From positions 1 to 64,000 of the forward strand of contig NZ_JPQO01000157.1 in the NCBI RefSeq assembly GCF_000773685.1: DNA of 64,000 nt. Direction: 5' to 3'. Shown here in pieces: positions 1 to 64,000 of the stretch. Under the pieces are notes generated by a model. It saw only the letters and a program-made list of their open reading frames with translations, was not told the origin of the DNA and searched no databases. This DNA is from Acinetobacter sp. HR7 (GTDB lineage Bacteria; Pseudomonadota; Gammaproteobacteria; Pseudomonadales; Moraxellaceae). The translations under genes were made by a program, and so were the position numbers. Numbering within the stretch: the first letter of the stretch is position 1; each line of letters starts with the position of its first letter.

Positions 1-5
1 TAAAT

Positions 6-39
6 TTTAGTCCCCACTTGTTTTTAAGTGGGGACTAAA
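6..39. terminator. Perfect hairpin, probable terminator of a gene left of the window
   Basis: A 14-bp perfect stem (6-19 pairing with 26-39) encloses a 6-nt T-rich loop. The arms begin with TTTA and end with TAAA. There is no long T-tract after the stem on either strand, so it could be a bidirectional terminator for a gene outside the window or another structured element. Confidence 0.45.
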
Positions 40-372
40 TTAAGGCTTATAGGATGAATTCATAAGGTGTGTTCAGCGGACGCTTACAGCTATTATTCTT
101 GTTACAATTGTATTTACAATAAATTGTGAACAGGTTAACCCTTTAAAAGTCTCAAAAATAATGAATTTAACCCGTTAGATTAAATACTTATGAAATAAAA
201 ACCACCTTCAATCAAGCCAACTTTGTTGTGTTTTGTAGCAAGCTTGTAAGCCTTTAACTTCCCTTCAATTTTGCTCTTTATATTAGTTCTAGCAGTAGCC
301 GGTTCATGGCTCTATTTTATTCAAATTTATTTTAAAACGTTTCACTATAACAATGATTGCAAGGACACCATT
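40..372. other. Intergenic region upstream of the aldehyde dehydrogenase gene
   Basis: AT-rich leader of about 330 bp. A reading frame continuous with the dehydrogenase extends upstream to 271, but the extra 34 residues are hydrophobic and unlike the family N-terminus, so it is treated as non-coding. I looked for a sigma-54 -24/-12 pair, as known for some acetoin and ethanol dehydrogenase genes, and saw none. Confidence 0.5.
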
Positions 373-1884
373 ATGCGTTACGCAGACCCTAATACCGACG
401 GCTCAAAAGTACAATTCAAAGCCCAGTATGAAAACTTTATTGGTGGCAAATGGGTACCTCCGGTCAAAGGCGAATACTTTGACAACATTTCTCCAGTAGA
501 TGGTAAGGCCTTTACCAAAGTTCCACGTTCCTCAGTTGAAGATATCGAACTGGCACTGGATGCCGCTCATGCAGCCAAAGACCAGTGGAATAACTCTTCG
601 CCAACCACACGCTCCAATATCCTGCTCAAAATTGCCGACCGTCTGGAAGAGAACCTTGAACTCTTAGCAGTGGCTGAAACCTGGGATAACGGCAAACCAA
701 TCCGAGAAACTTTAGCTGCCGATATTCCACTGTGTATCGACCATTTCCGCTATTTCGCTGGCTGTATCCGTGCCCAAGAAGGTGGTATTTCGGAAATTGA
801 TGAAGACACTATCGCCTACCATTTCCATGAACCGCTCGGTGTGGTCGGTCAGATCATTCCATGGAACTTCCCAATCCTAATGGCAGCCTGGAAATTGGCA
901 CCTGCGCTGGCAGCCGGAAACTGTATTGTGTTAAAACCAGCAGAACAGACGCCAGCAAGTATTCTGGTACTGGTTGAGCTGATTCAGGATCTCCTGCCAC
1001 CGGGCGTGCTGAATATTGTGAATGGCTACGGCGTGGAAGTCGGTCGTCCACTGGCAACCAATCCACGCATTGCGAAAATTGCCTTTACCGGTTCAACTGC
1101 AGTGGGCCAGCTGATCATGCAATATGCCACCGAAAATATTATTCCAGTGACACTGGAGCTCGGTGGTAAATCACCGAACCTGTTCTTTGCAGACATCATG
1201 GATCAGGAAGATGATTTCCTAGAAAAAGCCCTGGAAGGCTTTGCCATGTTTGCTCTAAACCAGGGGGAAATCTGTACCTGTCCATCACGTGCCCTGGTAC
1301 AGGAAAGTATTGCCGACAAGTTTTTAGAGCGTGCGGTTGAGCGCGTCAAACGGATTAAAACCGGTCATCCACTGGATACAGACACCATGATTGGCGCGCA
1401 AGCCTCACAAGAGCAGCAAGATAAAATCTTGGGCTGTATCGCGACGGGTCGTGAAGAAGGCTGTGAGGTATTAGTTGGCGGTGGTGCTCGGAATGAGGTC
1501 GGTCAAGGCTTCTATATTGAACCCACTATTTTTAAAGGTTCTAACGAAATGCGCACCTTCCAGGAAGAAATCTTTGGGCCGGTGCTGGCGGTGACCACAT
1601 TTAAAGATTTCGATGATGCGATCCGCATTGCCAATGACACCATTTATGGGCTCGGTGCCGGAGTCTGGTCACGTTCAGCACATACGTCTTACCGTGCCGG
1701 CCGTGCGATCAAGGCGGGTCGGGTGTGGACCAACTGTTATCACATCTACCCTGCGCATGCCGCGTTCGGTGGTTACAAAAAATCCGGCATCGGCCGTGAA
1801 AACCATAAAATGATGCTGGATCATTACCAGCAGACCAAAAACCTGCTCGTGAGTTACTCGACAAAACCAGCAGGCTTCTTCTAA
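373..1884 (+). CDS. exaC: NAD-dependent aldehyde dehydrogenase (AcoD/ExaC type)
   Basis: A 503-aa cytoplasmic dehydrogenase that oxidises acetaldehyde or similar short aldehydes to the acid. Visible ALDH motifs are PWNFP with the oxyanion Asn near 165, LELGGKSPN with the general-base Glu near 262, and [11 protein letters not shown] with the catalytic Cys near 301. The N-terminus [12 protein letters not shown] resembles ExaC/AcoD proteins, which are about 506 aa. Start chosen at 373 because AAGGA lies 7 nt upstream; an in-frame start at 271 would add an atypical hydrophobic tail. It is monocistronic, followed by a strong hairpin. Substrate inside the AcoD/ExaC group is inferred. Confidence 0.88.
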
Positions 1885-1897
1885 GCAGCGCCTTTCT

Positions 1898-1930
1898 TAA
1901 AAAGCGGACTCCGGTTCGCTTTTTATTGTT
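1898..1930 (+). terminator. Rho-independent terminator after the aldehyde dehydrogenase
   Basis: AAAAAGCGGA pairs with TTCGCTTTTT (one G-T wobble) around a short CTCCGG loop and runs into a T-rich tract. It lies 14 bp after the stop codon. Confidence 0.8.
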
Positions 1931-2211
1931 TTATGCCTATTTAGCATAATTTTTAGCCCATTTTTTAGCAGACTTATCTCGATCCTTCATAAGTTTGCCA
2001 ATATTAATCATTTTCAATCGTTTAAAAAAAACACAAAACACATCACTTCCTCACAAAGTTGGCTTTCTTTGCCAAAAAAGACTGTGTATAACAATGAACA
2101 CCCTAGGGAAAGCAATAAGCATAGGCAAAATTGCTCAAAAAGCGTTAGACTATGCAACCAATAATGTCATGGTTCGGTCTGAATAAAGATCAAAAAAGAA
2201 GGTGAAGGTTG
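1931..2211. other. Leader region of the ribB-like operon
   Basis: AT-rich intergenic stretch that should hold the promoter of the riboflavin operon. I searched for the conserved FMN-riboswitch (RFN) blocks and did not see them, so there is no evidence for flavin control by that element here. No convincing -35/-10 pair with 16-18 bp spacing was found. Confidence 0.4.
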
Positions 2212-3333
2212 ATGCCGCTCAATACCGTTGAAGAGCTCGTAGCAGATATCCGTGCAGGTAAAATGGTCATCCTGATGGATGATGAAGACCGTGAGAATGA
2301 AGGCGATCTTGTGATTGCTGCGACCCACGTGCGCCCTGAGGACATCAACTTTATGATCACTCATGCGCGTGGTTTGGTTTGCCTGACTTTAAGCAAAGAG
2401 CGTTGCCAACAGCTAAACTTACCACTCATGGTAGATGCCAACGGTGCACAACACGGTACCAACTTCACCCTGTCGATTGAAGCGGCTAAAGGCATTACCA
2501 CCGGTATTTCTGCAGCAGAGCGTGCGCATACGATTCAGACTGCCGTTGCTGCACACGCCAAACCTGCTGATATCGTACAACCAGGCCACATCTTCCCATT
2601 GATGGCACAACCAGGCGGTGTCCTGCACCGGGCTGGTCATACTGAAGCGGGCTGTGATCTGGCACGTTTAGCTGGTCTGGAACCCGCTTCAGTGATCTGC
2701 GAGATCATTAAAGAAGACGGTACTATGGCACGCCGCCCAGATTTGGAGATCTTTGCCGAAAAACACGGTTTAAAAATCGGGACTATCGCCGACCTGATTC
2801 ATTACCGTATGACCAATGAACAGACGGTCGAACATCTGGATCAGCAAAGCATTGATACCGAATACGGTACTTTTGAATTACACCGTTATCGTGAAATTGG
2901 AAATCCGGATATCCATTTAGCGCTAGTTAAAGGTCAACCAAAAGATGGTGTAACAACCGTTCGTGTCCATGGCTTTAATCCGACTCGTGACTTACTAAAA
3001 CTGAATAAACAGGATGGCGAACCAGCCTGGAACCTGGACCGTGCACTAAAAGAAATTTCCAAGAGTGAACGCGGTGTTCTGGTCTGGATTGGTCAGCGTC
3101 ATCTGCAAGACTTGGGCCCTGCCCTGGATGCCTTAACAGCACCAAAAAATGTCAAGTCGAATGCTGCGCTTTCCCAGCAGTATCAGACCATTGGTGTCGG
3201 TGCACAGATTTTACGTGATTTGGGTGTTGAAAAAATGAAGCTGCTCAGCTCTCCATTACGTTTCAATGCCCTGTCAGGCTTTAACTTAGAAGTGGTGGAA
3301 TACATCACCGCACAACAAACATCAGAGAAATAA
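2212..3333 (+). CDS. ribB: 3,4-dihydroxy-2-butanone-4-phosphate synthase with degenerate GTP cyclohydrolase II-like domain (RibBX)
   Basis: Converts ribulose 5-phosphate to the four-carbon precursor of riboflavin. The N-terminal ~200 residues form the RibB domain, with the acidic [10 protein letters not shown] loop near 22-31 and [14 protein letters not shown] near 143-156. The C-terminal ~170 residues occupy the place of a GTP cyclohydrolase II (RibA) domain but lack its zinc-binding cysteines and the HSECLTGD block, so RibA activity is not expected. ATG at 2212 chosen; an in-frame TTG lies 3 nt earlier and both share the AAGGTGAAGG ribosome-binding site. First gene of a run with ribH, nusB, thiL and pgpA. 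Confidence 0.9.
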
Positions 3334-3344
3334 TCGAGGTTGCT

Positions 3345-3815
3345 ATGGCAGTTCGCCGTATTGAAGGTATGTTACATCTCGCGAACGAAGACCGTTACGC
3401 GATCTTAGTTGGCCGTTTTAATAGCTTTGTTGTTGAACATCTGTTAGAAGGTGCCATTGATACATTGAAACGTCATGGCGTATCAGAGGATAATATCACT
3501 GTTGTTCATGCACCTGGTGCTTGGGAACTTCCTGTGGTTGCTAAAAAACTGGCTGCTTCAGATCGTTTCGATGCCATCATCGCGCTGGGCGCAGTGATTC
3601 GTGGCAGCACGCCTCACTTCGACTTCGTTGCAGGTGAATGTGCCAAAGGTTTAGGCGTGGTTGGCCTAGACGCTGGTCTTCCTGTAATTAATGGTGTATT
3701 GACTACGGACAGTATCGAACAGGCGATTGAACGCTCGGGTACAAAAGCAGGTAACAAAGGTAGTGAAGCTGCTTTGACTGCTATTGAAATGGTAAACTTG
3801 TTAAAGGCTATTTAA
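3345..3815 (+). CDS. ribH: 6,7-dimethyl-8-ribityllumazine synthase
   Basis: A 156-aa enzyme of normal length that condenses the RibB product with 5-amino-6-ribitylaminouracil to form lumazine. It assembles as a pentamer or icosahedron in the cytoplasm. Visible family signatures are [32 protein letters not shown] with the proton-relay His, and GVLTTDS. The gene starts 11 bp after the ribB stop with CGAGGT as ribosome-binding site, so it is cotranscribed with ribB and directly uses its product. Confidence 0.96.
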
Positions 3816-3819
3816 CGCT

Positions 3820-4269
3820 ATGTCGCAAACACTTCAAGCAACTTATGCAGCAAAACGTAAAGCTCGTCGCTTTGCTGTACAAGGAATTTATGAATGGCAA
3901 ATGAGCCACAATCCGGTGCATGAGATTGAAGCACGTACACGTGTGGACAATGCGATGCACAAAGTGGATCTGAGCTATTATCATGAATTGTTGACCGAGG
4001 TGGTTGCCAATCATGAAGCACTGGATGCGCTACTGACTCCTGTGCTTGATCGCGAAATTGCAGCGCTTGACGGCGTTGAGCTTGCAACTTTACGTCTGGG
4101 TGCGTATGAATTGAAAGAGCATCTGGAAATTCCATACCGCGTGGTCCTGGATGAAGCGATTGAGCTTGCTAAACATTTTGGCGGTGCAGACAGCCATAAG
4201 TACATCAACGGTGTACTGGATCGTTTAGCGACAACTTTACGTGCAGCAGAAAAACAACAATCTCACTGA
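3820..4269 (+). CDS. nusB: Transcription antitermination factor NusB
   Basis: A 149-aa RNA-binding protein that with NusE (S10) binds boxA in rRNA leaders and supports antitermination. The N-terminal [18 protein letters not shown] and the C-terminal block with [31 protein letters not shown] are typical. It starts 4 bp after ribH stops, so the two are tightly coupled. The ribH-nusB-thiL order is widespread in proteobacteria. Confidence 0.96.
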
Positions 4270-4287
4270 TTTTAGTCGAATTGTTGT

Positions 4288-5205
4288 ATGGCTGAGTTTT
4301 CAATTATCGACACCTATTTTAATCGTCCAACCTCCGCGTCTGTCGATTTAGGGGTCGGTGACGACTCAGCCTTGCTCACTCCCCCGCCTCAGCAACAACT
4401 GGTCATCTGTGCCGATACGCTCGTTGCTGGAAGACATTTCCCCTTAGATACCAATCCCCATGCCATTGGCTGGAAATCGGTTGCGGTCAATCTGTCTGAT
4501 CTTGCTGCCATGGGTGCAACCCCGCATAGTATTCTGCTTGCCTTGAGCCTACCCCAAATTGATCATGACTGGCTAAAAGCCTTTAGTCAGGGTCTCTATG
4601 ATTGTTGCGATCAATTTGGGGTGAGTTTAATCGGTGGTGATACCACACAAAGCCCGCATCTCACCATTACCGTGACTGCCTTAGGCTGGGTAGAGACTGG
4701 CAAAGCTGTTCCTCGTACTGGAGCCAAAGTTGGTGATCTAATTTGTGTCAGCGGAACTATAGGTGATGCCGCTTTTGCCTTACAAAATTTAGGTCATCCA
4801 CTACAAAAACGATTAGATTATCCAACGCCACGCTGTCAGCTTGGTACAACATTAAAAGGCTTAGCTAACAGTATGATCGATGTCTCAGATGGCTTGGCTC
4901 AGGATCTAGGACATATTCTGAAAGGCTCTGACGTGGGTGCTACTTTAGAGCTGGAAAAACTGCCGCTTAGTCCTGCTTTGCAAGATTTAAATCATGAAAA
5001 ACAATGGCAATATGCACTTGCAGGCGGGGATGACTATGAATTATGCTTTACTATAAGTCCGCAGCATTATGCTCAACTATTAGAACAACAACCTGATATA
5101 AATATAACAAGAATTGGTACAATTACTGAAAATCAGACCTTGTCTTTGAAATACCATGAAGATGAGGTCATACTGAATTTAAATGGATATCAACACTTTG
5201 CATAA
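4288..5205 (+). CDS. thiL: Thiamine-monophosphate kinase
   Basis: A 305-aa ATP-dependent kinase that makes thiamine diphosphate from thiamine monophosphate. It has the PurM-like fold; visible motifs are GVGDDSALL near the N-terminus, DTLVAGRHF, SLIGGDTTQ, MIDVSDGLAQDL and AGGDDYELCFT. The start at 4288 begins with MAEFSIIDTYF, the usual family start. It lies 18 bp after nusB, and its 3' end overlaps the proposed pgpA start by 23 bp, which suggests translational coupling. Confidence 0.95.
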   Translation: MAEFSIIDTYFNRPTSASVDLGVGDDSALLTPPPQQQLVICADTLVAGRHFPLDTNPHAIGWKSVAVNLSDLAAMGATPHSILLALSLPQIDHDWLKAFSQGLYDCCDQFGVSLIGGDTTQSPHLTITVTALGWVETGKAVPRTGAKVGDLICVSGTIGDAAFALQNLGHPLQKRLDYPTPRCQLGTTLKGLANSMIDVSDGLAQDLGHILKGSDVGATLELEKLPLSPALQDLNHEKQWQYALAGGDDYELCFTISPQHYAQLLEQQPDINITRIGTITENQTLSLKYHEDEVILNLNGYQHFA

Positions 5206-5704
5206 ACCCACGATTAATTTTAAATCCATGTCCATCTATGAACGTTTTATTACGTTCTGTGGTGTAGGCTTTGGTTCCGGACTAATTCCCAAAGCACCAG
5301 GGACTTTTGGCTCTGCCTTTGCCCTGTTATTCGTTCCCATCTGGTTGGTGATTGGCCTACCGGCTTCGATCATGGTGATGATCGTGATGTCCTTTTTAGG
5401 GATTTATATCTGTGGCAAAACTGCTGAATTGATGGGCGTACATGATGATGGTCGGATTGTCTGGGATGAGTTCACCGGGCAGTCTATTACCTTTTTACCT
5501 GTTCTATATTTAGGACAAATGAACTGGCTTTGGCTATTGATTGGCTTTGCCCTGTTCCGTTTATTTGATGTCTGGAAACCGTGGCCTATTCGGGTTGTTG
5601 ATCGCCAAGTGGGTGGTGGTTTTGGCATCATGCTGGATGATATTATTGCCGGCCTCTGGGCTGCATTATGCATCTGGTTATATTTTTATTTCACCGTGGC
5701 TTAA
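5183..5704 (+). CDS. pgpA: Phosphatidylglycerophosphatase A
   Basis: Integral inner-membrane phosphatase, 173 aa, that dephosphorylates phosphatidylglycerol phosphate. Family features seen are GSGLIPKAPGTFGS near residues 30-43, the acidic block WDEFTGQ, and FRLFDVWKPWPI followed by GGFGIMLDDIIAGL, with about four membrane segments. The ATG at 5183 overlaps thiL; an internal ATG at 5228 would give a 158-aa protein and neither has a strong ribosome-binding site, so the exact start is open. Last gene of the ribB operon. Confidence 0.92.
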   Translation: MDINTLHKPTINFKSMSIYERFITFCGVGFGSGLIPKAPGTFGSAFALLFVPIWLVIGLPASIMVMIVMSFLGIYICGKTAELMGVHDDGRIVWDEFTGQSITFLPVLYLGQMNWLWLLIGFALFRLFDVWKPWPIRVVDRQVGGGFGIMLDDIIAGLWAALCIWLYFYFTVA

Positions 5705-5724
5705 GCCATTATTAGGATTACAAC

Positions 5725-7089
5725 ATGTCAACGACTGTTATTATTCTGGCTGCAGGTAAAGGAACCCGTATGCGTTCTAACTTACCCAAAGTGTTACAAC
5801 CACTTGCAGGACGCCCTTTACTCGGTCATGTGATTGAAACTGCAAAAAAACTCAATGCAGGCAATATCATTACCATTTATGGCCACGGTGGCAATTTAGT
5901 TCAGACAGCATTTGCTGACCAAGATATCAAATGGGTAGAACAAGCTGAACAGCTAGGAACTGGCCATGCGGTACAGATGACTTTACCGGTCTTACCCAAA
6001 GATGGTATCTCGCTGATCCTGTCGGGTGATGTCCCTTGCATTACCCCTGCAACCTTGCAGAATCTACTGAATGCAACTCAAGATACCGGTATTGGCCTAG
6101 TAACTTTAACCCTAGCAGATGCAACTGGTTATGGCCGTATTGTGCGTGACAATGGTGAAATTCAAGCCATTGTTGAACATAAAGATGCATCTGAAAAACA
6201 GCGTCAAATTAAAGAAATTAATACCGGGATCTATGCGGTAAGCAATGCCAAATTACATGAATGGCTTCCACGTTTAAGCAATGACAATGCACAAGGTGAA
6301 TATTACCTGACCGATATCGTGGCAATGGCTTTGGCCGATGGTATGAGTGTTGCATCTGTAGAACCTGAGCTGGCTTTTGAAGTAGAAGGCGTTAATGACC
6401 GTGTTCAACTTGCTGCTTTAGAACGTCAATTTCAAGCATTCCAAGCGAAGCAGTTAATGCAACAAGGTGTACACCTCATTGATCCAAGCCGTTTTGACCT
6501 GCGTGGCCAGCTTACTGTCGGTAAAGATGTCCGTATCGATATCAATGTGATTATCGAAGGGGACTGTGAACTCGGTGACAATGTCGAAATCGGTGCAGGT
6601 TGTATCCTGAAAAATACTAAAATTGCAGCGGGCACAAAAGTTCAGCCATATAGCGTCTTTGATAATGCGGTTGTCGGTGAAGATGCACAGATTGGCCCAT
6701 TTGCACGTTTACGCCCAGGGGCAAAACTAGCAGATGAAGTGCATATTGGTAACTTTGTGGAAGTGAAAAACTCAAGCATTGGTTTCGGTTCAAAAGCCAA
6801 TCACTTTACTTATCTCGGTGATGCTGAAGTGGGCTCTGGTTCAAATATTGGTGCAGGCACGATTACCTGTAACTATGATGGTGCGAATAAATTTAAAACC
6901 ATCATTGGCGACAATGCATTTATTGGCTCTAATAGTTCACTAGTTGCCCCGGTTCAAATCGGCAATGGTGCAACAGTTGGGGCTGGTTCTACCATTACCC
7001 GTGATGTGGCAGAAAACTGTCTCGCAGTAGAACGCTCCAAGCAGTTTATTAAAGAAAATTATCAGCGTCCGCAAAAGATCAAGAAATAA
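5725..7089 (+). CDS. glmU: Bifunctional N-acetylglucosamine-1-phosphate uridyltransferase / glucosamine-1-phosphate acetyltransferase
   Basis: Makes UDP-GlcNAc from GlcN-1-P in two steps. Residues 1 to about 228 form the pyrophosphorylase domain ([11 protein letters not shown] near 7-17; QLGTGHAV). The rest is a left-handed beta-helix acetyltransferase with repeated hexapeptides and the block [10 protein letters not shown]...NHFTYLGD. 454 aa is the usual length. AGGA precedes the ATG. UDP-GlcNAc feeds peptidoglycan, lipid A and, in this window, PglF and TviB. It lies 12 bp before glmS in a glmU-glmS operon. Confidence 0.97.
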
Positions 7090-7101
7090 GGGGAAATCAT
7101 T

Positions 7102-8940
7102 ATGTGTGGTATCGTCGGTGGTATTGCGGAACGCAACATCAGCAATATTCTTATAGAAGGCTTAAAACGTCTGGAATACCGTGGTTATGACTCAGCAGGT
7201 TTGGCACTCATCAATCAAAACCAGGTGCTGCGTGAACGCCGTGTCGGGAAAGTCGCCAATCTGGAACAGGCGGTCAATGAATCCCAGATTACTGGTTCAC
7301 TCGGGATTGCGCATACCCGTTGGGCAACTCATGGTAAACCAACAGAAAACAATGCCCATCCGCATGTCTCTGGCAATGTGGCGGTGGTCCATAACGGCAT
7401 TATTGAAAACTATCAGGAACTGAAAGATGACCTGGAAGCATTGGGCTACGTATTTACCTCACAGACCGATACTGAAGTCGTTGCCCATCTGGTCAATGAT
7501 GCACTGAAATCTACACCTAGCCTACTGGAAGCAGTCCGCCAGGTAGTACCACAACTCAAAGGTGCCTATGCACTGGGCATTGTCCATACTGAACATCCAG
7601 ATGAGCTGATTACCGTACGTGAGGGTTCTCCTCTGGTGATTGGTGTCGGTATCGGCGAGAATTTTATCAGCTCTGACCAGCTGGCACTGCTACCAATTAC
7701 CAACCGCTTTATCTATCTGGAAGAAGGCGATATCGCACGTCTGACCCGTAATACAATAGAAGTTTTTGTGGATGGCAAATTGGTCGATCGTCCTGTCAAG
7801 GAACTGGATGCTACTGTCAGCAATGCGTCTAAAGGCGAATATAAGCATTATATGCTCAAGGAAATCTATGAGCAGCCTGAAGCGATTAAGCAGACCATTT
7901 CTCAGGCCTTAAATGGCAATGCCCTGCGTGAAGATTTTCTGGCTGATGCTGTTGAAGATTTCACCAAAATTCAACAAGTGCAGATTATTGCCTGTGGTAC
8001 CAGTTACCATGCTGGCATGATTGCCAAATACTGGTTTGAACAGCTGATTGATCTGCCTTGCCAGGTAGAAATTGCCAGCGAATTCCGCTATCGCTCACCT
8101 GTGATTGTCAACAATACACTGTATGTGTGTATTTCCCAGTCCGGTGAAACAGCTGATACTTTAGCTGCACTTCGTGATACACAAAAACGTGCTGCCACCA
8201 AAGGCTTAAACATCAGCACGATGACCATCTGTAACGTTGCAACTTCGTCAATGGTACGCGAAACCAGCCATAGCTTGTTGACCCTTGCGGGTCCTGAAAT
8301 TGGGGTAGCATCAACGAAAGCATTCACAACACAACTTGCTGCTTTAATGCTTTTAGTATTGAAAATTGGTCAAATCAAGCAAACCATTGCCGTAGATGAA
8401 ATTGCAAAAATTGTGGCTGAGCTATGGCATACACCTAAAGTAATTCTAGATACTTTACGCCATGATACTGAGATCCTGCGCCTATCTGAACTGTTTGTAG
8501 AAAAACAACATTGTCTATTCTTAGGTCGTGGTGCCCACTTCCCGATCGCATTGGAAGGCGCACTGAAGCTCAAAGAAATTTCCTACATCCATGCGGAAGG
8601 TTATGCTGCTGGTGAGCTGAAACATGGTCCACTCGCATTAGTAGACAATGATATGCCTGTGGTCATTCTAGCACCGAAGGATGACATGTTAGACAAGCTG
8701 AAATCCAACATGGAAGAAGTCCAAGCCCGTGGTGGTGAACTGTTTGTCTTTGCGGATGAAAATAGCGGCATCAAAGCCAAAGACCGTCAGCATGTGGTAC
8801 ATATTCCCACAGTAGGTGCCGTGCTTGCACCAATTGTCTATAGTATTCCGGTGCAGTTACTCTCCTATCATGTCGCAGTATTGCGAGGCACGGATGTTGA
8901 TCAGCCACGAAACCTGGCCAAATCAGTAACTGTTGAGTAG
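7102..8940 (+). CDS. glmS: Glutamine-fructose-6-phosphate aminotransferase (isomerising)
   Basis: First committed step of amino-sugar synthesis: fructose 6-phosphate plus glutamine gives glucosamine 6-phosphate. 612 aa. The N-terminal Ntn glutaminase domain begins MCGIVGG with nucleophile Cys2 after Met removal; two SIS domains follow (CGTSYHAG, SQSGETADT, LGRGAHFPIALEGALKLKE) and the protein ends AKSVTVE as the family does. Strong ribosome-binding site AAGGGGA. Only 12 bp separate it from glmU. No glmS ribozyme is expected in this lineage and there is no room for one. Confidence 0.97.
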   Translation: MCGIVGGIAERNISNILIEGLKRLEYRGYDSAGLALINQNQVLRERRVGKVANLEQAVNESQITGSLGIAHTRWATHGKPTENNAHPHVSGNVAVVHNGIIENYQELKDDLEALGYVFTSQTDTEVVAHLVNDALKSTPSLLEAVRQVVPQLKGAYALGIVHTEHPDELITVREGSPLVIGVGIGENFISSDQLALLPITNRFIYLEEGDIARLTRNTIEVFVDGKLVDRPVKELDATVSNASKGEYKHYMLKEIYEQPEAIKQTISQALNGNALREDFLADAVEDFTKIQQVQIIACGTSYHAGMIAKYWFEQLIDLPCQVEIASEFRYRSPVIVNNTLYVCISQSGETADTLAALRDTQKRAATKGLNISTMTICNVATSSMVRETSHSLLTLAGPEIGVASTKAFTTQLAALMLLVLKIGQIKQTIAVDEIAKIVAELWHTPKVILDTLRHDTEILRLSELFVEKQHCLFLGRGAHFPIALEGALKLKEISYIHAEGYAAGELKHGPLALVDNDMPVVILAPKDDMLDKLKSNMEEVQARGGELFVFADENSGIKAKDRQHVVHIPTVGAVLAPIVYSIPVQLLSYHVAVLRGTDVDQPRNLAKSVTVE

Positions 8941-8947
8941 TTAATTG

Positions 8948-8974
8948 AAAAGGCTGGTAATTCCAGCCTTTTTA
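8948..8974 (+). terminator. Rho-independent terminator of glmU-glmS
   Basis: AAAAGGCTGG and CCAGCCTTTTT form a perfect stem around TAATT, followed by T residues, 7 bp after the glmS stop. It separates the glmUS operon from pgm. Confidence 0.88.
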
Positions 8975-8994
8975 ACAAAAATGGATGATAAAAA

Positions 8995-10368
8995 ATGACT
9001 AATCTGACGTGCTTTAAGGCCTACGACATCCGTGGAAAATTAGGTACCGAACTGAATGAAGAGATCGCTTATAAAATTGGTCGTGCCTATGGACAACTCT
9101 ATCAACCTAAGACAATTGTAGTCGGTTGTGATGTACGCTTAACCAGCGAAGCACTCAAACAAGCCACCATCAAAGGCCTTAATGATGCAGGAGTGAATGT
9201 TCTCGATTTAGGGATGACAGGTACTGAAGAAGTCTATTTCGGCGCATTCCATCTGGATGTTCAGGGCGGAATTGAGATTACCGCGAGCCATAATCCGATG
9301 GACTATAACGGTATGAAACTGGTCCACGAAAATGCACGTCCAATTGGTGCAGACTCTGGCTTAAAAGACATTCAAGCCTTAGCTGAATCAGGTGAGTTTA
9401 AAGAAGTCTCAGTAAAAGGCAAGACTGAAAAATATAACCTGTTGCCTGAATTTATCGATCATTTGATAACTTATATTGACCCTGCAAAAATTCGTCCCTT
9501 GAAACTGGTGGTGAATGCTGGGAATGGTGCTGCAGGTCATGTCATTGATGCGATTGGAGATAAATTTAAAATACTCAATGTACCTGTTGAATTCATCAAG
9601 ATTCATCACGAAGCAGATGGAACCTTCCCAAACGGTATTCCTAATCCAATCCTGGTAGAAAATCGTGACAGTACACGTAATGCCATACTTGAGCATCAAG
9701 CCGATATGGGCATTGCTTGGGATGGTGACTTCGACCGTTGTTTCCTGTTTGATGAAAAAGGCCAGTTTATTGAAGGCTATTATATTGTAGGGCTCCTGGC
9801 ACAAGCATTCCTGCTCAAACAGGCAGGTGAAAAAATTGTGCATGACCCACGTCTGGTATGGAATACGTTTGATATTGTGGAACAGTATAAAGGAGAAGCG
9901 ATCCAGTCCAAATCAGGACACTCTTTTATTAAAGAAAAAATGCGTGAGCACAATGCTGTATATGGTGGTGAGATGAGTGCCCACCACTACTTCCGTGATT
10001 TTGCTTACTGTGATAGTGGCATGATCCCGTGGTTACTGGCAATTTCAGTCCTGTCTGAAACACAAAAACCGTTATCTTCACTTGTTGAAGAAATGATTGC
10101 CAAATTCCCATGTTCGGGTGAAATCAACTTTAAAGTTGCAGATACACAAGCCACGATTCAGAAGATCTTTGATCACTATGCTGATCAAAATCCAGCTATA
10201 GATAAAACAGACGGTGTTAGCTTGGACTTCGGTGCATGGCGTGTGAATGTACGTGCTTCTAATACAGAACCTTTATTACGTCTGAATATTGAAACCCGTG
10301 CGGATCGGAATCCTAAGCCGATGCAGGTCTATGTGGATGAGTTGACCCAGCTGATACAAGGCAGCTAA
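8995..10368 (+). CDS. pgm: Phosphomannomutase/phosphoglucomutase
   Basis: Alpha-D-phosphohexomutase of 457 aa (AlgC/ManB type) interconverting hexose 6- and 1-phosphates. The phosphoserine loop [11 protein letters not shown] lies near residue 98-108, the metal-binding loop DGDFDRCF near 243-250, the sugar-binding [10 protein letters not shown] near 323-332 and the phosphate-binding [12 protein letters not shown] near the C-terminus. In Acinetobacter K loci this gene ends the sugar-precursor module and faces galE/gne1, as it does here. Glucose 1-phosphate from it would be the substrate of GalU. Confidence 0.94.
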
Positions 10369-10372
10369 AGTC

Positions 10373-10401
10373 AAAAAAAAAGAGCCAAATGGCTCTTTTT
10401 T
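10373..10401. terminator. Bidirectional terminator between pgm and galE
   Basis: A run of A, then AGAGCCA/TGGCTCT, then a run of T: the hairpin has a U-tract on both strands. It sits between the convergent pgm (plus) and galE (minus) genes and can serve both. Confidence 0.9.
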
Positions 10402-10424
10402 ATGCTTGATACTGATGTGAAAAA

Positions 10425-11444
10425 TTAATCGCGATAACCATTCGGATTCTGCTTCTGCCAGTTCCAGCTGTCTGCCAACATATCTTCTAGACCATATTTC
10501 GGCGTCCAGCCCAATTCCTTTAATGCACGTGTATTGTCTGCAAAACAGGTGGCGACATCCCCTTCACGTCTTGCTACAAATTCGAATGGAATCGTCACCC
10601 CGTTCACCTGCTCAAAGGTATTCTTAACCTGCAGAACTGAAATTCCGTTACCGGTACCGATGTTCCAGACACGGCAACCCTGTGTATCCAGTCGATTATT
10701 TAATGCACACAGATGTGCATTGGCAAGATCTACGACATGAATATAATCTCGCACTCCTGTCCCATCTGGCGTGTCATAATCATGACCAAAAACAGCCAGT
10801 TTTTCACGACGTCCTACTGCAACCTGAGTCACATAAGGCATTAAATTATTAGGAATTCCTTGTGGATCTTCTCCAATCTGCCCACTCTTGTGAGCACCGA
10901 CTGGATTAAAATAGCGCAACAAGGCAATGGACCAGCGTTCATCTGCAGCTGATAACTTTTGCAGTAATTGCTCAACAATCAGCTTGGTATAGCCATAGTT
11001 ATTGGTTGGCATTCCTGTTGGCATATCTTCATTTAAAGGGGAAATATTGCTTTCCCCATATACGGTAGCTGAAGAACTGAATACAAGTTTAAATACTCGC
11101 GCGCGCTGCATCGCCTGAAACAGACTGATGGAACCTGCAATGTTATTGTCAAAGTATTCCAACGGAATCTGTTGACTCTCACCTACGGCTTTCAAACCAG
11201 CAAAATGAATCACGGCATCAATCTGATGTGTTTGGAAAATCTGATCAAGAATTTTTTGATCACGGATATCGCCTTGGACAAAATCCAGTGTTTTTGAGGC
11301 TAGAGCCTGAACTCGATGGAGTGATTCTTCAGAACTGTTGGAAAGATTATCCAACACGACAACTTCATGCCCAGCGTTTAATAATTCCAGACAGGTATGA
11401 GAACCGATATAACCAGCCCCACCTGTTACCAATACTTTAGCCAC
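10425..11444 (-). CDS. galE: UDP-glucose 4-epimerase
   Basis: Extended short-chain dehydrogenase of 339 aa that epimerises UDP-glucose and UDP-galactose (in Acinetobacter this locus copy is also called gne1 and may also accept N-acetylated sugars). The NAD-binding GGAGYIGSH is at the N-terminus and the catalytic pair is in [10 protein letters not shown]. Position and neighbours match the precursor module galU-ugd-gpi-gne1-pgm of Acinetobacter. The start overlaps the 3' end of gpi by 8 bp, indicating cotranscription. Confidence 0.92.
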
Positions 11445-13110
11445 CCTGTTTCCCCATTAAAATTTGAATTAAACCTTGTGTCGATGTATCTAACTTAGAT
11501 AAGTCAGTTTGTTCACCGTTCAGTATCGGCAATAACTGATTCGCAATTTCCTTGCCTTTTTCTACGCCCCATTGGTCAAATGGATTGATATTCCAAAGCA
11601 CCGATTGCACAAAGACTTTATGTTCATACAATGCAATCAGCATACCTAAACTATAAGGATTCAATTCCTGCAACAAAATCGTCGAGCTTGGCTGATTACC
11701 TTCGTATTGTTTATACATTGGTAAGTCTGCAAGTTCTGCTATGTCTAAGGCCTGATTACCAAAAGCTAGCAGTCGTGACTGAGCCAGACAGTTAGACAGG
11801 GCCAGATGATGCTGTTCAATCAATGCTTCTGCATTGTCTGCATAGGTAAACTGGTTGGCGTTATAACGCTGCACGGGTGTAATAAAGTCACAGCTGACCG
11901 ACTGGGTTCCCTGATGCAGCAACTGGTAGAAAGCATGCTGGGCATTTGGCCCTACCTCACCCCAGATGATTGGGCAAGTATCCCACTCCACCTTATTACC
12001 ATTACGTTGAATGGATTTACCGTTAGATTCCATTTCCAGCTGTTGCAAATAAGAAGCAAAATATTTCAAACGCCCATCATATGGCAATACCGCATGGGTT
12101 TGGATATCAAGGAAATTATTATTCCAGATACCCAATAAGCCCATCAATACAGGAATATTCTGCTCAAAGGGGGCAGTCTGGAAATGTTGATCAACGGCAT
12201 AAGCCCCTGCCAGGAAATGCTTAAAGCCTTGCACCCCAATCGTTAAGGCAATTGGCAGACCAATACAGGACCAAAGTGAATAACGACCACCAACCCAATC
12301 CCAAAGCTGGAACTGATTTTCTGGAGCAATGCCCCACGCGGTCATTTTGTCTGGTTTAGTCGATACCCCAATAAAATGATGTTTCAGCGTTTGCTTATCT
12401 TGCCCTAAAGTCTTTTCTAACCAAAGACGAACTGTTTGGGCATTCGAGAGGGTATCAATCGTACCGAAAGATTTAGACGAAATAATAAATAAAGTTGTTT
12501 CAGGACGCAGTTTATGTAGCAGCTCAGAAAGCTGGCTACCATCCATCGTCGATACAAAATGCACATTAAGTGGCTTTTGTGTTGGCTGCTTGAAGTCAGA
12601 TAAAGCCTGAGTCGCCATTAAAGGCCCAAGGTCCGAACCCCCAACGCCGATATTCACTACATCCTGAATGACTTCACCAGTCGCACCACGGTATTGACCG
12701 GCATGAATCTTTTCAACCAACGCAAACATGCGTTTGAGCTGAGCATGTACCTGCTTGGCCAGTTGATTATACTTTTTATCTTTTTCTGGCAAACGCAATG
12801 CCCAGTGCATTGCAGCACGCTGCTCGGTATAGTTGATTTCTTCTTGAGAAAAGAGTTTCTTGATCCACTGATTTAAGTCCTGGGCTTGGGCAAACCGCAC
12901 CAAGGCCTGCATTACTTTTTGATCAACACGATGTTTACTGTAGTCAAAGATAATCGGATCAAGATTTACTGAAAAACGCTCAAAACGGTTCTCATCCTGC
13001 TGAAATAATTCAGTGAGATGCATAGGCTCAAACTGTTGCTTTAAACTGTTTAGACGGTTCAGTACTGTTTCAGTATCTTCCACGGTATAAGGTAGTATTT
13101 TTTGTTCCAT
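11437..13110 (-). CDS. pgi: Glucose-6-phosphate isomerase
   Basis: 557-aa isomerase (called gpi in Acinetobacter K-locus nomenclature) interconverting glucose 6-phosphate and fructose 6-phosphate. Family signatures [32 protein letters not shown] and [15 protein letters not shown] are visible. Its start overlaps the ugd-like stop by one base and its end overlaps galE by 8 bp, so the genes form a compact operon. It links central metabolism with supply of glucose 1-phosphate and, via GlmS, amino sugars. Confidence 0.96.
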
Positions 13111-14366
13111 TAGCGTCCGACCCCTTTATAAGCAAAGCCTTGTGCTTTCACGTATTCCGGATTATAGATATTCCGACCATCCAGAATTAAGGGATGTTGC
13201 ATCGTTTTCAGTAAAGTTGAGTAACTTGGACTCCAGTACTGTTTCCAAGCAGTAACCACACAGAGTGCATGAGCTCCCTCTGCAGCAATATATTGATCAG
13301 TGCAATACACCAAATCCTTACGCTGACCATACACTTTTTCGATTTCGGTCAAGGCTTGTGGATCATGCAGTCTTACTGTTACCCCTTGGGCCCATAATGC
13401 TGCCAGCATGGCATGAATCGGCGATTGCTGAATACGGGCTGTATTTTCCTTAAAAGAAGCTCCCCAAATAGCCACAGTTTTCCCGCTCAGATCGCCATGG
13501 TAATAATTCCATAGCTTGCGAAACAGAATTTCCTTCTGCTGCTCATTAATTTCCCAGACCTGAGCCAACAGCTGACTTTTAGCGCCTGTATCAGATACAG
13601 TACTCGCCAAGGTTTGCACATCATGCGAGAAGTTTTCTCCCCCAAATCCGGCGCCAGGATACAGATAGGAAGAGCCAATACGGCTGTCTGCGGCCATACC
13701 TTGGCGTACATTCTCAACATCAATACCAAGTTTTTCTGCCACACCAGCCAGGTCATTGATATAACTGATCCGGGTTGCCAACATGCCGGAAACACTGAGT
13801 TTAGTGAATTCTGCATCAAGTACTGGCATAAACAGGTATTGCTGTTCACGTGGAAATAAAGGTCTAAGCAGTTCCTTCAAAGTCGTCTTTGCTGCTTCCT
13901 TACTACACCCCACGATGAGTTGGCGAGCATCTGTCAAACTACGTAGCGCATTGCCCTCCTGAATCACATCCGGTAGATAAATCCAGTCATCATTAGGCAG
14001 TATTTGTTGAAATCTTTCTGTACCATGCAGACCCAAAGTAGAGGCATTAATCATCAGCTTAGGATGAATAATTGGGCGCCGCTGCAGATCACGCAGAATT
14101 TCGACGGCTTGTACTTTTTCAGTGGGGCTAAAGCTGAACAGGTAAGCATCCACATTCAGCGGAATATCATCAAACTTGCAGTAATTGAGAAAACCTTTGT
14201 TATTCTGTTTATTCAGTAACTGCTGTACTGCTTCATCCTGAGCATACACCAGTTCAGAATCCGGTCTTTTTAGCAAATCACACCAGAAGACTTGATGGCC
14301 ACATTCAGATAGTAATGCTGCCATAACGCCTGAGTATAAGGTATGCCCAAATACTGCAATGTTCAT
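13110..14366 (-). CDS. ugd: UDP-glucose 6-dehydrogenase family protein with altered active site
   Basis: 418-aa member of the UDP-glucose/GDP-mannose dehydrogenase family in the exact position of ugd in Acinetobacter K loci. Fold features remain, but the catalytic motif, normally GFGGSCFPKD, reads [10 protein letters not shown] at 240-249, so the nucleophilic Cys is Asn245. The Asn four residues after the conserved Lys (K189 here) is Ser193. The nucleotide-binding glycine motif is GHTLYSG. Oxidation of UDP-glucose by the usual thioester route therefore looks unlikely from sequence alone. Start at ATG 14366 is preferred to the in-frame TTG at 14378. Whether this divergence is typical for the genus I cannot check. 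Confidence 0.78.
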
Positions 14367-14380
14367 AGTTATATCCAACT

Positions 14381-15256
14381 TTAGAGTTTTAGTTCCTGAA
14401 TCAGCGCTTTAAATGATTCACCCAGTTTTGGATGATCAATCCCATAATGTAGTACAGCTTTGAGATAACCGAGTTTGCTACCACAGTCAAAAGTCTGGCC
14501 TTTCATACGGTATGCTTCAACTGTATCAGTTTGCTGCAACATGGCAATGGCATCTGTCAGCTGAATTTCGTTACCTGCGCCACGTGGCGTCTGTTCCAAT
14601 AACTGCATAATTTTTGCAGGCAGGATATAACGACCTACCACAGACAGATTTGAAGGTGCAGTACCAACAGCAGGTTTCTCGACAATGCCTTGCATCACTG
14701 TACTCTGACCTTCATCCGGAGTAGTTGCAACATCAACAATCCCATATTGATCAACCAAGTGATCCGGCACAGCTTCAACCATAATCTGGGACGCTTGAGA
14801 TTCATTAAAACGTTGAATCATCAGACTCAGGTCATTGGTTGTATCACTATCTTTCACCAGAACATCTGGTAGTAGTACAGCAAAGTCTTCATTACCTACT
14901 ACATTTTTGGCACAAAGTACTGCATGACCCAAACCTAAAGGCTGTGGCTGACGTACGCTGATCACACTAACGTGAGGAGGAAGAATCTCAGTGATCTCTT
15001 TGAGCAGATCAAATTTTTTCTTTTGTTCCAGTGTAGTCTCTAACTCAAAGCTACGGTCAAAATAGTTTTCAATCGAAGCCTTGGAAGAATGGGTCACCAG
15101 AATAATCTGTTCAATACCAGCCGCAACAGCCTCTTTGACCACATATTCAATCGCAGGGCGGTCAACCACGGTTACCATTTCTTTTGGAATAGACTTACTT
15201 GCAGGAAGAAAACGTGTGCCGAGGCCTGCAACTGGAAGAATTGCTTTCTTAATCAT
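14381..15256 (-). CDS. galU: UTP-glucose-1-phosphate uridylyltransferase
   Basis: 291-aa nucleotidyltransferase that makes UDP-glucose from glucose 1-phosphate. N-terminal [18 protein letters not shown] holds the UTP-binding loop; [26 protein letters not shown] and IVEKPAVG follow. First gene of galU-ugd-pgi-galE, with 14 bp to ugd. UDP-glucose made here feeds GalE and would feed Ugd if that protein were active. Because an IS lies upstream between pglF and galU, galU probably depends on its own promoter (see 15289-15318). Confidence 0.96.
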
Positions 15257-15288
15257 TGTTAACTTACTAAACTAATCGAAAGGAACAA

Positions 15289-15318
15289 ACTATATTAGTT
15301 ATCTTGATGTTCGGCAAA
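15289..15318 (-). promoter_or_regulatory. Candidate promoter of the galU operon
   Basis: On the minus strand TTTGCC and TATAGT are separated by 18 bp, with the -10 box about 33 bp before the galU start. The -10 matches 5/6 of the consensus and the -35 only 3/6, so this is tentative. Confidence 0.35.
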
Positions 15319-15828
15319 CTTTAACTTCATTGTATTATTGAAAAATTTTTAATGTCTCTTCTGACATAATCAAATATATTATATTCAATAAGTTTATAAT
15401 CCATAAACCATCTTTTATCTTGGTTCATTAATTTCAATTCATACATAATACAAATGGATTATAGCTCTAATCCTCATAGTCAGCCATGTCTTGAGTAAAA
15501 CAATAATTAATTTTAAGGATATGAACTAAATAATACTTTCTATAGCGGGTCCATTCTAAGATTATAGTCAATAAAAACTCGCATTTAACTTTAAAAGAAG
15601 AAATATGGCCTTGAAATACAGATTTGTTCAACCACACCCAGACAAACCGTAGATTCATCATTTTTTCCATCACATTTAGATGAAACTTAATCAATTATTT
15701 TATGATACTTTAATCAATAAATTTAGATAGACTCATTTATCAAACAACAGAAAACTCTGCATTCACATAATTTTTATTTCAAAAATTTAAACCATATAAT
15801 AAATTTTATTTTTTAATCATAAAGTTAT
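15319..15828. other. AT-rich gene-poor interval left of the IS
   Basis: About 500 bp that are visibly richer in A and T than the flanking genes. The only notable frame is a minus-strand one of 75 codons (15467-15694) opening with TTG, with no ribosome-binding site and no similarity I recognise. It could be chance or the eroded remainder of a gene lost from the glycan locus. Confidence 0.4.
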
Positions 15829-15838
15829 GATACATTTA

Positions 15839-15855
15839 GGGTCTATTGACATTTA
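15839..15855 (+). repeat. Left terminal inverted repeat of the IS
   Basis: GGGTCTATTGACATTTA. Two mismatches (positions 5 and 7) to the right end. Confidence 0.85.
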
Positions 15856-15915
15856 CTGTGCAAAAAAATAGCGAGAAAGTAGAATTTAATCGCCAAACCA
15901 AATCTACTCCTCGCT

Positions 15916-16679
15916 ATGCCTCGTACAATGTTGACAGGTCAACACTGGTCTAAGTTAGAAACCATTTTCCGTAATTTTCGTATTTATCTCAAACAAAATC
16001 TTCGAAATTTTATCGAAGCTATTCTTTTTAGAATTCATACAGGCTGCCTATGGAGGGATTTACCCGCTGCCTTTGGAAAACCAAGTTCTATATTTAAGAA
16101 GTTTTCCCGATGGTCAAAAGATAATAAGTTATTAAAAATATTTAAGTTAATTTCATCTGATGCTGATTTGGAATGGGGGTTTATTGATGCCAGCCATGTG
16201 AGAGCTCATCAGCACGCTACAGGAATCAGGTATCAGGCAATTTCAAAAAGTATCGGTGGAAACAGTTCTAAAATTCATTTGGCGGTTGATTCTAATGGGA
16301 CCCCTGTTCAGTTTCTGATAGAAGATGGCACGACCCACGATGTAAAAGTGGCAGGGAACTTAGTTACAGCATAGACCTAAATGAGACAAAAATTCTCTGT
16401 GCCGATAAAGGGTATGACTCTAAGTTATTGAGAAAACAGATAGAAAGTACAGGTACTAAAGCCAATATTCCCAAGAAATCCAATACGCTTTCAAATAACG
16501 ATCATATGGATTGGTATTTATATAAAATTAGGCATTTAATTGAAAATGCCTTTGCAAGGCTAAAGCAATTTAGAAGAATTGCCACACGCTATGACAAGCT
16601 AAAGCGAAACTATGAAAATTCTGTTGTTTTAGTTTGTATCTTTATTTGGCTACCATTATTAAATGTCAACAAACCCTAA
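15916..16679 (+). pseudogene. IS5-family DDE transposase in two frames
   Basis: Frame 1 (15916-16374) carries the N-terminal DUF4096-like part (CLWRDLPAAFGK) and the first catalytic Asp in GFIDASHVRAHQHA. The rest (CADKGYDS with the second Asp; IENAFARLKQFRRIATRYDK with the Glu) is in the -1 frame, read from about 16366 to 16679. Inserting one base after GTT at 16363-16365 would restore a continuous protein, so either a base was lost or a programmed frameshift is used; no A6G-type slippery run is visible at the junction. The stop codon TAA is formed outside the element by the duplicated TA plus the next base. Confidence 0.8.
16660..16676 (-). repeat. Right terminal inverted repeat of the IS
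   Basis: Reads GGGTTTGTTGACATTTA on the minus strand, matching the left end at 15 of 17 positions. Confidence 0.85.
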
Positions 16680-16748
16680 TTAAATGTATCTAAAAAATTT
16701 ATCTATAGAATATTATAAATACAATATAAATTTAAAAACCCTTAGAAA

Positions 16749-18602
16749 TTATTCTTTTGACTGACTATAACCATCCACATACTCTTTAAGAATACTTATT
16801 AAATCTTCTATTTTTTGTTGATTTATTATATTAACAAAAATAACAAATACATTAGAAATAATTGAAAAATCAAAATACTTCTCAAAAGACTTCAAAATCC
16901 GCTGATGTTCTGTAGATTTTACTCCTTCGGCATTAATCAATAATTCTTCATATAACTTTTCACCCGGACGCAATCCAGTAAACTGAATTTCGATATCACC
17001 TACCCCATTTTCATCGATAGGCCGTAAGCCACTTAAACGGATCATCTGTTTTGCTAAGTCCACAATTTTTACTGGCTCACCCATATCCAATAAAAATACA
17101 TCACCGCCAGTCCCCATTGCGCCGGCCTGAATCACCAACTGTGCCGCTTCAGGGATGGTCATGAAGTAACGCGTTACATCTGGGTGAGTGACTGTTACAG
17201 GCCCACCGTGAGCTATCTGTTTTTTAAACAGCGGTACTACTGAACCTGATGAACCAAGCACATTACCAAAACGCACAATACTTATCTGGGTTTGCGGTTT
17301 GGTTGCAGCAAGCCCCTGACAATACAGCTCCGCCATACGTTTAGAAGCGCCCATGACATTAGTTGGTCGTACTGCTTTATCTGTTGAAATCAGAACAAAG
17401 GTTTCTACGCCTTGATTCACTGCAGCATCAACGCTACGTGCGGTACCAATAGACGTGTTATAAATCCCTTCAAAAGGATTGGCTTCGACCAAAGGAACAT
17501 GCTTGTATGCTGCCGCATGATAAACAGTTTGCACCTGATATTGTGCTAGTACTCTTTCAAGTTTTGTTTGATTGGTTACTGATCCTAATATTGGAACAAC
17601 CTTTACACCTGGGCTTTGTAATTCCCGGTCAATGGAATACAAGGCAAATTCAGACATTTCAAACAGAACTAGCAATTTAGGTTGGTGCTTGACAATCTGG
17701 CGGCATAATTCCGAACCAATTGACCCCCCTGCTCCAGTGACCATCACCACTTTATTTTTTATATTTTTTTCGAGCAACTCAGGTTTTGGTGGAACTGGAT
17801 CACGACCAAGCAAATCAATAATATCCACTTCCCGGATATCGGAGACTTTCACCTGTCCATCGACCAGCTGGGTCACGCCAGGCAATTCCATGATTTTCAC
17901 ATCGGACTGTTCAAAGGATTCAATTATTTCCTTTTTGCGGGCACGCCCAACTGAAGGCATGGCCAGTAAAATTTCTTCAATATGAAACTTACGGAATTTA
18001 CCTAAAACTCTTTTTGGCGCATAGATTTTTAAACCACTGAGTGACTGCCCTTGCAGCGAAGTTTTGTCATCAATAAAACAAACCGGTAGATAATTATCTG
18101 AACGAAATAATGCCGCCGCAATTTGCTGACCCGCTAAACCTGCCCCATAAATCGCAACACGTTTACGGTTAGCTTTTTTAGCAAAGGTGCGCAAAGTCAA
18201 ATAACGGATCAGCGCACGACTCCACCACATCCAGGAAAACAGCACAAAGCCATACATGAGCGGGATGCTCATCGGAATAAAGGCTAGGTCCAGTTTCTTG
18301 ACTGCGTACAGAACAACAATCTGGATAAAAGTCGCGATAGAAAGTCGCAGCAGATAATCTTCATTAAATGAACGGACAATTGCACTATAAATTCCCATCA
18401 GGGCAAAAATCAGAACACCAAATACCCCGACATAGAGATACCAGAACTCTAGCCCTCCCATGACAGAGACATTCGGTCGAGCCAGACGAATGGCGTAGAC
18501 CAGCCACATAATCACCGGCAAGACACAGATATCCATTGCCACCAGTACAATCTGTTTCTGGTGACGTGGCAAGGATGCAAGATATCGGATAATGTCTTTC
18601 AC
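16749..18602 (-). CDS. pglF: UDP-N-acetylglucosamine 4,6-dehydratase, membrane-anchored (PglF/FlaA1 large type)
   Basis: 617 aa. About four N-terminal membrane segments (residues 20-135) are followed by a Rossmann CoA-binding-like domain (VAIYGAGLAGQQI near 149) and a polysaccharide-biosynthesis dehydratase domain (VTGAGGSIGSELC near 289). The catalytic block is STDKAVRPTNVMGASKR, in which Met replaces the usual SDR Tyr as in PglF-type enzymes. It should convert UDP-GlcNAc to the 4-keto-6-deoxy sugar, first step to UDP-diacetylbacillosamine. Last gene of the pgl/tvi operon; in Acinetobacter K-locus nomenclature this type is called gdr. Inner membrane, cytoplasmic face. Confidence 0.92.
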   Translation of the reverse strand: MKDIIRYLASLPRHQKQIVLVAMDICVLPVIMWLVYAIRLARPNVSVMGGLEFWYLYVGVFGVLIFALMGIYSAIVRSFNEDYLLRLSIATFIQIVVLYAVKKLDLAFIPMSIPLMYGFVLFSWMWWSRALIRYLTLRTFAKKANRKRVAIYGAGLAGQQIAAALFRSDNYLPVCFIDDKTSLQGQSLSGLKIYAPKRVLGKFRKFHIEEILLAMPSVGRARKKEIIESFEQSDVKIMELPGVTQLVDGQVKVSDIREVDIIDLLGRDPVPPKPELLEKNIKNKVVMVTGAGGSIGSELCRQIVKHQPKLLVLFEMSEFALYSIDRELQSPGVKVVPILGSVTNQTKLERVLAQYQVQTVYHAAAYKHVPLVEANPFEGIYNTSIGTARSVDAAVNQGVETFVLISTDKAVRPTNVMGASKRMAELYCQGLAATKPQTQISIVRFGNVLGSSGSVVPLFKKQIAHGGPVTVTHPDVTRYFMTIPEAAQLVIQAGAMGTGGDVFLLDMGEPVKIVDLAKQMIRLSGLRPIDENGVGDIEIQFTGLRPGEKLYEELLINAEGVKSTEHQRILKSFEKYFDFSIISNVFVIFVNIINQQKIEDLISILKEYVDGYSQSKE

Positions 18603-18661
18603 AAAGGACTCGGGTTCAGATCTAAAAATCAGGGAAGGCGTAAATTATACGCTGTTTTTGA

Positions 18662-19834
18662 CTATGCAATACGGGCAATCACTTGCTGAATCACATCTAC
18701 ATTTTTTTGCAGGCTTTGTTCAGACAAGGTTGGATGCACCACAAACATCAGGCTGCTTTCACCTAGTTGTTGGGCATTCTGCAAACGCTGAGCCGGACAC
18801 CATGGTGTCCCTTCAAAAGCTTTCTCCAGATACACCTCTGAACAGGATCCGCTAAAACATGGCACACCCAGTGCATTGATTTCTGCCATGATGCGATCCC
18901 GTGACCAGGCTTCTGGCAAAGCATCGACATTAACCTGTACATAGCATTTATAGGCTGCATGCACATAATCCGCTGATGGTTTGGCTACAGTAAAATAAGG
19001 GCTATTTTCAAAAGCGGCTTGGATACGTGCCATATTGGCATTACGTACCGCAGTCCATTCCGGCATTTTTTTCAATTGAATACGACCAATCACCGCCTGC
19101 ATTTCCATCATGCGCCAGTTAGTCCCAAAGCTGTCATGTAGCCAGCGGAATCCTGGTGGATGCTGCTTGTTATACACGCTGTCATAATTTTTGCCATGGT
19201 CTTTATAAGACCACATTTTTTTCCACAGCACTTCATCATTGGTAGTGACCATGCCGCCTTCACCACCCGTAGTCATAATCTTGTCCTGACAGAATGACCA
19301 GGCGCCGATATGCCCGATAGAACCAGCAGATTTGCCTTTATACATGGCACCATGCGCTTGGGCACAGTCTTCGATCACATATAGGCCTTTTTCTTCAGCC
19401 AGTTGCATGATCGGATCCATGTCACACATCCAGCCTGCCAGATGCACGCAGATAATGGCTTTGGTATTTTGAGTCAGTACTGCTTCAATGGTACGGCGGG
19501 AAATATCCTGAGAATCCAGCTCCACGTCCGCAAAGACCGGATTAGCGCCCGCAGTGACAATCGAGCTTGCTGAAGCTAGGAAAGTCCGTGAAGTGACAAT
19601 CACATCATCCCCTGTCCCGATTCCCAAAGCTTTCAGTGCCACATCCAACGCAACCGTGCCATTAGCCACCGCAACGGCATGTTTAGTCCCCACAAACTGC
19701 GCAAATTCCTTTTCAAATGCACGGCATTCCTGACCAGTCCAGTAATTGACTTTATTTGACAAAAGAACCTTTGATACCGCGTCTGCTTCCTCTTGAGTAA
19801 AGCTTGGCCACGGCTCAAATGCAGTGTTTAACAT
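18662..19834 (-). CDS. pglE: UDP-4-keto-6-deoxy-GlcNAc aminotransferase (PglE-like)
   Basis: 390-aa PLP-dependent DegT/DnrJ/EryC1 aminotransferase. The PLP-binding Lys is in WSFCQDKIMTTGGEGG near residue 185; IEDCAQAHGA near 154 supplies the Asp that contacts the pyridine nitrogen. It should add the 4-amino group to the PglF product using glutamate. Start at ATG 19834 is chosen over an in-frame start at 19873 because AGGA lies 8 nt upstream and it avoids overlap with pglD. It follows pglD by 22 bp and precedes pglF. Confidence 0.92.
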   Translation of the reverse strand: MLNTAFEPWPSFTQEEADAVSKVLLSNKVNYWTGQECRAFEKEFAQFVGTKHAVAVANGTVALDVALKALGIGTGDDVIVTSRTFLASASSIVTAGANPVFADVELDSQDISRRTIEAVLTQNTKAIICVHLAGWMCDMDPIMQLAEEKGLYVIEDCAQAHGAMYKGKSAGSIGHIGAWSFCQDKIMTTGGEGGMVTTNDEVLWKKMWSYKDHGKNYDSVYNKQHPPGFRWLHDSFGTNWRMMEMQAVIGRIQLKKMPEWTAVRNANMARIQAAFENSPYFTVAKPSADYVHAAYKCYVQVNVDALPEAWSRDRIMAEINALGVPCFSGSCSEVYLEKAFEGTPWCPAQRLQNAQQLGESSLMFVVHPTLSEQSLQKNVDVIQQVIARIA

Positions 19835-19856
19835 GGGTATTTCCTGGTTGAGAGAT

Positions 19857-20513
19857 TTATTTAGACTCGACAATGCGAGCCGGATTGCCGACCACAGTCA
19901 CGCCGGCGGGGACACTTTTGGTGACCACGGCGCCCATACCGACGACAGCACCACGGCCAATCACCAAAGGCTGATCTGGTGTGCCCTGCTTGATCATCGC
20001 TCCGGCACCGATATAAGCATGGTCTTCAATATGAATATTACCGTTACATTTTACCCCTGGTGCAAAAGTAACAAAATCCCCAATCACACAATCATGCTCT
20101 ACATAACTGTATAAATTGGCATGGAAGCATTTACCGATCTGGATATTCGAAGCAATGGTCACAAATGGACTTAAGGCAGCACCGGCGGCAATTTTTGCCT
20201 GATCCATCAATACTACATTATCGGCCTGAATCGACCAGAGATGAATCCCATCCTGTTCAAGTCGCTGGGCAATTTTTTCCCGAACACGGCTATTGGCAAT
20301 CGCGATCTGCACCGCTTTAACCTCTGCAGATTCATTAATAAATGCTGCATAATTCATAGCACGATGACCATTAATCTGGGCGATTTCTATCAGGGCATCA
20401 TCAATAAACACGATTTCAGATAGATCATTGTCACGTGCCAGTTGCTGCCGCGCTACCGGCATCAGGCTACGGCCACAGCCGGAAGCACCATAAATCGCAT
20501 AAAGCTGGGTCAT
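19857..20513 (-). CDS. pglD: UDP-4-amino sugar N-acetyltransferase (PglD-like)
   Basis: 218-aa trimeric left-handed beta-helix acetyltransferase completing UDP-N,N'-diacetylbacillosamine with acetyl-CoA. The N-terminal Rossmann-like part begins LYAIYGASGCGRS; hexapeptide repeats start near 105. The catalytic His is in YVEHDCVIGDF (His140), and the C-terminal GNPARIV is typical. It overlaps pglC by 4 bp (ATGA), evidence for translational coupling in the pglC-D-E-F series. Confidence 0.92.
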   Translation of the reverse strand: MTQLYAIYGASGCGRSLMPVARQQLARDNDLSEIVFIDDALIEIAQINGHRAMNYAAFINESAEVKAVQIAIANSRVREKIAQRLEQDGIHLWSIQADNVVLMDQAKIAAGAALSPFVTIASNIQIGKCFHANLYSYVEHDCVIGDFVTFAPGVKCNGNIHIEDHAYIGAGAMIKQGTPDQPLVIGRGAVVGMGAVVTKSVPAGVTVVGNPARIVESK

Positions 20514-21115
20514 TTTTTCTGTTCCGGTGTGCCAGTGAATTTACTCATGGTCGCTTCGCCTTCGGCATTAATATCATCTTTAGCCAGTACCTTTTTCACG
20601 GTTTTCAGCATGATTTTAAAATCCAGCCAAAGCGATTGATGTTCCACATACCAAGTATCCAGACGGAATTTTTCTTCCCAGGAAATGGCATTACGGCCAT
20701 TGACCTGTGCGTGACCGGTCATGCCGGGACGGACATTATGCCGTTTCGCCTGCTCAGCATTATACAGCGGCAGATATTCCATCAATAAAGGACGTGGCCC
20801 AACAATACTCATATCGCCTTTGATCACATTCCACAGCTCTGGCAATTCATCCAGACTGGTGGAACGCAGCATCTGGCCAAACGGGGTCAGACGTTCACTG
20901 TCGGGTAAAGGATTACCCTGGGCATCCACAGCATCTTTCATGGTACGGAACTTGATCATTTCAAAAGGCTTGCCATGCAGACCTGGGCGCACCTGACGGA
21001 ACAGTACCGGAGAGCCTAGATTCTTTTTCACCTTATAGGCTACCAAGGCATATACGGGTGACAATATCACCAAAGCGGTTGAAGCGATGACTACATCCAG
21101 AATTCGTTTGATCAT
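20510..21115 (-). CDS. pglC: Initiating phosphoglycosyltransferase (PglC/ItrA-type)
   Basis: 201-aa monotopic phosphoglycosyltransferase of the bacterial sugar transferase family. It has one re-entrant N-terminal membrane helix (residues 1-28), FRQVRPGLHGKPFEMIKFRTM, the catalytic Asp-Glu pair in SLDELPELWNV, and MSIVGPRPLL. This short form without the extra WbaP membrane domain is the PglC group that uses UDP-diacetylbacillosamine, which fits the adjacent pglDEF. It should place the first sugar phosphate on undecaprenyl phosphate. Acinetobacter homologues are named itr. Confidence 0.92.
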   Translation of the reverse strand: MIKRILDVVIASTALVILSPVYALVAYKVKKNLGSPVLFRQVRPGLHGKPFEMIKFRTMKDAVDAQGNPLPDSERLTPFGQMLRSTSLDELPELWNVIKGDMSIVGPRPLLMEYLPLYNAEQAKRHNVRPGMTGHAQVNGRNAISWEEKFRLDTWYVEHQSLWLDFKIMLKTVKKVLAKDDINAEGEATMSKFTGTPEQKK

Positions 21116-22254
21116 ACCGATATTCCCATCTCGCGCAGCATGTGTGCATTGACCTGATGCACATCATATTTGCTTAAGGCACGTTCCCGCGACTGCTGTC
21201 CCATATAGACCATCAGCTTTGGATCGTCAATAAAATACTGCATCGCCTGCACTAGGTCATCCACTGATTTTACCCCGACCAGATAACCATTGACACCATG
21301 GGCGACAGTTTCACGGCAGCCCGGAGCATCGGTGGTAATAATCGCCCGCCCCATGGCCATAGCTTCCAGCACAGTACGTGGCGTGCCTTCACGATAAGAC
21401 GGCAAAATATACACCGAACTGGCTGCAATTGCCGGACGCACATCATTGAGTCTGCCCCAGTAATTGATGGTCTTTTCTGCAATCCAGCTGTCCAGCTCAG
21501 TCTGGGAAATTGCAGTCGGATTATCATCAATCCATCCCACCAGATGAAATTCCGTTTCCGGATATTGGGCTTTGATGATTCGCGCTGCTTCGGCATATTC
21601 ACGTACGCCTTTATCCCCCAATAAACGGGCAATAAGCAAAAATGAAGCTTTAACCTGACCTTGCGTATTTTGCGGCAATGGCATGATATCGAAGTCCTGC
21701 ACATTCACCCCGGAACCATTTACCACCACGGTCGGTTTATCTTTTTCCAGCAAATGCATATTCTGAAACAGCTTTAAATCATCCGGGTTCTGAAAGAAAA
21801 CTTTATCGGCATGCTTTAAGGCCTGGGCATATAAATCATGCACCATTTTCTGAAATAAGCTGCGTTGACCTGATTCAACATTCTGAAAGGCATAACCCAG
21901 ACCAGTAATTAGAGCGAAACGATGTGGAACTTTGGCTAACCAAGCTGCCAAGATGCCGTAGATGACCGGCTTAATGGTATACGACAGCACATAATCCGGC
22001 TGAATTCGACGGATCTGCTGATATAGATGCTTTAACAGTTTCAGATCTGCCAGCGGATTGGTACCTGTGCGCTGCATTGGAATTTCATGCACCTGATAGC
22101 CCAACTGTAACAACTGCTGATACTCTTCAGCAAAGCTGGACAGTTCCGGAGCCATGATATGGATTTCAAAACCGCGCGCGGCAATGGCTTCCAATAACTT
22201 GCCACGGAAGTTCAGCACTGAAGGTAAAAAGCTGCTGATCATTAAAAATTTCAT
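21112..22254 (-). CDS. GT4 glycosyltransferase, PglA-like
   Basis: 380-aa GT-B retaining glycosyltransferase. N-terminal MISSFLPSVLNFRGKLLEAI and C-terminal nucleotide-sugar block with SYREGTPRTVLEAMAMG (EX7E motif). It resembles PglA, which adds an alpha-1,3-linked HexNAc to undecaprenyl-PP-bacillosamine, and its place directly before pglC supports that it adds sugar two. ATG at 22254 overlaps the upstream stop as ATGA; the in-frame start at 22269 is less likely. Donor sugar is inferred, UDP-GalNAc or UDP-GalNAcA being available via TviB/TviC. Confidence 0.85.
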   Translation of the reverse strand: MKFLMISSFLPSVLNFRGKLLEAIAARGFEIHIMAPELSSFAEEYQQLLQLGYQVHEIPMQRTGTNPLADLKLLKHLYQQIRRIQPDYVLSYTIKPVIYGILAAWLAKVPHRFALITGLGYAFQNVESGQRSLFQKMVHDLYAQALKHADKVFFQNPDDLKLFQNMHLLEKDKPTVVVNGSGVNVQDFDIMPLPQNTQGQVKASFLLIARLLGDKGVREYAEAARIIKAQYPETEFHLVGWIDDNPTAISQTELDSWIAEKTINYWGRLNDVRPAIAASSVYILPSYREGTPRTVLEAMAMGRAIITTDAPGCRETVAHGVNGYLVGVKSVDDLVQAMQYFIDDPKLMVYMGQQSRERALSKYDVHQVNAHMLREMGISV

Positions 22255-23345
22255 GCCTGTTGGCTCCATACCTGCATATATTGCTGACTGACGGTTTCGA
22301 TGCTGAAATGCTGTTCTACCCGCTGCCGGGTCGCCTGCTTTAAAGCAATTTTCTCATCTGTACTTAATTGGAGATACTTTAAAATGGCTTGAGTTAAGGC
22401 ATCACTATCGCGTGGCGATACGATACTCCCCATCTCCTGCACGATATAACTGGCATCGCCAACATCAGTACTGATGCAAGGCAAACCGGAGGCCATCGCT
22501 TCAACCAATACATTGGGAAAGCCTTCGGTAATCGAGGTCATCAGAAAAGCATCAATGGATTGATAAAAGGCTGGCATATCGGAGACCTGATCCAGCAACT
22601 CCACTTTGTTCTGATCTAACTGATATTGTTCAAACAGGGCTTTGACTTCAGGATTATTGAAACTGGCCCCACCACCAGCAATTTTAAATACAATCGGCTG
22701 ATCTTTCAGTTTTGCCAGGGTCTCAAACAGATAAGGATAGCCTTTGGCTGGATGATAGCGCCCAGCAAAACCAATCACAACGGGATCGTGTAATTCAGGA
22801 TTAGGCTGAAACCTATCCAGATACACCCCGTTAGCAATCACATGGCTATTGGGCTTCTGAAACCCGAACGCCTGATGCTGCTGCATGGCAGAGTGAGCAC
22901 AATAAATAATCGCCTGAGGCTGCTTTGATAATAACTTGCTTAAGCCTAAAGCCAGTTTGGTACTCATCGATTCATCTTTCGGTGAAGCCAGAGAATGATG
23001 AATACCCCAGATTACCTTAGGTTTCTGCTTTAAGCCGATGACACTCAGGCTGGTCAAGACATTGGCATGGTACATCCAGCACTGCACCGTTTGCGGTGTC
23101 AGTTGTTTTAATAACGCACGCAGTTTTTGAATGGTGCCGAACGTATTGAGTCCATTCCAGCCTAGAGCATAATGTGTCTGACAGCGATCCAAGGTGCTTT
23201 GATACACTTTTGATGTTTTCATCAAGGCGATAATGACATGCTGATATTGTTGCTCAGTTGCCTGAATCAGGCGCGATAGCATCATTTCCGCACCACCAAC
23301 GCCAGCAAAGTTGGTGATCACATGTACCATGGTCGGCTTGCTCAT
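22251..23345 (-). CDS. GT4 glycosyltransferase
   Basis: 364-aa GT-B fold enzyme. N-terminal VITNFAGVGGAEMMLSRLI holds the glycine-rich acceptor loop; IGFAGRYHPAKGY near residue 190 starts the donor domain and SITEGFPNVLVEAMASG contains the EX7E motif. It is linked on both sides by 4-bp overlaps to other glycosyltransferases, so it is translated as part of a coupled set. One of three transferases that should extend the lipid-linked oligosaccharide; donor and linkage cannot be read from sequence. Confidence 0.87.
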   Translation of the reverse strand: MSKPTMVHVITNFAGVGGAEMMLSRLIQATEQQYQHVIIALMKTSKVYQSTLDRCQTHYALGWNGLNTFGTIQKLRALLKQLTPQTVQCWMYHANVLTSLSVIGLKQKPKVIWGIHHSLASPKDESMSTKLALGLSKLLSKQPQAIIYCAHSAMQQHQAFGFQKPNSHVIANGVYLDRFQPNPELHDPVVIGFAGRYHPAKGYPYLFETLAKLKDQPIVFKIAGGGASFNNPEVKALFEQYQLDQNKVELLDQVSDMPAFYQSIDAFLMTSITEGFPNVLVEAMASGLPCISTDVGDASYIVQEMGSIVSPRDSDALTQAILKYLQLSTDEKIALKQATRQRVEQHFSIETVSQQYMQVWSQQA

Positions 23346-24460
23346 GCGGCCTGCTCCATCATCTCCAGGTACTGCTGCAAGACTGTCAATTTATGGAACT
23401 GCTCGATATGTACAGCAAAATCCTGCTCTGCATAGCTGACATAATCTCCAAAAATGGCTTTCTGCATGGCTTGAGTGAGTCCGGCCTGGTCATTGCATTC
23501 TACTAGCAAGCCAAATCTGGAGTTATCCAGAATTTCCATCGGACCGCTTGGGCAATTGGTACTCACCACTTTGATTTTAGAGGCTAGTGCCTGAATCAAC
23601 ACACCCGGCAAACCTTCCCAGTTAGAACTAAGCACAAACAGCGAAGCATATTTAAAATAGGCATAAGGATTAGAATCAAATCCTGGCAAATCCACCACGT
23701 CGGTCAGGCCTAACTCAGCAATGAGAGTCTCGAATTCAGTACGGAGTTCACCTTCACCTAGAATCAGCAAGCGAGTGTCCGGATGCTGATCATGCAAGTC
23801 TTTAAAGGAACGGATCAAAAAACCAAAGTTTTTGGCTTCAGTCAGGCGGCCAACCGCCAGAATCACTTTATTGCTGCCATCAAAGAATGTGTGCTGCACG
23901 GGTGTTTTTAATTTTTCAAAATAGGCATCATCCAGTACCGGGTTATAAATGGTACTTAGATTGGACTTTTTATAGCTGTAATATTTCCGGAAATCCTGTT
24001 CAACGCCTTTAGAGACACACACCACCTGCTGTGCCATCGGATAGGTAAAATTCACCAAGGTTTTCAGGATGAATTTTGTCAAGCCCTGGTTTTTTATATT
24101 TTTAGACGGCGTTGATACTTCCCGGAAAATCAGGCGGGTTTTCACCCCAGCCAGTTTCTTGGCCAAAGCGGCAATAATATTGGTATGGGTTTGTGTGACC
24201 ACCAGACAATCATACTGCTCAGCCTGCAGTTTCTGTTTTAACGGCAGAATCGCATTGGCGACACGGCCGCAGTCAAAATTCACCAACTGGATTTTCGGGC
24301 TAACTTCCGGCAGTAATTTTGCCTTGACTCCATTCAGGTCACACACACCCAGATGAATATTCAGGCCCTGTTCGGCAAAACTGTTGGCCAGCTGAATCAC
24401 CGTGCGCTCCGCACCACCGCCACCCAGCGTCGGCAAAAAGAACATCACTTTATTCAACAT
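23342..24460 (-). CDS. GT4 glycosyltransferase, PglH/PglJ-like
   Basis: 372-aa GT-B enzyme. N-terminal FFLPTLGGGGAERTVIQLA, central VILAVGRLTEAKNFGFLI and C-terminal SSNWEGLPGVLIQALAS with EX7E. The general pattern resembles GalNAc transferases such as PglH/PglJ, but specificity is inferred only. It starts 20 bp after the acetyltransferase stop and ends overlapping the next glycosyltransferase by 4 bp. Confidence 0.87.
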   Translation of the reverse strand: MLNKVMFFLPTLGGGGAERTVIQLANSFAEQGLNIHLGVCDLNGVKAKLLPEVSPKIQLVNFDCGRVANAILPLKQKLQAEQYDCLVVTQTHTNIIAALAKKLAGVKTRLIFREVSTPSKNIKNQGLTKFILKTLVNFTYPMAQQVVCVSKGVEQDFRKYYSYKKSNLSTIYNPVLDDAYFEKLKTPVQHTFFDGSNKVILAVGRLTEAKNFGFLIRSFKDLHDQHPDTRLLILGEGELRTEFETLIAELGLTDVVDLPGFDSNPYAYFKYASLFVLSSNWEGLPGVLIQALASKIKVVSTNCPSGPMEILDNSRFGLLVECNDQAGLTQAMQKAIFGDYVSYAEQDFAVHIEQFHKLTVLQQYLEMMEQAA

Positions 24461-24480
24461 AATCAGACCTGACTTAAAAA

Positions 24481-25029
24481 TTAATGGGAGGTTTTAGAGG
24501 CTTGAATTTCGATAGCGCGCTGTACCCGTTCGGCATAGTCCTGAATACCGACCAGATCGCTATCACTGGCACAGGTCGCCTGGATCTTGGTCTGATAATC
24601 CGCAAAGCTGGACACCACTTTGGCTGGCACACCAATCGCGACACTATTATCCGGAATATCTTTGGTCACCACAGAGCCGGCACCGATCACTACATTCGAG
24701 CCGATGCTCACGCCCGGCATAATGATACTATTCACGCCAATAAACACATGAGAACCCACCTGAATCGGCGCAAAACGTTGATAGCGTTTGCCTTGAACAT
24801 CTTTCACCAGACAAGTACTGCCATCATGGGTAATAAATTTCACCCCGGAAGTCACGGTAACATGATCGCCGAGTGAAATTAAAAATGGCTCTGAGCCCCA
24901 GCTCTTGATATAGATCCGGCACTGCTCCCCTACGGTCACGCCTTTTTTACGCGCATAGGCCACACTGCCCTTGGCCATAAAATAGACCAGGTCAAACAGC
25001 AGATGAAAAGCAGAACGAATAAAGGCCAT
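24481..25029 (-). CDS. Hexapeptide-repeat acyltransferase (WbbJ/MaaA-like)
   Basis: 182-aa left-handed beta-helix acetyltransferase with an amphipathic N-terminus. Hexapeptides run from about 85 to 140 and the His in FITHDGS is the probable general base of this O-acetyltransferase type; the helix ends with VVIGAGSVVTKDIPDNSVAIGVPAKVV. It probably O-acetylates a sugar of the locus glycan. ATG 25029 is preferred to an in-frame TTG at 25047; neither has a strong ribosome-binding site. Confidence 0.8.
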   Translation of the reverse strand: MAFIRSAFHLLFDLVYFMAKGSVAYARKKGVTVGEQCRIYIKSWGSEPFLISLGDHVTVTSGVKFITHDGSTCLVKDVQGKRYQRFAPIQVGSHVFIGVNSIIMPGVSIGSNVVIGAGSVVTKDIPDNSVAIGVPAKVVSSFADYQTKIQATCASDSDLVGIQDYAERVQRAIEIQASKTSH

Positions 25030-25108
25030 AGGGCTAATAAAACTCAATGCAAAAAGATCAAGCCGGATATTTTACGCTGAAAATAGGCAGAGGGATATGC
25101 ATGCCCAG

Positions 25109-25705
25109 TCAGAGTGATTTTATTTTTTTCGCCGGAATCCCAACATAGACACCTGCCTCTGTCAGCGGCTTGGAGACCAAGCTACAGGCGCCAATTACAC
25201 TATTATCTGGAATCGTCACACCATCCAGCACTGTGACCCGTGCGCCCAGCCAGATATTTTCACCTAAACTGATGCCTTGCTTGGTAATCTGGTCCTTGAC
25301 CAACACATCCGGCTCACCAAATTTATGGTTGCTGGCGATAATGATGCTTTGTGTCCCAATCCGGGTATTGTTGCCAATTTTTACCCCGCCACAGCCATTG
25401 ATATAGGACTTGGAATTGATGCTGACATCCCGACCAATTTCGATCTTGCCACCAAAACATTTGATATAGCAGTTTTCACCAATAAAGCTGTGATCTGCAA
25501 TGGTCAGACTCGCACCCGGCTCGACAATGATGCTGACATAATCCCCAATATAAACATTCTTGCCAATTTTGACCTGACCACTAATTTCCAAAGTCGAATA
25601 TTTGCCAAAGTAGCGAAACCGCGTGCCAAAAGCCAGATTATAAATCGCCTTACGGCACTGCGCAGTGAACCAATGCATGAGCTTCAAGGCTTTAAAAAAC
25701 ATCAT
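25109..25705 (-). CDS. Hexapeptide-repeat acyltransferase
   Basis: 198-aa member of the same superfamily as the gene downstream but a different subgroup. It has an N-terminal basic amphipathic stretch, then hexapeptides from about 45, the block IIIASNHKFGEPDVLVKDQ with the probable catalytic His, and GACSLVSKPLTEAGVYVGIPAKKI at the end. ATG at 25705 overlaps the wzx stop as ATGA and has GGAG upstream, so it is preferred to the longer start at 25720. It likely acetylates a hydroxyl or amino group of the glycan. Confidence 0.82.
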   Translation of the reverse strand: MMFFKALKLMHWFTAQCRKAIYNLAFGTRFRYFGKYSTLEISGQVKIGKNVYIGDYVSIIVEPGASLTIADHSFIGENCYIKCFGGKIEIGRDVSINSKSYINGCGGVKIGNNTRIGTQSIIIASNHKFGEPDVLVKDQITKQGISLGENIWLGARVTVLDGVTIPDNSVIGACSLVSKPLTEAGVYVGIPAKKIKSL

Positions 25706-26874
25706 ACTTTGCTTCTCCACACCACGTATAAAATGGCAAAGTTATAGAAAATCAACGCGACCGGCACCGCCATCAGTATATACAGCTTGTCGCTTAATAG
25801 CAGATACAGAACGGCAAATAAAATGAATTTAATGCACAACTCGACAATCTGCAATTTAAACAATACCTTGCTATTACGCCGGGCCACCAGATAAGCAGAA
25901 CTGGGCGGATTACAGAAAATCGCCCAATATCCTAAAGCTAAAATCTGGAAATATTGCGAAACTCCTAGCCATTCCTTGCCAAAAATCCAGAGATATAAAG
26001 ACTCCGGTACAACAAAGAAAATGGCAAATAGGGGCAAAGACACTACGCTAAGTAGCACGCTACTTTTTAAAGCCGGTTTATTGGTCTGAGTCGTTTTAAA
26101 CAGCCGGATAAAAAATTGACGTAAAGTCTGCGAAATCAGATTAATCGGCACCCGTAAGGTTCGTTCGACAATGGCATAAAAACCCATCGCCTGTACACCA
26201 ATAAAATGTGACACCACATAATAAGGCAAATTATGTGAAAAACTGTTTAGCAAGGCATGTGGGGTATTGGCATAGACAAAATCTTTATAATTTTTAAACA
26301 CCTCCCAGCTGACCTGATAGAGTTGATGTTTCAGGATATACAGCACCCCCACGATGATCATGATCACTGAACTGATCATATAGCTGTCAATCAAGGCAAT
26401 ACTCATCAGCAGCGGCAAACTCAGCTGGACTGCAATCACAATCAGGCTACGAAAAATATTCAGCCCGGCACAAAAATATTCAGCATGTGCAGCAAATTTA
26501 TAATTATACAGGCTCTGGATCAGGGTATTGGCCAGCACACCGCTACAGATCGCAGCAACCATATCTAAGCGAAAGATAAAACTTAATACCAAACCACTGA
26601 TCAGGGTCAGAACCAGAGAAAAAATGCTTCCCTCAAAAATCAGGCTTTTTTTCTCCTGTTCTTCTGCAATAAGGAGGGCCTGATCCAGACGTAAATTGGC
26701 CACTGTGGATAAAACACTGACCACAGCCAAGGCAATGCCATACTCGCCAAAGTCCTGCACCGAATACAGGCGCGTTAAAACAGGAAGTGCGATAAATGTC
26801 ATTATCGCACCTACAAGTAAACTTAGGGTAATTAAACCAACAGATTGGTATTTGGCGAGCAGACGCGCAATCAT
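25702..26874 (-). CDS. wzx: Wzx-type oligosaccharide flippase
   Basis: 390-aa polytopic inner-membrane protein with about 11-12 hydrophobic segments and the N-terminal pattern [28 protein letters not shown] typical of PST-family flippases. It should flip the undecaprenyl-PP-linked oligosaccharide to the periplasm. It is at the short end for Wzx. It overlaps tviC by 4 bp and the acetyltransferase by 4 bp. No Wzy polymerase gene accompanies it in this locus. Confidence 0.87.
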
Positions 26875-27896
26875 GTCAGATTATGAACATACCACTGCAT
26901 GGCCAGCTGAATGCCTTCAGCAATTTTATATTTTGGTGCATAGCCTAAATGCTGCTGAATCTTAGCAATACTGGCCTGAGAATGACGTACATCCCCAGCA
27001 CGAAAATCACGATAGATTGGATCTTTATCGTACTGCACACCATTTTCAGCTAAAGCATTCTGAATGGCGCGATACAATTCATTCAAGGTAGTACGATCAC
27101 CCACCGCGACGTTATAAACCTGATTTTTGGCATTTTCATCGGTGGTAGTGGCTGCCAGAATATTAGCTTGTACCGTATTCTCAATAAAGCAGAAATCACG
27201 GCTGGTTTCACCATCACCATTAATGAACACATCATCGCCAGCGATCATCGATGCTGTCCATTTTGGAATCACCGCCGCATAGGCGCCATTGGGATCCTGA
27301 CGCTTACCAAAGACGTTAAAGTAGCGTAGGCCTATCGATTTAAAACCGTAAGCGCGAGCGAATACATCAGCATATAACTCATTGACATATTTGGTCACCG
27401 CATAAGGAGATAATGGATGACCAATATGTTCTTCCACTTTAGGCAGTGCCGGATGATCACCATAAGTTGAACTGCTGGCAGCATAAGTAAAGCTGGATAC
27501 ACCAGCATCCCGTGCCGCAGTCAACATATTCAGGAAACCGCTGATATTGGTTTCATTGGTGGTAATCGGATCAGCAATAGAACGTGGTACAGAACCTAGA
27601 GCCGCTTCATGTAAGACATAATCCACGCCGGCACAGGCTTGCTGACAGTCCGCCAAATTACGGATATCGCCTTTAATGAAGTGGAAATTTGCCCATTGCT
27701 CGGCACTGACCTGTGACTGAACTTCATCCAGATTATACTGATGACCAGTAGCAAAATTATCCAAGCCGACTACTTTCTGATTCAGTTTCAGTAAGGTTTC
27801 CAGCAAGTTGGAGCCGATAAAGCCTGCAACACCAGTCACCAACCAGGTTTTCGGTGTCTGCTGCAACTGCTCACACACCGTTTGATATGGGTTCAT
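26871..27896 (-). CDS. tviC: UDP-N-acetylglucosamine/glucosaminuronate 4-epimerase (TviC/WbpP type)
   Basis: 341-aa extended SDR enzyme. The N-terminal helix precedes [14 protein letters not shown] (NAD-binding), and the catalytic pair is in [19 protein letters not shown] with [13 protein letters not shown] before it; the long N-terminus starting about 17 residues before the Gly motif is typical of WbpP/TviC and unlike GalE. It interconverts UDP-GlcNAc(A) and UDP-GalNAc(A). Directly follows tviB by 30 bp in the same operon, as in the Vi-antigen and Pseudomonas O6 clusters. Confidence 0.92.
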
Positions 27897-27926
27897 TCTC
27901 TTTAAATCCTAAATGATGCTAATGGG

Positions 27927-29204
27927 TTACAGACGCAGATCTGATTCAGCCTGACTGAATACATATTTCAGGTCATACAGGACATGATTGGCCTTACCTA
28001 GAGCACGAATCTGGGCTGCCCCCATCGCTTTAAACTGTTCATGTGCTACAGCCAGAATCACTGCATCATATTCACCATTTTTCAGCTCAGTAATCGGATG
28101 AATGCGATATTCATGCTCTGCTTCAGCTGCGTCAATCCATGGATCATAGACGTCGGCCTGAATATGGTATTCCTGCAGCTCATGCACGATATCAATCACT
28201 TTAGTATTACGGATATCCGGACAGTTTTCCTTAAAGCTCAGGCCCAGTACCAGCACCTTAGCACCTTCAACCTGGATCTTTTTCTTGATCATGCCTTTGA
28301 CCAGCTGGGTTACCACATAGGCCCCCATACCATCATTCAAACGACGCCCCGCCAGAATAATTTCCGGATGATAACCAATAGATTGTGCTTTATGGGTTAA
28401 ATAGTATGGATCTACACCAATACAGTGACCGCCGACTAGACCTGGACGGAATGGTAAGAAGTTCCATTTGGTTCCCGCAGCCTGCAGTACGGCTTCAGTA
28501 TCAATCCCCATTTTATTAAAAATCACTGCCAATTCATTGATCAGCGCGATATTCACATCACGCTGGGTGTTTTCAATGACTTTGGCTGCTTCTGCGACTT
28601 TGATGCTTGGTGCCTTATGAGTACCTGCCTGAATAATCAGGTTATAGACCTGATCCACATAATCCGCCACTTCAGGAGTAGATCCTGAAGTAATTTTTAG
28701 AATATTGGTCACACGGTGCTGTTTATCCCCTGGATTAATTCGTTCCGGGCTATAGCCAGCAAAGAAATCGGTATTGAATGTTAAACCTGACACCTGTTCC
28801 AGTACCGGAATACAAGCTTCTTCAGTCGCTCCAGGATAAACAGTGGATTCATAAACCACCACATCACCCTGAGACAGAACCTGACCAATGCTTTGCGATG
28901 CTTTAATTAGCGGAGTGAGATCTGGCTGTTTAAACTGATCAATGGGAGTTGGAACAGTCACGATATAGAAGTTGCAATCTTTTAGGTCTTCTAAATTGGC
29001 ACTGTAATGTAATCTTGTCGCTTGTGCTAATTCTTCTGGAGACACTTCCAAGGTATGGTCTTTGCCAGACTTAAGTTCATCAATGCGTTTTTGGTGAATA
29101 TCAAATCCCACGACTGGGACTTTTTTACCGAATTCAACAGCCAGAGGTAAACCGACGTAACCTAATCCGATAATGGCAATTTTGAGTTCCGAAAGCTGTA
29201 GCAT
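27927..29204 (-). CDS. tviB: UDP-N-acetyl-D-glucosamine 6-dehydrogenase (TviB/WbpO type)
   Basis: 425-aa nucleotide sugar dehydrogenase that oxidises C6 of UDP-GlcNAc or UDP-GalNAc to the uronic acid using two NAD+. [16 protein letters not shown] gives the NAD site, and the catalytic motif [12 protein letters not shown] near residue 258-269 keeps its Cys, unlike the ugd-family protein at 13110. ATG 29204 is preferred to 29231 because homologues start near [12 protein letters not shown]. First gene of the twelve-gene operon; called gna in Acinetobacter K loci, where wza-wzb-wzc normally lie just upstream but are absent here. Confidence 0.93.
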
Positions 29205-29516
29205 TGATCTAGGCCTATATATGGGTATCAATGAATGATAACCCTGCTTTTTAAATGGGAAGGTATCTTTGACATCCCTATTATATTGCTAAGTCAAATA
29301 TTGATGAATGTTTTTATTAACTCTTATAGATTAATTTTCCGATTTACAAAATTTTAATCCAGATAAAAAGAAATTCTAAGCACAATAGTATAAATTCCTA
29401 CTCTACGAAACCATAATAAAAACCCGTCGTTTTTTGCATAGCTTGTTCAAGATTTCTGAGAAATTTCTGCTAAGATGGACTGAACATTAACGATAACATT
29501 ATATTGGAAATACTAC
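29205..29516. other. Intergenic region between tviB and fkpA
   Basis: 312 bp between divergent tviB and fkpA, AT-rich, with the promoter of the glycan operon. In typical Acinetobacter K loci the wza-wzb-wzc export genes occupy this place. No fragment of them is visible here. Confidence 0.6.
29280..29308 (-). promoter_or_regulatory. Candidate promoter of the tviB-pglF operon
   Basis: On the minus strand a perfect TATAAT is preceded 17 bp upstream by TTCATC (3/6 of the -35 consensus), giving a 5' leader of roughly 65-70 nt before tviB. The perfect -10 makes it plausible; no JUMPStart-like element was recognised. Confidence 0.42.
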
Positions 29517-30221
29517 ATGAGTAAGGCCTTACCGATTGCTGTCGCTGTTATCCTAGGCGGTGCTGCGCTCGTTCCTGTTTACTATGCATCTCAAAATCCT
29601 ACAACTCAAAGCTCTAAAGCTTCTAAAAATGCATCAGCGGTTTCAAAAATCAGCTATGCGCTTGGTTATGAAGTAGCACATCAGACGCCGCCTGAGCTAG
29701 ACATTAACAGTTTTGTTACTGGTGTTCGTGAAGGCCATGCACGTACTAAACCTGCTTATACTGAAGAAGAATTACAAGCAGCTTACGAACAGTTCCAGAA
29801 AGACATGCAACAAAAGCAACTGGATGATGCTAAAAAGTCTCAAGCTTCTAGCGACTCATTCCTGACTGAAAATGCGAAAAAACCAGGCGTGAAAAAAACC
29901 GCTTCCGGCCTGCAATACCTGATTACTAAAGAAGGTACAGGTAAATCACCTGCAGCGACCTCTGTCGTTAAAGTTCACTATACTGGTAAACTGGTCGATG
30001 GTACCGTATTTGACAGTTCAGTTGAACGCGGTGAGCCAATTGAATTCCCACTGAACCAAGTGATTCCAGGCTGGACTGAAGGTTTACAGTTAATGAAAGA
30101 AGGTGGTAAAGCCACTCTTTATATTCCAGCGCAACTAGGTTACGGTCAGCAAGGTGTACCTGGTACGATTCCACCAAACAGCACCCTGATTTTTGATGTG
30201 GAACTCATCCAAGTCAAATAA
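29517..30221 (+). CDS. fkpA: FKBP-type peptidyl-prolyl cis-trans isomerase
   Basis: 234-aa periplasmic or membrane-tethered isomerase with an N-terminal hydrophobic segment (residues 5-25), a dimerisation helix region (45-115, with [19 protein letters not shown]), and a C-terminal FKBP domain ([58 protein letters not shown]). Assists folding of exported proteins. In Acinetobacter fkpA marks one border of the K locus, and it does so here. It is followed by a terminator and a second fkpA. Confidence 0.94.
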
Positions 30222-30230
30222 TACGGTTCA

Positions 30231-30258
30231 GGGAGAGCATTGGCTCTCCCTTGTTTTT
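30231..30258 (+). terminator. Terminator between the two FKBP genes
   Basis: Perfect 8-bp stem GGGAGAGC/GCTCTCCC with loop ATTG and TTGTTTTT after it, 10 bp past the first stop. It leaves only 12 bp to the next start, so expression of the second gene would need readthrough or a promoter inside the first. Confidence 0.85.
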
Positions 30259-30270
30259 GAGAAACTCATA

Positions 30271-30960
30271 ATGAAAATACAATTAAGTTTGGCTGCCCTA
30301 CTCGTATGTTCTAGCAGCCTATATGCCAAAGAGATCACCACTAAAAGTACAGAAGCAGAACAGGTGGGTTATAGTTTTGGCTATCTGATGGGTAAAAATA
30401 ATGCCGATACGCTAAAGGGGATTGATCTAGATGCATTTAGCAACGGATTAAAAGCTGCAGCTTCCGGTCAAAAAGCCACAATTTCCGAAGAAGAAATGGC
30501 GAAAGTCCTGCTGCAATACAAACGTCAATCAGATGCTCGTGAACTAATTGAGCTCAAGAAAAAAGCTGAAGAAAACGCCAAAATTGGCCGTGAGTTCCTA
30601 GCTAAAAATGCCAAACGACCGGGTATCAAAACTACAAAATCTGGTCTGCAATATTTAGTTTTACAGGAAGGCAAAGGTAAATCACCAAGTGCGAACAGCA
30701 ATGTCAAAGTGCATTATGAAGGCCGCCTGCTCGATGGTACCGTATTTGACAGCTCGATTGCCCGTAACCAGCCTGTGGTCTTTAAAACTACCCAAGTGAT
30801 CCAGGGCTGGACCGAAGGTCTGCAACTCATGAAGCCCGGTGCCAAATATCGCTTCTTCATTCCACCAGAACTCGGTTATGGTCAGATTGGTTCAGGTGAC
30901 GTGATTGAACCCAACAGCACCTTAATCTTTGATATTGAACTGATTGAAGTGACCAAATAA
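30271..30960 (+). CDS. FKBP-type peptidyl-prolyl cis-trans isomerase, second copy
   Basis: 229-aa paralogue of the gene just upstream, with the same architecture: cleavable signal peptide (MKIQLSLAALLVCSSSLYA), helical dimerisation segment and FKBP domain ([63 protein letters not shown]). It differs from its neighbour in having a typical signal-peptidase I site instead of an uncleaved-looking anchor. ATG 30271 chosen; the upstream in-frame extension from 30193 would run through the terminator and into fkpA. Periplasmic chaperone role inferred from family. Confidence 0.92.
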   Translation: MKIQLSLAALLVCSSSLYAKEITTKSTEAEQVGYSFGYLMGKNNADTLKGIDLDAFSNGLKAAASGQKATISEEEMAKVLLQYKRQSDARELIELKKKAEENAKIGREFLAKNAKRPGIKTTKSGLQYLVLQEGKGKSPSANSNVKVHYEGRLLDGTVFDSSIARNQPVVFKTTQVIQGWTEGLQLMKPGAKYRFFIPPELGYGQIGSGDVIEPNSTLIFDIELIEVTK

Positions 30961-30967
30961 AACTTGA

Positions 30968-30998
30968 GGAGATGGCAGAACCCATCTCCTTATTTTTT
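30968..30998 (+). terminator. Terminator after the second FKBP gene
   Basis: GGAGATGG pairs with CCATCTCC, followed by TTATTTTTTG. Confidence 0.85.
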
Positions 30999-31103
30999 GA
31001 CTTAAAAAAACAAATTAATCCGCTCTAATCCTGTGACATTTGCCCGGCTTTTGCTATGTTTATGCTTTCATCAAAATACTGAACAACAATAGAGGAACTC
31101 TGC

Positions 31104-31838
31104 ATGGCAGCAATAAAAACACGCGAGATTCAATATACTGCACCCGATGGCAGCCAGCTGATCGGTTATTTTGCCGCACCTGAATCCGACCAACCTGTTC
31201 CGGGCGTAATTGTGGCACCTGAATGGTGGGGCCGCAATGACTATACAGAACAGCGCGCCCGTGAACTTGCAGAACATGGCTATGCAGCGCTGGCGATCGA
31301 CATGTATGGCGACAAGAAAGTAACCACGGTATCCAGTCAGGCTTATGAATGGATGATGCAGACTTTTCAAGATCCCGACACCATCGTGAATCGTGCGACT
31401 GCTGCGCTCAACACGCTGGCAGCACAGGAAGAAGTCGATGATTCTAAGTTGGCAGCGATCGGTTTCTGTTATGGGGGTAAAGTAGTGCTGGATCTGGCGC
31501 GCTCCAATGCTCCAGTCAAAGCTGTGGTGACTTTCCACGCCAATCTGTCACCGAAAGCACCTGCACAACAAGGTCAGGTTCAGGCAGAAATTCTGGTATT
31601 ACATGGTGAAAAAGACTCAATGGTGTCACTGGAAGATGTCGAGAATTTCCGTAAAGAAATGCAGGCAGCCCATGTGCCACATGACGTGATCATTTTCAAA
31701 GATGCTAAACATGGCTTCAGTAACCCGCTGGCTGATGAACGGGCCAAAGCCAATGGGGTTGATCTTGGCTACAATGCGGAAGCAGAAAAACAGGGCCTTG
31801 AAGCGATGTATGCTCTATTGGCACGTCACTTGGCTTAA
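31104..31838 (+). CDS. Dienelactone hydrolase family protein
   Basis: 244-aa alpha/beta hydrolase. The nucleophile Cys is in GFCYGG (Cys122), Asp in HGEKDSMV and His in AKHGFSNP, the classical Cys-Asp-His triad of dienelactone hydrolases. Real substrate unknown: no catechol-pathway genes lie nearby, so it is probably a general carboxylesterase-type enzyme. AGAGGAA precedes the ATG. Confidence 0.88.
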   Translation: MAAIKTREIQYTAPDGSQLIGYFAAPESDQPVPGVIVAPEWWGRNDYTEQRARELAEHGYAALAIDMYGDKKVTTVSSQAYEWMMQTFQDPDTIVNRATAALNTLAAQEEVDDSKLAAIGFCYGGKVVLDLARSNAPVKAVVTFHANLSPKAPAQQGQVQAEILVLHGEKDSMVSLEDVENFRKEMQAAHVPHDVIIFKDAKHGFSNPLADERAKANGVDLGYNAEAEKQGLEAMYALLARHLA

Positions 31839-31866
31839 AGTCATTATAAAGTTTAATAAGTGTAAT

Positions 31867-31897
31867 GCTATTCCTCTCTGAGGGTGAGTGGAATAGC
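31867..31897 (-). terminator. Hairpin between hydrolase and HIT genes
   Basis: GCTATTCC and GGAATAGC flank a 15-nt purine-rich loop. The AAAAAA run lies on the right, so an RNA U-tract would exist only before the stem on the minus strand; on the plus strand it lacks a U-tract. Possibly mRNA processing or attenuation instead of termination. Confidence 0.3.
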
Positions 31898-31936
31898 AAA
31901 AAATGAGATTGAGAAAGAAGAACCGAGGAGAATGAA

Positions 31937-32296
31937 ATGACTGAGACTCACTGCCCATACTGTAATTATGATGAATATGATGTCATTGCCAAAAATGACT
32001 TTGGGGTGGTATTGCCTGAACCGAATTCATTGTCCGAAGGTCATAGCGTGATTGTGCCACTACGTCATGTGGCTTCCTTTTTTGAAATTACCGACAATGA
32101 ACGTAAAAGCCTAATGACTTTACTGGAACAGGCGCGTAATGAACTGAAATTACGTTATCAACCAGCCGGTTTTCATGTCGGTTTTAATGATGGGAACGTC
32201 TTTGAAGAAAAGGCAGAGCACCTGCATATTCACATCATTCCACGTTATGAAGGCAAAGTGCTGAAACTGGATGCCCGTTGGGGTATCGAAGACTAA
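31937..32296 (+). CDS. HIT domain protein
   Basis: 119-aa histidine-triad hydrolase (Fhit-like branch). Active-site motif HLHIHIIPR with His95, His97 and His99, preceded by a GHSVIVPLRHV strand. The N-terminal CPYC (Cys6, Cys9) may bind zinc. HIT proteins cleave nucleotide phosphoramidates or dinucleoside polyphosphates; the substrate here is unknown. Strong ribosome-binding site GAGGAG. Followed by a weak terminator and mutY. Confidence 0.9.
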   Translation: MTETHCPYCNYDEYDVIAKNDFGVVLPEPNSLSEGHSVIVPLRHVASFFEITDNERKSLMTLLEQARNELKLRYQPAGFHVGFNDGNVFEEKAEHLHIHIIPRYEGKVLKLDARWGIED

Positions 32297-32324
32297 AACA
32301 GGTCTTTCAATTTAGTTTAAATAG

Positions 32325-32355
32325 AGTGAATGGGTCTTGGCTTATTCACTTTTTT
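32325..32355 (+). terminator. Probable terminator after the HIT gene
   Basis: AGTGAAT pairs with ATTCACT over a 12-nt loop and is followed by TTTTT. Confidence 0.6.
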
Positions 32356-32454
32356 ATTATCTGTCTCTCCCTACCACCTTGATATACTTTTCACCGATTC
32401 TACAGTTTGAATCAGCTATAATGCCTGCCTGTTTCCCTTCCCTGTCCTATATCC

Positions 32455-33483
32455 ATGTTTGTATTTTCTGATGCGCTTCTAGAATGGTTTGATGTTCACG
32501 GCCGGCATGACTTGCCCTGGCAGGTGTCGGATGATCCCTACAAGGTCTGGGTATCAGAAATTATGCTGCAGCAGACGCAGGTGAAAACGGTACTGCAATA
32601 TTTCGACCGTTTTATTGGGCGTTTTCCTACGGTTCAGGATTTGGATACCGCGACATGGGATGAAGTGGCACCTTACTGGGCAGGCCTCGGCTATTATGCC
32701 CGGGCGCGCAATCTGCATAAGGCGGCTGGCATTGTCGCAGCTCAAAATCATTTCCCTGAGACCCTAGAAGAATGGATGGCACTGCCGGGAATTGGCCGTT
32801 CCACAGCAGGTGCCTTGATGTCCTTGGGTTTGCGTCAGTACGGCGTGATCATGGATGGTAATGTGAAACGGGTGCTATCCCGCTTTTTTGCCATTGAAGA
32901 TGACCTGTCCAAGCCAGTACATGAACGTGCCATGTGGCAGCTGGCTGAGAAGCTATGCCCTGTAGAACGTAATCATGACTATACCCAGGCGATTATGGAT
33001 CTCGGTGCCACAGTCTGTACACCGAAAAAACCGCTGTGCCTGTATTGCCCAATGCAACAGCATTGCAAGGCACATCAACAAGGTCTGGAAAATGAGTTGC
33101 CATTTAAGAAAGCTAAAAAGTCGGTTCCGGTCAGATCAGCCCAGGTATTAGTTCTACAATGTGGTGAACAATGGCTGTGGCAACAACGCCCGAACAGTGG
33201 CCTTTGGGGTGGACTCTGGTGCCTGCCGATTCTTGAAGAAGCTCATGAACTGGAGCAAATGAGACAGAACTTAGGCCTAAAACAGGTTGTTCAAAAAGTC
33301 GAAATTTCGCATAGTTTTACCCATTTTACCTGGCAACTGGAAGGTCTGATCTTTGCCATTGATCCTGACCTGCAAGAACATTTATCCATTGAACTAGGTG
33401 GCATCTGGATGGAGCCGACTGATGCCATCAGAGCGGGCATTCCAACTGCCATGAAAAAATTGATCTCGGCCAGCAAACTGTGA
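32455..33483 (+). CDS. mutY: A/G-specific adenine DNA glycosylase
   Basis: 342-aa base-excision enzyme removing adenine mispaired with 8-oxoguanine. Visible are EIMLQQTQVKTV with the catalytic Glu, the helix-hairpin-helix LPGIGRSTAGAL, MDGNVKRVLSR with the catalytic Asp, the iron-sulfur loop CTPKKPLCLYCPMQQHC (C-x6-C-x2-C-x5-C), and a C-terminal MutT-like domain recognising 8-oxoG. A TATAAT box sits at 32417-32422, about 32 bp before the start, without a clear -35. Confidence 0.96.
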   Translation: MFVFSDALLEWFDVHGRHDLPWQVSDDPYKVWVSEIMLQQTQVKTVLQYFDRFIGRFPTVQDLDTATWDEVAPYWAGLGYYARARNLHKAAGIVAAQNHFPETLEEWMALPGIGRSTAGALMSLGLRQYGVIMDGNVKRVLSRFFAIEDDLSKPVHERAMWQLAEKLCPVERNHDYTQAIMDLGATVCTPKKPLCLYCPMQQHCKAHQQGLENELPFKKAKKSVPVRSAQVLVLQCGEQWLWQQRPNSGLWGGLWCLPILEEAHELEQMRQNLGLKQVVQKVEISHSFTHFTWQLEGLIFAIDPDLQEHLSIELGGIWMEPTDAIRAGIPTAMKKLISASKL

Positions 33484-33551
33484 CATATTCAGAAATAAGA
33501 GATTTTTAACTTAATAATTTTAATTTTCATCTCATGCGCAAGGAAGCAAAT

Positions 33552-34094
33552 GTGCAACACAATATCCGTCTCGTCGTAGTTTCTGTCTTTATACTGCTAT
33601 TAGCTGCCTGTAGTTCTGCACCGAAACAGTCGAGCACCGCACAATTGAATCCGGTTCTGGTACAAAAACTGAAAAGCCGTTCCATGCCTTCCCGTTTGCC
33701 GATTCCCGTGGATCAGATCAAAGCCTCACAGCTTAAGGATACCTGGGGTGCTTCGCGCAGTAGCGGCCGCCTACATGAAGGCATTGATATTATGGCTCCA
33801 CGTGGAACCAAAGTACTGAGTGCGACTGACGGACTGATTGCAGACTTACGTAATAATAATTTGGGTGGTAAAGTGGTCTGGATACTCGGTCCTGGTGGTG
33901 CATGGCATTATTATGCCCATCTCGACGGACACAAGCGCGGTCTGAGCGTTGGTGACTATGTCAAAAAAGGCCAGGTCATCGGCTATGTCGGCAATAGCGG
34001 TAATGCACGGCATACTGCGCCACACCTGCACTATGGACTGTATTTACAAGGTAAAGGCCGCGGTGCGGTAAATCCGTATCCCTACTTACGTTAA
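33552..34094 (+). CDS. M23 family peptidase lipoprotein (LytM/NlpD-like domain)
   Basis: About 180-aa lipoprotein. The signal peptide ends in the lipobox LLLAAC. The M23 domain has LHEGIDIMAPRGTKV (metal-binding His and Asp), HYYAHLDGH and the HxH motif HLHYGL, so it retains the zinc ligands of an active peptidoglycan endopeptidase. The GTG at 33552 is preferred because AAGGA lies 8 nt upstream; an in-frame ATG at 33534 would add six residues. Envelope-associated; no operon partner besides the small gene after it. Confidence 0.85.
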   Translation: MQHNIRLVVVSVFILLLAACSSAPKQSSTAQLNPVLVQKLKSRSMPSRLPIPVDQIKASQLKDTWGASRSSGRLHEGIDIMAPRGTKVLSATDGLIADLRNNNLGGKVVWILGPGGAWHYYAHLDGHKRGLSVGDYVKKGQVIGYVGNSGNARHTAPHLHYGLYLQGKGRGAVNPYPYLR

Positions 34095-34110
34095 TTTTTA
34101 GGAAATTTAC

Positions 34111-34356
34111 ATGTCAGAAGCGTTGATCAATCGTCTGGTGGAATTTGCTGAGTCAGGCAATCAACAAAAAATCGTGCTCAATGGCCAGATCTATCAGGGC
34201 TGGGTGATGGAAATCACGGAAGATGCGCTTCTGATCAGCACTGGTTATGCAGACAAAAACGGCAAGGATGCCTGGATAAAGTTCAGCGATCTGGAGCAGG
34301 CCGAGCTGTCTTACTGGGATAACCAGCAAGATCAGTGGACCAGTTTTAAACTCTAA
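34111..34356 (+). CDS. Unknown 81-aa cytoplasmic protein
   Basis: Not recognised. An acidic, soluble protein without signal peptide or Cys. The stretch KIVLNGQIYQGWVMEITEDALLIST suggests a small beta-barrel (SH3- or Sm-like) fold, which is inference from alternating hydrophobic pattern only. It starts 17 bp after the M23 gene with TTTAGGAAA as ribosome-binding site and ends 16 bp before tag, so it appears to be translated as part of the M23-tag group. Confidence 0.75.
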   Translation: MSEALINRLVEFAESGNQQKIVLNGQIYQGWVMEITEDALLISTGYADKNGKDAWIKFSDLEQAELSYWDNQQDQWTSFKL

Positions 34357-34372
34357 AACAGAGGAGCATCAC

Positions 34373-34954
34373 ATGACGATTCAACGCTGTGGCTGGTGCT
34401 CCGATGATCCGCTTTATATTCAATATCACGACCAGGAGTGGGGCCAGCCCCTGAAGGATGAAGCACGACTGTTTGAAATGCTGTGTCTGGAAGGCCAGCA
34501 GGCCGGACTGAGCTGGATTACGGTACTCAAAAAACGTGAAGCCTATCGTGAACACTTTTTTCGGTATTCTATAGAGTTCATCGCTGCCCTTTCCGATGAG
34601 CAGTTACAGCAAAAACTCGCTGATGGCCGTCTGATCCGGCATATCGGCAAACTGACTGCGATTCGCGACAATGCCCGTGCCTGGCTCAACTTAAAATCCC
34701 AGAATATTGAGGTGGTCAATTGGCTCTGGTCCTTTGCCCAGCAGCCGATTTTGAATAATTCCATCGAACATTATTATGAAGCTCCGGCCCAGACGATCGA
34801 AAGCCAGCAGATGTCCAAAGCCCTGAAAAAGTCCGGTTTTAAATTTGTTGGCCCGACCATCTGCTATGCATTTATGCAAGCGGTCGGCATGGTGGATGAC
34901 CATGAAAATCACTGTCAATTTAAAATGAAATCTTCCCATTCCAATAAGAGCTAA
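34373..34954 (+). CDS. tag: DNA-3-methyladenine glycosylase I
   Basis: 193-aa constitutive alkylation-repair glycosylase. N-terminal [20 protein letters not shown] and C-terminal DDHENHC supply the zinc-binding Cys/His residues; [20 protein letters not shown] carries the catalytic Glu region. AGAGGAGC precedes the start. Only 4 bp separate its stop from the alcohol dehydrogenase start. Confidence 0.95.
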
Positions 34955-34958
34955 TTCC

Positions 34959-35981
34959 ATGTCGAAGAATATTATTCAGGCCTACGCGGCCATGTCTCCA
35001 GGTGCTCCGCTTGAGCCATACCAGTTTGATACCGGTGAACTACAACCGCATCAGGTCGAAGTCCAAGTCGAATACTGTGGCCTGTGCCATTCCGACCTTT
35101 CCGTAATTCAGAATGACTGGAAATCTTCGGTTTATCCGGTCGTGGCAGGCCATGAGGTGATTGGCAAGGTAATCGCACTAGGTTCAGAAGCCAAAGGCCT
35201 GAAAATCGGACAGCGTGTCGGGATCGGCTGGACCGCAGAAAGCTGCCAACACTGTGATCCTTGTCTGGATGGCCGTCAGGTACAGTGTAGCGGCGAAAAA
35301 GTTGCAACCATCGTCGGTCATGCCGGTGGTTTTGCCGATAAGGTTCGTGCTGGCTGGCAATGGGTGATTCCACTACCGGACGAACTGCCTGCTGAAAGTG
35401 CCGGTCCCCTGCTCTGTGGTGGCATTACTGTCTTTACTCCACTACTACAACATCAGATTCAGGCGGTGCATCATGTCGGGGTTATCGGCATTGGCGGACT
35501 GGGTCATATGGCTCTTAAATTGCTGAAAGCCTGGGGCTGTGAAATCACTGCCTTTACCTCGAATCTGGACAAAACTGAAGAACTGAAAGCTATGGGGGCT
35601 GATCATGTCGTAAATAGCCGTGATCCAAACGCAATTAAAGCCCTTCGTAATACCTTTGATTTATTGCTCTGCACGGTAAATGTCACCTTGGATTGGCCAC
35701 TGTTAATCAATACCCTAGCGCCTAACGGTCAGCTGCATATGGTTGGCTTACCATTGGAACCTCTGCAGGTTTCTGCCGGTTCATTGATCAGCCTGTCGCG
35801 TTCAGTCACCGGTTCTGCCACCGGTTCGCCAGCGACTTTACGCCAGCTACTCAAGTTCGCTGCACGCAAGAATATTGCACCGCAGGTCGAGATTTTCCCG
35901 ATGTCGAAAATCAATGATGCGATTGAACATCTGCATGCCGGCAAGGCACGTTACCGGGTGGTTTTGAAAGCAGATTTCTAA
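34959..35981 (+). CDS. Zinc-dependent NAD(P) alcohol dehydrogenase (YahK/CAD-like)
   Basis: 340-aa medium-chain dehydrogenase. Catalytic-zinc residues are in CGLCHSD and GHEVIG; the structural zinc loop is [15 protein letters not shown]. The Rossmann motif is [14 protein letters not shown]. The sequence type is that of broad-range aldehyde reductases. Substrate is not evident from context. It follows tag by 4 bp and ends with its own terminator. Confidence 0.9.
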
Positions 35982-36009
35982 ACGGTACGCTGAATTTTCT
36001 GGATAATTT

Positions 36010-36047
36010 AAATCTGCCTAATCAACAGGATTGGGCAGATTTTTTTA
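36010..36047 (+). terminator. Terminator after the alcohol dehydrogenase
   Basis: A 14-bp stem (36010-36023 with 36029-36042, one G-T wobble) continues into a T7 tract. Confidence 0.88.
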
Positions 36048-36107
36048 TTGAATGTCTTAAAGATACTGTACCAGTCGGGTCGCTAAGGTTGCGAACTTTT
36101 TTATTCT

Positions 36108-36752
36108 TTAACGTAAAGCTTCTGGCAAGACTGGAACCGATGCAGGCTTGCTGAGCTCCTGCTTCATTTTCTGTAGCATCTGATAAGGCTGCTGCTGCAC
36201 AAACATATTCACAAAGGTCAATGGAATCGAACCTTCTGGATTGGCATAGCCATAAGTGGAGACTTTAACTTTCTTTTCACCCAAGCGGTTAAAAGTCCAG
36301 TCCCCTTCATAGTGAGTCAGACGCACATAGTCCGGATTAAGGGGATAGCCTTTCTGAATTGCCTTGTTTTTAATAGTGATCTGGCCATTGGCCTCTTTAA
36401 TCATTTTTCCCTGCACCACCAGATCACGGTCTTTCAACGGAAAGGGAAAATCCAGCACCATATAAAAGGTAAAATCACCTTTTTTATCATCACGGGAAAG
36501 TACCTTGATGCTGCCCATATACGGCACCCATTTCACTGCATGGTCGACATCCAGAATCAGGGAGACTGCCTGTTCGATTGGCACATCATAAGTGGTCTCA
36601 GCTTTATAGAGAAAAACTGGATTGTTGTGATCCTGATAGGTCCAGACCTTAATATTATTTTTATTAATACTGAGCTTGGCATTCTGGATCGCTTTAGGCT
36701 GTGCTGTGGCAGCAAAGGCCACAGCACAGAGCATGAGTAGAACTTTCTTCAT
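36108..36752 (-). CDS. START domain-containing exported protein
   Basis: 214 aa with a signal peptide (MKKVLLMLCAVAFAATAQ) and a START/SRPBCC lipid-binding fold, seen in the pattern DVDHAVKWVPYMGSIKVLSR, DFPFPLKDRDLVV and LTHYEGDWTFNRL. START proteins of this bacterial type bind hydrophobic ligands in the periplasm; ligand unknown. Single gene upstream of dapB on the opposite side of a short spacer. Confidence 0.85.
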   Translation of the reverse strand: MKKVLLMLCAVAFAATAQPKAIQNAKLSINKNNIKVWTYQDHNNPVFLYKAETTYDVPIEQAVSLILDVDHAVKWVPYMGSIKVLSRDDKKGDFTFYMVLDFPFPLKDRDLVVQGKMIKEANGQITIKNKAIQKGYPLNPDYVRLTHYEGDWTFNRLGEKKVKVSTYGYANPEGSIPLTFVNMFVQQQPYQMLQKMKQELSKPASVPVLPEALR

Positions 36753-36807
36753 TGGTTATCGTCTTATTTTAGTTTTAAGTTATTTTTAAAATAAATCTGA
36801 AGAAATA

Positions 36808-37638
<831 letters not shown>

Positions 37639-37734
37639 CTAATCTTGATTCAAAATTGCTCTTACTATAGCAAAACTCCCGGGTAAGGCTAAGATTGATC
37701 TCAGAAAAATCTATGAAAAGATTTAAAAAGTGAC

Positions 37735-37845
37735 ATGAATGTTTTTGATAATAAAGAAGCCCATACCCGACGGTATAAGCTTTTAATGGAAGAACTCTCT
37801 AAATTTTTTGGTCTCAGCTCAGATCAGTTTTTTTGCTGCTCATAA
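37735..37845 (+). CDS. Doubtful 36-aa frame between dapB and dps
   Basis: An uninterrupted plus-strand frame beginning MNVFDNKEAHTRRYKLLMEE and ending FFCCS. Its composition (charged amphipathic helix) looks protein-like, but there is no strong ribosome-binding site and no recognised family. It could be a truncated gene 5' end, since the frame ends just after a run of seven T. Confidence 0.2.
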   Translation: MNVFDNKEAHTRRYKLLMEELSKFFGLSSDQFFCCS

Positions 37846-37851
37846 AACTTC

Positions 37852-38319
37852 TTATTCCAGCAGACTTCTTAACATCCACGCAGTTTTCTCATGCACGTCC
37901 AGACGCTGGGTCAGCAGATCTGCGGTCGGCTGGTCATTGGCCTGTTCGACAATATTAAATATGCTTCGTGCGGTACGGGCAACGGTTTCATGGGCATTCA
38001 CTAACAAGCGAATCATTTCCTCTGCCTTAGGCACATCCTGTACTTCTTCGATCGACGTCAGTTTCATAAACTGTTTATAGGTTCCTGGCGCTGGAAAACC
38101 GAGAGAACGGATCCTTTCCGCAATGATATCTAGCGCATTCCACTGTTCGGTATATTGCTGCATAAACATAGTATGCAAGGTATTAAATTGTGGTCCGGTC
38201 ACGTTCCAGTGAAAGTTATGGGTCATTAAATACAGGGTATAGCTATCCGCTAATAAATGGGACAAGCCTTCAACAATTTTCTCTCGATCTTCTGCAGAAA
38301 TACCAATATTGATTTTCAT
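37852..38319 (-). CDS. dps: Dps family DNA-binding ferritin
   Basis: 155-aa four-helix-bundle miniferritin that stores iron using hydrogen peroxide and protects DNA. The ferroxidase ligands are in [11 protein letters not shown] and the [11 protein letters not shown] helix. ATG 38319 has AAGG 8 nt upstream; an in-frame start at 38334 is less likely. Stands alone between dapB and dnaJ. Confidence 0.93.
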
Positions 38320-38504
38320 CTCGGCTACCTTCAATTTATATGCGTTATCAAGTGCTTTGTTCTTATTCTCAAGTTTAGCTGGATGAAAAATTTGAAAAAT
38401 ATAAGATCGGTAGCATTTCTGTTAGCGTTGTTCAACAAAGTTATTCTCAAAATTCTACTATCTTGTCCGGTGTATTTAATTTTTGTGAGTTTAAATCAGG
38501 GCAT

Positions 38505-38533
38505 AAAAAAAGGGCGCCTCAGCACCCTTTTTT
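38505..38533 (-). terminator. Terminator after dnaJ
   Basis: On the minus strand AAAAAAGGGTGC pairs with GCGCCC (one internal mismatch) and runs into seven T. It lies 12 bp downstream of the dnaJ stop. Confidence 0.78.
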
Positions 38534-38544
38534 CATCTCTTCAA

Positions 38545-39657
38545 TCAGTCAAACAGACGGTCGAAGAAAGATTTTTTCTTCGGAGAAGACTTGCTGCCTT
38601 CCCCTTCCATAGTAGCCTGAAGTTCTTTCAGTAATTCGCGCTGACGTCCAGTTAGATTCACTGGTGTTTCGACCACAATACGGCAAAGCAAGTCACCTTT
38701 CATCGTGCTACGTACCGGTTTCACCCCTTTACCCCGCAGACGGAACAGCTTGCCGTTTTGCGTACCTTCAGGAATTTTCAGGCTGACACGACCTTCAAGC
38801 GTTGGAATTTCAATTTCTTTACCCAATGCAGCATCTGCAATTGAAATTGGCACATCCATATACAGGTCAGCACCATCACGCTGGAAGATTTCATGCTCAC
38901 GCACCACCACTTCTACATACAGGTCACCTGGCTGACCATCACGGATTGCTTCACCTTTACCGGTCAAACGTACGCGGTCACCATTGTCAACACCGGCTGG
39001 AATGGTAACTTCCAAAGTTTGCTGACGATCTGCCACACCAGAACCATGACATTTTTGACATGGATTCTTGATGATCTTGCCCTGACCACGACAGGTACTA
39101 CAGGTTTGCTGTACCGAGAAAAAGCCCTGCTGCATGCGGATCTGGCCTGTACCATGACAGGTACGACAGGTTTCCACATCGTTTGGATTTTTAGAGCCTT
39201 TACCATCACAGGCATCACATGGTGCAGGTGCTGTGAAAGTAATGGTTTTCTTGATGCCTTTCACCGCTTCTTCGAGGGTCAGTTCCATCACATAGCGAAG
39301 GTCGGATCCACGGCGTGCACGCTGTTGCTGACGGCCACCTCCACCAAAAGCCCCACCAAAGATATCGCCGAACTGGCTGAAAATGTCTTCTGCGCTGAAA
39401 CCACCGAAGCCGCCACCGCCGCCCATGCCGCCTTCAAAGGCCTGATGGCCCATACGGTCGTACATGCTGCGCTTTTCGCTATCAGACAATACTTCATAGG
39501 CTTCTGATGCTTCTTTGAATTTCTCTTCTGCTTCCGGGTTATCTGGGTTGCGGTCTGGATGATATTTCATCGCCAACTTACGGTAGGCTTTTTTAATTTC
39601 ATCATCACTAGCGGTTTTAGCAACACCCAAAACCTCATAATAATCACGTTTAGCCAT
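38545..39657 (-). CDS. dnaJ: Chaperone protein DnaJ
   Basis: 370-aa Hsp40. The J-domain (residues 1-70, with HPD at 33-35 in [11 protein letters not shown]) stimulates DnaK; a Gly/Phe-rich linker ([12 protein letters not shown]) follows; the zinc-finger domain has four CxxCxGxG-type repeats ([32 protein letters not shown]). Strong ribosome-binding site GAGGAG. dnaK is not in the window. Confidence 0.97.
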
Positions 39658-39761
39658 GTCTGGCGATGCTCCTCACGGAATTTTATTTAATACTCAACTG
39701 AGGTCTGAAATTGGGGTCAAACCTGTTTTTACAAGGGGGAATTTGAAAAAAAATCGAAAGC

Positions 39762-40139
39762 TTAGAAAACCGCTTTGCTTTGATAGAATTTGGACACACC
39801 TTTAAACCAGGCATTAATCATGTAAATAAAAGCGATAAAGCTAAAGATGACGCCAGCCACGGTACAGGCTTTAACCCACAGCATGCTGTCCCAGGCATAG
39901 AAAAATAATGGAATAAACCAGAGGGCCGCAAATACTGCCAGCGCGGTATAAATCACCACATTGCGCATGATCCATAAGGCCTGTGCCTGTAACCAGACCT
40001 CAGCGTAATCGACCTGGGTCACCTTGCGGGCCAACCAGTAAGAAAAAATACCAAAAATCACGGTAAAAGAGGCTAAAAACATGAACACATATGCAAGTGC
40101 TACAGAGCGTCGCATTTGAGTTAAAGTTTCTGGATTCAT
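39762..40139 (-). CDS. Small integral membrane protein of unknown function
   Basis: 125 aa with three to four predicted membrane helices (near 15-35, 55-75, 80-100). No family recognised. ATG 40139 with GAGGTTG upstream is preferred to the frame opening at 40253. It lies between dnaJ and the efflux operon on the same strand, 131 bp downstream of the RND gene direction, and may be independently expressed. Confidence 0.7.
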   Translation of the reverse strand: MNPETLTQMRRSVALAYVFMFLASFTVIFGIFSYWLARKVTQVDYAEVWLQAQALWIMRNVVIYTALAVFAALWFIPLFFYAWDSMLWVKACTVAGVIFSFIAFIYMINAWFKGVSKFYQSKAVF

Positions 40140-40270
40140 GTTTGTTTCAACCTCGTCATCTGCCTTATACCCTTGATAAAGCAGCAACCTTGCATTTTTT
40201 TGAATTGTTAAAATATCAGGCACTACTATATTAAAATTTTTAATATTTCGCACCTGATATTATGACAGTT

Positions 40271-43200
40271 TTAAACCGGATGCTCAGTTTTTTTCACTTT
40301 AAACCACTGGGCATACAACGCCGGCAGGAAAAACAGCGTCAGCAGGGTCGCGACAATCAGTCCCCCCATAATTGCGACGGCCATCGGTCCAAAGAAAATA
40401 CTGCGGGATAAGGGAATCATGGCCAATACCGCAGCCAGTGCCGTCAGCACAATCGGACGGCAACGGCGTACCGTAGCATTGATGATAGCATTCCACTGAG
40501 ATTCTCCCGCCAGAATATCCTGTTCAATCTGATCAATCAGAATCAATGAGTTACGCATGATCATTCCGGACAGGGCAATAGTTCCAAGCATTGCCACAAA
40601 GCCGAATGGCTTGTTAAACAACAGCAGAAACAGCACCACACCAATGATGCCCAGCGGTGCGGTCAGGAACACAATAAAAGTCCGCGAGATGCTTTTTAGC
40701 TGGATCATCAGCAGGGTCAATACCACGGCCAGGAATAGCGGCATACCTGCATTCACTGAAGTCTGACCACGTGCCGACTCTTCCACCGTTCCACCGACTT
40801 CAATCAGGTATCCATTTGGCATCTTCGCATGTAATTGATCCAGCTCAGGTTTCAGCTCATTGACCACCGTAGCAGGCTGTAAGCTGGTGCGGATGTCAGC
40901 ACGTACAGTAATGGTCGGCAGACGGTTCCGATGCCAGATCAGGCCTTCTTCAAAGCCGTATTCAATTTTGGCAATCTGCGCCAGTGAGACAAATTTGCCA
41001 CTTGAAGTTGGTACCGCGAGACTGCTTAAAGAGCCTACATCCACACGTTCTGCCTGATCACCGCGTAAACGGATTTCAATTAGCTCACGCTTTTCCCGGA
41101 ACTGGTCAATCGTTGCACCAGCAATAGAACTATTGAGGAAACTGGCCAGATCATGACTGTTCACACCCAGCTGACGGGCACGGTCCTGATCGATATCCAG
41201 CCTAATTACCTTGCTTGGCTCACCCCAGTCCAAATGCACATTGGTAGTGTTCTGGTTTTCGGCCACTTTCGCTGCCACTTGTTGCGCCCAGCTACGTACT
41301 AAACCTAGATCTTCACCAGAAACACGAAACTGCAATGGATAACCAACCGGCGGACCATTTTCTAACAGCGATACACGAGTACGCACTTCTGGCAGTAACA
41401 GACGAATCTGCTTACTCAAGGATTCACGAATTTCATTACGGTCTTCCAGTGAAGAAGCCAGTACCACAAACTGGGCAAAGCTGGTCTGTGGTAACTGCTG
41501 GTCTAGCGGCAGATAGAAACGCGGAGAACCAGTACCAACATAAGCCACATAGTTGTCGATCCCCTCCTGTTTGGACAGGAAGGCTTCAACTTTTTTCACC
41601 GCAGCTTCAGTGGCTTTCAGCGAAGCGCCTTCTTCCAGTTTCAGATCGACCAGAATTTCAGCACGATTGGATGGCGGGAAGAACTGCTGTGGCACCAGCT
41701 TAAACATCGCTATCGACAGGACAAAAATACCGACAGTGGCTGCAATCACAGTTTTGCGATAGGTGACACAGGCATCAACCCAACGACGGAAACCTTGGTA
41801 GAAGCGGGTCTGATACGGGTCATGCTGCTCACCGGCATGATGCACCAGTGGTGCAGGTTCAGGCTGCTTGCGTAAACGTGCCCAGAGGCGTTGATACCAC
41901 GGCGCTTTCTGTACCAGATCCTGGTTAAAGTCTGGAAGCAGCTTATCACCCAGATAAGGAACAAACACAACAGCAGCAATCCAGGAAACAAGCAAAGCGA
42001 GCGTCACCACCTGGAAAATCGAGCGGGTATATTCCCCGGTACTCGAGGCCGCTGTGGCAATCGGCAGAAAGCCGGCAGCGGTAATCAGGGTTCCGGTCAA
42101 CATTGGAAAAGCAGTGGTGCGCCAGGCATGCCCAGCAGCTTCCAGCCGGCTAAAACCCTGCTCCATTTTAATCGCCATCATTTCAATCGCGATAATGGCA
42201 TCATCGACCAGCAGGCCTAAGGCCAGAATCAGCGCTCCAAGGGAAATCTTGTGCAGGCCAACATCAAAGAAATTCATGCCGGCAAAGGTCATCGCCAGTA
42301 CCAGGGGAATGGAAAAAGCCACCACCAGCCCCGGACGGAAACCCAGTGAAAAAAAGCTGACCAGCAACACGATAATTACCGCTTCCGCCAACACCTTCAT
42401 AAATTCATTGATACTGCGTTTAACGGCTACCGGCTGGTCAGAGACTTTCTTCAGTTCCATGCCTAAAGGTAGCGTCTTCTGCAGACGGGCAAATTCCTGC
42501 TCCAGACTTTTACCGAGTGCAATAATGTCCCCGCCCTTACGCATTGATACCGCAAGTCCAATGCCATTTTCACCCATAAAGCGCATACGTGGCTGGGCCG
42601 GATCGGTAAAACCGCGATAGACTTCTGCAACATCGCCTAGCTGAACCGTCTTGCCATTCACATACAGCGGCATCTGCTGCAGCTCTTCCACGCTTTTCAG
42701 GGCACCGCTGACACGCACCTGAATCCGGTCGGATTCAGTTTCAAAGAAACCGGAATTGCTCATCGCATTCTGCTGTTGCAGGGATTGCTGGATCGCAGTC
42801 ACCGGAATCCCAAGCTGCGCCGCTTTGGTATTGGAAATTTCAATCCAGATTTTCTGGTCTTGCAGGCCGATCAACTCAACTTTGGCAACGTCTTTGACCC
42901 GCTGTAACTGCAGTTGCAGACGATCCGCATATTCTTTTAAGGTCGCATAATCGAAATCCTTGCCTTTCAGAACATAGATATTGCCAAAGGTATCGCCGAA
43001 TTCGTCATTAAAGAACGGCCCCTGTACGCCTTGTGGCAATTCATGCCGGATATCATTGACTTTCTTGCGAACGGTGTACCAGACATCAGGAACATCTTTG
43101 GATTTGAGAGAGTCCTTGGCCACAAAGGTCACCATGGATTCGCCCGGACGGGAATAGGCCATGATACGTTCGTAATTGCCGGTGGTCATCAATTCCTTTT

Positions 43201-43408
43201 CAATCCGGTCCGTGACCTGCAGCGAGACTTCCTGCGCGCTAGCTCCCGGCCAGTAAGTCTGAACCACCATGACCTTAAAGGTAAACGGCGGGTCTTCACT
43301 CTGTGACAGCTTGGAATAAGACATGATCCCAACCAACCCCAGTAGAATCATGAAATACAGTACCAGACCCTTGTTTTTTAAGGCCCATTCCGAAAGGTTA
43401 AAGCCCAT
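40271..43408 (-). CDS. RND multidrug efflux transporter, inner-membrane subunit
   Basis: 1045-aa HAE-1-like RND permease with the standard layout: TM1 near the N-terminus, large porter domain, TM2-6, second porter domain, TM7-12. The proton-relay Asp pair is in GLLVDDAIIAIEMM. The TM10 motif reads RNSLILIDQ in place of the KNAILI found in AcrB, as in TriC-like pumps. It should drive proton-coupled export with the adaptor encoded 2 bp upstream and an outer-membrane factor encoded elsewhere. Substrates unknown. Confidence 0.93.
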   Translation of the reverse strand: MGFNLSEWALKNKGLVLYFMILLGLVGIMSYSKLSQSEDPPFTFKVMVVQTYWPGASAQEVSLQVTDRIEKELMTTGNYERIMAYSRPGESMVTFVAKDSLKSKDVPDVWYTVRKKVNDIRHELPQGVQGPFFNDEFGDTFGNIYVLKGKDFDYATLKEYADRLQLQLQRVKDVAKVELIGLQDQKIWIEISNTKAAQLGIPVTAIQQSLQQQNAMSNSGFFETESDRIQVRVSGALKSVEELQQMPLYVNGKTVQLGDVAEVYRGFTDPAQPRMRFMGENGIGLAVSMRKGGDIIALGKSLEQEFARLQKTLPLGMELKKVSDQPVAVKRSINEFMKVLAEAVIIVLLVSFFSLGFRPGLVVAFSIPLVLAMTFAGMNFFDVGLHKISLGALILALGLLVDDAIIAIEMMAIKMEQGFSRLEAAGHAWRTTAFPMLTGTLITAAGFLPIATAASSTGEYTRSIFQVVTLALLVSWIAAVVFVPYLGDKLLPDFNQDLVQKAPWYQRLWARLRKQPEPAPLVHHAGEQHDPYQTRFYQGFRRWVDACVTYRKTVIAATVGIFVLSIAMFKLVPQQFFPPSNRAEILVDLKLEEGASLKATEAAVKKVEAFLSKQEGIDNYVAYVGTGSPRFYLPLDQQLPQTSFAQFVVLASSLEDRNEIRESLSKQIRLLLPEVRTRVSLLENGPPVGYPLQFRVSGEDLGLVRSWAQQVAAKVAENQNTTNVHLDWGEPSKVIRLDIDQDRARQLGVNSHDLASFLNSSIAGATIDQFREKRELIEIRLRGDQAERVDVGSLSSLAVPTSSGKFVSLAQIAKIEYGFEEGLIWHRNRLPTITVRADIRTSLQPATVVNELKPELDQLHAKMPNGYLIEVGGTVEESARGQTSVNAGMPLFLAVVLTLLMIQLKSISRTFIVFLTAPLGIIGVVLFLLLFNKPFGFVAMLGTIALSGMIMRNSLILIDQIEQDILAGESQWNAIINATVRRCRPIVLTALAAVLAMIPLSRSIFFGPMAVAIMGGLIVATLLTLFFLPALYAQWFKVKKTEHPV

Positions 43409-43410
43409 AC

Positions 43411-44517
43411 TTAACCTCCAGCCTGGATATTAACGCTACGGTTCTGGCGGTCAATCGGGCGGATTTTCTGCTGATCACGTAACAGATGAATCCCGCCAAT
43501 CACCACATAATCATTGGTTTTGAGGCCACTCAGCACAGGTACCGAATCACGACCATAAGCGCCGATCTGTACCGGCACTTTGCGTATGGTCGAGTCCGGC
43601 TGTACTACCATGACATAGGCCTGACCATCAGTCGCAGAAATACTGGAAAGTGGTACGCTCAGGGCATTATCTTGATTTTTGACAAAGAATACCCTGGCAC
43701 TTTGACCGAGCTGAATAGATTGCTGGCCTTCTCGCAACGCCACACGCACAGTGAAGGTACGCGACTGATCCGCAGCTGGAGAAATTTCACGGACATAAGC
43801 ACTGAATTTTTCACCATTTTTAGACCACAGGGTGACCCAGGCAGGTTGACCGACCTTGATCTCGCTGATCGCCTGTTCCGGTACCCCAATCACCACTTCA
43901 CGGTCCCCATTCAAGGCAATTTCATAAGCGGCCTGCCCTGCTGCCACGACCTGCCCGACTTCAATATGCCTTGCAGTTACCACCCCATTTTTATTCGCTA
44001 CCAAACGGTTATAACCGGTCTGATTCCGGCTGACATCATAATTGGACTGCGCCTGTTTCAGGTTCGACATCGCGGCCTTGTACTGGTTCTCGACTGCATC
44101 ATATTGCGAGCGGCTCACCGCATTGGTCGGCAGCAGCTGTTTAAAACGGTTCAGTTCATCTTCAGCAATCTGGGCAGCAGACTGGGCACTTTCCAGCTGT
44201 GCACGCGCAGCATTCAGTTGCAGTTCTGCATCCCGAATATCCAGCGTTGCCAGTACCTGCCCCACCCTCACCTGATCACCTACATCGACAAAACGCTGGG
44301 TAATCTGGCCACCGACCCGGAAGGCCAACGGGGTTTGTTGGCGTGCCTGCACATCTCCGGCATAGCTTTTCTGTTCGGTATAGGAGGTGTTTGGCTGGGT
44401 CACCATCACAAAAGGAACTTCCTGTTCTGTTCCTGCTGCATTATTGTTGCTACATCCCCACAGGGTCACACTGCAGGCGATAACCATGCCCGTCAGGAAG
44501 TGCTGCATCATGCTCAT
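43411..44517 (-). CDS. RND efflux periplasmic adaptor (membrane fusion protein)
   Basis: 368-aa lipoprotein: signal peptide ending in VTLWGCSNN with the lipidated Cys. Biotinyl-lipoyl and alpha-hairpin segments are visible (FRVGGQITQRFVDVGDQV; a helical hairpin about 95-170; RLVANKNGVVTARHIEVGQVV). It bridges the RND pump to an outer-membrane channel. Divergent from a TetR regulator with a 32-36 bp palindrome between them, so local repression is likely. Confidence 0.93.
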   Translation of the reverse strand: MSMMQHFLTGMVIACSVTLWGCSNNNAAGTEQEVPFVMVTQPNTSYTEQKSYAGDVQARQQTPLAFRVGGQITQRFVDVGDQVRVGQVLATLDIRDAELQLNAARAQLESAQSAAQIAEDELNRFKQLLPTNAVSRSQYDAVENQYKAAMSNLKQAQSNYDVSRNQTGYNRLVANKNGVVTARHIEVGQVVAAGQAAYEIALNGDREVVIGVPEQAISEIKVGQPAWVTLWSKNGEKFSAYVREISPAADQSRTFTVRVALREGQQSIQLGQSARVFFVKNQDNALSVPLSSISATDGQAYVMVVQPDSTIRKVPVQIGAYGRDSVPVLSGLKTNDYVVIGGIHLLRDQQKIRPIDRQNRSVNIQAGG

Positions 44518-44583
44518 GTTGTCCGCTCTTATCTAATAATGGTTTTTCTACTAAATAGACTACGATATATTGAATTGGTGATT

Positions 44584-44619
44584 TTTTAATTAATATACCA
44601 TGCGGTACACTAATTAAAA
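44584..44619. promoter_or_regulatory. Palindromic operator between adaptor and tetR genes
   Basis: Two 16-bp arms (44584-44599 and 44604-44619) around ATGC are complementary at 14 of 16 positions; the core is TATACC-ATGC-GGTACA. It lies 67 bp before the adaptor start and 48 bp before the tetR start, the expected place for a TetR dimer site controlling both. A plus-strand -35/-10 candidate (TTGAAT, 18 bp, TATACC) overlaps it. Confidence 0.75.
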
Positions 44620-44666
44620 TAATCAAGATAAATCAATGACCATATTTATTTTTTCTGGATGAGATA

Positions 44667-45284
44667 GTGCAAATTTCGGTAGGACGTCCCAAGGATTTAG
44701 AAAAGCGTCAACGTATCCTGGATGCCGCGACACAGCTGTTTTTGCAGCATGGCTATCATGGTTCCAGCATGAACCAGATTGCCCAGGCAGCGGGCGTGAC
44801 CAAACTGACGGTGTATAACCATTTTCAGGACAAGGCCAATCTTTTTACCTGCGCCATTGAAGATACCTGCGAGCACATCATTCAGGCCCGTCCAATCGAG
44901 CTCAAAGCCGATAGTGACTTTAAAACGGTGTTTTACGAGACCTGTGCCCTATCGATGAACATTGTCAATTTGCCGGAAGCCATTAAATTAGATTTGTTAT
45001 TAATGGAACTGGCTGCCGAGCAAAGTCCCTTGCTCACCCAGTTCTTTCGTGCCTCACATGGTTTTCTGGATCAGCTCTGGGGGAATTTCTTCAGTCTTGC
45101 CCAGCAATATCAATTTATTCAGCCCGATGATCCTATCAAACAGACGGAGCTGATGATGTCCTTGCTGTTTGGTAAGCGGCATCAACAAGTCATGCTCGGC
45201 GTCCTGCCCATCCCCGATGCCGCACAGCAGCAAATAATCATTCAGGACGCTATTCAGATTTTCTTATTGCGCTACGCCCACTAA
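44667..45284 (+). CDS. TetR family transcriptional regulator of the adjacent efflux operon
   Basis: 205 aa, starting with GTG. The N-terminal helix-turn-helix is in GSSMNQIAQAAGVTKLTVYNHF (residues ~35-56); the C-terminal ligand-binding part matches the AcrR/TtgR-type shape. Divergent position and the intergenic palindrome imply it represses the RND operon and itself until a ligand binds. GGATGAG precedes the GTG; no better start is available. Confidence 0.9.
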   Translation: MQISVGRPKDLEKRQRILDAATQLFLQHGYHGSSMNQIAQAAGVTKLTVYNHFQDKANLFTCAIEDTCEHIIQARPIELKADSDFKTVFYETCALSMNIVNLPEAIKLDLLLMELAAEQSPLLTQFFRASHGFLDQLWGNFFSLAQQYQFIQPDDPIKQTELMMSLLFGKRHQQVMLGVLPIPDAAQQQIIIQDAIQIFLLRYAH

Positions 45285-45429
45285 GCTGCCAATTTATAAC
45301 CAAATTCACATAAATTGGTCTGACAACTGTTAATTTATAAGCAGACCATGTCCGACTTTTGTCTGTAACAGGCTTGGAATGTCGGACAGGAGCGGTATAG
45401 TCAAAGCATATAACAGAGGGGATATAAAA

Positions 45430-48114
45430 ATGGCTCAACAGATTGATGCACCACTGCGTGATGACGTTCGCTTACTGGGTAACCTGCTGGGTGAAACCTT
45501 AAAGCTGCATGCAGGACAAGATTTGTTTAATCAGGTCGAACAGATCCGTGCATTGTCCAAAGGCGCACGTGATGGTCAGGTTGAAGCAGAAAAGCAACTT
45601 GAGCAACTGTTCCTGAGTCTGGAAGATCATGAAATTCTCCCTCTGGCGCGTGCCTTTACCCACTTCCTTAACTTTGCCAATATTGCCGAGCAATATCATG
45701 TGGTACGCCGCCGCCGCCAAAGCGAGTTTGATGAAACAGCTGAATCACCAAATCCACTAGTGCCGTTGTTTGAAAAATTCAAACAGAAAGAAATTTCCTC
45801 TGAAACCCTGTATCAACAGATCTGTGAACTGAAAATTGAACTGGTGCTGACCGCGCATCCGACCGAAGTCAGCCGCCGGACCCTGATTCAGAAATATGAT
45901 GGCATCAATAACTGCCTGTCCAAATGTGACCAGCAAAAACTGACACCGCGTGAACGTCAGGAAGTATTGGCTGATCTGAAACAGCTGATTACTTCTGCCT
46001 GGCAGACCGATGAAATCCGCCAACACCGCCCGACTCCGGTGGATGAAGCCAAATGGGGCTTTACCACCATTGAGCAAACTTTGTGGAATGCGGTACCCAA
46101 ATTCATCCGTGAACTGAATGAAATGGTACAGGACCAATGTGGTCAGCCTCTACCGCTGAGTGTTGCGCCAGTCCGTTTTGCTTCCTGGATGGGTGGTGAC
46201 CGTGACGGCAACCCGAATGTAACGCATCATGTGACTCAGAAAGTGCTGTGGCTGTCTCGCTGGAAAGCCGCGGATCTGTATTTACGTGATATCGAAGACT
46301 TGCGCTGGGAACTGTCGATCCAGCAATGCAGCGAAGAACTGCAACAGGCACTGGGCAAATCGCATCCGGAACCGTACCGTGAATATCTGCGCGATACTCG
46401 TGAACGCCTGAAAGCCACCCGTAACTGGCTGGCAGAAAAACTGCATGGTAAAGATGCCGATGATAGCCGAGTGATCAAAACGAAAGATGAGCTATTACAG
46501 CCTTTATTACTGTGCTACCGCTCGCTGATGGACTGCAACCTGCCGGAAATTGCCAATGGCAAGCTGCTCGACTTCATCTATCGCGTCAACAGTTTCGGGA
46601 TTGAACTGCTAAAACTGGATATCCGTCAGGAATCTGGCCGTCACCGTCAGGCGATTTCCGCAATTACTGAATACTTAGGCTTAGGTAATTTTGAAACCTG
46701 GACGGAACAGGCACGTCAGAACTTCCTGCTACAGGAACTGCAAAGCAAACGTCCATTATTACCGAAATACCTGAACGAACCGGCCGGCAGCCTGATTGAA
46801 CATCCGGATGTGCAGGAAGTCTTTGCCACCATGCGTACACTGGCACAGCAGCCAAGTGAGTCGCTCGGTGCCTATATCATCTCGATGGCGGAATACCCAA
46901 GTGACGTGCTGGCTGTGCTCCTATTACAAAAAGAAGCTGGAATCAAACATCCACTCCGTGTGGTGCCTTTATTCGAAACGCTAAAAGACCTCGATGGTGC
47001 AGCGGACACCATGTCGACCCTGTTCAATATGCACTGGTACAAGCAGCATATTCAGGGTAAACATGAAGTCATGATTGGTTATTCAGACTCGGCTAAAGAT
47101 GCCGGCTTTATGTCTGCCAACTGGGCACAGTACCGTGCGCAGGAAGAGCTGACTGCCGTTGCCAAACAGCATGACGTGAAACTGACCCTATTCCACGGCC
47201 GTGGCGGTTCAATCAGCCGTGGTGGTGCACCAACGCAACAGGCACTGTTCTCACAGCCACCTGGTTCGATTTCGGGTGCGATCCGCGTGACTGAACAGGG
47301 GGAAATGATCCGCTTCAAGTTCGGTCTGGAAACCATTGCGCTACAAAACCTGGAAATCTATACCGCGGCGACTCTGGAAGCGACTCTGCTGCCACCGCCA
47401 AATCCTAAACCGGAATGGCGTGAGCTGATGCACAAAATGACCGATCTGTCGGTGAATGTGTATCGCCAGACCGTGCGTGAAAATCCACATTTTGTGAAAT
47501 ATTTGCGTACCGTAACCCCGGAACTGGAACTGCAAATGCTGCCACTCGGTTCACGCCCGGCGAAACGTAAAGTCAGCGGCGGGATCGAGTCACTACGTGC
47601 CATTCCTTGGGTCTTTGCCTGGACCCAAATCCGTCTGATGCTGCCAGCTTGGCTGGGTACTGGTGCAGCGCTGAATGAAGTGCTGGAACAAGGTCAGCGC
47701 CCAACCCTGGATGAAATGCTGGCGCAGTGGCCATACTTCCAGACCCTGATCGACATGCTGGAAATGGTACTGTCGAAAGCAGATGCCGATGTGGCGCTGT
47801 ACTATGAATCGCATCTGACTGATGATCCGGATCTGAAATTGCTCGGTGAAGAACTGCGTCAACGTTTGAAAGACGGCGTACAGACCCTGCTCACCCTGAA
47901 AGGTGAATCAAAACTGCTGACCAGCAATGATGTCTTGGATCAATCTATGCGTGTGCGTAAGCCTTACCTGTTACCGCTGCATCTGCTCCAAGCTGAACTG
48001 ATGAAACGTCGTCGTCTGTATCTGGCACAGCAAAATGCCGAAAATACCCCGGTTGACCATGCCCTGATGGTGAGTATCGCGGGGATTGCTGCCGGTTTAC
48101 GTAATACAGGCTAA
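45430..48114 (+). CDS. ppc: Phosphoenolpyruvate carboxylase
   Basis: 894-aa anaplerotic enzyme making oxaloacetate from PEP and bicarbonate. The active-site blocks are LTAHPTEVSRRTL near 145, GYSDSAKDAGFMSANW and FHGRGGSISRGGAP near 570-610; the C-terminus ends in the conserved RNTG. Start at ATG 45430 with AGAGGGG; the frame extends upstream to 45379 but that part is not conserved. Followed by a strong terminator. Confidence 0.96.
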   Translation: MAQQIDAPLRDDVRLLGNLLGETLKLHAGQDLFNQVEQIRALSKGARDGQVEAEKQLEQLFLSLEDHEILPLARAFTHFLNFANIAEQYHVVRRRRQSEFDETAESPNPLVPLFEKFKQKEISSETLYQQICELKIELVLTAHPTEVSRRTLIQKYDGINNCLSKCDQQKLTPRERQEVLADLKQLITSAWQTDEIRQHRPTPVDEAKWGFTTIEQTLWNAVPKFIRELNEMVQDQCGQPLPLSVAPVRFASWMGGDRDGNPNVTHHVTQKVLWLSRWKAADLYLRDIEDLRWELSIQQCSEELQQALGKSHPEPYREYLRDTRERLKATRNWLAEKLHGKDADDSRVIKTKDELLQPLLLCYRSLMDCNLPEIANGKLLDFIYRVNSFGIELLKLDIRQESGRHRQAISAITEYLGLGNFETWTEQARQNFLLQELQSKRPLLPKYLNEPAGSLIEHPDVQEVFATMRTLAQQPSESLGAYIISMAEYPSDVLAVLLLQKEAGIKHPLRVVPLFETLKDLDGAADTMSTLFNMHWYKQHIQGKHEVMIGYSDSAKDAGFMSANWAQYRAQEELTAVAKQHDVKLTLFHGRGGSISRGGAPTQQALFSQPPGSISGAIRVTEQGEMIRFKFGLETIALQNLEIYTAATLEATLLPPPNPKPEWRELMHKMTDLSVNVYRQTVRENPHFVKYLRTVTPELELQMLPLGSRPAKRKVSGGIESLRAIPWVFAWTQIRLMLPAWLGTGAALNEVLEQGQRPTLDEMLAQWPYFQTLIDMLEMVLSKADADVALYYESHLTDDPDLKLLGEELRQRLKDGVQTLLTLKGESKLLTSNDVLDQSMRVRKPYLLPLHLLQAELMKRRRLYLAQQNAENTPVDHALMVSIAGIAAGLRNTG

Positions 48115-48129
48115 TAATTTACAAGTCAC

Positions 48130-48162
48130 AAAAAAGCACATCCTTCGCGATGTGCTTTTTTA
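48130..48162 (+). terminator. Terminator of ppc
   Basis: AAAAAAGCACATC pairs with GATGTGCTTTTTT around CTTCGC, 16 bp after the stop. UUCG-containing loop and U-tract make it a textbook terminator. Confidence 0.92.
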
Positions 48163-48411
48163 TTGATCAGTCAACTATTCCAAAATGCTTTACTTATATA
48201 GCCCATCAGATTTATTTATAGGTTCACACATAGACTGTTTACAGAATTAATACACTGATTTGTTTTTACTTTTAATTCAAAAAACTTTTACCGTTCAGTA
48301 AATTTAAATAAAGTCATGAAATTAGTTTGAACAAAAAATTTGTATCAGCAATTAAATCTTCTAAAAAACAAGAGTATGATGTGCACAATTTATCTTTAGA
48401 GTGCTCATTTT

Positions 48412-49707
48412 ATGTCCAATTGGTTCCCCAAATGGCGCCCTTATGAAGGCAGTATCGATGCACGACCAGTAGGCACCGCAGAATATTTACCACCTGCACA
48501 ATCATTAATCCTGGGTGTACAACACGCGTTTGCCATGTTTGGTGCAACTGTACTGGCACCGTTCCTGATGGGTTTTGACCCGAACCTGGCGATTTTAATG
48601 TCAGGGGTATGTACCATCCTGTTCTTCCTGATGACCGGTGGTCGTGTCCCAAGTTACCTGGGTTCAAGCTTTGCCTTTATTGGTGTGGTGATTGCAGCAA
48701 CAGGTTATGCCGGAACCAATGGTGTGAATCCAAATATCGCAGTAGCTGCAGGCGGGATCATGGCCTGTGGCGTGATCTATGCCATTTTTGGTCTGCTGGT
48801 CATGGCGACCGGAACCCGCTGGATTGAAAAGCTGATGCCCCCAGTAGTGACGGGTGCCGTGGTCATGATCATTGGTCTGAACCTGGCACCAGTAACCGTG
48901 AAAAATGTGATGGGCAATACCTTTAATATGTGGATGTCACTGGTGACCGTACTGTGTATGGGTTCGATTGCTGTGTTCACCCGTGGCCTGCTGCAACGCC
49001 TGTTACTGCTAGTCGGCCTGCTGCTGTCCTATATCGTGTATTACATACTCAGTAATGTACTGGGCCATGGAACACCCATCAACTTTGCTCCAGTTCAGGA
49101 AGCTGCCTGGTTTGGGGTACCGCATTTCCATGCACCGGTGTTTGAAGTGAATGCCATGCTGATCATTGCCCCGATTGCGCTGATCTTGCTGGCAGAAAAC
49201 CTGGGCCATATCAAAGCCGTCGGTGCGATGACCGGTGAAAACCTAGATCCACAGATTGGTAAAGCCTTCTTCGCAGATGGTGTTGCAACAACCTTGGCAG
49301 GTGGTGTCGGTGCTCCGGGCATGACCACTTATGGTGAAAACATTGGGGTTATGGCCGTGACTCGTGTCTATTCCACCATTATCTTTGCCATTGCCGGTGT
49401 ATTTGCAATTTTCTTAGGATTATCTCCAAAATTTGGTGCGATTATTCATACCATTCCAACCGCGATCCTGACCGGTGCTTCGATTGTAGTCTTTGGTCTA
49501 ATTACCATTGCCGGCGCAAAAATCTGGATTGAAAACAAGGTCGACTTCTCGCAAAACAAAAACCTGATGGTCGCAGCAGTAACTATTATTCTCGGAACTG
49601 GTGACTTCGCCCTGACCTTTGGTGACTTTAACCTTGGCGGGATCGGAACTGCAACGTTTGCTGCCCTGTTTCTGAACTGGTTCTTTGGACTGGTCGATAA
49701 AAAATAA
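48412..49707 (+). CDS. NCS2 family uracil/pyrimidine permease (UraA/RutG-like)
   Basis: 431-aa proton symporter for nucleobases with about 14 membrane spans. The substrate/cation motif AENLGHIKAVGAMTGENLDP near 261-280 and GAPGMTTYGENIG are closer to RutG than to UraA, which has EHIGH in that place; no other rut genes are nearby. It stands alone between terminators, preceded by a ~250-bp AT-rich spacer in which I see no gene. Uracil or thymine as substrate is inferred. Confidence 0.88.
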   Translation: MSNWFPKWRPYEGSIDARPVGTAEYLPPAQSLILGVQHAFAMFGATVLAPFLMGFDPNLAILMSGVCTILFFLMTGGRVPSYLGSSFAFIGVVIAATGYAGTNGVNPNIAVAAGGIMACGVIYAIFGLLVMATGTRWIEKLMPPVVTGAVVMIIGLNLAPVTVKNVMGNTFNMWMSLVTVLCMGSIAVFTRGLLQRLLLLVGLLLSYIVYYILSNVLGHGTPINFAPVQEAAWFGVPHFHAPVFEVNAMLIIAPIALILLAENLGHIKAVGAMTGENLDPQIGKAFFADGVATTLAGGVGAPGMTTYGENIGVMAVTRVYSTIIFAIAGVFAIFLGLSPKFGAIIHTIPTAILTGASIVVFGLITIAGAKIWIENKVDFSQNKNLMVAAVTIILGTGDFALTFGDFNLGGIGTATFAALFLNWFFGLVDKK

Positions 49708-49724
49708 TTTTTAAAAATCATGAG

Positions 49725-49750
49725 AAAGCAGCCACCAAGGCTGCTTTTTT
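49725..49750 (+). terminator. Terminator of the NCS2 permease gene
   Basis: AAAGCAGCC/GGCTGCTTT stem with loop ACCAA and a T6 tract, 18 bp after the stop. Confidence 0.9.
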
Positions 49751-49791
49751 ATTTGGTTGAGGAATTGGTTAAGATAGACTAATTCTTTGTA

Positions 49792-50712
49792 ATGGGCATC
49801 CTGCCGATGCGTCTGGATTTTTTTGATTTACGCCTGTTTTTAAATATTGTCGATAGCGGCAGTCTGACCAAAGGAGCCGAAAGCTCTGCCATTTCCCTGC
49901 AGGCGGCCAGTGAGCGGATTAAAAAACTGGAACAGCACTATCAGGTCAGCCTGTTTACCCGACATGCTGGCGGAGTCAAACTGACCTTTGCCGGACAGGT
50001 CTTTGCCGAGCATGCCCAAGCGATGCTACAACAGGGACAGCAACTGGCACAGGCCATGGCTGCGTTTAGTGAAGGATCACATTCCAATATCAGCTTATGG
50101 TGCAATTCCTCCGCACAAAGCGAGTACCTGCCCCTGCTGCTGCCACAATATCTGGTGAATAATCCGAATATTCAGATCGATCTCAAAGAAGCGGAAAGCA
50201 ATGACATCATTCAGGCGATCACCAGTGGCACTGCCAAACTGGGACTGATCTCGAGTTTTTTCCCTGCACCCGAACTGCAGACTCTGGAATTTTCCGATGA
50301 TCCCTTGGTACTGATTTGCCCACAGCAGCATGAATTAAACCAGGAGTCAAAATTAAAGCTGGCGGACTGTCTGAATTATCCCTTTGTCGGTTTGATGCAA
50401 TATCACTCGCTACAACAGTCGATTGAAACCCAGGCCAGATTACTGAACTGCGAGATTCAGTACCGCCTACGCTTACCTAATTTTGCCGCAATTGCCCAGG
50501 TGGTGGCCAATGGTGTCGGTATCGCCATCATGCCGCAACGTGCTGCACAACGTCTGTCTCGACTGTATGCCTTCAAGCAAATTAAACTGACCGGAAACTG
50601 GGCCAACCGAAAATTATTACTCGCAGCAAAGAATTTTGATGAACTGAGTACGGCCTATCAGCATTTCAGTCAATTCTTGCTGTCCACAGATGCACAAAAG
50701 CTGCTGCATTAA
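49792..50712 (+). CDS. LysR family transcriptional regulator
   Basis: 306 aa. The winged helix-turn-helix is at 10-65 (FLNIVDSGSLTKGAESSAISLQAASERIKKLE), followed by the periplasmic-binding-like effector domain. An in-frame ATG at 49807 (MRLDFFDLRLF) is equally plausible as start; neither has a good ribosome-binding site. It is convergent with a TauE/SafE permease, the stop codons overlapping by 4 bp, so that permease is a candidate but unproven target. Confidence 0.88.
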   Translation: MGILPMRLDFFDLRLFLNIVDSGSLTKGAESSAISLQAASERIKKLEQHYQVSLFTRHAGGVKLTFAGQVFAEHAQAMLQQGQQLAQAMAAFSEGSHSNISLWCNSSAQSEYLPLLLPQYLVNNPNIQIDLKEAESNDIIQAITSGTAKLGLISSFFPAPELQTLEFSDDPLVLICPQQHELNQESKLKLADCLNYPFVGLMQYHSLQQSIETQARLLNCEIQYRLRLPNFAAIAQVVANGVGIAIMPQRAAQRLSRLYAFKQIKLTGNWANRKLLLAAKNFDELSTAYQHFSQFLLSTDAQKLLH

Positions 50713-51446
50713 ATCCAGCCGAATTGATGCAGCATCATATAGCTGCCTAAAGCAATCAGACCGATAAAAAATACAGTCCGGAATTTCTGTTCAGGAATGC
50801 GATAACGGATTTTCTTGCCACACCACATGCCAATCAGCGCCGGAATCAGGGCAATCGTGGACATGGCATAATCAATCGGCATATTGTCCACTAGATTGCG
50901 GTGCAGGAAAATCGCCAGACATAAGGTAGAAGTCGTAAACGCCAACCCCAAAGCCTGAACCAGATCATCACGCTTTAAATGCAGGGTCTGTAAATACGGT
51001 ACCACCGGAATCACCACCACACCAGTCGCTACCGTCAAGGCACCACCCAGATAACCCATAATCGGAGACAGCCAGTTTTCATGTCGGCTTAAATCCGGCA
51101 TTTTTTTCGCACATAAACCATATAGGCCATAAAGCGCCAGCATGCCACCGAGCAAAGCTTCACTATGAAACTCCGAATGACCCAGTGTCGGGAAAATGCT
51201 CCACATTGAACCCACAGCAATGCCTAGTAATAATAGCCAGAAACGGCGCATTAATTTGAGAACATGACCTTCGGCAAACAGCTGCCAGAAATTGGTGAGG
51301 ATCGAAGGTACAATCAGCAAAGTTGCGGCCTGAAAAGGACTCATAAAAATGGTCAGCAAACCCATAGATACTGCGGGCAAGCCTAAACCAATGGTGCCTT
51401 TAATCAGCCCGGCCAGGGCAAAGATGGCAATAACGAAAGCAATCAT
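50709..51446 (-). CDS. TauE/SafE family sulfite/organic anion exporter
   Basis: 245-aa permease with about eight membrane segments in two repeats (FALAGLIKGTIGLGLPAVSMGLL; LSPIMGYLGGALTVATGVVVIPVVPYL). The family exports sulfite, taurine-derived or other organic anions; substrate unknown. Convergent with and partly overlapping the LysR gene. Confidence 0.88.
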   Translation of the reverse strand: MIAFVIAIFALAGLIKGTIGLGLPAVSMGLLTIFMSPFQAATLLIVPSILTNFWQLFAEGHVLKLMRRFWLLLLGIAVGSMWSIFPTLGHSEFHSEALLGGMLALYGLYGLCAKKMPDLSRHENWLSPIMGYLGGALTVATGVVVIPVVPYLQTLHLKRDDLVQALGLAFTTSTLCLAIFLHRNLVDNMPIDYAMSTIALIPALIGMWCGKKIRYRIPEQKFRTVFFIGLIALGSYMMLHQFGWI

Positions 51447-51519
51447 CTGATGGACCTACATCTGTTTCGCCCATGCTATAAAAATTGCGGATAAAGAAAA
51501 ATCAGGGTTTTAAGGATAT

Positions 51520-51542
51520 AGCCTCAAGCAAAGCTTGAGGCT
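51520..51542 (-). terminator. Hairpin downstream of the chorismate mutase gene
   Basis: Perfect 10-bp stem AGCCTCAAGC/GCTTGAGGCT with a 3-nt loop, 60 bp past the stop. Only a weak T-rich stretch follows on the minus strand, so termination is plausible but not certain. Confidence 0.45.
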
Positions 51543-51602
51543 GAAAATGCACATTGCTGGCAAGCAAACAATGCCCCAGCAAGAATAGAATGTTTAAATG
51601 AA

Positions 51603-51890
51603 TTAAGGACGAAATTCTTTCAGTTCACGCTGAATGAAATGCTTGAACATTTCACGATATAGATGTTCCACAAAATCTGCATCAATCCCCTGCTTGGTCG
51701 CTTCAGCGCGGACATTCTCAACCACCTGTTCCATACGGTCTGGAGACTGTAGATCCGTTTCAGTTTTTTTAAATCGTGTGGTCTGATCTACATAAAACTG
51801 GCGCGCAGCAATCAGCTCTACCAAAGCTGTATCAATTGCATCAATCTGTTCACGGGCATGTTGTAATGATTCAGCTTTTACTTTGTTCAT
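51603..51890 (-). CDS. Chorismate mutase type II (AroQ fold)
   Basis: 95-aa all-helical domain, HAREQIDAIDTALVELIAARQFYVDQTTRFKK followed by SPDRMEQVVENVRAEA, matching CM_2 proteins with the active-site Arg (near 13 and 28) and Lys (near 39) in place. It isomerises chorismate to prephenate; the stand-alone size also resembles PchB isochorismate-pyruvate lyase, which cannot be excluded. The start lies inside the preceding gene's 3' end (20-bp overlap), so translation of the two is coupled. Confidence 0.85.
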   Translation of the reverse strand: MNKVKAESLQHAREQIDAIDTALVELIAARQFYVDQTTRFKKTETDLQSPDRMEQVVENVRAEATKQGIDADFVEHLYREMFKHFIQRELKEFRP

Positions 51891-53196
51891 GTTTTTTCAG
51901 TTCACTTTCAGTTTGATTATCACTCTTATACTTTTCTTCTAACACATTACTGAAAATACTTTCAATCATCCAAACGCGATATAAGCTATTAAATACAAAA
52001 CTTTGATTATCAATTCGAAGTTCTAGCACCGGTAGATTCGGTTGCGACTTCATTTCGCAGTGCATGTCATTTTCATTCAGCTTGGCCTGAATGTCTTCTT
52101 CGGTGAGCTTGGTAATGCCCAGTTCATTGGCTAAAGCATTGAGATGCGGGGTATAACTCAGGTCACGGCCGCGCGTCCATACCGCCTGTAAAATCCCGTA
52201 CATGGTATCCAGCCGTTGCTCTTCCGGGCAGCTATAGAACAAACGTGCCATCGGCAGGACACTTTGTGCCGTCGGTCGGCAAAATGGAGTAAAGGCCACT
52301 TCCGTTCGTTTGGATAGCCGTGTTGCCAGTCCCCAGTCGAAGTCATCGCGACCCCGATAGGACAATGGATAAATATTTAAATGAATATTATAAAAATCTG
52401 CCAATTCTTCTTTTATGTAAGCCAGCAACAGCCAGGAAATTGGATCTTCTAGGGCAATATACAAATCTAGTTCCGGATCCAGTCCCTGAATTTCATTCAG
52501 CTCTTCGGCATCACTGATCAGATGCTCACGCCATTCAATATGATTGATCAGGAAGATCGGATTACCAGTCAGCAGTTTCTGCTGTTTCAGGCGGCGGGTT
52601 AAACGCAGCAGGTCATCGACCGCATGGTACTGACGACCGCCAAACTGAAAGAAGCTGGCTAGAACGGGTGTACTGTCATCAAAAACCCGTTCTGGAAAAT
52701 TCTGTGGCTGGTGATGACGGCTGGCCATGGTATGCAAGGTACGCAATTTTCCATACTGCTTCTGCCACAGCATATGAAAGATATCTTCCAGTAAATATAG
52801 AAAATCTTGTCCACGTAACGGCGTTCGGCGCAGGATGGTTTCCGCCAGCTGCAAGGCTTCTTCAGTCGGCAGTTCCGGGGTTTCATGAAAACTAAAACGA
52901 TGCTGGCGGGAGAGAATTTTGGCATCGTTAATACAGTAATTTTGCCATTCCTCAAAGGTCATCTGGTTCGGCACTTCACCGCGCTGATGGGAAATAATGA
53001 CTTTGAGTGGTTTGAGTTCAGGACTCAAAATTTCTTCTAATTGGGGTAACAGCTGCACAGCCAAATAGCTGTAAACGTCATCCAGACGCAGATAGATACT
53101 TAAGCCACCTTCAGCAGATAGCACCGCCTGGCGGGTTGGCTTTTGATAAAACCAACTCGATCGAATGGGATCGAACCAACGGCGTAACAGGGACAT
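51871..53196 (-). CDS. Double DSBA-like thioredoxin-fold protein of unknown function
   Basis: 441 aa. Two regions look like DSBA/2-hydroxychromene-2-carboxylate isomerase domains: residues ~30-190 (YLRLDDVYSYLAVQLLPQLEE) and ~225-390 (LYIALEDPISWLLLAYIKEEL ... MARLFYSCPEEQRLD). Neither has a CxxC redox motif. A tandem glutathione-S-transferase-kappa/HCCA-isomerase-like protein is the best reading; catalytic role is unknown. ATG 53196 with GAGG 8 nt upstream chosen over a frame opening at 53271. Overlaps the chorismate mutase gene. Confidence 0.75.
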   Translation of the reverse strand: MSLLRRWFDPIRSSWFYQKPTRQAVLSAEGGLSIYLRLDDVYSYLAVQLLPQLEEILSPELKPLKVIISHQRGEVPNQMTFEEWQNYCINDAKILSRQHRFSFHETPELPTEEALQLAETILRRTPLRGQDFLYLLEDIFHMLWQKQYGKLRTLHTMASRHHQPQNFPERVFDDSTPVLASFFQFGGRQYHAVDDLLRLTRRLKQQKLLTGNPIFLINHIEWREHLISDAEELNEIQGLDPELDLYIALEDPISWLLLAYIKEELADFYNIHLNIYPLSYRGRDDFDWGLATRLSKRTEVAFTPFCRPTAQSVLPMARLFYSCPEEQRLDTMYGILQAVWTRGRDLSYTPHLNALANELGITKLTEEDIQAKLNENDMHCEMKSQPNLPVLELRIDNQSFVFNSLYRVWMIESIFSNVLEEKYKSDNQTESELKKHEQSKS

Positions 53197-53278
53197 GGAT
53201 TTAGCCTCAACAGGTATGACGGCGCAGCAGATGACGGCGTCTGAACTGCTACAGGATACTATCTTTTTCACCAGAATA

Positions 53279-53297
53279 GCAGACCGTTCAGGTCTGC
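53279..53297 (-). terminator. Small hairpin downstream of the 561-aa DHAD gene
   Basis: GCAGACC/GGTCTGC stem with a 5-nt loop; no good U-tract follows on the minus strand. Weak terminator candidate. Confidence 0.3.
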
Positions 53298-53353
53298 CCT
53301 CAGTGAAAAACTTATATCAACTCAAGACAAAATGATCAATGATTTCCGAGACT

Positions 53354-55039
53354 TTAGATTTTGAGATTTAGGTCAGTTACCGCCCCGGTATCCGCCCCGG
53401 ATGCCAGCTTGGCAAACTTGGCCAGAGCACCATGGGTATAATTCGGCTTTGGCTTGACCCAGGCGGCCCGACGCGCGGCAATTTCTTGTTCCGACACATG
53501 CCAAGTCATTTCACGAGTTTCGGCATTAATGGAAATCTCGTCACCATTTTGTACCAAACCAATCGGCCCGCCTTCATAGGCTTCTGGCGTCACATGCCCA
53601 ATTACAAAACCATGGCTACCACCGGAGAAACGGCCATCGGTAATCAGTGCTACGGATGCCCCCAGGCCCTTGCCGATAATGGCTGAGGTGGGTTTCAGCA
53701 TTTCCGGCATCCCCGGTCCGCCTTTCGGACCGACACCACGAATCACGACCACTTCACCCGGCTGTACTTCGCCATCCAGAATGCCGCGCATCGCACCCTG
53801 TTCACCTTCAAACACACGTGCCGGACCTTTAAAGTACAGACCTTCCTTACCAGTAATTTTGGCGACAGCACCATTTGGTGACAGGTTGCCTTTCAGAATC
53901 ACCAAATGGGAATCTTTTTTCACAGGCTTGTCGAATGGCAGGATAATCTGCTGCCCTTCCGGATAGTCCTGCACATCGGCCAGGTTTTCTGCCAGGGTTT
54001 TACCCGTTACCGTCAGGCAGGAACCATCCAGCATACCGGCATCCAGCATGCGTTTCATCAGTGGCTGAATCCCGCCAATCGCGATCAGTTCCGACATCAG
54101 ATATTTACCTGAAGGACGTACATCGGCTACTACTGGAATATCCTTCCCGATCCGCACGAAATCATCCAGACTCAGATCAACACCGACTGTATGTGCCATC
54201 GCCAGCAGATGCAGCACACCATTGGTCGAACCGCCCAGCGCTATCAGCACCTTGATGGCGTTTTCAAATGCCGATTTAGTCATAATGTCACGCGGCTTGA
54301 TGTCCAAACGCAGCAAATTCATGACTGCCTCACCGGCACGGGCGCAGTCCAGCTGCTTGTCTTTAGACACTGCTTCCTGCGCAGAAGAACCTGGCAGGCT
54401 CATGCCCAGTGCTTCAATCGCAGATGCCATGGAGTTCGCGGTATACATGCCACCACAAGAACCCGGTCCTGGCAGAGCGACCTCTTCAATGTGCTTGACC
54501 TGAATCGCGTTGATCTCACCCTTAGCATGCTGACCGACCGCTTCAAACACGGAAATCATGTCAGTATGGCCTTCACCCGGCTTGATGGTACCGCCATAAA
54601 TAAACAGCCCGGGACGGTTCAGACGAGCCAGTCCCATAATGCAGCCAGGCATATTCTTGTCACAGCCACCAATCGCAATCACGCCATCATAGGCCTGACA
54701 ACCAACCACGGCTTCAATCGAATCGGCAATGATTTCCCGCGACAGCAACGAATATTTCATGCCTTCAGTGCCGTTGGATATCCCGTCAGAAATGGTGATG
54801 GTATTAAAGATAATGCCCTTGCCACCGGCCGCATTGACGCCCTGCTCCACAGTTTTTGCCAAGCCCTCAATATGCATATTGCAGGGCGTTACATTGGCCC
54901 ATGTAGAGGCAATGCCAATAAAGGGACGAGTAAAGTCTTCATCCTTAAAACCGGTGGCACGCATCATGGAACGTGCCGGTGCATTTTCAATTCCGTCATA
55001 AACTGGCGCAGAATGTTCACGGATATTGTCTTTACTCAT
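53354..55039 (-). CDS. ilvD: Dihydroxy-acid dehydratase, [2Fe-2S]-type
   Basis: 561-aa member of the IlvD/Edd family, dehydrating dihydroxy-isovalerate or -methylvalerate in branched-chain amino-acid synthesis. Three cysteines are positioned as in the [2Fe-2S] plant/mycobacterial subclass: Cys53 (NVTPCNMH), Cys126 ([10 protein letters not shown]) and Cys195 ([12 protein letters not shown]). [16 protein letters not shown] near the C-terminus is conserved. It lies about 700 bp downstream of a second DHAD gene of the other subclass. It might also act on a related sugar acid, but sequence motifs favour a true DHAD. Confidence 0.88.
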
Positions 55040-55203
55040 TGTTGTTGTCCCTGCTGTAATTGTTGTAAAACCAAAAGCTGGCTAGATGTTATTCGATTGT
55101 ACTGAAAGCCAAGGGCACTGAATAGTAAAACTCTGTTTATCCGATTCAGTGATTTGTTTAATTTCTCAGATGGTATTCGAAGCGCGTCATCAAATGATTG
55201 TCA

Positions 55204-55234
55204 TAAAAACGACTCGGTCTTTTTAAGCCGAGCC
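55204..55234 (-). terminator. Terminator after the 65-aa membrane protein gene
   Basis: On the minus strand GGCTCGG pairs with CCGAGTC (one G-U) over a 10-nt loop and is followed by GTTTTTATG. Confidence 0.6.
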
Positions 55235-55333
55235 TTTTACTAAGATGATCAATCAAACCTTGGATGATTTGTTAGTAATACTCATCTTCATACTTATGGA
55301 AATCAATAATTTACACTTTTTGTGTCTTCTTGC

Positions 55334-55531
55334 TTAGTGCACCTGATGAAGATCAAGTTCTTCATTAGATGCTAAGACCACAGACGCCAAGATTGGTGTC
55401 CCCAAAATCACCGGCACAGCTAAAATCCAGAAGACAATGCTGTAATGTGGATCGAAGAAAAAATGAATGCTGAGCGCAGCTAAAACCATTACAGAGACTA
55501 AAATTGCCAGAAAACGGCCAATAAATTTCAT
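55334..55531 (-). CDS. Small two-helix membrane protein, unknown function
   Basis: 65 aa with two hydrophobic segments (FLAILVSVMVLAALSIHFFF and IVFWILAVPVILGTPILASV) and a charged tail ending LDLHQVH. No family recognised. An in-frame start at 55549 would add six residues. It lies between the two dihydroxy-acid dehydratase genes on the same strand and has its own hairpin downstream. Confidence 0.55.
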   Translation of the reverse strand: MKFIGRFLAILVSVMVLAALSIHFFFDPHYSIVFWILAVPVILGTPILASVVLASNEELDLHQVH

Positions 55532-55685
55532 GGACATGTACGTCATCACTTTTGCATCAATACTGTATTTTTACTATACACCTACTTTTATTAAGGCTCT
55601 ATCGTTTTTAAACATGTATAGCGCTGCCATGATTGATTTTATTGAAAGTTCACATAATTAACTTAACCTTTAAAGCTTAAGAAAT

Positions 55686-55716
55686 AAAAAAAGCACCCCC
55701 ATTTGGAGTGCTTTTT
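55686..55716 (-). terminator. Terminator of the 609-aa DHAD gene
   Basis: On the minus strand AAAAAGCACTCC pairs with the GGGGGTGCTTTTTT side (one mismatch) and ends in a T-run, 23 bp after the stop. Confidence 0.8.
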
Positions 55717-55738
55717 CTAGTGCTATAAAAATTACAGC

Positions 55739-57568
55739 TTAGATTTCACGTACTGCACCTTTTGCTGCACTTGTGGTGTGCATTGCATACGCTTTCAGGG
55801 CTTTAGAAATCTTGCGGGCGCGCTGTTCAGCAGGCTGCCAGCCTTTTTCATCCTGCGCTGCACGACGAGCGGCCATCGTCGCTTCATCTACTGCCAGGTG
55901 AATAGTACGGTTTGGAATATCGATTTCGATACGGTCACCATCTTCAACCAGACCAATCGCACCACCTTCAGCAGCTTCTGGAGATACGTGACCGATTGAC
56001 AGACCTGATGAACCGCCAGAGAAACGGCCGTCTGTTACCAGCGCACACGCTTTACCTAAACCTTTAGATTTCAGGTAGCTGGTTGGGTATAGCATTTCCT
56101 GCATACCAGGACCACCACGTGGGCCTTCGTAACGGATCACCACTACATCACCGGCTTTGATCTTGTCACCCAGAATCGCATCAACTGCAGAATCCTGGCT
56201 TTCAAATACACGTGCAGTACCAGTAAATTTCAGAATCGAATCATCAACACCTGCAGTTTTTACGATACAACCGTCCAGCGCGATGTTACCGTAAAGCACG
56301 GCCAGACCGCCATCTTTAGAGAAGGCATGTTCAGCGTCACGGATCACACCTTTTTCACGATCGCCATCCAGACGTGAATAATAACGGTCTTGTGAGAATG
56401 CAGTTTGAGTTGGTACGCCACCTGGTGCTGAACGGTAGAAGTTATACACTTCTTCATTTTCAGTACGCATGATGTCCCATTTATCCAAGGCATCTTTCAA
56501 TGTTGCTTCGTGAACAGTCCCTACAGAGGTATCCAGCAGGCCTGCACGGTCTAATTCACCCAGAATCGACATGATACCGCCGGCACGGTGGACGTCTTCC
56601 ATGTGCACGTCGTTTTTCGCAGGAGCCACTTTACATAGTACTGGTACTTTACGAGACAAACGGTCGATATCATCCATCGTAAAGTCTACACCTGCTTCAT
56701 TTGCAGCAGCTAACAGGTGAAGTACTGTGTTAGTTGAACCACCCATCGCGATATCCAAAGTCATGGCATTTTCATACGATGCTTTGGTCACCATTGAACG
56801 TGGCAATACGCTGTAATCATCTTGTTCATAATGACGTTTCGCTAGTTCAACAATTAGAGAACCTGCACGTTCGAACAGTTTTTTACGGTTAGCATGCGTT
56901 GCCAAAGTTGAACCGTTACCTGGTAAAGATAGACCCAATGCTTCAGTCAGACAGTTCATTGAGTTCGCAGTGAACATCCCTGAACATGAACCACAGGTTG
57001 GACATGCAGAACGTTCATATTCTGCCACTTCTTCATCAGTATAGTTGTCATCAGCCGCCACGATCATGGCATCAATCAGGTCAATCGCTTTGTCGTTACC
57101 ACGGATTTTGACTTTACCCGCTTCCATCGGGCCGCCAGACACGAACACCACTGGAATGTTCAGGCGCATTGCCGCCATCAGCATCCCCGGCGTGATCTTG
57201 TCACAGTTCGAGATACACACCATGGCATCGGCACAGTGTGCGCTGACCATATATTCTACCGAGTCAGCAATCAGGTCGCGTGAAGGTAGTGAATACAACA
57301 TACCGTCATGACCCATCGCGATCCCGTCATCCACAGCAATGGTATTGAACTCTTTTGCTACACCGCCTGACGCTTCAATCTGACGAGCCACCAGCTGGCC
57401 AAGGTCTTTCAGGTGCACGTGACCTGGAACGAACTGGGTGAATGAGTTCACCACTGCGATAATTGGCTTGCCGAAGTCTTCATCCTTCATACCAGTTGCG
57501 CGCCATAAGCCACGCGCACCGGCCATGTTTCTTCCGTGTGTCGATGTTTTTGAACGATAGTCAGGCAT
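55739..57568 (-). CDS. ilvD: Dihydroxy-acid dehydratase, E. coli IlvD type ([4Fe-4S])
   Basis: 609-aa enzyme strongly similar in motif order to E. coli Ilv[46 protein letters not shown] with Cys122, [18 protein letters not shown] with Cys195, [13 protein letters not shown] and [15 protein letters not shown]. The residue matching the third cysteine of [2Fe-2S] enzymes is Gly49, in line with the [4Fe-4S] class. ATG 57568 chosen (family starts MPxYRS) over a frame opening at 57610. Acts in valine, leucine and isoleucine synthesis. Confidence 0.93.
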
Positions 57569-57969
57569 TGTGTTATTCCAACAAAGTTTGTGCTGAGTGA
57601 ATGTCATCATTCACTCTGGCGAAATCTGTCTGATCGAGAGTACGAAATCAGTTGAAAATTGAACATATTCTACACCAAGTTCCCCATGAGTTAGGCAACT
57701 TCTTAAATCGCGGCAGGGAAATGTTCAGGAGTAAATTTCAATACATGCACGATGAAAAAATCTTTTACTAAAAACTACTATACCGCTATCGCCTCTTTTT
57801 AAATACAAAACTTTCATGAATATTTTTTAAATTTTGCATGAGTTTTTTTTATATAAAAATTAAACAATTCCTGTAATGAATTTATAGCTTTATGCAGCAG
57901 GCTGCGCTGATTAGGTCACACCTTACTTATGCCTTATAATGACATCTAAGTTTATTTGGAATTTCATCC
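57569..57969. other. Divergent promoter region between ilvD and fmt
   Basis: About 400 bp of AT-rich sequence between divergent genes. A perfect TATAAT is at 57935-57940, about 30 bp before fmt, but the -35 region is poor. No coding frame or RNA element recognised. Confidence 0.45.
57935..57940 (+). promoter_or_regulatory. Candidate -10 box of fmt
   Basis: Consensus TATAAT 29 bp before the fmt start codon; no good -35 at 16-18 bp. Confidence 0.4.
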
Positions 57970-58932
57970 GTGAAAATCATTTTTGCAGGCACACCAGAAT
58001 TTGCAGCCACTGCATTGGCTGCGCTGCTTAAAACCGACCACGAAATTGTGGCGGTCTATACCCAGCCAGACCGTAAAGCCGGTCGCGGACAAAAACTCAC
58101 TGCATCAGCAGTTAAACAGCTGGCGCTAGAACACAATATTCCAGTCTATCAACCGTTACATTTCAAATCATCCACTGAAGAGGGTCTGGCAGCCCAGGCT
58201 GAACTGAAAGCTCTGAATGCCGATGTGATGGTGGTGGCAGCTTATGGTCTGATCCTGCCACAAGTGGTTTTAGATACGCCAAAATATGGCTGCCTGAACA
58301 TTCATGGTTCGCTACTGCCACGCTGGCGTGGGGCTGCCCCAATCCAGCGTGCAATTGCAACAGGTGATCAAGAGACTGGTGTGACCATTATGAAAATGGC
58401 GGCGGGTCTGGATACCGGTGACATGATGTATAAGACCCTCTGCCCGATCGAACCACAGGATACTTCTGCCAGCCTGCATGACAAACTGGCGGCGCAAGGT
58501 GCCGAAGCCATCGTGGCAGTACTAGAATCCGAAGAAAAGCTGCAACATTATCTGGAAACCCGAGAAGTCCAGGATGAAGCACTTACGGTTTATGCACATA
58601 AACTCTCTAAAGCAGAAGCTAAAATTGATTGGACCCAGGATGCAGCGTCGATTGACCGTAACATCCGTGCCTTTAACCCTTGGCCAGTCGCCTTTACCCC
58701 GATTGATGAGAACAACAACCTGCGGGTCTGGGGTTCACTGATTTCCGATGAAAATGCTGCAGGCAAGGCACCAGGCACCATTCTGGCACTGGATAAACAC
58801 GGTGTGCATGTGGCCTGTGGTGACCAGAAGGCCATCTGCCTGACTTCACTGCAATGGCCAGGCGGTAAGGCACTAAATCCGGTACAAATTAATCAAACCC
58901 AGAAATTACATGTAGGACAAATACTGGCATGA
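57970..58932 (+). CDS. fmt: Methionyl-tRNA formyltransferase
   Basis: 320-aa enzyme formylating initiator Met-tRNA with 10-formyl-tetrahydrofolate. N-terminal FAGTPEFAATAL and PDRKAGRGQKL; the catalytic motif NIHGSLLPRWRGAAPIQRAI near 110-129 and MDTGDMMY-like block are present; C-terminal tRNA-binding domain follows. Start codon is GTG at 57970 with GGA 11 nt upstream. The stop overlaps rsmB by 4 bp (operon fmt-rsmB). Confidence 0.96.
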   Translation: MKIIFAGTPEFAATALAALLKTDHEIVAVYTQPDRKAGRGQKLTASAVKQLALEHNIPVYQPLHFKSSTEEGLAAQAELKALNADVMVVAAYGLILPQVVLDTPKYGCLNIHGSLLPRWRGAAPIQRAIATGDQETGVTIMKMAAGLDTGDMMYKTLCPIEPQDTSASLHDKLAAQGAEAIVAVLESEEKLQHYLETREVQDEALTVYAHKLSKAEAKIDWTQDAASIDRNIRAFNPWPVAFTPIDENNNLRVWGSLISDENAAGKAPGTILALDKHGVHVACGDQKAICLTSLQWPGGKALNPVQINQTQKLHVGQILA

Positions 58933-60233
58933 GTCATTCCCAAGCCAGCACTTCACACCTGAACCTGCGTGCCCAGGTGATTCGCACTTTGCTCGCAGTC
59001 CAGCAAGGGCAATCTCTGGCCAGTGTTCTGCCGCAGCATCTTGGCAAAGTGGCAGAACGCGACCGTGCCCTATTCCATGAACTGGTTCTCGGTACCCTGC
59101 GTCAGTGGTATGCGCTGAAAAGTGTGACCCTGCCATTGCTGGTCAAGCCGATAAACAATGACACGGTAGAAACCTGCCTATATGTCGGTCTGTACCAGCT
59201 GCTGGAAACCCGGATTGCCCCGCATGCTGCGATTTCAGAAACGGTGACTGCGGTGAAACAGCTGGGTTATCAGGCTTTAAGTGGTGTGGTGAATGCCATC
59301 CTGCGCCGTGTTTCACGTGAAACAGCTGAATTCCGGACTGCGCTGAAACAGGCGCATGGCCTGCCCAGCTGGCTATACAAGCGTCTGAAAAAGGACTGGC
59401 CGGAACAGCTGGCTGAACTAAGCCATGAGCTGAAACAGGTGGCACCTCTGACTTTGCGCGTAAATGAGCGTCAGGTTAGCCGTGACGACTATCTGGAAAT
59501 TCTGCAAGAGCATGACATTGCGGCGCATGCCTGCAGCATTTCTCAGGTCGGCATTGTGCTGGATGAAGGTGTGAATGTACCGCACCTGCCAGGCTTTGAC
59601 GTCGGCGGTTTCTCGGTCCAGGATGAACATGCCCAGCTCTGCGCCACTTTACTGCCAGACCTGAATAACAAATATGTCATGGATGCCTGTGCCGCACCCG
59701 GCGGAAAAACCGCACATATTCTGGAAAAATTCAGTCCGAAAAAACTGATCGCGCTGGATCAGGATGGTAAGCGTTTGCTGCGCGTACAGGAAAATCTGGA
59801 ACGTCTGCTGCTCGAAGGTGAGCATATCGAAATTGTCGCTGCTGATGCCATCACCTGGAAAGCCCCGCAACAGCCGGACTGTATCGTGCTGGATGCGCCA
59901 TGTTCGGCGATTGGCGTGATTCGCCGTCACCCGGACATTCGCCTGCTGCGCCAGTCTTCGGATATTGCCCAGACGGTCGAATTACAAAAACAGATTCTGG
60001 AAAATATGTGGTCACAGCTGAAAGTCGGTGGCACCCTGCTCTACATCACCTGTTCGATCCTGAAAGCGGAAAATGAACAGCAGATGGTCGAGTTCTTCGA
60101 CAAGCATCCGGAAGCCAAGGAAATCAAGATCGAAGCCGATTGGGGCATCGAGCAGATTCATGGGCGTCAGCTGTTACCGAAAGCCGGTCAAGGCGACGGT
60201 TTCTTCTATTGCCGGATTGAAAAAACTGCGTAA
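58929..60233 (+). CDS. rsmB: 16S rRNA (cytosine-967-C5)-methyltransferase
   Basis: 434 aa. The N-terminal ~140 residues form a NusB-like RNA-binding domain; the C-terminal RsmB/NOL1 methyltransferase has MDACAAPGGKTAHILE for SAM binding, LDAPCSAIGVIRRHPDI with the catalytic-release Cys and LLYITCSILKAENEQQ with the nucleophilic Cys. It overlaps fmt by 4 bp, as in many gamma-proteobacteria. Cytoplasmic ribosome-maturation enzyme. Confidence 0.96.
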   Translation: MSHSQASTSHLNLRAQVIRTLLAVQQGQSLASVLPQHLGKVAERDRALFHELVLGTLRQWYALKSVTLPLLVKPINNDTVETCLYVGLYQLLETRIAPHAAISETVTAVKQLGYQALSGVVNAILRRVSRETAEFRTALKQAHGLPSWLYKRLKKDWPEQLAELSHELKQVAPLTLRVNERQVSRDDYLEILQEHDIAAHACSISQVGIVLDEGVNVPHLPGFDVGGFSVQDEHAQLCATLLPDLNNKYVMDACAAPGGKTAHILEKFSPKKLIALDQDGKRLLRVQENLERLLLEGEHIEIVAADAITWKAPQQPDCIVLDAPCSAIGVIRRHPDIRLLRQSSDIAQTVELQKQILENMWSQLKVGGTLLYITCSILKAENEQQMVEFFDKHPEAKEIKIEADWGIEQIHGRQLLPKAGQGDGFFYCRIEKTA

Positions 60234-60248
60234 ATTATTTTGATAAAA

Positions 60249-60275
60249 GAAAAGGCAGCTTTGGCTGCCTTTTTT
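60249..60275 (+). terminator. Terminator of fmt-rsmB
   Basis: AGGCAGC/GCTGCCT stem with TTTG loop and T6 tract. A-rich left flank allows it to work also for the convergent ZIP gene. Confidence 0.9.
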
Positions 60276-60297
60276 CATGCTTTTCATTTGATATTAC

Positions 60298-61116
60298 TTA
60301 CTGCACAAATTTAAACAGCACCAGACTGCTGGCCAGTGCCGCCATGCCACTGATCAAGCCATACACGGTTTCATGGCCCTTGGAATAACGCTTGGCGGTA
60401 GGTAGCAACTCATCCAGTGCCAGATAGATCATCACCCCACCCATCAGGCCAAAGATCACACCATAGACAGTGGTGTTTAAAAACGGCGCCAGAATGAAAT
60501 AGCCCAGCGCTGCGCCCAGTGGCTCAGCCAGCCCGGACACCAGACTGGCCAGCAAGGCATAAGACTTTCGGTGCGTCGCCATATAGACCGGTAGCGCAAT
60601 CGCCACCCCTTCCGGAATATTATGAATCGCAATGGCAACAGCAAGTGGTGCCCCCAGCATCACACTTTCCAAGGTCGCAAAGAACGTCGCCATGCCTTCT
60701 GGCAGGTTATGCGCGCTGATCGCCAACAAGGTCAGCATCCCGGTACGCAGTAACTGTTCCTGTCCCATTTCTCCAATCTGCTTTCTCTCGATGGTTTCAT
60801 GCGGGTTTGGAATCAGTTTGTCCAGCAGCAGCAACACCGCCACCATGCCCAGCAGTAACGCCACAGTCCCCCAGGCATAACCGAGCTGTTCGCCAAAGGA
60901 CAGGCTAAAGGAATCAATCGATTTATTCAGGATTTCGGTCAGGGAGACATAGATCATGGCACCGGCGGCGAAGGCCAGGCCAAAAGACATCATGCGAAGG
61001 TTCGGCTTGTTAAAAAACAGTACCAGTCCTCCACCCAGCAAAGTGGCCAGTCCGGCAAAAACGGTCAGGGCAAAGGCCGTATAGACTTGTGCATCGCTAA
61101 CAGGCGCAATATCCAT
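60298..61116 (-). CDS. zupT: ZIP family metal transporter (ZupT-like)
   Basis: 272-aa inner-membrane transporter for zinc and other divalent metals with about eight helices. The binuclear metal site is in HNLPEGMATFFATLES (TM4) and IHNIPEGVAIALPVY (TM5). ATG 61116 or the GTG directly before it (61119) may start it. Metal specificity (zinc, iron, manganese) is inferred from the family; no Zur box was recognised in the short upstream spacer, which is mostly filled by the metS terminator. Confidence 0.92.
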   Translation of the reverse strand: MDIAPVSDAQVYTAFALTVFAGLATLLGGGLVLFFNKPNLRMMSFGLAFAAGAMIYVSLTEILNKSIDSFSLSFGEQLGYAWGTVALLLGMVAVLLLLDKLIPNPHETIERKQIGEMGQEQLLRTGMLTLLAISAHNLPEGMATFFATLESVMLGAPLAVAIAIHNIPEGVAIALPVYMATHRKSYALLASLVSGLAEPLGAALGYFILAPFLNTTVYGVIFGLMGGVMIYLALDELLPTAKRYSKGHETVYGLISGMAALASSLVLFKFVQ

Positions 61117-61129
61117 CACTCAGCCCATG

Positions 61130-61164
61130 AAAAAAGCCATTATTATCAAAGATAATAATGGCTT
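61130..61164 (-). terminator. Terminator of the NSS transporter operon
   Basis: Perfect 14-bp stem (61134-61147 with 61151-61164), 3-nt loop, then TTTTTTC on the minus strand, 35 bp after the metS stop. Confidence 0.85.
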
Positions 61165-61199
61165 CCTTTTTGTGCAACAGTCAGTTTATTTGACGATTG

Positions 61200-61310
61200 T
61201 TAGTCTTCTGGTTCTTCCGGGTTTTTCGCCAGATGAACGACTGCCAGTACCAGACCACCCCATAGTAAAACGATGGAGAAAATCATCATGATCAATGCAG
61301 ATGTATTCAT
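61200..61310 (-). CDS. metS: NSS transporter small subunit (MetS-like), 36 aa
   Basis: A 36-aa single-span membrane peptide starting MNTSALIMMIFSIVLLWGG and ending KNPEEPED. It matches the pattern of MetS, the tiny subunit of the methionine/alanine NSS transporter MetPS of Corynebacterium: one helix with a WGG motif and an acidic tail. A strong AGGAG lies 8 nt upstream of the ATG, and only 10 bp separate it from the transporter stop. It would be missed by size cut-offs. Needed for full activity of the partner transporter in the characterised case. Confidence 0.85.
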   Translation of the reverse strand: MNTSALIMMIFSIVLLWGGLVLAVVHLAKNPEEPED

Positions 61311-61320
61311 ATTGTTTCTC

Positions 61321-62796
61321 CTAGCTATGACGGTCTTTGACTAAACTGAACAGGATGGCGCCCAGCACAAAAAATGCGATGGTGCCCCCACCGATCATCC
61401 ATAAGGTACTGGCCGGATAACCGCCATAACCTTCTGCCATGATTGATTTTAGGGTTAAACCTAATGCCGATAATAAAGATAATGGTGTGATCACAGTCAG
61501 CATAAACTTCCAGCTGCCACCCAGTTTCAGGCTGGCAAACTCGTTGACATGCATTTCCAGCTCTTTCATTAATGGACGGCGGAACCAGGACAGCAGAATA
61601 ATCGATAACAGACCACCACCCACGATACCAATGTTATTGGCAAAGTAGTCAATGATATCGACAAAGGTAATCGCGCTATGAGTCGAGAACATCAGGATCG
61701 ATACCACTGCCGAACCACCGGCAATAATGGTCACGGACTTGTTCTTTGACCAGCCCAGCTTGTCCTGGAATGCCGCAATTGGCACCTGCAGGATACTCAC
61801 CATGGAGGTAATACCCGCCACAGTTAATGATGCAAAGAACAGGAAGCCAAACAGGTCGCCACCCGCACCTAAACTGGAAATGATTTTCGGGAAGGCAATA
61901 AAGGCCAGACCGATGCCACCAGATACTACATCTTCAACTTTGGCACCTGAACTGAATGCCATAAAACCCAACGCAGCAAAGACACCAATACCCGCCAGAA
62001 TTTCAAAAGAAGAGTTAGCCAGTGCGACTACAACACCTGAACCGGTCAGGTTGGTTTTACGTTTCAGATAAGAAGCATAGGTCAACATAATCCCGAAGCC
62101 CACGGACAGGGAGAAGAAGATGTGACCAAAGGCTGCCAGCCAGACTTTATAATTGGTCATGGCTTCCCAGTTTGGAGTAAAGAAGGCATTTAAGCCATCC
62201 ACTGCTCCAGGCAAGCGCACGGCTTGAATCACCAGAATGGTAAATAGAATCACCAGCAATGGCATGAAGATTTTATTCGCCAGTTCCACCCCACGGCGTA
62301 CGCCACCGTAGAGAATCAGCATTACGGCTGCCCAGACAATCACCAGACCAAAGAACAGCACCGGCACAAAACCAAAGGTCAGGCCTTCACCATTTTGCAG
62401 GTAGGTATTAAAGAAGAAAGCTTGTGTATCTGAGCCCCACTGCTGGCCAAAGGAATACAGCATATAGCTGCCGGCCCAGGACAGGACACTGGCATAATAA
62501 ATCCCGATGACCAGGGTCACCATCACCTGCCACCAACCCAGAGATTCTGCATTCATGAGTTTTTTATAGGCCATCGGTGGCGCTTTGCGAAACTTGTGAC
62601 CAACTGCATAATCTAAAAATAATAAAGGTAAACCGGCTGCGAAAATCGCAATCAGATAAGGAATTAAGAACGCACCGCCGCCATTTTCATAAGCAACATA
62701 AGGGAAACGCCAAATATTACCCAAACCCACTGCAGAACCAATGGCTGCGATAATAAATCCTGATCGTGCCGACCAATTCTCTCGAGTATCTGTCAT
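61321..62796 (-). CDS. metP: Sodium-dependent NSS/SNF family transporter (MetP-like)
   Basis: 491-aa LeuT-fold sodium symporter, about 12 helices. The N-terminal sodium/substrate site is GSAVGLGNIWRFPYVAYENGGGAFLIPY; helix 6 has GFGIMLTYASYL and helix 8 matches the family. Paired with the MetS-type peptide downstream, so methionine, alanine or a similar amino acid is the expected substrate. Inner membrane. Confidence 0.9.
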   Translation of the reverse strand: MTDTRENWSARSGFIIAAIGSAVGLGNIWRFPYVAYENGGGAFLIPYLIAIFAAGLPLLFLDYAVGHKFRKAPPMAYKKLMNAESLGWWQVMVTLVIGIYYASVLSWAGSYMLYSFGQQWGSDTQAFFFNTYLQNGEGLTFGFVPVLFFGLVIVWAAVMLILYGGVRRGVELANKIFMPLLVILFTILVIQAVRLPGAVDGLNAFFTPNWEAMTNYKVWLAAFGHIFFSLSVGFGIMLTYASYLKRKTNLTGSGVVVALANSSFEILAGIGVFAALGFMAFSSGAKVEDVVSGGIGLAFIAFPKIISSLGAGGDLFGFLFFASLTVAGITSMVSILQVPIAAFQDKLGWSKNKSVTIIAGGSAVVSILMFSTHSAITFVDIIDYFANNIGIVGGGLLSIILLSWFRRPLMKELEMHVNEFASLKLGGSWKFMLTVITPLSLLSALGLTLKSIMAEGYGGYPASTLWMIGGGTIAFFVLGAILFSLVKDRHS

Positions 62797-63213
62797 AGAA
62801 CACCTAAACCTTAGGTCTCTTTAGATGCTGCTTATTGTGGTTATCGTGCGAGCAAAAAAAGTACCAATCTAAATAATTTCGGGTGCTTCAATCAGAGCGT
62901 TGCCTTGTGAGCATCTGTCTCTAAATCAGCCAACGGTCTAGCATGTCAAATCCTGGATAAGCATCTTGCACATACTGTTCCTGTATATGGATTCAACAAT
63001 ACTGAGTTTTAACAATAATTTCTGTAAATTCTGGCTCCTAATATTCAGTTTTTATAATCTATCGGGCTCAACCGTTCAATATTTCTCCAAATTTAGCTTG
63101 ATTTGTAAAGTTATAACTGTATTAACTTTTTGGAATATATTGTTTTTTAAGTATTTCTTGATGATTTTAGAAAAACCCTCCCGTTCGGTTCAGATTGCAT
63201 AGTTTGGCTTTAG
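62797..63213. other. Intergenic region upstream of the NSS transporter
   Basis: About 420 bp. The first ~160 bp next to metP are more GC-balanced than the rest and contain short complementary blocks, so they may be a structured 5' leader; I could not match a known riboswitch. The remainder (63000-63200) is AT-rich; a 78-codon frame there (62966-63202) has chance-like composition. Confidence 0.35.
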
Positions 63214-63214
63214 A

Positions 63215-63256
63215 AACAGCCGGATCATGACCAGTAAAACTGCCTGATCCAGCTGT
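63215..63256 (-). terminator. Hairpin after the aldehyde dehydrogenase gene
   Basis: AACAGC-C-GGATCA pairs with TGATCC-A-GCTGTT (12 pairs, one mismatch) over a 17-nt loop, 18 bp past the stop. No U-tract, so a terminator is only probable. Confidence 0.4.
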
Positions 63257-63273
63257 TCCTAATACACCCCAAT

Positions 63274-64000
63274 TTAACCTTTAATCACCAGAATCCGTTC
63301 TTCCTGCATGTCACGAATCGCAGACTGGATGCCTTCACGGCCTAGACCAGAATCCTTGACCCCACCATACGGCATGTTATCCACGCGGAAAGATGGAATA
63401 TCATTAATGATTACGCCACCGACATGCAGATGATCCCAGGCATACATCATCTTTTTCAGGCTCTGAGTATAAACCCCTGCCTGCAGACCAAAACGGCTGT
63501 TGTTGATGCAGTCAATTCCAGCCTCAAAATCGCTATATTTTTCCAGAATCGCCAGCGGGCCAAAGACTTCATCTTTATAGACTTCCAGACTGTGATCGAC
63601 ATCCTCCAGCAGGGTTGGGTCAAACAGCACACCTTTTAATTTGCCGCCACTCAGCACTTTGGCGCCTTTTTTCACCGCCTTATCTAGCCATTTTTTCAGG
63701 CGTTTCGCTTCAGTTTCCTTGATCATTGGACCAATCAGTGTGCTTTCCAGATCAGGATCAGCCGCCTTGATTTTCTTCAGCTTGTCTACCAGCTTTTTCT
63801 TCACATCGGCATAAATCGCTTCATGCACCAGAATACGCTGTACGCTGATACAGACCTGTCCGGCATGACCAAAAGCCCCGCCAATCAGACGGTCAATAAA
63901 AGCATCGCTAATTTCAGTATCCGGCTCGATCATCACCGCAGCATTGCCACCAAGTTCCAAAGTGACTTTCTTGCGCCCTGCCCGCGCTTTCATGTCCCAG
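63274..64000 (-). CDS. Aldehyde dehydrogenase, 3' part (cut by window end)
   Basis: The C-terminal ~242 residues of a non-phosphorylating ALDH; the frame stays open through 64000, so the gene continues to the right. Visible motifs are VTLELGGNAAVMIEPD with the general-base Glu, GQVCISVQRILVH with the catalytic Cys, KDEVFGPLAI and the C-terminal GGVKDSGLGREG. The FGHAGQVCISVQR form resembles the phosphonoacetaldehyde/lactaldehyde-type ALDH groups. An ATG at 63993 is internal and not the real start. Substrate unknown. Confidence 0.87.
   Translation of the reverse strand, partial: WDMKARAGRKKVTLELGGNAAVMIEPDTEISDAFIDRLIGGAFGHAGQVCISVQRILVHEAIYADVKKKLVDKLKKIKAADPDLESTLIGPMIKETEAKRLKKWLDKAVKKGAKVLSGGKLKGVLFDPTLLEDVDHSLEVYKDEVFGPLAILEKYSDFEAGIDCINNSRFGLQAGVYTQSLKKMMYAWDHLHVGGVIINDIPSFRVDNMPYGGVKDSGLGREGIQSAIRDMQEERILVIKG

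Follow-up and report, generated by a model that had tools for sequence, protein, structure and literature searches.

A K locus in Acinetobacter sp. HR7 with neither wzy nor wza-wzb-wzc, probably serving protein O-glycosylation

We analysed a stretch of 64,000 nucleotides from Acinetobacter sp. HR7 (the window), in which a minus-strand operon of 12 genes at 16749-29231 (gna-tviC-wzx-two hexapeptide transferases-three GT4-pglC-pglD-pglE-gdr) occupies the position of the capsule (K) locus. Genes were called from ORFs and Pfam/NCBIfam matches, the GT4 genes at 23342-24460 and 21112-22269 being scanned with Pfam only. These calls bear out what the first-pass annotation had claimed of the borders (fkpA; galU-ugd-pgi-gne1-pgm) and of the gene content (sugar synthesis, three GT4 enzymes, an initiating transferase, acetyltransferases and Wzx); fkpA and galU-ugd-pgi-pgm, which define a K locus, are both present. 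The features are:

29517..30960, plus strand: border, two adjacent fkpA genes
29232..29516: gna-fkpA spacer, 285 bp, the place of wza-wzb-wzc in relatives
27927..29231, minus strand: gna, UDP-GlcNAc 6-dehydrogenase of TviB type, opening the operon; NF011729 TviB, 702 bits, above cut-off
26871..27896, minus strand: tviC/gne2, UDP-GlcNAc(A) 4-epimerase to UDP-GalNAc(A); NF011728 TviC, under its equivalog cut-off
25702..26874, minus strand: wzx, lipid-linked oligosaccharide flippase, 390 aa; PF13440 and PF01943 above cut-off; 8 crude membrane spans
25109..25720, minus strand: hex203, hexapeptide-repeat acyltransferase; PF00132
25048..25108, minus strand: 61-bp gap between hex203 and hex188, the site of a 355-aa Wzy candidate in a relative (G026)
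25069-25084: ATTTTCAGCGTAAAAT, within this 61-bp gap
24481..25047, minus strand: hex188, hexapeptide-repeat acyltransferase; PF14602, PF00132
23342..24460, minus strand: GT4 glycosyltransferase a; PF00534
22251..23345, minus strand: GT4 glycosyltransferase b; PF13692, PF00534
21112..22269, minus strand: GT4 glycosyltransferase c; PF13692, PF00534
20510..21115, minus strand: pglC/itr, initiating phosphoglycosyltransferase; PF02397
19857..20513, minus strand: pglD/qhbB, UDP-amino-sugar acetyltransferase; TIGR03570 above cut-off; PDB 7l7y, 4m9c
18662..19873, minus strand: pglE/qhbA, sugar aminotransferase; PF01041; PDB 7l7x, E 4e-176
16749..18602, minus strand: gdr/pglF, membrane UDP-GlcNAc 4,6-dehydratase; PF02719; PDB 5bju (WlaL), E 2e-91; 4 crude membrane spans
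about 15787-16676, plus strand: IS element with a DUF4096/DDE transposase (IS4/5-type fragment, ORF 15916-16374), between gdr and galU
10425..15256, minus strand: border block galU-ugd-pgi-gne1, followed by pgm in border order

The operon thus holds a set for a lipid-linked oligosaccharide: an initiating transferase, glycosyltransferases and Wzx. PglC is the sole match of its kind in the genome at E <= 1e-25. Its best PDB match is a diNAcBac-1-phosphate transferase (8g1n, E 8e-66), and that of TviC is WbpP (1sb8, E 2e-174). Hex203 is probably an O-acetylation enzyme. Gna shares 84-97% amino acid identity with its counterparts in 9 relatives outside the species; its listed start is TTG, and the ORFs in most relatives are 9 codons shorter. 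The genes had been described as joined by 4-bp overlaps, which holds for four of the 11 junctions (listed ORF starts); three others overlap by 17-19 bp and four are gaps of 20-61 bp. Because the IS element separates gdr from galU, the operon and the galU-gne1 block are not continuous.

The A. kookii Wza, Wzb and Wzc as tblastn queries gave no match at E 1e-5 in any of the sequences searched: the window, contigs C219 and C53, and stretches L140-L142 of a second genome of the species (G163). Among stop-free frames of at least 100 aa in 15257-29516, only Gdr and Wzx have at least three crude membrane spans, and no candidate for a Wzy polymerase was found there. The absence of wzy, wza, wzb and wzc from the locus, as first noticed, therefore stands at this sensitivity, but Wzx is not the only multi-span protein as had been stated. 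The ends of the gna-fkpA spacer match G118 separately, up to about 29315 the region upstream of gna and from about 29448 that upstream of fkpA; in G118 16.3 kb lie between the two matching stretches. Compared with G026, the 61-bp gap shows no recognisable remnant of wzy, so that the gene could have been lost elsewhere or gained in G026. The G026 candidate matches no Pfam family and is called Wzy by place, size and membrane spans alone; in the operon tree G026 groups with G112, a Wzy-less genome.

The HR7 assembly consists of 227 contigs. G163, a genome of this species in 6 contigs, agrees with it where read: the same stretch is found at 99% identity, with the same layout of the locus and another insertion at the same gdr/galU site. 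Chance or an assembly gap behind the missing genes is ruled out by this agreement. A kps locus lies about 20 kb away in G163.

Elsewhere in the HR7 genome, searches for Wza and Wzc with PF02563 (Poly_export) and PF02706 (Wzz) matched KpsD and KpsE only, which belong to an ABC-type (kpsMTED) capsule-like locus; the cell therefore need not be capsule-free. The lone genome-wide match to PF04932 (Wzy_C) was a PglL-type protein, EpsG (PF14897) gave zero matches, and the G026 Wzy candidate as query had no match in the species. The first-pass annotation had named a complete wza-wzb-wzc and wzy at another genomic site as evidence against its reading; these searches, which covered Wza, Wzc and Wzy, found no such set. 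The PglL protein carries PglL_A, Wzy_C and Wzy_C_2 domains, a set that does not separate PglL from PglS, and the one match it has in the PDB is to an oligosaccharyltransferase. Its SAHN motif, whose histidine we take to be the catalytic residue, is unchanged across all 11 aligned sequences, its own included. In the part of PMC12645811 drawn on here, PglL_A and Wzy_C_2 are given as conserved domains of PglL/PglS that the known TfpO/TfpM lack. With this PglL present, every step of the protein O-glycosylation branch has, on paper, its gene.

We propose the following pathway, in which we infer the enzyme specificities, the chain length and the transfer step. Gdr, PglE and PglD would produce UDP-QuiNAc4NAc, and Gna with TviC would produce UDP-GlcNAcA/GalNAcA. 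PglC would attach the first sugar to undecaprenyl phosphate, the three GT4 enzymes would extend it to about a tetrasaccharide, the two hexapeptide transferases could acylate the oligosaccharide and Wzx would flip it. With neither Wzy nor Wza-Wzb-Wzc detected, the unit would be neither polymerised nor exported, and the product of the operon would stay a single short lipid-linked oligosaccharide. PglL, single in the genome, would then transfer it to periplasmic and outer-membrane proteins, at serines if as in A. baumannii, and any capsule would derive from the kps locus. The reading first offered for this DNA, a short lipid-linked oligosaccharide for PglL-type O-glycosylation and not capsule, is supported by a PglL alongside no detected Wza, Wzc or Wzy. 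In A. baumannii the K locus supplies both capsule and O-glycans; it is probable that the one here has become a dedicated protein O-glycan locus, serving O-glycosylation only.

The pglL gene lies in a pilin gene region holding its own ABC transporter and glycosyltransferases, which suggests that PglL may use a second donor besides the operon product. The oligosaccharide might be donated mainly to a type IV pilin or ComP-like pilin, a PglS-type use, and not to many proteins. In HR7 pglL adjoins the pilin genes with a glycan cassette between, in G118 it directly follows one, and the PglL_A and Wzy_C_2 domains are common to PglS (PMC12645811, in part). However, in G119, G124 and G145, whose operons are of a different type and also lack Wzy, no pilin gene was recognised next to pglL, and we regard a mainly pilin-directed use as unlikely.

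Production of capsule through remote parts appears very unlikely. In such a scheme the unit would be polymerised by a Wzy encoded elsewhere in the genome and exported by KpsD/KpsE or a different OPX protein. A distant wzy has precedent in A. baumannii KL19, KL24 and KL39, where the gene is located in a genomic island according to extracts of PMC9676051. KpsD and KpsE are also present in HR7, and Wzy proteins share little sequence and are hard to recognise, the G026 candidate and several others matching no Pfam family. Nevertheless, Wza and Wzc are unmatched genome-wide, PF04932 and PF14897 reveal no Wzy, KpsE shows no kinase domain and KpsDE normally partners KpsMT. In addition, PMC9676051 states that A. 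baumannii K loci contain wza, wzb and wzc without exception.

Ligation of the oligosaccharide to lipid A-core, giving the lipooligosaccharide-like cap that had been offered as an alternative product, is hardly to be expected. A Wzx product could end there given a WaaL/PglL-type ligase, and WaaL homologues are described in two non-baumannii Acinetobacter (PMC3628348, in part), but PF04932 matches nothing in the genome besides PglL, leaving no separate WaaL-type ligase by this search, and this protein has PglL_A and Wzy_C_2 with an oligosaccharyltransferase as its only PDB relative.

All 12 operon genes are under purifying selection, with dN/dS of 0.02-0.12 against G118 (tviC in G118 partial) and of 0.03-0.10 between G072 and G027. 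By similarity, all 12 are found in 10 of the 11 genomes read and 11 of them in G157, where the contig stops short of gdr; A. bouvetii, with a variant operon of other Wzx and GT4, is excluded from this count. Pairwise distances of 11 operon proteins correlate with those of fkpA plus pgm (r 0.76; 45 pairs, 10 genomes, G157 left out). Between HR7 and G163 the operon is nearly without synonymous change from gna to gt4b while pgm has a dS of 0.45; from the sequences this looks like recent exchange, so the identity of the operon between the two strains is not independent proof of constraint. The IS element between gdr and galU and the loss of the exporter genes could indicate a decaying capsule-locus remnant with no present function, but with 12 of 12 genes open, selected and conserved as above, this is highly improbable.

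Across the genus, Wza is apparently absent in 14 of 175 genomes. Nine of these keep a Wzx-PglC operon, with a Wzy candidate in the operon in none and a PglL-sized protein in all nine; six have KpsD and three (G027, G157, G124) have none. Of the other five Wza-less genomes, in which PglC has no match, three have a PglL-sized protein and two have no Wzy_C protein. KpsD homologues occur in 30 of the 175 genomes, together with Wza in 23; Wza is absent in 7/30 KpsD genomes versus 7/145 others (Fisher p 0.003, which overstates the evidence as the genomes are related, HR7 (G000) and G163 being one species). G072 and G027 have no Wza and no Wzy in the operon; kpsM of G072 looks shortened (196 aa) and its kps locus may be damaged. 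In G124, pglC and galU are cut off from the other operon genes by about 14 kb containing transposase fragments and a pair of ABC-type exporter genes, and G162 carries a frameshifted wzb. Five relatives read have this operon plus Wza; four of these operons are without Wzy, and further polysaccharide genes adjoin. In A. kookii the further genes include one 8-span Wzy candidate and no second Wzx was seen among them, so there the operon Wzx might serve both. ANC 4169, A. cumulans and G118 each have two polytopic proteins in their further genes, the ANC 4169 pair without Pfam match.

As conveyed in PMC6333632 and PMC12645811, Lees-Miller et al. reportedly described in 2013 that the Acinetobacter K locus directs a Wzy-dependent capsule with a shared K unit, single units going to PglL. 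The HR7 locus has the same site between fkpA and galU-pgm and the same gene types (gna/gne2, qhb/gdr, itr, GT4, wzx), but because wzy, wza, wzb and wzc are absent, the protein branch alone is left. In Neisseria pgl and Burkholderia ogc loci, too, a short lipid-linked glycan is dedicated to a PglL, with a bacillosamine-type first sugar in Neisseria as predicted here, whereas the HR7 genes lie inside a capsule locus and are of capsule-unit types. KL19, KL24 and KL39 similarly have Wzx and sugar genes without wzy in the locus, but they retain wza-wzb-wzc and use an island wzy (PMC9676051, as excerpted). A precedent for the split is an A. baumannii wzc deletion, reported in a portion of PMC10249906 as capsule-negative with protein O-glycan retained. 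The pathway is known and its arrangement here a new form of it; our literature search (titles and abstracts) returned no paper on a K locus of this genus that lacks both wza-wzb-wzc and wzy.

In Acinetobacter a K locus is read as a sign of capsule, and both capsule typing and the prediction of phage hosts depend on it; in HR7 this would call for a capsule that the K locus probably does not allow the cell to make. As a natural case in which the capsule and O-glycan arms of the shared pathway are separated, it makes the role of O-glycans testable without a capsule of the same sugars. The pattern in nine of 14 Wza-less genomes suggests that the genus can shed the capsule branch and retain protein glycans, and KpsD in 30 of 175 genomes makes a second capsule-type export system common in it. 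We see an even chance that, on several occasions in Acinetobacter, a capsule locus without both Wzy and Wza-Wzb-Wzc has become a dedicated protein-glycosylation locus, with kpsMTED assuming the capsule role in part of these lineages.

Strain HR7 has a 3.12-Mb genome in 227 contigs (completeness 100) and, among named relatives, is closest by FkpA comparison to Acinetobacter sp. BY419, A. kookii, ANC 4169, ANC 4173 and A. terrae. It carries the following features at the K-locus position.

16749-29231, minus strand: glycan operon, in order gna, tviC, wzx, two hexapeptide acyltransferase genes, three GT4 genes, pglC, pglD, pglE and gdr
Borders: two fkpA genes on one side; galU-ugd-pgi-gne1 on the other, followed by pgm on the plus strand
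15787-16676: an IS element separates gdr from galU; at this site G163, a second genome of the species, carries an unlike insertion of 882 bp
25069-25084: ATTTTCAGCGTAAAAT, which forms an imperfect inverted repeat in the gap that separates the acyltransferase genes (25048-25108) and is the pattern's sole copy in the window; by eye, a similar sequence occurs in 8 of the 9 Wzy-less hexapeptide gaps compared, window counted (exception: genome G112)

The best PDB relatives were WbpP for tviC, a diNAcBac-1-phosphate transferase for pglC, an acetyltransferase entry for pglD, a sugar aminotransferase entry for pglE and, for gdr, WlaL, the PglF protein of C. jejuni. Judging by the number of genes and their families, the operon is predicted to make a lipid-linked tetrasaccharide that starts with QuiNAc4NAc and may include GlcNAcA or GalNAcA.

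ORFs matching wza, wzb and wzc in size and order were found directly before fkpA in 10 of 12 Acinetobacter-labelled loci (L006-L011, L013-L017 and L025), the exceptions being L006, without wzb, and L017, which stops at the contig end. The A. kookii set was verified by its domains (Poly_export; LMWPc; Wzz plus kinase-type AAA). The window has 285 bp at this site and, with genes and borders identified, the first-pass annotation of a glycan operon at the K-locus position without Wzy, Wza, Wzb or Wzc is confirmed. Profile searches of the genome for Wza, Wzc and Wzy gave single matches to PF02563 (a 559-aa KpsD-like protein, contig C219), PF02706 (KpsE, adjoining KpsD) and PF04932 (PglL, contig C53), and none to PF14897. 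A PglC query had one match at E 1e-25, the window's pglC. The two other contigs carry:

C219 (stretch L004), 76-15191: kpsM, kpsT, kpsE, kpsD, wecB, wecC, a double glycosyltransferase of 1412 aa (by its two domains) and a pair of heparinase-like proteins
C53 (stretch L005), 95-14061: cassette between pilin genes and pglL, differing between HR7 and G163, with a 610-aa 8-span protein (no Pfam match), a GT2, an ABC transporter, a methyltransferase, Glf and GT4s

The former is a kpsMTED capsule-type export locus; in G163, kpsM starts ~18 kb from galU and ~20 kb from gdr, all on one contig. The two genomes align from kpsM into wecC, and C219 1-8585 had no match in the 20 kb of G163 beyond the aligned part (blastn, E 1e-20), a divergence as expected for a variable capsule-type locus. 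Among the papers listed in the literature searches, none had a title on kps in Acinetobacter. The C53 cassette is another glycan pathway, located at the pilin and variable.

Compared with G118, another Acinetobacter genome, the window matches on the gna upstream side to about 29315 and on the fkpA side again from about 29448. Between these points G118 has 16.3 kb containing Pfam-confirmed wzc and wza, a second Wzx, a second pglC, a Wzy candidate (PF04932, 26 bits, under the cut-off) and nucleotide-sugar genes presumably of rml and fdt type, judging by weak similarity. In G118 wza and wzc form a divergent pair, at 60 and 63% to A. kookii, and wzb is absent; the usual wza-wzb-wzc is therefore missing beside gna there too. 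The block between the two points may have been lost in the window's species or gained in G118. The G118 arrangement resembles that of A. variabilis, for which the available text of PMC12904642 reports additional wza and wzc copies located between fkpA and wzc. In stretches L006, L143, L146 and L012, wza-wzc pairs lack wzb in BY419 and G118, wzb is frameshifted in genome G162, and it is only partially matched in a Moraxellaceae MAG (L012). A. terrae (L138, L165) has two wza-wzb-wzc sets in one neighbourhood.

Across the genus, 168 of 175 genomes had a PF02563 match and 30 a KpsD homologue at E 1e-30. Seven of these 30 (G000, the HR7 genome, with G163, G072, G112, G119, G145 and G154) had a single PF02563 match, which we took as KpsD, verified by position for G000 only. 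With the seven genomes having no match (G027, G052, G101, G124, G130, G156 and G157), 14 of 175 thus count as Wza-less (completeness: G157, 80%; G052, 93%; G130, 91%). The window's operon directly adjoins fkpA in G000, G163 and G157, whose contig stops before gdr, and directly adjoins a gene we take to be dapB in G072, G027 and G112. Another operon kind (gna, wzx, GT2, GT4s, tviC, pglC) lies beside fkpA in G119, G124 and G145. In G124, ~14 kb is inserted ahead of pglC, with an ABC-type exporter pair, sugar genes and transposase pieces (L158 469-9903; L215 15374-19900). None of these nine operon-bearing genomes showed a Wzy candidate, and their stretches, L215 excepted, gave no Wza, Wzb or Wzc (tblastn, E 1e-5). 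In the other five (G156, G101, G154, G052, G130) the PglC query found nothing at E 1e-25. Wzy_C frames of PglL size, 548-583 aa between stops, occur in 9/9 operon-bearing and 3/5 PglC-less genomes; further Wzy_C matches were a second in G124 (433-aa), a second in G130 (380 aa) and a weak fragment in G052.

Of the 11 genomes in which the window's operon was read, 10 have it without Wzy, six of them without Wza and four (A. kookii, ANC 4169, A. cumulans and G118) where Wza is present; these four have extra polysaccharide genes beyond the operon (before it in G118), among them a different initiating transferase and genes for polytopic proteins. Only G026, which additionally carries wza-wzb-wzc, has a Wzy candidate within the operon (355 aa, 8 crude membrane spans, no Pfam match), matched in 2/175 genomes, G026 itself and G172. 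Allowing losses only, on an operon tree with one node at support 0.74, we read the usual wza-wzb-wzc as lost four times (G000/G163/G118; G157; G072/G027; G112), with one or more additional losses for the G119/G124/G145 operon kind.

For the 12 operon genes, dN/dS was 0.02-0.12 in the comparison of G000 with G118 and 0.03-0.10 in that of G072 with G027, two Wza-less genomes that also lack Wzy in their operon. The operon is therefore used even with no polymerase or exporter genes beside it. When G000 is compared with G163 (window 22251-30221, L140), synonymous change is almost nil from gna to gt4b and in fkpA, and pgm has a dS of 0.45; this suggests that the operon was recently exchanged between these strains.

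In the shared pathway, as the accessible parts of PMC6333632 and PMC12645811 describe it, a single K unit either enters the branch of Wzy and Wza-Wzb-Wzc or is handed to PglL. According to the available text of PMC10249906, wzc is essential in strain 17978, and a viable wzc deletion, which has compensatory mutations, is O-glycan-positive and capsule-negative. Polymerase and exporter may be jointly absent because losing the exporter with the polymerase retained may be harmful. PglL of G000 has the domains that the excerpted PMC12645811 names for PglL and PglS, its SAHN motif is invariant in 11 aligned sequences, and its only PDB match is an oligosaccharyltransferase. QuiNAc4NAc fits the accepted first sugars, which include a C2 acetamido sugar (PMC12645811, Table 1, seen in excerpt).

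The pathway itself is already known. A K locus cut down to the protein branch, as seen here in several lineages, was not described in the literature listings searched, nor does the available part of PMC12904642, on A. variabilis, describe a locus without wza/wzc. The proposal that the operon makes a short oligosaccharide, for example for PglL-type protein O-glycosylation, rather than capsule is supported; the mechanism is inferred.
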